Of a stretch of DNA of 21,525 nt, positions 1-21,525 are shown piece after piece. Location of the stretch: IMG/VR virus record IMGVR_UViG_3300030101_002191, positions 1-21,525 of that record; one strand, given 5' to 3'. Within the stretch, counting starts at the first letter, position 1. Each line of letters opens with the position of its first letter. The notes beneath the pieces are model-generated. The model did no database searches, was not told the origin of the DNA, and saw only the letters and a list, made by a program, of their open reading frames with translations. The stretch is from a virus. The position numbers and the translations under genes were made by a program.

Positions 1-10
1 GTACTAGGGG

Positions 11-264
11 TGTGTACCAGCATGTGTACCAGCATGTGTACCAGTCAAAAAAGAAACAAAATGGCTTAGGTAAAGGGATTCAGCTGGTGTGTACCATGTG
101 TACCAGTAAATTGAAGTAAATAAATTCTAGAGGTGTAAAAAAGATACAGCTGCTTTATGAGAAAAGCAGGATCTTTTTGTGGTACACATGGTACACATGC
201 ATGGTGCATGGTTTAAAAACAGAAACAAAACAAACGGTTAAGTGTGTACCGCTTTGTGTACCAG
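11..264. repeat. Array of nine TGTGTACC octamers (iteron- or operator-like)
   Basis: The octamer TGTGTACC, usually followed by AG, occurs at 11, 23 and 35 (12-bp period), at 88 and 97 (9-bp period), at 243 and 255 (12-bp period), and inverted (GGTACACA) at 181 and 190 (9-bp period). Most copies extend to TGTGTACCAG. Degenerate GGTACAC and GGTACAT occur near 299 and 331. Copies are therefore grouped in twos and threes about one helical turn apart, as for a cooperatively bound protein. No gene overlaps the array convincingly. It could be a replication iteron set, an operator array or a packaging or recombination site; the sequence does not decide between these. Confidence 0.75.
150..178 (+). 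terminator. Possible rho-independent terminator for a gene left of the window
   Basis: A perfect 7-bp stem, CTGCTTT (150-156) with AAAGCAG (163-169), encloses a 6-nt loop and is followed after four bases by a run of five T (174-178). On the plus strand this has terminator form and would stop transcripts entering from the left, giving a convergent arrangement with the leftward operon that ends at 445. The stem has only three G-C pairs, so it may be weak. On the minus strand a T-run also follows, but farther from the stem. Confidence 0.4.
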
Positions 265-403
265 TTACGAGACATGTTGGTAAATGTCACTAACGTCCGG
301 TACACGGTCGGTAACGTGCAGGAAACTGCTGGTACATGCGTCGAACGGGCACAAAAAAACTCCATGTGACATGGATCATGGGGCATGACGGGCACGCAAA
401 GCC

Positions 404-436
404 CCGGCGCTAGCCCGCCGGAGCGCGTGACTCCGG
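404..436. other. GC-rich patch with two mutually exclusive hairpins
   Basis: CCGGCG (404-409) can pair with CGCCGG (416-421), and CCGGAG (418-423) can pair with CTCCGG (431-436). The two stems share 418-421, so only one can form at a time. The patch is much more GC-rich than its surroundings. No function is assigned. It lies just beyond the terminator of the leftward operon, so it could back that terminator up or simply be a structured spacer. Confidence 0.35.
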
Positions 437-444
437 TTTGGGAT

Positions 445-468
445 AAAAAAAGGGAGCCGAAGCCCCCT
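445..468 (-). terminator. Rho-independent terminator of the leftward operon
   Basis: Read on the minus strand, a 7-bp stem (468-462 with 457-451, containing one G-U pair) closes a TTCG tetraloop (461-458) and is followed directly by seven T residues (451-445). A UUCG-capped stem plus U-tract is a textbook intrinsic terminator. It lies 10 bases after the stop codon of the 74-aa gene, so it ends the four-gene minus-strand transcript. Confidence 0.85.
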
Positions 469-478
469 TGATGGTTGA

Positions 479-703
479 TCATGAGTCGTTGTCGATGTAG
501 AGGAAGCCGTCCATTTCCTCGATCTCGTCGAGGGAGTCAGCGATGTCCATTGCTGAGAAGGTGATTAGGCCTAGCAAGATGTCGCCGGGGTTCTCCTTGG
601 CGTATGACCATGCCTGAGATGCGTAAGGCTTGGATTTCTCGATAGCCGATGTAGCGATAGGCTTGGCTTTTGCCATGATGTCGTCGAATTTGTTCCACTT
701 CAT
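479..703 (-). CDS. Small hypothetical protein, 74 aa, last gene of the leftward operon
   Basis: I do not recognise the family. The N-terminal half is basic and helical (a Lys/Ala-rich stretch, residues 1-38). A short hydrophobic stretch follows (about residues 42-51, around ILLGLITF), and the C-terminus is acidic, ending in DNDS. The hydrophobic part is too short to call a membrane helix firmly, so membrane association is only possible. The start is supported by GGAG placed 9 bases upstream. The ATG overlaps the stop of the preceding gene by one base (TAATG), which indicates translational coupling. An intrinsic terminator follows immediately. Position at the end of an operon of small membrane proteins suggests a shared host-envelope or lysis-related role, but this is inference. 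Confidence 0.65.
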   Translation of the reverse strand: MKWNKFDDIMAKAKPIATSAIEKSKPYASQAWSYAKENPGDILLGLITFSAMDIADSLDEIEEMDGFLYIDNDS

Positions 704-912
704 TATGCGTACTCCGTCGTCAAGTGTTGAATGAACATTTTAAGGTTCCACCCTGCGATAACAGTAAGGGCAAAGTGGGTGAGGATTCCTCCGATAACTG
801 AAAGGAAGGATGTGCTACCAACAAGGGCGCAGAAGCCAACAGTGGTGATTGTTATAGTCAACAGGCCCAGAAGGATGCTGAAGGTAGCTAGAAAGTAGGT
901 CTTGAGTTGCAT
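703..912 (-). CDS. Small two-helix membrane protein, 69 aa (holin-sized)
   Basis: The protein is almost entirely hydrophobic, with two predicted membrane segments at about residues 8-32 and 38-58 joined by a short Ser-containing turn. The C-terminal tail is short and polar. An upstream ATG at 945 in frame would add 11 residues but has no good ribosome site. The ATG at 912 is preceded by GGAGATCTAACT, nearly identical to the leader of the 112-aa gene upstream, so 912 is chosen. Length and topology fit a class II holin or another small phage inner-membrane protein. No endolysin is visible beside it, so holin remains one possibility among others, such as superinfection exclusion or an accessory membrane protein. 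It is coupled to the next gene by a one-base stop/start overlap. Confidence 0.65.
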   Translation of the reverse strand: MQLKTYFLATFSILLGLLTITITTVGFCALVGSTSFLSVIGGILTHFALTVIAGWNLKMFIQHLTTEYA

Positions 913-935
913 AGTTAGATCTCCGTAGAGGTTGG

Positions 936-1274
936 TTAGTGCCAAGGACAGGGGTCATCGGCGGGGTAGTGAGTACCACATACATCGCAGTAGTACTCAA
1001 GGTCTATGGGTGGGTAAGTGTTGCCATCGGTAGCAGGTGTAGGTGCGAGGTATTCCCACTCGGTGTCGATTGCGATCCACTTGACTTCTGGGGGTTCGGG
1101 CTCTTCTAAAGGTTCATCGGGTAGAAGACAGAGGGGTAGAAGCCAGATTAGTGCGAAGACAGCATCGAAAAGCCAGTGCTCTCCAATGATCATTGTCCAA
1201 GCGCAGTAGAAGGTAGCACCAAGCATTGCCCAGCAGATAACTGCCAGACAGGTGAGTAGGGAGGGATAGCGCAT
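936..1274 (-). CDS. Membrane protein with C-terminal Cys/His zinc-knuckle-like motif, 112 aa
   Basis: There are two hydrophobic segments at about residues 4-26 and 35-52, then a Pro/Glu-rich linker (about 53-66), then a soluble tail. The last 17 residues contain C96-x2-C99-x9-C109-x2-H112, with the final His as the last residue of the protein. This spacing is typical of a small zinc-binding knuckle or ribbon, but I cannot name the family. The likely topology is two membrane helices with a soluble tail displaying the metal site. The start at 1274 has AAGGAGATCTAATC directly before the ATG, an excellent ribosome site. The gene begins two bases after the upstream stop codon. Its role is unknown; the context is a small leftward operon encoding mainly membrane proteins. 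Confidence 0.7.
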   Translation of the reverse strand: MRYPSLLTCLAVICWAMLGATFYCAWTMIIGEHWLFDAVFALIWLLPLCLLPDEPLEEPEPPEVKWIAIDTEWEYLAPTPATDGNTYPPIDLEYYCDVCGTHYPADDPCPWH

Positions 1275-1276
1275 GA

Positions 1277-1477
1277 TTAGATCTCCTTGACTTTAGTCCA
1301 GTGCTTGAGGGTGATGGAGCGGCGTTCGGTGAGGACGGGGATCATCGTGTCCTCGATGTACTTGTCTGAGACGGGACGGTGGAAGCGGTAGACTTTGTTG
1401 GACTCACTGAGTGCGTACAGTGCGGTCTTGTCTTTCTTACCTCGGCGTAGGGTCTTGATCGATATCTGGCGTGGCAT
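1277..1477 (-). CDS. Small basic hypothetical protein, 66 aa, first gene of the leftward operon
   Basis: The protein is Lys/Arg-rich, starting MPRQISIKTLRRGKKDK, with no cysteines and no membrane segment. It could bind nucleic acid, but no motif such as helix-turn-helix is clear. An in-frame ATG at 1546 would lengthen it by 23 residues. The ATG at 1477 is preferred because AAGGAGATACGCC precedes it at ideal spacing, matching the ribosome sites of the next genes. It is the promoter-proximal gene of the minus-strand operon, and its stop codon is two bases from the start of the membrane protein gene. The function is not recognised. Confidence 0.6.
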   Translation of the reverse strand: MPRQISIKTLRRGKKDKTALYALSESNKVYRFHRPVSDKYIEDTMIPVLTERRSITLKHWTKVKEI

Positions 1478-1782
1478 GGCGTATCTCCTTGAGATGGATG
1501 AGTAAGTTACACCCAAGTGCAATAAGCGAAAGGACGAAGGACGCATCGGGGGTTACTGCCTGACAAGGTTCGATGTAAGGGACACAAAACAAGGTTCAAG
1601 AACCCGGATCGGGGGGATGGGGTGTGGTGTGTGGGGGCAGGGAGACAATGAGTGAGCGATATAGATAAAAATTTTGAAATTTTTTTGCAGCAAATTTTTA
1701 CCCGGGAGTATGTCGCACTTGCTTAGAAACGCTATATGATGCCACTTGCGACTAATTAGAAGTGTCGAGTAACATACGAGCC
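1478..1782. promoter_or_regulatory. Divergent intergenic regulatory region
   Basis: This is about 300 bp between the leftward membrane-protein operon and the rightward packaging genes. It holds ACAAGGTTC repeated at 1563 and 1589, and a dyad GGTTC-AA-GAACC at 1593-1604. Next comes a G-rich tract at 1611-1642, then alternating A- and T-tracts at 1665-1700 likely to bend DNA. GTCGCA (1712) and TGCGAC (1747) form an inverted pair around a TATATGAT sequence (1733-1740). Promoters for both operons must lie here or be supplied from outside, but I cannot identify a convincing -35/-10 pair with proper spacing on either strand. Confidence 0.5.
1611..1642 (+). other. G-rich tract resembling a G-quadruplex motif
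   Basis: Four runs of three or more G occur in 32 bases: six G at 1611, four at 1619, five at 1633 and three at 1640. The loops are 2, 10 and 2 bases. The middle loop is longer than the usual limit of seven, so this is a near-canonical rather than canonical quadruplex motif. It lies in the presumed leader of the minus-strand operon, where the transcript would be C-rich. Confidence 0.35.
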
Positions 1783-2277
1783 ATGTTAGACGACGACACA
1801 CTTTCTCATACTGAGTTCCAAGCTCATGCACCATATATGGGCTTAAGCATCAGTTCTCTTACTGTTCAGCAAGAAAAGCTGGTCATGCTCGTTGCTTCAG
1901 GAATGTCTGTTGCAGCAGCAGGTCGTGCAGCAGGATACGCATGTGCGCAATCAGCTAATGTCGCTATTAACTCCGAAAAGTGCCAAAAAGCGCTTAACTA
2001 CTTTCGAGAGCAGTATCGAGAGAAAGTCGAGTTCACGGTTGCCAATGCCCACTCCATGTATATGGAGGCATACACTTCTTCGGTAAATGCTACCGAAATG
2101 AAAAACACCACAGATAGCTTGGTCAAGCTACATGGTCTGGTACAGCCGGATAACACCACACAAGTAAATGTTCAGGTAAACGCATCTGCGAAACAGCTGG
2201 AGCGCTTGTCTGATGAAGAACTAGTAAAGCTGGTTGGAAAGGACGATAACTACTTGGAGCCCGTCGTTGGAGGTTGA
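1783..2277 (+). CDS. Terminase small subunit (candidate), 164 aa
   Basis: It likely recognises phage DNA and regulates the packaging motor. A helix-turn-helix-like region at about residues 40-70 (VAAAGRAAGYA, then a helix with NVAINSEKCQKAL) matches the N-terminal DNA-binding domain of many small terminases. Further on, a phrase like LVKLHGLVQPDN followed by a Val/Asn strand is common in this family before the C-terminal segment. It overlaps the large subunit by 11 bases, the usual gene pair. Start choice is uncertain: ATG 1783 and GTG 1762 are in frame and neither has a strong ribosome site; the GTG adds seven residues. Identity rests mainly on position, size and the HTH-like region. Confidence 0.75.
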   Translation: MLDDDTLSHTEFQAHAPYMGLSISSLTVQQEKLVMLVASGMSVAAAGRAAGYACAQSANVAINSEKCQKALNYFREQYREKVEFTVANAHSMYMEAYTSSVNATEMKNTTDSLVKLHGLVQPDNTTQVNVQVNASAKQLERLSDEELVKLVGKDDNYLEPVVGG

Positions 2278-3922
2278 AAAGCGAGAGTGCCGAGTATGTA
2301 AAACGTTACAGCCAGAAACACTGTACGCATCGACCATGAGCCATGAATGTGTCTATTGCACAGCCAAACGGCAAGACGCATTACCGATTCCAAAAGAGAA
2401 AGAAAGCGCAACACCACTCGAAGAGGAGACGACCCTTGAACAAAAAGCTAGGGCTGAACTGGCGTTACGTATACTCACCAGAAAAAGGTTGCTACCGTTT
2501 GTCGAACGTTTTAACCCCGATTACAACGCTGGTTGGGTCCATAAAGACATCTGTCGTAGGTTGGAGCAATTCAGCCGTGACGTGGATGAAAAGAAAAGTC
2601 CGAGACTTATGCTCTTTATGCCGCCTCGACATGGTAAGAGTACGCTTGCGTCGATTGCGTTCCCGGCTTGGCATCTGGGTCGCCACCCGAATCACGAGTT
2701 TATATCTTGTTCGTACTCAGGCTCGCTTGCGATGGGCTTTAGTCGTAAAGTCCGTTCGTTACTACGCGACCCTTCATATAAGACGGCGTTTAAAACGCGC
2801 CTTGATCCGGATTCGCAAAGCGCTGAAGCGTGGCTGACCACAAACGGTGGTGGCTATGTAGCGGCGGGTGTAGGCGGCGGTATTACAGGTAAAGGTGCGC
2901 ATGTTCTGGTTATCGATGATCCGGTAAAAAACCGAGAGGATGCGGAAAGCCCAAATAACCGTGAAGCAAATTGGGATTGGTATACGTCGACAGCATACAC
3001 ACGACTAGCCCCCGGGGGTGGCGTGCTTGTTATTTTGACGCGTTGGCATGATGACGATCTGGCAGGGAAGCTACTAAACGCTGCACAGGAAGGTGGTGAT
3101 GAGTGGACTGTCGTTAAATACCCCGCTATTGCCGAAGAAAACGAAGAGTTTCGGGGTCACGGCGAAGCACTTCATCCAGAGAGATATGATGTCGAAGCGT
3201 TGCAACGGATACAGCGTGCGGTAGGCCCGCGCGATTGGTCTGCGCTGTATCAGCAGAATCCGGTTGCTGACGATGGCGACTATTTCTCACGCGACATGAT
3301 TCAGTATTTTGACCCAGAAGATGTTGATCTGGATCGTATGAAGTTCTATTGCGCGTGGGACTTGGCAATTGGTAAGAAGGATCGGAACGACTATTCGGTT
3401 GGCATGGTCGTTGGCATCGACGAAATGGAACATATATTTGTAGTTGATGTAGTGCGCGGTCGTTTTGATGGTTTTGAGCTGGTCGAACAGATACTCGATA
3501 TGTATGAAACATGGCGTCCGTCTATCGTCGGTATCGAGAAAGGCCACATAGAGATGGCACTTGGACCGTTCCTAGAAAAACGGGTAAGAGAACGCGGTCT
3601 ATATGAAGCGTATTTCAAAGATCTGAAAACTGGGCGGCGAGATAAAGAAGCCCGCGCCAGAGCTATTCAGGGTAGGATGCAACAGGGAATGGTGCACTTC
3701 CCTAAAAACGAAGTATTCACAGGGCCATTAATTGCAGAACTACTACGTTTTCCGAACGGAGTCCATGACGATCAGGTCGATGCTTTGGCATGGATAGGTC
3801 TTATGATGACGGAGTTCAATGTCTTTACGGCACCAGTAATAAGAGAGCCATCTTGGAGAGACAGGCTTAATCACATGCTAAAGGGATCGGAGACTAGGTC
3901 ACGATCCGCAATGAGTGCGTAA
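2267..3922 (+). CDS. terL: Terminase large subunit, ATPase and nuclease, 551 aa
   Basis: This is the motor that pumps DNA into the prohead and cuts it. Visible motifs: a Walker A-like PPRHGKST at residues 119-126; Walker B VLVIDDP at 213-219 with D217/D218; and an RNase H-like nuclease with D365 (in AWD), E424 (in GIEKG) and D501-D502 (in HDDQVDA). Length is typical. The start is TTG 2267, preceded by GGAG at 2256-2259 with a 7-base spacer; a farther TTG at 2234 lacks a ribosome site, and the first in-frame ATG (2336) would cut off an N-terminal Cys cluster. That cluster is C8-x2-C11-x16-C28-x2-C31, a zinc-ribbon-like addition not usual in TerL. The start overlaps terS, and the stop adjoins the portal start. 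Confidence 0.93.
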   Translation: MEVEKRECRVCKTLQPETLYASTMSHECVYCTAKRQDALPIPKEKESATPLEEETTLEQKARAELALRILTRKRLLPFVERFNPDYNAGWVHKDICRRLEQFSRDVDEKKSPRLMLFMPPRHGKSTLASIAFPAWHLGRHPNHEFISCSYSGSLAMGFSRKVRSLLRDPSYKTAFKTRLDPDSQSAEAWLTTNGGGYVAAGVGGGITGKGAHVLVIDDPVKNREDAESPNNREANWDWYTSTAYTRLAPGGGVLVILTRWHDDDLAGKLLNAAQEGGDEWTVVKYPAIAEENEEFRGHGEALHPERYDVEALQRIQRAVGPRDWSALYQQNPVADDGDYFSRDMIQYFDPEDVDLDRMKFYCAWDLAIGKKDRNDYSVGMVVGIDEMEHIFVVDVVRGRFDGFELVEQILDMYETWRPSIVGIEKGHIEMALGPFLEKRVRERGLYEAYFKDLKTGRRDKEARARAIQGRMQQGMVHFPKNEVFTGPLIAELLRFPNGVHDDQVDALAWIGLMMTEFNVFTAPVIREPSWRDRLNHMLKGSETRSRSAMSA

Positions 3923-3923
3923 T

Positions 3924-6071
3924 ATGGCATATCAAAAAACAGGATCAAAATTAACTTCTGCTGAGCAGCAAGAAGTTGCGTCAAAGCAGTGGGACAGATA
4001 TACACGCGCTCGTGACAATGGCCATCTTGAATATGTAGATATGGCCAAAAAATGTGATGCTTTTTATCGCGGTGACCAGTGGGACGAAACTGATGTAGCA
4101 GCTCTGGATGCCGAGGGAAGACCCGCTCTTACTATTAATACGGTTCTGCCAACGGTAAATACTGTATTAGGTGAGCAGTCCACGCGTCGAGCGGACGTGC
4201 GTTTTAAACCCCGCCGTGGTGGTGACGAAGAAGTCGCGCATACGTTGACCAAGTTGTACATGCAGATTGCTGACAACAACAAGCTCGACTGGGTAGAGCA
4301 GCAGGTCTTTAGTGACGGTTTGATCCTAGATGGACGCGGCTACTTTGATGTAAGAATGGACTTTAGCGATCACGTTGAAGGTGAAGTACGAATTATCGCA
4401 AAAGATCCGTTAGATATTCTCATTGACCCTGATGCCAAAGACTCTGACCCAGAGACTTGGAACGAGGTCTTTGAAACCAAGTGGATGACACTTGATGAGA
4501 TAGAAGAGCTGTACGGCAAGAAGAAAGCCGAAGAGCTCCGCTTTATTGCTGAGAACGGCAATGGGTATGGACGAGATTCGATTGAGTATGAGGAAAACCG
4601 TTTTGGAGATCTCGACTCAACAGACGATTATCTGGGGGCAGGTATACCGGGAGACGACGAGTATCGTAACGTTAGAGCGCTGCGTGTTATAGAAAGACAG
4701 CACAAACGTATGACTCGTGTTATGTGTTTTGTAGATCCAGAAACTGGTGATCAGCGCGACGTTCCCGAACCATGGTCGGAAGCTAAGGCGAAAAAATTTG
4801 CCAAGAAGTACGGCTTAAATGTAATAAGAAAAGTAAAACGAAAAGTCAGATGGACAGTTACTTGTGATCGGGTTGTGTTACATGATGACTGGTCACCTTA
4901 CGACGGTTTCACTGTTGTTCCATTCTTTGCATATTTCAGGCGCGGTAGACCATTTGGCATGGTGCGTAATCTGCTGTCGCCGCAAGAACAGTTAAACAAG
5001 ATAGCTAGTCAAGAACTGCACATTGTAAATACCACGGCCAACAGCGGCTGGATGGTAGAGAGCGGTTCGCTGGTTGGTATGTCAGCAGACGATCTAGAAG
5101 AACACGGAGCCGAGACCGGGCTTGTGCTTGAGTATAACCGTGGTTCCTCCCCGCCCGTGAAGATTCAGCCGAATCAGATTCCTACTGGTTTGGACAGAAT
5201 AAGCCAGAAAGCGGCGCTAAATATAAAATCTATTAGCGGCATTAATGATTCTATGCTGGGCACTGACAGTGCCGAAGTATCCGGTGTTGCGATTCAGGCC
5301 AAGCAGAATCGTGGCGCGATCATGATCCAAGTGCCATTGGATAATTTACGTAAGACACGACAATATCTTGCTGAGCACATACTTAAGTTGTTGCAGACGT
5401 TCTACACCGAACGGCGAGTAATAATGGTCACTGACGAAGAAGATCCGCTCAAGCCGCGCGAGCCAATGGTCCTGAACGAGATGACCCCCGAAGGGCGCAT
5501 CATTAACGACCTTACGCTTGGTGAGTATGATGTAGTTATTGCATCCGCACCTGCTCGTGACTCGTTCGACGAAGTACAGTTTGCTGAAGCCCTTAACTTG
5601 CGTCAGGTTGGGGTCGCTATTCCTGACGATGCCATCATTGAGTACTCGCATCTTTCAAAGAAGGAGGAGCTGGCAAAACGCATTCGCATGTTGACTGGTC
5701 AGGAACCACCAACTCCAGAGCAGGCAGAAGTTATGGCCATGCAGCAACAGATGGCTATTCAGAAGTTGCAGCTTGAGATTGCTCAGCTTGAAGCGGATGT
5801 GAGAAAGACACAGTCTGATGCGGCGGTCAACATTGCCAAGGTACAAGATATGACTGATGTTCAGCCACAAATGCGCTTGACTGAACTGCAAACGCAGATT
5901 GATACTAAGCGTGAGGAGTTGCAATTGCGCCGCGATCTTGCTGCTGTAACTAATGAGACTCGCATGGGTCAAGCAGAAACGAATGCTGCAACCAGAATTG
6001 CTGCAACGGCTATGCAGACTGCTGCAAAGCGGCCAAAGCAGACAGATATACCTAACTTTCGTAACCCCTAA
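3924..6071 (+). CDS. Portal protein, P22-like, 715 aa
   Basis: It forms the dodecameric ring at one capsid vertex, through which DNA enters and leaves. The N-terminal two thirds contain family-typical phrases, such as LTINTVLPTVNTVLGEQ near residue 65 and a FSDGLILDGRGYF segment near residue 130. A helical stem and wing region follows, with YFRRGRPFGMVRNLLSPQ. The last roughly 130 residues are Gln/Glu/Ala-rich and strongly coiled-coil, resembling the long helical barrel of P22-type portals. The length is close to the P22 portal (about 725 aa). The ATG at 3924 lies one base after the terL stop. An in-frame GTG at 3915 would add three residues but has no ribosome site. Position directly after terL supports the call. 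Confidence 0.9.
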   Translation: MAYQKTGSKLTSAEQQEVASKQWDRYTRARDNGHLEYVDMAKKCDAFYRGDQWDETDVAALDAEGRPALTINTVLPTVNTVLGEQSTRRADVRFKPRRGGDEEVAHTLTKLYMQIADNNKLDWVEQQVFSDGLILDGRGYFDVRMDFSDHVEGEVRIIAKDPLDILIDPDAKDSDPETWNEVFETKWMTLDEIEELYGKKKAEELRFIAENGNGYGRDSIEYEENRFGDLDSTDDYLGAGIPGDDEYRNVRALRVIERQHKRMTRVMCFVDPETGDQRDVPEPWSEAKAKKFAKKYGLNVIRKVKRKVRWTVTCDRVVLHDDWSPYDGFTVVPFFAYFRRGRPFGMVRNLLSPQEQLNKIASQELHIVNTTANSGWMVESGSLVGMSADDLEEHGAETGLVLEYNRGSSPPVKIQPNQIPTGLDRISQKAALNIKSISGINDSMLGTDSAEVSGVAIQAKQNRGAIMIQVPLDNLRKTRQYLAEHILKLLQTFYTERRVIMVTDEEDPLKPREPMVLNEMTPEGRIINDLTLGEYDVVIASAPARDSFDEVQFAEALNLRQVGVAIPDDAIIEYSHLSKKEELAKRIRMLTGQEPPTPEQAEVMAMQQQMAIQKLQLEIAQLEADVRKTQSDAAVNIAKVQDMTDVQPQMRLTELQTQIDTKREELQLRRDLAAVTNETRMGQAETNAATRIAATAMQTAAKRPKQTDIPNFRNP

Positions 6072-6085
6072 TAGGAGATTAGCTT

Positions 6086-7141
6086 ATGGCTAAGAAGGAC
6101 AGCGTAGAAGATCAGTTTGATCAAGTATTCGATGTCATGCCCGGTGCTGAATACGATACTGAGGAGGTCGAATCTGTTGACATGAACTTTGGGCTAGGAG
6201 AAGAGGAGCCTGAAGAAGAGGAGACAGAAGAAACGGAGCAGCCAGAAGCGGCAGAGGCCGAGGAAGAGCCCGTTGTAGCTGAAGAAACTACTGAAGAAAC
6301 TGCCGAAGAAACCGCTGGAGAAGAGGAACCAGAGGCAGAAGAGCCGGTTGCAGAAGCTGAGCCCGAACCTGAATCGGAGTTAGAGCCTGAAGCGGCACCC
6401 GAACCTGAGAAAAAAGAACACATGGTTCCTAAATCACGACTTGACGAGGTATTGCAGAAGCAAAAAGCCTTGCAAAAGCAAGTCGAGGATATGAAGAAGG
6501 CGACAGAACCCAGCGAGAACGCGCCAGATCCTTACAATTTCGACGAAAAAGAGCGCGAATACATGAATTTAGTGCTCGATGGCAAGGAAGAAGACGCTGT
6601 TAAGCTCCGCCAAGAGATCCGAATAGCCGAAAAAGCACAGCTTGAGTTCGAGATGAACGAAAAAATGCAGCAAACTGTGCAACATAACGCACAAGCTACT
6701 GCGTTACAGGCTGCTGCAAACGAGCTTGAGGCTAATTTCCCGGTTTTTGACCAAAATTCTGCCGAATACAACGAAGAGTTTACCCAAGAAGTTATAGGGC
6801 TACGTGATGCGTTTATCATGCAGGGCTTTGATGCGGTAGATTCGCTAATGAAAGCGTCAAATTTTGTTATCAAAACACATGATCTTGCAGCTCCGGAGCC
6901 CGCAACCAGTACTTTAGACGCGCCGACTGCACCAAAAGCGAGGCAATCAGACGAAGTGGCCAAAAAACGAGCTGAAGTAAGCAAAAAACTTAAAGCTGCA
7001 GAAGCACAACCGCCAGAATTGCCCGGTGAAAGCTCTGCATCTAGGGGCGAAAAGGCTATAGACGTGACAACTATGTCTGAGGATGAGTTTAACGCGCTAC
7101 CAGCGGGTACTATTCAGCGATTGCGAGGGGATGTTTTGTAA
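6086..7141 (+). CDS. Scaffolding protein (candidate), acidic, 351 aa
   Basis: It probably templates capsid assembly and is then released. The N-terminal part, about residues 30-110, is extremely Glu/Ala/Pro-rich low-complexity sequence. It is followed by MVPKSRLDEVLQKQKALQKQ, a phrase very like the start of the conserved part of many phage scaffolds. After that come charged helical segments suited to coiled coils (residues 120-230), and a Lys/Ala-rich C-terminal region ending in a short ordered stretch (FNALPAGTIQRLRGDVL). Scaffold C-termini often contact the capsid protein. It sits between portal and major capsid protein, as expected, although five small genes intervene here. AGGAGA precedes the ATG. 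Identification rests on composition, the motif and position. Confidence 0.72.
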   Translation: MAKKDSVEDQFDQVFDVMPGAEYDTEEVESVDMNFGLGEEEPEEEETEETEQPEAAEAEEEPVVAEETTEETAEETAGEEEPEAEEPVAEAEPEPESELEPEAAPEPEKKEHMVPKSRLDEVLQKQKALQKQVEDMKKATEPSENAPDPYNFDEKEREYMNLVLDGKEEDAVKLRQEIRIAEKAQLEFEMNEKMQQTVQHNAQATALQAAANELEANFPVFDQNSAEYNEEFTQEVIGLRDAFIMQGFDAVDSLMKASNFVIKTHDLAAPEPATSTLDAPTAPKARQSDEVAKKRAEVSKKLKAAEAQPPELPGESSASRGEKAIDVTTMSEDEFNALPAGTIQRLRGDVL

Positions 7142-7452
7142 TGGCGAAAGAAAAAGACCCTAGACTTGCGAGAGCGGGCGTATCAGGCTTCAACAAGCCT
7201 AAACGCACCCCCTCCCACCCTAAAAAGTCGCATATCGTAGTAGCAAAAGAGGGAGATAGGGTCAAGACAATTCGTTTTGGGCAGCAGGGGGTAAAAACTA
7301 ATCAAACAGCCGGTCAGAGAAAGGCATTTAAGTCTCGTCATGCCAAGAATATCTCGAAAGGAAAGATGTCTGCGGCTTATTGGGCGAATAAAGTTAAATG
7401 GTCTCCTAGTAAGACGAAGTCTCCGTCTACTAAGTGGAAAAAGGGTAGTTGA
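7141..7452 (+). CDS. Basic small phage protein, 103 aa
   Basis: A Lys/Arg-rich, non-membrane protein without cysteine. The middle holds IVVAKEGDRVKTIRFGQQGVK, then a helix with FKSRHAKNISKGKMSAAYWANKVKW. I recall this type of sequence in many environmental phages near the capsid gene, always as a protein of unknown function; I cannot give a family name with certainty. The strong positive charge suggests DNA or RNA binding, or binding to the acidic inner face of the capsid. It starts with a one-base stop/start overlap (TAATG) with the scaffold candidate and has GAGGGG upstream. It is the first of five consecutive basic proteins. Confidence 0.8.
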   Translation: MAKEKDPRLARAGVSGFNKPKRTPSHPKKSHIVVAKEGDRVKTIRFGQQGVKTNQTAGQRKAFKSRHAKNISKGKMSAAYWANKVKWSPSKTKSPSTKWKKGS

Positions 7453-7453
7453 T

Positions 7454-7708
7454 ATGGCTAAAGGTGTACCGCATTATTTTCGGGATGGCAAAAAACATTC
7501 AGGTGGCACTCATAAGATGCCTGATGGTACTGTACATTCTGGTAAATCTCATGGGGCCTCTTCCAAGAAGCTCTTTCATTTAAATGAGCTGTCCAAGACA
7601 GCAAAGGAGAAAGCTATGAAAGGTATGAAAAAACCCCCCGCACCGAAAAAGAAAGCGGCACCGAAGAAGAAAAAGAAAGCGGCACCGAGAAGAAGTGGAG
7701 GTTACTGA
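7454..7708 (+). CDS. Basic small phage protein with histone-H1-like tail, 84 aa
   Basis: The N-terminal half has a compact His/Gly pattern (PHYFRDGKKHSGGTHKMPDG, then FHLNELSKTAKEKA), a pattern I recognise from unnamed phage structural-region proteins. The C-terminal 26 residues are almost only Lys, Pro and Ala (PAPKKKAAPKKKKKAAP), like the tails of histone H1 and bacterial H1-like proteins. At DNA level this tail contains an 18-base direct repeat at 7647-7664 and 7671-7688. The frame is open back to 7340, but ATG 7454 has AAGGG nine bases upstream and follows the previous stop by one base, so the short form is chosen. A DNA-binding or DNA-condensing role is inferred. Confidence 0.78.
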   Translation: MAKGVPHYFRDGKKHSGGTHKMPDGTVHSGKSHGASSKKLFHLNELSKTAKEKAMKGMKKPPAPKKKAAPKKKKKAAPRRSGGY

Positions 7709-8001
7709 TGCCTAGCGGAAAAGGAACGTACGGAAAAAAAGTAGGTAGACCTCCAGCCAAGAAAAAAACACCAGCTAAAAGGATCGTGCAAAATATGGCA
7801 ATTGATCCCGTTACTGGCAAACGTCGTCCTATGACAGAAGCAGAAAAAATGCGAAGGGCGAGAAAAATTAAAAATATGACTAACAATCAAAAAGGGAGAA
7901 TGCGTCCTAGCAATAAGCGACCTATGACAGCTAAAGAGAAAGCCGCACTTATGGCCGCTATTAAATCAAAGCCTTCTACTATGCGTAAAAAGAAGAAGTA
8001 A
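7708..8001 (+). CDS. Basic small phage protein with AT-hook-like motif, 97 aa
   Basis: This very Lys/Arg-rich protein begins with PSGKGTYGKKVGRPPAKKK. The GRP core flanked by Lys is an AT-hook-like motif (about residues 10-20), which in other proteins inserts into the minor groove of AT-rich DNA. Later comes a helical segment rich in Met, Arg and Lys, then a second similar segment (PMTEAEKMRRARK and PMTAKEKAALMAA), suggesting an internal duplication, and the end is KKKK. The start overlaps the upstream stop by one base (TGATG), with GGAGG six bases before it, one of the strongest ribosome sites in the window. The role is unknown; DNA binding in the capsid is the simplest reading. Confidence 0.78.
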   Translation: MPSGKGTYGKKVGRPPAKKKTPAKRIVQNMAIDPVTGKRRPMTEAEKMRRARKIKNMTNNQKGRMRPSNKRPMTAKEKAALMAAIKSKPSTMRKKKK

Positions 8002-8002
8002 C

Positions 8003-8194
8003 ATGGCCGATAAGAAACCCAAACCAAAGATGTATACGCAGGCGCAAGTAGACAAAATGCTTGCGGCGGCGCGTAAACAGGCAAAGAATCCCATCCCTTC
8101 TGTGAAAAAACAGTCTGCTATGAAAAAGAAGATTGCACAGGAAGCGATGGATAAGAAAATGAAAACAGCGGCCAAACGTAAGCGAGTGAACTAA
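8003..8194 (+). CDS. Basic small phage protein, 63 aa
   Basis: A very small Lys-rich protein. It begins MADKKPKPKMYTQAQVDKMLAAARKQA, an amphipathic helix often seen in small phage proteins, and ends in a second Lys/Met/Ala helix (KKKIAQEAMDKKMKTAAKRKRVN). There are no cysteines or membrane segments, and I do not recognise the family. It lies one base after the previous stop, and its own stop overlaps the next start (TAATG). The reading frame is fully packed between its neighbours, which supports it as a real gene despite its size. Confidence 0.7.
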   Translation: MADKKPKPKMYTQAQVDKMLAAARKQAKNPIPSVKKQSAMKKKIAQEAMDKKMKTAAKRKRVN

Positions 8195-8589
8195 TGGCTC
8201 GTAGAGACGAAGCCAAGTGGAAGCGCATCGTTGCTTCTGTTAAGGCCGGTTCCAAGGGCGGAAAGCCGGGGCAGTGGAGTGCCAGAAAAGCGCAACTTGC
8301 CACGCAGCGCTATAAAAAGTCAGGGGGTACATATAGCGGCCCCAAGACAAAAGCGCAGAAGTCACTTTCTAAGTGGACCAAAGAGAAGTGGGGTACAAAA
8401 AGCGGTAAAAATAGCACTCAAGGTAGCAAGGCTACCGGAGAGCGGTATTTACCGAAGAAAGCGCGAGATGCGCTGAGTAAGAAAGAATATGCGGCTACTA
8501 GTCGCAAGAAGCGTGAGGATACTAAGAAAGGCAAGCAGTTTTCTAAGCAGCCAAAGCGCATTGCTAGGAAAACTTCTAGGTATAGGTAG
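8194..8589 (+). CDS. Basic phage protein, DUF5872-like, 131 aa
   Basis: The sequence pattern KWKRIVASVKAGSKGGKPGQW, then WSARKAQLA, then SLSKWTKEKWGTKSGK, TGERYLPKKARDAL and EYAATSRKK is one I associate with a domain of unknown function, DUF5872, found in phages and other large DNA viruses. The family number is from memory. The protein is strongly basic with conserved Trp and Gly residues, unlike a simple disordered tail, so it probably has a defined fold. The function is unknown. It is the last and longest of five consecutive basic genes and is followed by the structured leader of the capsid gene. The start overlaps the preceding stop by one base. Confidence 0.8.
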   Translation: MARRDEAKWKRIVASVKAGSKGGKPGQWSARKAQLATQRYKKSGGTYSGPKTKAQKSLSKWTKEKWGTKSGKNSTQGSKATGERYLPKKARDALSKKEYAATSRKKREDTKKGKQFSKQPKRIARKTSRYR

Positions 8590-8591
8590 GC

Positions 8592-8620
8592 TTGCCACTT
8601 CATATCCCTAACGTTACTAT
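8592..8620 (+). promoter_or_regulatory. Possible sigma70-type promoter for the capsid gene
   Basis: TTGCCA (8592-8597; five of six to consensus) is separated by 17 bases from TACTAT (8615-8620; four of six). It lies at the start of a 240-bp non-coding leader before the major capsid gene, where an extra promoter would make sense. A second -10-like TATACT is at 8624. The match is moderate, and such matches occur by chance. Confidence 0.3.
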
Positions 8621-8654
8621 GAATATACTTTCGTATGCCTGAACGATAGAGGGC

Positions 8655-8825
8655 CGTGTCGTACACGTAAAAAACGACTTTCGCCTGCATAGGCGTAAAA
8701 TCTGTCGAGGTCGCACCTCGTAAATCAGCGCTAGTTCGTCGCCTCACGATACGGGGAAACGGATTAGCCGCTCCTAAAAAGTCGGCTATGAGCGGGCGTA
8801 TGCCCAACTTAAACGCAAAAGGAGG
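8655..8825 (+). promoter_or_regulatory. Multi-hairpin leader and strong ribosome site of the capsid gene
   Basis: Five short inverted repeats follow one another on the plus strand: 8655-8659/8663-8667, 8682-8686/8691-8695, 8706-8711/8715-8720, 8766-8770/8783-8787 and 8794-8797/8802-8805. Loops are 3, 4, 3, 12 and 4 bases. None is followed by a proper T-run, so they do not look like terminators. The region ends in AAGGAGG (8819-8825), a full anti-16S match, six bases before the capsid ATG. A structured 5' untranslated region stabilising or regulating a highly expressed message is the simplest reading; a small RNA is also possible. Confidence 0.5.
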
Positions 8826-8831
8826 CCTATC

Positions 8832-9989
8832 ATGGCTTTAACTAATTTTGCGGCGCTGACTTCCAACCAGCTAACCGCATGGAGTAGGGATTTCTGGCGA
8901 GTCGCTAGAAATGCGTCTTTCATCAATCAGTTTGCAGGATCTGGCTCTAACGCCATGGTTCAGCGAATTACTGAGCTCACCAAGTCAGAGAAAGGTACTA
9001 AAGCGGTACTGACCTTGCTCGCAGACATGACCGGAGATGGTATTACTGGTGACAACACTCTGGAAGGTAATGAAGAAGCTCTGCGAAGCTACGACCTTAC
9101 CATCGAGCTCGATCAGCTGCGTTTCGCGAACCGAATCGCTGGCCGATTGGCCGACCAGAAATCAGTTGTCAACTTCCGTGAGACTTCTCGCGACATGTTG
9201 GCTTATGCCATGGCTGACCGTATGGATCAGTTGGCATTTTTGACGCTGTCTGGTGTGGCATATACCCACAAGACGAACGGTGCCTTGCGTACTACGTCAT
9301 CGTCTACGGGCCACGAGTTGGTAGATCTTGAGTTTGCCTCAGATGTATCAGCACCCACTTCGTCCCGGCATTTGCGCGTAGATGTTTCCGGTAGTACTTC
9401 AACACTGGAAGCTGGCGACACAACTGCAGTTGCTGCAACTGACAAGATCTCATATCGCGATATTGTTAATCTGAAGGCTTTTGCTAAAGATCAATACATT
9501 CGCGGCATGCGTGGTCAGGGTAACCAAGAGCTGTTCCACATGTTCGTTACTCCGCAACAGATGGCTGACCTGAAGCTCGATTCAGACTTCTTGGCCAACG
9601 TCCGTAACGCGGGTGTTCGTGGACCAAACAACGAGCTGTTTGCTGGTACCGGCTCGCTGATGGTTGACGGCGTAATGATCCACGAGTTCCGACACGTCTT
9701 CAGTACTGAAGGTGCTACTGCCGGTGCTTCTGGTAATGCTGGCGCAGCTGGCTACAAGTGGGGTGCTAACGCAGATGTTAACGGAGCTCGCGCTCTGTTC
9801 TGTGGTGCACAGGCACTTGCAATGGCTGACATCGGTCTCCCAGAGATCGTTGAAGATACTTTCGATTACGAGAACCAAGCTGGTATCTCTATCGGTAAGA
9901 TCTTCGGTCTGCGTAAGCCTAAGTACAACAGTGATGTAACTAGTAACGTGCAGGACTTCGGCGTTATCTGTCTCGACACTGCTCAGTAA
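8832..9989 (+). CDS. Major capsid protein, N4 gp56-like, 385 aa
   Basis: The shell-forming protein, presumably with the HK97 fold. The N-terminus (ALTNFAALTSNQLTAWSRDFW) and the central sequence LTIELDQLRFANRIAGRLADQ, followed by RDMLAYAMADRMDQLAFLTLSG, match the pattern of the N4 gp56-type capsid family (DUF4043 / Phage_capsid_3), and the length fits. The second half contains TPQQMADLKLD and a Gly/Ala-rich insertion (about residues 295-312), then ALFCGAQALAMADIG, typical of this family's C-terminal domain. No protease domain is fused. It is preceded by a structured leader and perfect Shine-Dalgarno, and followed by a strong intrinsic terminator, so it forms its own high-expression unit. Family assignment is by eye. 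Confidence 0.9.
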   Translation: MALTNFAALTSNQLTAWSRDFWRVARNASFINQFAGSGSNAMVQRITELTKSEKGTKAVLTLLADMTGDGITGDNTLEGNEEALRSYDLTIELDQLRFANRIAGRLADQKSVVNFRETSRDMLAYAMADRMDQLAFLTLSGVAYTHKTNGALRTTSSSTGHELVDLEFASDVSAPTSSRHLRVDVSGSTSTLEAGDTTAVAATDKISYRDIVNLKAFAKDQYIRGMRGQGNQELFHMFVTPQQMADLKLDSDFLANVRNAGVRGPNNELFAGTGSLMVDGVMIHEFRHVFSTEGATAGASGNAGAAGYKWGANADVNGARALFCGAQALAMADIGLPEIVEDTFDYENQAGISIGKIFGLRKPKYNSDVTSNVQDFGVICLDTAQ

Positions 9990-9998
9990 GACTGACAC

Positions 9999-10027
9999 AC
10001 CCCCTCTTCGGAGGGGGTTCTTCTTTA
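9999..10027 (+). terminator. Rho-independent terminator after the capsid gene
   Basis: A perfect 8-bp stem, ACCCCCTC (9999-10006) with GAGGGGGT (10011-10018), is closed by a TTCG loop and followed by TCTTCTTT. It begins 10 bases after the capsid stop codon. Because genes continue on the same strand only 13 bases later with no obvious promoter, it probably acts as a partial terminator that lowers expression of the downstream genes relative to capsid. Confidence 0.88.
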
Positions 10028-10039
10028 AGGATTAATTTT

Positions 10040-10417
10040 ATGAAAGTGATTTCCGATCAGGATTTAAGAGTAGCCACACTTACCGGAGCAGTTGTTTTGT
10101 TTAAAGCTGGTGTGGAGCGAGAAGTTAGCGACGAAATTGGTTTAGTCGCTATTCAATCTGGCGCAAAGCAGGTTGGCGATAGTGCACCTACTGCAGAAGT
10201 TGTAGTTGAGGAAACAGTCACTGTAACTGTGGAAGAGCCCGCAGTAGAGCCTTCAGCAGACTTAATTGATGCTATGAACGCTCTTATAGAACAGGCTAAT
10301 CCAGATGATTTCAAAGCGGATGGTTCTCCTAAAGCAACAGCTGTAAACAGAGTGGCTGGAAGAACTGTCCAACAAGACGAGCGCGAACAGGCTTGGGAAC
10401 AAGCTCTTAACTCATAG
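10040..10417 (+). CDS. Small post-capsid protein, 125 aa
   Basis: The N-terminal 50 residues (VISDQDLRVATLTGAVVLFKAG, then a helix ending in SGAKQVGD) resemble a short beta-rich domain that many phages encode directly after the capsid gene. A Val/Glu/Pro-rich acidic linker follows (about 50-80). The C-terminal helical segment (LIDAMNALIEQANPDDFKADG, then AVNRVAGRTV) resembles the LEM/HeH-like fold often attached to such proteins. The role is unknown; a minor capsid or head-completion function is suggested by position only. AAGG lies about ten bases before the ATG. The gene is downstream of the capsid terminator, so it depends on readthrough or an unseen promoter. Confidence 0.75.
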   Translation: MKVISDQDLRVATLTGAVVLFKAGVEREVSDEIGLVAIQSGAKQVGDSAPTAEVVVEETVTVTVEEPAVEPSADLIDAMNALIEQANPDDFKADGSPKATAVNRVAGRTVQQDEREQAWEQALNS

Positions 10418-10426
10418 GTACACTAG

Positions 10427-11116
10427 ATGGCGGTTACAGTCCAAAGTGTTATAGATAGAGTGCAGGCTACTCTGCAAGATACCTCTGGTATCCGTTGGTC
10501 ATCTACAAACGAGCTGGTTTTGTGGGTTAACGACTCACAGCGTGAAATAGCTTTAATAAAACCGGATGCAACCGCTACTAATACTACAGTTACCCTAGCG
10601 ACAGGTACGAAACAAACAATTCCTGCAGCGGGTAATCGTCTGTTGCGCGTCATTAGGAATATGTCTGCGGCTAGTGGTGGTACTGGCAGACGAACTATTC
10701 GTCTAGTAGGCCGAGAAATACTAGATGCACAGACGCAAGATTGGCATGACCCTGCAGTTACGGGCGATGCAGCACATGGACCTGTAGTGAAACACTACAT
10801 GTATGACGAGGCTGACCCCCGTAACTATTACGTATACCCGGGTGTTAGTGGTAACGCTTACATAGAAATCGTGTACTCCGCCAATCCAGCGACAGTAACG
10901 TTATCTGACAACCTAGCTGTACCCGACATTTACGCTAATGCTGTTATGAATTACGTGCTTTTCATGGCTTACATGAAAGAAGCAGAAGTGGCAGACAATG
11001 CTCAGCGGGCCGCTAATCACTATCAGTTGTTTGTGACTAGTGTAGCGGGCAAAGATCAGATAGATGCTTTACGAACACCTAACGTCACACTTTCCGTAAA
11101 TAGAGCGGTGGCTTAA
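10427..11116 (+). CDS. Head-tail connector-like protein (DUF6682-like), 229 aa
   Basis: The opening (VTVQSVIDRVQATLQDTSGIRW, then ELVLWVNDSQREIALIKPDA) is a pattern I associate with phage proteins annotated as DUF6682, located between capsid and tail-tube genes. The middle has beta segments and YYVYPGVSGNAYIEIVYSA. The C-terminal third is helical (YANAVMNYVLFMAYMKEAE, then ANHYQLF), as in head-tail adaptors. The probable role is binding the portal to complete the connector. The ATG follows the previous stop by nine bases, and its own stop directly precedes the next ATG. The family number is recalled, not checked. Confidence 0.75.
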   Translation: MAVTVQSVIDRVQATLQDTSGIRWSSTNELVLWVNDSQREIALIKPDATATNTTVTLATGTKQTIPAAGNRLLRVIRNMSAASGGTGRRTIRLVGREILDAQTQDWHDPAVTGDAAHGPVVKHYMYDEADPRNYYVYPGVSGNAYIEIVYSANPATVTLSDNLAVPDIYANAVMNYVLFMAYMKEAEVADNAQRAANHYQLFVTSVAGKDQIDALRTPNVTLSVNRAVA

Positions 11117-11809
11117 ATGGCGGTAACCTTATACGAAGATCTGCTACCTGAAATCATTCCTATGGTTCCCGGTTGCCCTGACTCTTTAATAGAGACTTAT
11201 GTCCGCTCTGCTCTTATAGAACTGTGCGAAAAAGCCGGTGTTTATCAGCGAGAGCTAGACCCAGTTACGACGGTAGCTAATCTCTACGAGTACGATTTAG
11301 AGCCGCCAGATAACACCGTTGTAGACAAGATATTGTGGGTAGTGCACAAAGGCAAAGACCTTGAGGCGATTACAACTGGCTTGTTAGAGCGTCGTAAACC
11401 TAAGTGGCGAGATTCTGACAGAACAGGTGAGCCAGAATACTTTATAAAAGCTAGTCAGAAGACATTCTTTCTAGTGCCTGTGCCTAATGAAACAATCGTT
11501 TCTAGTACTGTATTGCGAGTTCAGTTGAAGCCAACGATTACGTCAGTTTCTTGTGACACTGAAGTAATGACTGATTACAGAGATACGATAGTCAACGGCG
11601 CATTACTTAGACTACTGCGTCTGCCCAGTAAAGAATGGACAGATTATGCAGGAGCAGGAGTATATGGTCAGCTATTTGCGCAAGGTGTTCTTGATGCTGA
11701 ACGCAAATCTAGCGGTATAGATATGCCAGTAGCAAGGAAGGTCCGGTACGGAGGAGTTCACCGGTCGCACAGTCTTTCTAGGAAGAAGTATGGACGAGAA
11801 ATTGCATGA
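11117..11809 (+). CDS. Head-tail adaptor / tail tubular A-like protein, 230 aa
   Basis: The protein starts with a helical region (LYEDLLPEIIPMVPGCPDSL, then YVRSALIELCEKAGVYQREL), followed by a beta-rich middle (ILWVVHKGKDLEAI, then PEYFIKASQKTFFLVPVPNE) and a helical C-terminal part (TIVNGALLRLLRLPSKEWT) ending in a basic tail. This helix-beta-helix plan is typical of portal-binding adaptors such as T7 gp11 and P22 gp4-type proteins. The opening helices also resemble small connector domains. It begins right after the upstream stop and overlaps the next gene by 20 bases. The function follows from architecture and position; the exact family is not recognised. Confidence 0.72.
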   Translation: MAVTLYEDLLPEIIPMVPGCPDSLIETYVRSALIELCEKAGVYQRELDPVTTVANLYEYDLEPPDNTVVDKILWVVHKGKDLEAITTGLLERRKPKWRDSDRTGEPEYFIKASQKTFFLVPVPNETIVSSTVLRVQLKPTITSVSCDTEVMTDYRDTIVNGALLRLLRLPSKEWTDYAGAGVYGQLFAQGVLDAERKSSGIDMPVARKVRYGGVHRSHSLSRKKYGREIA

Positions 11810-12218
11810 GCCAGTATTTGCTGACATACGCGAAAATTGGTCTTGGGTTAGGCCGGGTTTGGAAGAGATTATTGAGGAAGATCCGTTCTTGGATGTCCTC
11901 CCCGAAGACGTATACACGGCGTGCAAAACAGAAAATGCACAGCTTTGGGTTACGGATGCTGGGTTTGTTGTGACAACAGGACTAACAGATCCGTATACAA
12001 ACAAACGAACCCTGCTTATTTGGTTTGCTTGGGCGAAGCAAAAAGGCAGGAACATAGCTGCCGAGTGCGTTGGTTTTTTTGAACAAGCTGCTTATGACGC
12101 AGGTTTTAGTTTTTTAGAAGTTCGCACTAGACATGAGCAGTTAGGTAGTTACATAGAAAGTTCAGTTGGTTGGGAGCGGGAAACCGTCGTTTACAGAAGA
12201 GATATACGAAATGGGTAG
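11790..12218 (+). CDS. GNAT-like internal virion protein, positional equivalent of T7 gp13, 142 aa
   Basis: The pattern of strands and helices ends with FLEVRTRHEQLGSYIESSVGW followed by a final strand (ETVVYRRDI). That is how the GNAT acetyltransferase fold ends: a residue near the start of a helix, then a 'GF/GW' turn. No clear acetyl-CoA pyrophosphate loop (Q/RxxGxG/A) is visible, so catalysis is doubtful. T7 gp13 (138 aa) has the same kind of ending, is nearly the same length and lies at the same place before the internal virion proteins. I therefore infer a structural internal-virion role. ATG 11790 has AGGAAG upstream and overlaps the adaptor gene by 20 bases. Confidence 0.68.
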   Translation: MDEKLHEPVFADIRENWSWVRPGLEEIIEEDPFLDVLPEDVYTACKTENAQLWVTDAGFVVTTGLTDPYTNKRTLLIWFAWAKQKGRNIAAECVGFFEQAAYDAGFSFLEVRTRHEQLGSYIESSVGWERETVVYRRDIRNG

Positions 12219-12864
12219 CAAACCAAAAGCATCGGACTACCAACCAAGCGAAGCTGACAAGGCTAGTGCGTCGGTTGCGTTGGCTGAGTATCAGTACTTT
12301 AAGCAGAAGTATGACCCGTTGCTGCAGAAGATGCGTGACAAGTCTATGGTAGAAGACCCCGCATCACGTCTCAGGGGTCGCGCTAGTGCAGACGTTATGC
12401 AGGCACTTACTTCTGATCCTAACTATCGCAATACTCAGTTAAGTGATTTACCCAGTGATATGAACAAGGCGTTGCAAGGACAGCAGCAGCAAGCGACTGC
12501 TGCTGGCAAAGGTATACAGAACACGATGCGAACCAACGTACTCGGCACTGCTCGTGGCCAAGCGGCTGATGCGCAGACTGGTATGGCTCAAGCAGCACGA
12601 CTCGGTACTTCTAAGGCTTTAGCTAGCGCAGCGGCTAAGCAGCAAGAAAGAGATGCAAGGTTGGGTGCGGCAAGCCAGTTGATATTCGCAGCTGGTGCAC
12701 AAGGCATGGATAATTTAGGAAGTGGCGGGAGTTTCTTTAGGCCTATGGGTGCAGACGGTAAGCCTGTTACTGGATTTAAGAATAGGTATAACTATTCAAT
12801 AGGCGCTCCACCTCCAGAACCTGAAGAGCCTGAATATGTTGGGCCAACACTAAGGTATACATAG
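12211..12864 (+). CDS. Ala/Gln-rich virion-associated protein (hypothetical), 217 aa
   Basis: The function is not recognised. Residues 1-60 are polar and helical. Residues 70-150 are Gln/Ala-rich with little hydrophobic character (QGQQQQATAAGKG, then repeated short Ala helices). Next comes a short hydrophobic stretch (LIFAAGAQGMDNLGSGGSFF), and the tail is Pro-rich (PPPEPEEPEY). Such Ala/Gln-rich helical proteins are common among phage internal virion proteins. An upstream start at 12166 is in frame but would lie inside the GNAT-like gene without a better ribosome site. ATG 12211 overlaps that gene's end (ATGGGTAG) and has AGAAGAGA upstream. The stop overlaps the next GTG by one base. Confidence 0.7.
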   Translation: MGSKPKASDYQPSEADKASASVALAEYQYFKQKYDPLLQKMRDKSMVEDPASRLRGRASADVMQALTSDPNYRNTQLSDLPSDMNKALQGQQQQATAAGKGIQNTMRTNVLGTARGQAADAQTGMAQAARLGTSKALASAAAKQQERDARLGAASQLIFAAGAQGMDNLGSGGSFFRPMGADGKPVTGFKNRYNYSIGAPPPEPEEPEYVGPTLRYT

Positions 12865-13556
12865 TGATAAACATCGGCAATATAGATCCTGACCTTATAG
12901 AAAGGTATAGGGCAGGTGATCTAAACATGGGTAACGCAACTGTTAATACAACTGGTGCAGCAAACGGTGGTGGTGGAGGTGCTGGAACAGGAGGCGGTGC
13001 AGGCCGTGGAGGAGCAGGCGCGAATAGCGGAACAAATTTACCCGTAGTCACTGACCCCGAAAAGACTTTTGCAGACATTACCCGTCAGGAGTACTTGGAT
13101 TACATAGCAAACTATCGAGACTTTGAAGAGGGTCTGATAAATCAAGCGACAACGGATACCAGTTTGATAGATCAAGCGCGAGCTGATAGAGAGAGTGCAT
13201 CAGCGCTTACTGCTGGTATTGCTGCACGTAATAGAAGTCGATATGGAGCAGCATTGACACCTGTACAGCGACAGCAACAGCAGCGCCGGTTGCAGCTTGG
13301 CAATACGCTTGGCGGTATTCAGGCAGTAAGTGACGCCAAGATTGCTCAAAACGAAGCCAATACACGGTTGTTAGCGGATCTGATCAATATCGGACAAGGC
13401 GTAAACAGGTCTAGCCAAAGTCAGTTGGGTCAATCTGCTGCAAACAAGGTACAGCTAGATAATGCCTACAGACAGGCGCAAGCAAGTTCTAGAGCTCAGA
13501 CAATGAACACAATCGGAACGGCGGGGTCTCTGGCTATTCTGGCGTTCGCACTTTAG
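12864..13556 (+). CDS. Gly-rich virion-associated protein with hydrophobic C-terminus, 230 aa
   Basis: The start is GTG 12864, overlapping the previous stop by one base (TAGTG); ATG 12927 is an alternative. After about 30 residues comes a Gly/Ala/Asn-rich flexible stretch (residues 33-56). A helical Gln/Ala/Arg-rich central region follows (RQQQQRRLQLGNTLGGIQA). The last 18 residues are hydrophobic (TIGTAGSLAILAFAL), consistent with a C-terminal membrane-inserting or hydrophobic contact helix. T7 gp14 (196 aa) is a small membrane-inserting ejection protein in the equivalent gene position, and I infer a similar role. There is no clear sequence identity by eye. Confidence 0.7.
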   Translation: MINIGNIDPDLIERYRAGDLNMGNATVNTTGAANGGGGGAGTGGGAGRGGAGANSGTNLPVVTDPEKTFADITRQEYLDYIANYRDFEEGLINQATTDTSLIDQARADRESASALTAGIAARNRSRYGAALTPVQRQQQQRRLQLGNTLGGIQAVSDAKIAQNEANTRLLADLINIGQGVNRSSQSQLGQSAANKVQLDNAYRQAQASSRAQTMNTIGTAGSLAILAFAL

Positions 13557-13562
13557 GGGTAG

Positions 13563-15806
13563 ATGATGGCACAGGGAATTGCAGAAGGTGCACTTGGAGC
13601 GTTACAGCTGTTCCAGCAAATGTCTGGGCAACGCATAGACCGTCAACAAGCTCGTGACGAATTAGCATACCAAAAAGAATATGACGCACGTCGCTTAGGC
13701 CAGATAGATAGAGAAATGGGCCAGCGAGAGAGAGCTTTAAGTATTGATGAAGATAATACCGAAATTCGGAGAGGCGAACTAAGTATAGCTGAAGCGGCAG
13801 CAGCACGGGATCAATACAATTTTGATGCTGGTCTTTCGCAGGAAGCTGCACAAGGGATATATGCTTTTGGTTTACAAGAAGGTTTTATCGATCCTATCAC
13901 TAATCGTCGTACACCAGAGTTTGATGCAGCTTTACGAGCAGGGGACACTAGAGCCAGTAATTTTTTAAGTCAAATACAAGGAAGACACAAAGAGCGATAT
14001 GCTGAAGGCTTTGTACCTGACACATTTGATTTTAAATCTAATCCCGGTTCTGTCATATCCAGTAGCAGTGCTGGGGGTGTGGTAACCCTAAACGCTACAA
14101 GTGAAGCAAATGATCCAATAGTACCTCTGGATGAAAATACTTTTTTTACTGGTATTGAAAACGACATCATAGATTTAGTTTCGGACGCTACCGGAGATAA
14201 AGCATTAAGGCTCGTTGCCCAGAAACAGGTTGCTGGCAAGGCATTGACTAGAGCAGAGGCGCGACAAGCAGACGAAGAATCGCAGGCGCTCGTTAAGCAG
14301 ACTATCGCTAGAGAAATCTATGCAACTAGCGGTATCCAAGCTGGTAGAGAGTTTGAAGCAATGGTTGCTTCAGCAAAAACCCCTGAAGAAAGACGCAAAC
14401 TTTATAAGGCGCTTGCAGATGACTTTGGAATAGAGCTGCCAGAGTTTACGTCTGAAGATCAGCAACCACCTGAACTTATTGGGCAAGACACAATGTTCCA
14501 AGAACCGGCCCCTCAAGTCTTTTTGCCGGGGGAAAGACGCACCGCGACACTTCTTGCTCCATCTGAGGTTGAAGAAAACGAAACGCGACGTAGAGTAGTA
14601 GCCTTAGACTCTAGAATCGAGCGACTTACCGCTGAAGCAGATTCTGTAACAAACTTAAAAAGAAGGAGGAATTTAGAAGAAAAAATTTCTGAAAAAACTA
14701 AAGAAAGGGATGATTTGGTGCGTAGCGCCAATAAAAAACAATTTGAAAAAGTATCGACAGATCTCGAAAAAGCAAAAGAATCGCTTGCAGGCGCAAGACC
14801 CGGTCGCAAATCGTATTGGGAAGGAGAAGTACAAAGACTGGAAAATCAAGTTGCTGAGTTTACAAAAGCAGGTGTCGATACTCCTGTTACTGAAACAGAC
14901 GGTTGGAAACAGCTAGAAGCAGATGTTCTGACTAGAATAGAAGGTCTGTCCCCTCAAGAAGTTGATGATCTTGTTGACCGAGGTTTGCTGACATTTACAC
15001 CGGAAACGACAGCAGCGTTACGGCAACGTGCTCTAGAGTTAGAAATTAATTCCCTTTCTGATATTAAGAAACTACCTACCAGAGAAGAGCTAGCGTTTAG
15101 AGCGATCACAAGCGTGTTTGCAGAAGATCCGACTGCCCGCGAAAACTCCAGAAGAGAAATAGATAATCTTGTTGAAGCTGGTTTCGCGGGGATGGATAGA
15201 TATGAAATGGAGTCCGCACAGACTAATCGGATAAACGCTGAGACTTCACGCATGAACGCACAGACAAGCGCAGCTGCGGAAGCACGGCAAGCAAATCCAG
15301 ATTTAGCCTCTAATGCAATAGAGTTTAGTCAGGAACTTTCTGAAAATATGTTTCAGGCTCTCGAAGGTGAAGATGCGCAAGGCGCTAGATCGGCCATGGC
15401 AAGATACTTTGGCCCAGCTGTTACAGAGCTTGAGAGATATATGCCCCGCAGGGGAAATCCGACTGGAGATCCAAATGCCCTAAGAATTGCTTATCAAGGA
15501 ATTAATGCAGCTGTCAGTAGGGCGTTCTCACAGGTCGCGGCGGATGGACTTGGAAATACTTTGGTAGAGGATTTTGTTGGGTTGTTTACGTTTAGTCCTT
15601 CTGGAGAGCCCGCAGATTTTGATTTAGCGAATGTAAGCATTAATCCGGCAGGCAATAAACTTAGTTATCTTGGCCCCGATGGTACAGAGCAAGGAGAGCC
15701 GGTGTCAGTAGGAGCGCTAAGAAATCAATTCCCAGATGAGGCAGTAGAGCTCTTGGTCAAAGCAGCAAAAGCTAATGTCGCGCTTGCAAGAGCTGGTAGT
15801 CAGTAG
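13563..15806 (+). CDS. Large internal virion protein, T7 gp15-like in size and position, 747 aa
   Basis: A long, mostly helical polar protein. The N-terminal 110 residues are Gln/Arg/Glu-rich coiled coil (QRIDRQQARDELAYQKEYDA and on). A mixed region follows. Residues about 330-440 hold a strongly charged coiled coil (LDSRIERLTAEADSVTNLK, KRRNLEEKISEKTKERDDL). The last 150 residues look folded. I see no enzymatic motif and no membrane segment. Length and position match T7 gp15 (747 aa), which forms part of the DNA-ejection tube, but that is analogy, not visible homology. It starts at a double ATG after AGGGG, seven bases past the previous stop, and is followed within nine bases by the giant gene. 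Confidence 0.75.
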   Translation: MMAQGIAEGALGALQLFQQMSGQRIDRQQARDELAYQKEYDARRLGQIDREMGQRERALSIDEDNTEIRRGELSIAEAAAARDQYNFDAGLSQEAAQGIYAFGLQEGFIDPITNRRTPEFDAALRAGDTRASNFLSQIQGRHKERYAEGFVPDTFDFKSNPGSVISSSSAGGVVTLNATSEANDPIVPLDENTFFTGIENDIIDLVSDATGDKALRLVAQKQVAGKALTRAEARQADEESQALVKQTIAREIYATSGIQAGREFEAMVASAKTPEERRKLYKALADDFGIELPEFTSEDQQPPELIGQDTMFQEPAPQVFLPGERRTATLLAPSEVEENETRRRVVALDSRIERLTAEADSVTNLKRRRNLEEKISEKTKERDDLVRSANKKQFEKVSTDLEKAKESLAGARPGRKSYWEGEVQRLENQVAEFTKAGVDTPVTETDGWKQLEADVLTRIEGLSPQEVDDLVDRGLLTFTPETTAALRQRALELEINSLSDIKKLPTREELAFRAITSVFAEDPTARENSRREIDNLVEAGFAGMDRYEMESAQTNRINAETSRMNAQTSAAAEARQANPDLASNAIEFSQELSENMFQALEGEDAQGARSAMARYFGPAVTELERYMPRRGNPTGDPNALRIAYQGINAAVSRAFSQVAADGLGNTLVEDFVGLFTFSPSGEPADFDLANVSINPAGNKLSYLGPDGTEQGEPVSVGALRNQFPDEAVELLVKAAKANVALARAGSQ

Positions 15807-15814
15807 AGGCTTAT

Positions 15815-18800
15815 GTGTCTACCGAAGCGTTTAAACAGTTCCTAGAAGCGACTGAAGAAGGTGCTATTCGAGAAGCCCGTCCTCGTATCGCGCCTGAAAT
15901 AACAGAGCCTTTAGCCCCTACTAATCTTACCGAAACATTTTCTCGTGGCCTGCAGTCAGGGGCGCAAGGACTACGCACTGACGTTGAGTATTTTAAGGCG
16001 TTAGGTAACACGCTTGTTGGCGACGAGGAAGCTGCGTCTAGGGCGATAGAACAAGCTAGATATAGCGAAGAGCTTTCTGCGCCGACATTAGCTGGCATTC
16101 AAACTTTTGAAGAGTTTCTGGATCAGCCCACTTTTAGTGGATTTCTTACTCAAGCAACTAGATCTGTAGGGCAGCTGGCCCCTTCTGTAGTTACTACTAT
16201 TGCTGGTGCTGGTATCGGAGGTGTTACAGCCGCAGTAGGAAGGGGGACTTTGTCTGTAGCAGGACGCGCCGCTGCAAAACGACTAGCAACTGATTCATTA
16301 CAAAGAACTGCAAAGGGTGTCGCTACTCCTGATGAGCGGCGTCTTGCCGATGAGATGTACAAATACTTTAGGAGGGGCGCTGTAACAGGTGCTTTTGGTT
16401 CTGAATATGTACCGCTATCTGGTAGTAACTTGTCGGAAGCCCTTGATGCCGGAAAGGAGTTAGACAGAGGGCAAGCGTTGCGTGCTGCGACTGTAGGTGT
16501 CCCTCAAGCCGCGATTGGTGTTGGCGGCGAAATAGCTTTGCTTAGGTTAGTTGGCAACGTTGCCGCTAAACGAGCTGTTACTGATAAAGCTGGCGGAGGT
16601 ATGTTTAAAACGCTGGCCGGTGATATTAGCCGTTCCGCGCTAAAAGGTGGCGCAATAGAAGGCAGTACTGAACTAATTCAGGAAGGAATTAGCGTAGCTA
16701 ACAGGTTTGACCTAGACGATGATTTTACTGCTGAAGAGGCAAGGTTACGTTTAGCGGAAGCAGCGTTTGCTGGTTTCTTGGGTGGTAAAGCAGCAGGTGC
16801 TGCAGGCGGAACAGTTGGTTCTGTGTTTAGACAGGCAAGAGAGCGACTGTCTCAAGCACAACAGCAACGTGTCGACGATCAAATAAACACTGAGCAATTT
16901 GGTGAAACTGATAGCGGTGTAACTACAGCAGAGCCAGAAGCTGATTTAGATGCTCAGCTTGCTGCCATTCACGATCCTAATAGTACTAAGAAAGCCGTTT
17001 GGGTTGCTGGTGAGCAAGGCAGGCAAAGATTCCCCGAAGATGGTCGATACGAGCAAGACGGCAAAGTCTTCTACGCACGTTACATACCCGGTAAAGGCAC
17101 CATCGTTACTAAAGAAGAAGCGCTTGCTGACGAGGTTGTTAAATCAGGCGCTGACGATGCATCTCTTGCAGCAGCGTTAGGGTACACAACTACAAAACCT
17201 GAAGGTGCTGAGCTTGTAGTACAGGCGCTAGACCCCCAAGGTAATGTTGTTTCAGAAGAATTAACTACTGCTGCAAATCTTGAGGCCGCAAAAAATAACG
17301 CTGAGCAACTATCCCCTATTTTTCAGTATCGAGTAGTAGCGTTAGATCAGGCTCTAGAACGTCGAAAGCAAAAATTAGAAGCAGAACAAGCTGGCCAAAC
17401 AGAGTTTGATTTTGGTGACACCGATCCAGAGGTTGATGAGTCTGAACTCCGCGCCATGGAGTTTGATGACTATGATTACGATGAGGATGACGTAAATGTT
17501 CCTCAGTCATTTGTTGAGGATATTGGCGAACAAGATTCTTTTCTGACTTTTGAAGAGCTTAGAACTCGTGAGTTACAAGAAGCAGGTCTTATAGAATCAG
17601 AAGACGCTGGTCCTACGCCACTTGAGCGGCAACAAGATGCAGTAGAGTCAGCAGAACTTGACCGCGATGACATGCTGCTTGTTGGTAGATACAAGCCTCG
17701 TGTACAGAGAGAACTATTCGAGACTGAAAAGAAAGCCCGGGAAGAGTTTATTGCTGAGATTGGGAACGATAGTCGAATTGAATCATTTACCGAGGCTTTG
17801 CTTAAAGCAGCAGTCAGAGAGCAACGTGCTACCCCCGGTGCGGTTATAGATATAGTACTTAGGGACGGCGTATATGAAGTAAGAAAAACATTTCCCGGCG
17901 AAGAAACATTTATCTTCAACAAAGGGAAAAAACAAGAACGATTACCTATAAAACAGTTTTTAGCCAGAGCGATACAGTACGCCCAACGCGCCAAACCAGA
18001 GAGGCGTAATGTACGTTTGGTAAAACCTGATGGAAGTTCTGTAGAGATTAGCCTTTTTGATCTAATGCAGGCAGGTAGGAGTTTATTACGAACTAGAGAA
18101 AATACTGAGTTTGTGGGTGGGGCTGGCACATTAAATACTAATAGAGCGGCTCTTTCTGAAATCTTAACTGAATTAGCTATATACAAAGAAGATGTAGAGT
18201 TTAACGTTGAGTTAAGCAATCTTTTAGGTGACGAAGTCGGCGGTGTATTGCGATATGACATTACCGACACAAACGGAGTTAGTTTACTTAATCGCAATAA
18301 TTATGATTACACGGTTATACCTAAGTCTGAAGCAAAGGAAGGTCAAAAAAGAATTAACAAATATAGGTATAACCGCTTCAAAGGTGAAAATTCTGTTGTC
18401 TACACTCAAAAGTCTTCATCTATTTCCGGTCTGGGCACCAAGAAAGAAAAAGTTGGCAAACAAAAGACTAAAAATGTAACCATTAATTTTCTCCTAGGTC
18501 GTGGAGTACGAGGTTCAGAAGCTACCTCTACTGGTGATTTTGATCCTGACCAAGAAAAAATAGTTGAGGAAACTACAAGGTTTACTGACCCAGAAACAGG
18601 AGCAAGAGTTACTCAAAAAGAAAGGATTGATCCTGACGAAGATGTAGAGAAGGACATAGCTCAAAGAGCTGCTGATCCTGACATGCAAACTTCTGAAATA
18701 GGTTTAGATGAACCATCTCCCGAAGAACGAGTTAGAGCAAACGAGCCTTTGCGCGGGGCTGGACCAATTTCTCCCAGTACTGACACGGGTAGAGGGCCAA

Positions 18801-21525
18801 CACCCCCATCTTGGAAAGACAGCAGACTTACTAAAGCTGTCGTCGACGGATTGCTTGCCTTAATTAATCTGGATCAACGACCCCAGATCATAAGCATGGC
18901 GGAGTTATCTAATTCTACGGACGAAGAAGTTCGCATTTTGTACGTTCGCGAACCTGCTGTTGCCTCAAGCATTATTGCACTACGCAACAAGCTAAATGAC
19001 AGTAAGACTATGTATGGTCTTTATGACCGTTCTACTAACGTAATAGTGGTTAAAGAGACTGGTAACGAAGTTTTTGATTCGCTTTTAATAGCGCATGAAG
19101 TAGGGCATGCATTGTTTAGACAAGAGCAAACTCGCGCTATGCGTAACCCTGCTTTACGTAAGCGACTCGAAGCATCTTACAAACGAAGCAAGTTTTATAA
19201 AAATTATAAGCAGCTAGGTGGAAGCTATGAACTTGGCTTTGAAGAGTGGTATGCAGATCAGGTTGCTAAGTGGGCTACTAAGAAGTTTATAGATCGCCAA
19301 GCCAAGAATATGGTAGAGCGACACTTTAAAGAATTAGTTAATAAGATTAAGGCTTTGTTCAAGAGCTTTACGTCTGAGTCGTTCCAAAGAAGGTTTGCAG
19401 GTATAACTACCAAGAATTTTGTTAGCCCTACTTTCAATCAATATATGGAACATCTCACCGTGCGTAATGCTAAGTATGCGCGGCGGCTGGAAATCAAACG
19501 GCGTATGGGTGAGGCACCGGCTGTGTACACAGGTGCTACGCCTGAAGCACAGCCTGCGCCTACAGGACGTGGGCAGGCAAGGGCCGAGTCGCCTATTTTG
19601 TCAGGCATGTCTCAAGAGCAATTAGAAAATCTACAGCTTCCCGGCTACGGAATAATTCCATATGAGTCTTATGGTGCGATTGCTGACACGCAAAGCGTTG
19701 CTAACCCACAGAATGCTACTGAAGATGCGCAGGCAGAAGCGCCTTCTCCCACTATGGAGCAGATACAAAGCGAAGCTACTGAGCAGCCTGCTGCACAACC
19801 TGCACAACCTGCACAACCTGCACAACCTGCAGCCACACCGCAACGGCAGAGAGCAACTAGAGCTGCACAACAGCGATCCAAGAAAAGACGCGATCCGGCG
19901 GCTGAACAAGAGCAAGCTGTTAAGAACGTAACAGAAGTAGCTCAATCACATGCTGCTGATGCTAATACCTTGACAGTGCAACAAACTTTGTTTGATGACC
20001 TGAACGAAGATACTTCAAAGATACCGGGCTATAACTCTATTAAGAGGGCATACGAAAGCAATCTAGTAAAAGATATTGTTGGTGCTATTCGCAGCGTGCT
20101 GCTTCCGGCTGACAATATATTGCGAAAAGTTGCAGGTGATGAGATTGCCGATCAGTTCTATGTGCGATCTCAAGACTTAGTTTCTCGTGGAAAACTGGGT
20201 TTTTTGAGAGCAGTTAATACAACAGTTGGACGCTGGAAGAACAGGTTTGAAAAAGAAATAGGTAGTTTAGAAGACCCTGAAATACAGGCTGGGTTTGAAG
20301 AAGCATTTAGTGGTAAACCCACTGCAGAACTAAAAGGTAAGGCGAGAGCTATACGAGAGTATTTAGAAGCGTTTTACGATGAGTATATTGATAGGAGTAA
20401 CACTGATATTGGTAAGCGTCCCGACTACTTTCCTATATCGTTAAACCTGTTTGAGATTACACAACGCTCAGAAGAATTTAAACAGTTGTTAATGCGTGAA
20501 GATCCCACGCTTAAAGAAGAAGATGTAGATAACATAATTAAGTATTTTGTAGAGCTAACACAAAGCAGCGCTACACAACCCGCTATAAATTCTACAGCTC
20601 CGTCTGCTGCAGTTGAGCAGATGATTAGGCTTACAAAAAATGTAGATAGATCAGCACTGCGCGATTTCGTAAATCCGCCTGATCTTGCATTTATTGATTA
20701 CATGCGCCATGTAATTAAGCGCGTTGAGTTTAATAGAGCAACAGGTGGTCCTGATGCATTGAACGCTCGTTTAGCAAAGCTCGATCCGGAAAATAGAGTT
20801 GTTGCAGAAGAAATTATTAGAACTTACCTTGGCTATCAAAAAGCACCACTCAGTCCGTGGATGCGAAAATTAAACAGCTGGGGCCAGTTTTTACAGTTCA
20901 TAACAATTCTACCTTTTGCCACGATTGCATCACTGCCTGATTTAGCTGGGCCAATAATTAACCATAAAGATTTTAGTGGTCTTTGGGCAGGGATAAAGCA
21001 AGTTGGCGCAATGGTTAAAAACAAACAAGAAGCGCAACAGTTAGCCAGAGACATAGGTGTCGTAACTAGTGAAACCGTTGCTAATGCATGGGTGACTCAA
21101 GCCGAACAAGACTTTATGGACCCAACTGTACGCAAGTTGTCTGACGGTTACTTTAAATTAATAGGTCTTGATTGGTTTACTAAGTTTAGCCGAGAGTTTG
21201 CTTCTGGTATGGGAGTGCAGTTTTTGTTGAAACACGCCCGTAATGAAGACGGTAATCCAAATTCTGCGCGTTATCTGCAAGAGTTAGGTGTTACCCCAGA
21301 AGAAATTTTAGCGTGGAACGAGAACAAAAGTTTTGACACCCCAGAAGGCGAAAAAGTAAGAGATGCATTAGCAAGATTCGTAGAGTCGTCGATTATGCGA
21401 CCAAATGCTGCAGAGCGTCCTGTATGGGCATCTGACCCAAGATGGGCGTTGGTATGGCAGTTGAAAGGCTATTTCTATAGTTACTACAAAACGATTGTAG
21501 GTGGTGTACTACGCGAAGGTAAAAT
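15815..21525 (+). CDS. Giant multidomain internal virion / polyvalent protein with metalloprotease motif, partial (1903+ codons)
   Basis: The frame is open without a stop from GTG 15815 to the window edge and is incomplete at its 3' end. The GTG has GAGG (15806-15809) five bases upstream; a nearby ATG (15813) is out of frame and stops quickly. In order: a helical start (1-110); Gly/Ala glycine-zipper-like segments (about 120-145 and 318-340) with EGSTELIQE at 282-290; an acidic linker (about 530-566); a zincin motif HEVGH at 1094-1098 with EEWYAD at 1143-1148 as probable third-ligand region; (AQP)4 at 1327-1338 and a basic linker (about 1343-1362); a hydrophobic segment (about 1691-1711); and a terminal region with RPVWASDPRW resembling domains of large phage polyvalent proteins. 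Likely ejected with DNA, in the place of T7 gp16. No lytic transglycosylase motif seen. Confidence 0.85.
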   Translation, partial: MSTEAFKQFLEATEEGAIREARPRIAPEITEPLAPTNLTETFSRGLQSGAQGLRTDVEYFKALGNTLVGDEEAASRAIEQARYSEELSAPTLAGIQTFEEFLDQPTFSGFLTQATRSVGQLAPSVVTTIAGAGIGGVTAAVGRGTLSVAGRAAAKRLATDSLQRTAKGVATPDERRLADEMYKYFRRGAVTGAFGSEYVPLSGSNLSEALDAGKELDRGQALRAATVGVPQAAIGVGGEIALLRLVGNVAAKRAVTDKAGGGMFKTLAGDISRSALKGGAIEGSTELIQEGISVANRFDLDDDFTAEEARLRLAEAAFAGFLGGKAAGAAGGTVGSVFRQARERLSQAQQQRVDDQINTEQFGETDSGVTTAEPEADLDAQLAAIHDPNSTKKAVWVAGEQGRQRFPEDGRYEQDGKVFYARYIPGKGTIVTKEEALADEVVKSGADDASLAAALGYTTTKPEGAELVVQALDPQGNVVSEELTTAANLEAAKNNAEQLSPIFQYRVVALDQALERRKQKLEAEQAGQTEFDFGDTDPEVDESELRAMEFDDYDYDEDDVNVPQSFVEDIGEQDSFLTFEELRTRELQEAGLIESEDAGPTPLERQQDAVESAELDRDDMLLVGRYKPRVQRELFETEKKAREEFIAEIGNDSRIESFTEALLKAAVREQRATPGAVIDIVLRDGVYEVRKTFPGEETFIFNKGKKQERLPIKQFLARAIQYAQRAKPERRNVRLVKPDGSSVEISLFDLMQAGRSLLRTRENTEFVGGAGTLNTNRAALSEILTELAIYKEDVEFNVELSNLLGDEVGGVLRYDITDTNGVSLLNRNNYDYTVIPKSEAKEGQKRINKYRYNRFKGENSVVYTQKSSSISGLGTKKEKVGKQKTKNVTINFLLGRGVRGSEATSTGDFDPDQEKIVEETTRFTDPETGARVTQKERIDPDEDVEKDIAQRAADPDMQTSEIGLDEPSPEERVRANEPLRGAGPISPSTDTGRGPTPPSWKDSRLTKAVVDGLLALINLDQRPQIISMAELSNSTDEEVRILYVREPAVASSIIALRNKLNDSKTMYGLYDRSTNVIVVKETGNEVFDSLLIAHEVGHALFRQEQTRAMRNPALRKRLEASYKRSKFYKNYKQLGGSYELGFEEWYADQVAKWATKKFIDRQAKNMVERHFKELVNKIKALFKSFTSESFQRRFAGITTKNFVSPTFNQYMEHLTVRNAKYARRLEIKRRMGEAPAVYTGATPEAQPAPTGRGQARAESPILSGMSQEQLENLQLPGYGIIPYESYGAIADTQSVANPQNATEDAQAEAPSPTMEQIQSEATEQPAAQPAQPAQPAQPAATPQRQRATRAAQQRSKKRRDPAAEQEQAVKNVTEVAQSHAADANTLTVQQTLFDDLNEDTSKIPGYNSIKRAYESNLVKDIVGAIRSVLLPADNILRKVAGDEIADQFYVRSQDLVSRGKLGFLRAVNTTVGRWKNRFEKEIGSLEDPEIQAGFEEAFSGKPTAELKGKARAIREYLEAFYDEYIDRSNTDIGKRPDYFPISLNLFEITQRSEEFKQLLMREDPTLKEEDVDNIIKYFVELTQSSATQPAINSTAPSAAVEQMIRLTKNVDRSALRDFVNPPDLAFIDYMRHVIKRVEFNRATGGPDALNARLAKLDPENRVVAEEIIRTYLGYQKAPLSPWMRKLNSWGQFLQFITILPFATIASLPDLAGPIINHKDFSGLWAGIKQVGAMVKNKQEAQQLARDIGVVTSETVANAWVTQAEQDFMDPTVRKLSDGYFKLIGLDWFTKFSREFASGMGVQFLLKHARNEDGNPNSARYLQELGVTPEEILAWNENKSFDTPEGEKVRDALARFVESSIMRPNAAERPVWASDPRWALVWQLKGYFYSYYKTIVGGVLREGK
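19793..19828 (+). repeat. Tandem 9-bp repeat (GCACAACCT, four copies)
   Basis: Four exact copies of GCACAACCT lie in frame in the giant gene and encode Ala-Gln-Pro four times. They sit in a Pro/Ala/Gln linker between the metalloprotease part and the C-terminal part. Perfect copies suggest recent slippage, so copy number may vary between relatives. Confidence 0.9.

Follow-up and report, generated by a model that had tools for sequence, protein, structure and literature searches.

A giant zincin-bearing protein, probably the largest ejection protein of an uncultured LUZ24/KPP25-like podovirus

What a phage would do with a single protein of more than 200 kDa is the question raised by a 21,525-nucleotide stretch of viral DNA (the window; bases 1-21525 of the 26,663-base IMG/VR viral record IMGVR_UViG_3300030101_002191), in which one reading frame is still open where the window ends. 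A sequence-only reading had placed its product among the large polyvalent proteins, multidomain phage proteins that are injected with DNA. This class assignment proves essentially right and can now be given a more specific role: on a polyvalent plan, the protein probably serves an uncultured LUZ24/KPP25-like podovirus as its largest ejection (internal virion) protein.

The giant gene and its relatives

The giant frame (15815..21523, on the plus strand, like all features below unless stated) starts with GTG and runs for 1903 codons without a stop up to the window end, encoding 210.6 kDa to that point, which bears out the initial description of a GTG-started open frame of more than 200 kDa. The GTG is preceded by GAGG at a distance of 5 nt, and close relatives have the identical GTG start and identical first residues. 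The frame runs off the window not for any biological reason but because a 10-N scaffold gap begins there (record bases 21526-21535, directly past the window end). Beyond the gap the gene continues in a different frame for 134 codons, with a stop after ...DRTLGNRLLPIYSQL*. This C-terminus is the same as that of full-length relatives; the whole protein is therefore about 2,040 residues long, and alignment with relatives puts the loss in the gap at about one or two codons.

That the gene crosses a scaffold gap could speak for a frame open by chance, or for an assembly artefact. Against this, differences from relatives fall mainly at the third position of codons (150/135/305 at positions 1/2/3 relative to locus L006, and 501/324/983 relative to L010), many full-length relatives contain no N, and the C-terminus past the gap matches theirs. 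Given the third-position bias and the retention of the full frame in dozens of loci, the frame is not a chance one; the likelihood of such an explanation is negligible and it was ruled out. The giant gene is real and conserved.

Searching IMG/VR with a profile of the C-terminal half gave 152 loci; 80 of these were retained, and full-length relatives are present in more than 60 of the IMG/VR loci fetched. The reading frames taken from these loci encode 1,735-2,560 aa, and HExxH occurs in every one. More distant relatives belong to Aeromonas phage phiA008, Pseudomonas phages KPP25/R18 and Roseobacter phage CRP-810; a search seeded with phiA008 alone returned no relatives. Within the group, the N-terminal segment, two alpha/beta domains (A and B), the protease and the C-terminal half are each found in 48 of 48 relatives, with the strongest conservation in the helical C-terminal half. 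In one locus (L008:7900-8165) the N-terminal match lies in a different frame from the rest of the ORF, probably through a contig indel or else a real frame change. Distant relatives also occur in two Zoogloeaceae metagenome bins (L094 and L095), where they may be prophages or binned phage contigs.

Domain layout and the zinc protease

The protein has a mosaic layout, and all the elements noticed in the sequence-only reading (glycine-zipper-like clusters, an acidic linker, a protease motif, an AQP/basic linker and a helical C-terminal half) could be located. The N-terminal segment (aa 34-362, 15914..16900) is all-helical in the structural model and contains two hydrophobic Gly/Ala-rich stretches (aa 124-142 and 233-251). 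Small-xxx-small clusters lie at aa 132-144 and 316-335, and the whole protein has four hydrophobic 19-mers, starting at aa 124, 233, 1692 and 1920, which are candidates for membrane insertion. From its hydropathy, the N-terminal segment would be membrane-active.

Next come alpha/beta domain A (aa 375-528, 16937..17398; pLDDT mostly above 87), an acidic linker predicted to be disordered (aa 520-620, 17372..17674; 36% D+E), alpha/beta domain B (aa 618-762, 17666..18100; pLDDT mostly above 84), and a variable stretch up to about aa 1000. Domain A has no Pfam, PHROG or PDB match and database matching found no known relative of domain B, in agreement with the early remark that long middle stretches resemble nothing known; both domains are possible undescribed effector domains. 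Foldseek comparison of the N-terminal half with the PDB gave nothing at E<=0.001, and a second look with VIA gave only transporter-like helical matches of Z <=5.5, which are not interpretable. Searches of PDB sequences with a profile of either half returned nothing beyond short metalloprotease-like matches, none better than E 0.04. Weak Pfam hits to MCM_lid, KRE1, DUF697 and GAGA_bind were set aside as chance.

The protease domain (aa 1045-1190, 18947..19384) is a zincin-type metalloprotease of the Peptidase_M78/ImmA-IrrE-like kind. Its catalytic motif, HEVGH, was correctly noticed from the sequence and lies at aa 1094-1098 (19094..19108); Glu1144 (19244..19246, in FEEWYAD; E187 of the alignments) is a candidate third zinc ligand. 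The H, E, G and H of HE.GH and this downstream Glu are invariant in an alignment of 46 phage-contig relatives. Pfam PF06114 (Peptidase_M78) is matched by 31 of the 48 relatives (best 8.8e-7), with the match in L010 above the gathering score, and in the structural second look the region aligns with one zincin, a lethal-factor endopeptidase, in many of its PDB entries (Z 3.8-4.5). A lethal-factor-like zincin is the fold named by Iyer et al. for polyvalent proteases (PMC5512222). Because of the M78 matches, the invariant motif with its Glu and the lethal-factor-like fold, this is a genuine zincin domain, and it would be expected to have proteolytic activity.

The protease is followed by a linker that is first AQP-rich and then basic (aa 1225-1390, 19487..19984), with 44% A+Q+P over about aa 1225-1390. 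The linkers seen by the sequence-only reading are real, but they are not conserved: comparison of the 48 relatives found the acidic linker and the AQP linker in none of them, and the AQP-rich and basic stretch is missing from most relatives. Compared with L009-L011, the AQP linker of the window member is an insertion. Its AQP repeat is encoded by a 9-bp tandem repeat at 19791-19831. Further short tandem repeats lie at 11-44 (12 bp), 6278-6322 (12 bp) and 7645-7694 (24 bp), and all four periods are divisible by three. The helical core, with its likeness in predicted fold to ejectosome core proteins, spans approximately aa 1427-1882 (20093..21460), a region mapped from L010; a profile match to Pa223_053 of Bruynoghevirus supports it as well.

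Front domains are exchanged among the relatives. In three of them (L009, L088 and L091) the front holds a peptidoglycan-hydrolase domain matching phrog_873 endolysin (up to 7e-39), and the same motif opens L090, L092 and L093; the hydrolase at the front of L071 and L087 is of another type, matching phrog_27932 tail lysozyme (up to 3e-37). Two hydrolase types therefore occupy the same N-terminal spot in otherwise homologous giant proteins. The giant protein of phiA008 (L004:10009-16161, annotated hypothetical) opens with an SNase domain (PF00565, 7.9e-7). In CRP-810 the C-terminal half is a separate gene, gp34, beside gp35 (L003:7671-13721), which encodes 2,016 aa with two HExxH motifs and a region like ART-PolyVal (7e-5, under the family cut-off); gp34 and gp35 together divide this one plan between two genes. 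The window member has no swapped front domain, starting straight with the conserved segment, and Pfam and PHROG searches find no peptidoglycan-hydrolase domain in it.

The C-terminal half and its genomic setting

Sequence comparison connects the C-terminal half with virion proteins. It matches phrog_30152, "virion structural protein" (8.9e-22), and the KPP25 and R18 proteins (E 4e-27, 25% identity), both filed as "structural protein". Its profile aligns with that of Bruynoghevirus Pa223_053 over 569 columns (hhalign 97.9%, E 4.4e-13), and relatives of Pa223_053 carry virion structural or constituent protein annotations. The C-terminal half is thus homologous, on the evidence of these alignments, to a Bruynoghevirus structural protein. 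T7 gp16 (hhalign E 0.26) and LKA1 gp48 (profile comparison E 0.34) were not matched by sequence, neither value being significant. For the C-terminal domain of the N4 virion RNA polymerase (vRNAP), comparing single sequences and then profiles led to rejection of homology (profile-profile E 0.024 over 72 columns, not significant). These null matches double as a false-positive control for the hhalign method.

The fold evidence points the same way. While Foldseek of the C-terminal half against the PDB gave no match at E<=0.001, VIA-align 2 against 967 chains ranked phage ejectosome/core proteins in the first two places, with the next unrelated chain at Z 4.8. The best match, PhiM1 ejectosome 8vb2_A (4.4 A, 249 residues, chain 551-1190), has a Z of 8.6, which lies under the safe level for helical proteins, whose folds can reach such a Z by chance; phage E1004 core 9vvp_L follows at Z 6.5 over 254 residues. 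TM-scores in these comparisons are low over the long flexible chains, and the model of the C-terminal half is no better than moderate (pLDDT 66.6, pTM 0.54). In PhiM1 the matched region comes after the transglycosidase-like domain (268-528) of a tetrameric ejection protein (PMC11440229). Searching BFVD with the C-terminal half gave 38 matches at E<=1e-3, including the KPP25 structural protein, the LKA1 internal virion protein, Bordetella BB8 internal protein D and several "large polyvalent protein associated domain" proteins. Polyvalent-annotated and internal-virion-annotated proteins therefore share one neighbourhood. In predicted fold, the C-terminal half appears similar to ejectosome core proteins.

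The position of the gene is that of an ejection protein. Upstream are found, in order, a small terminase (weak), the terminase large subunit and portal (2234..6071; phrog_38, phrog_156), a scaffold candidate, the major capsid protein (8832..9989; phrog_334, 8.4e-83) and two adjacent paralogous SU10-type head-tail adaptor (tubeA) genes (10427-11116 and 11117-11809; PF24175 SU10_adaptor, 1.7e-34 and 1.2e-8). After the adaptors come three small genes, a 747-aa gene and the giant gene, and downstream of this a holin-like gene, an M15 peptidase that is probably the endolysin, and a tail-fibre-like gene. By comparison with the T7 gene order, this is the place of gp14-15-16. The 230-aa gene (12864..13556; phrog_596, 1.8e-4), with a glycine-rich front and a hydrophobic tail, is probably a small ejection protein in the gp14/gp7 position. 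The 747-aa gene that adjoins the giant gene (13563..15806; no database match) is, from gene order, probably a second ejection (or nozzle) protein in the position of T7 gp15. The 747-, 232- and 230-aa neighbours have no homologues in named phages. No recognisable nozzle (tubeB) gene lies in 11790-15806, where the proteins have only weak PHROG hits (phrog_611, phrog_596). At the other end of the window, six small ORFs lie opposite the structural genes (213-1834, minus strand), two of which were examined and have no PHROG match.

The capsid and portal are closest to those of KPP25/R18, phiA008 and Acidovorax phage AP1, the KPP25 capsid being 55% and its portal 39% identical to those of the window phage. 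The paired adaptor genes are reminiscent of the "dual tubeA" that Hardies et al. describe in Sulfitobacter phage PhiGT1; the same authors assign a large oceanic branch to the LUZ24-like lineage (PMC10386132).

Ejection protein or effector carrier

Close counterparts in named phages include KPP25 ORF088 and phiR18 (Kochitakasuvirus), which have a homologous C-terminal half, an upstream HExxH and the same place after the adaptors. Their N-terminal half is unrelated by sequence, however, and with HESMH in place of HEVGH their protease is too diverged for the profile used. phiA008 gp66 (2,050 aa) shares the protease and a C-terminal half that is 36% identical over its best part, along with a related portal and capsid, but its front half differs, with the SNase domain first. 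At 1,055 aa, Pa223_053 of Bruynoghevirus (LUZ24/PaP3/Pa223) is half the size, with a C-terminal half homologous by profile and no sign of a protease, as judged from the lack of a Pfam match.

T7 gp16 and PhiM1 TEP resemble the giant protein in gene position, in having an enzyme domain before the core and in carrying hydrophobic segments close to each end. In T7 gp16, a hydrolase end in the periplasm is combined with two membrane regions and a hub that binds DNA in the cytoplasm; P22 gp16, like the window member, lacks a peptidoglycan-hydrolase domain (PMC8954989). Compared with T7 gp16, the giant protein has a zinc protease in place of the transglycosylase, a much longer front and no sequence similarity. 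The N4 vRNAP follows the same plan of membrane-like N-terminus, middle module, zincin and large helical C-terminus (PMC12633501, PMC5512222), and with this protease-then-helical layout it is packaged uncleaved (PMC5512222), which speaks against cleavage in the giant protein. Since C-terminal homology to N4 was rejected, it is the layout alone that the two have in common. No polymerase family is among the Pfam, PHROG and NCBIfam matches of the giant protein.

As to the polyvalent class, the giant protein is a very large multidomain phage protein (about 2,040 aa, in the head/tail operon) that carries a zincin with HExxH and a downstream Glu, and its relatives display domain shuffling (two muralytic fronts, an SNase domain and an ART-like region). 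In these respects, including its position in the virion module, the original class assignment stands. By sequence, hmmscan of the window protein and its relatives against Pfam matched none of the LPD families, and a search for LPD38 gave no match, with its controls equally silent. Neighbours in BFVD nonetheless bear the LPD name.

Two other roles were weighed. The protein might be injected chiefly to deliver its protease and two middle domains against host proteins or defences, the C-terminal half serving as a packaging and ejection tag. This is how Iyer et al. read such proteins (PMC5512222), and it would suit a zincin kept without exception and the swapped enzyme domains of relatives, including the SNase and the ART-like region. 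It is nevertheless the C-terminal half and not the putative effectors that is most conserved, and domains A and B, present in 48/48 relatives and not swapped, suit a structural role better than that of arms-race effectors; we consider an effector carrier of this kind improbable. Far less probable again is a scaffold or processing protease that is not injected, its zincin acting on other head or tail proteins to mature them as the virion is assembled. An invariant zincin in the head/tail module would agree with this, but known prohead proteases do not resemble a 2,000-residue protein with membrane-like segments whose gene comes last ahead of the lysis genes, and both fold and homology indicate ejection proteins.

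The best reading is a gp16-position ejection protein on an N4-vRNAP-like plan, apparently without the polymerase. Several copies would be packaged inside the capsid above the portal, at the top of the ejectosome stack, and on infection the chains would thread out unfolded, before the DNA. The inner membrane may then be engaged by the N-terminal helices, rich in glycine, together with hydrophobic segments in the C-terminal half, with the helical core, as counterpart of gp16-C, forming a cytoplasmic or membrane hub around the DNA; such gp16-like membrane and hub roles are feasible in view of position, fold and hydropathy. Cleavage by the zinc protease, probably in cis and at the flanking unconserved linkers, would take place before the protein is packaged or once it has entered the cell, and would release the front part that contains both alpha/beta domains. 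Iyer et al. proposed both pre-packaging processing (P1 DdrB) and post-entry processing (PMC5512222). More broadly, gp16-type ejectosome cores might form a single family with polyvalent proteins such as this one, in which the polyvalent helical C-terminal half is the ejectosome core and the ever-present zincin frees the injected front domains (here the undescribed domains A and B) from the membrane-bound core after entry; this we advance tentatively, as a possibility rather than a likelihood.

A widespread group of uncultured phages thus encodes a candidate injected protein of about 2,000 residues, with an invariant protease and swapping front domains. Among the open-access papers searched, none had both "polyvalent protein" and "ejection protein"; if confirmed, the role proposed here would link the literatures on polyvalent proteins and podovirus ejectosomes, and that of the zincin would be directly testable in the cultured relatives KPP25 and phiA008.
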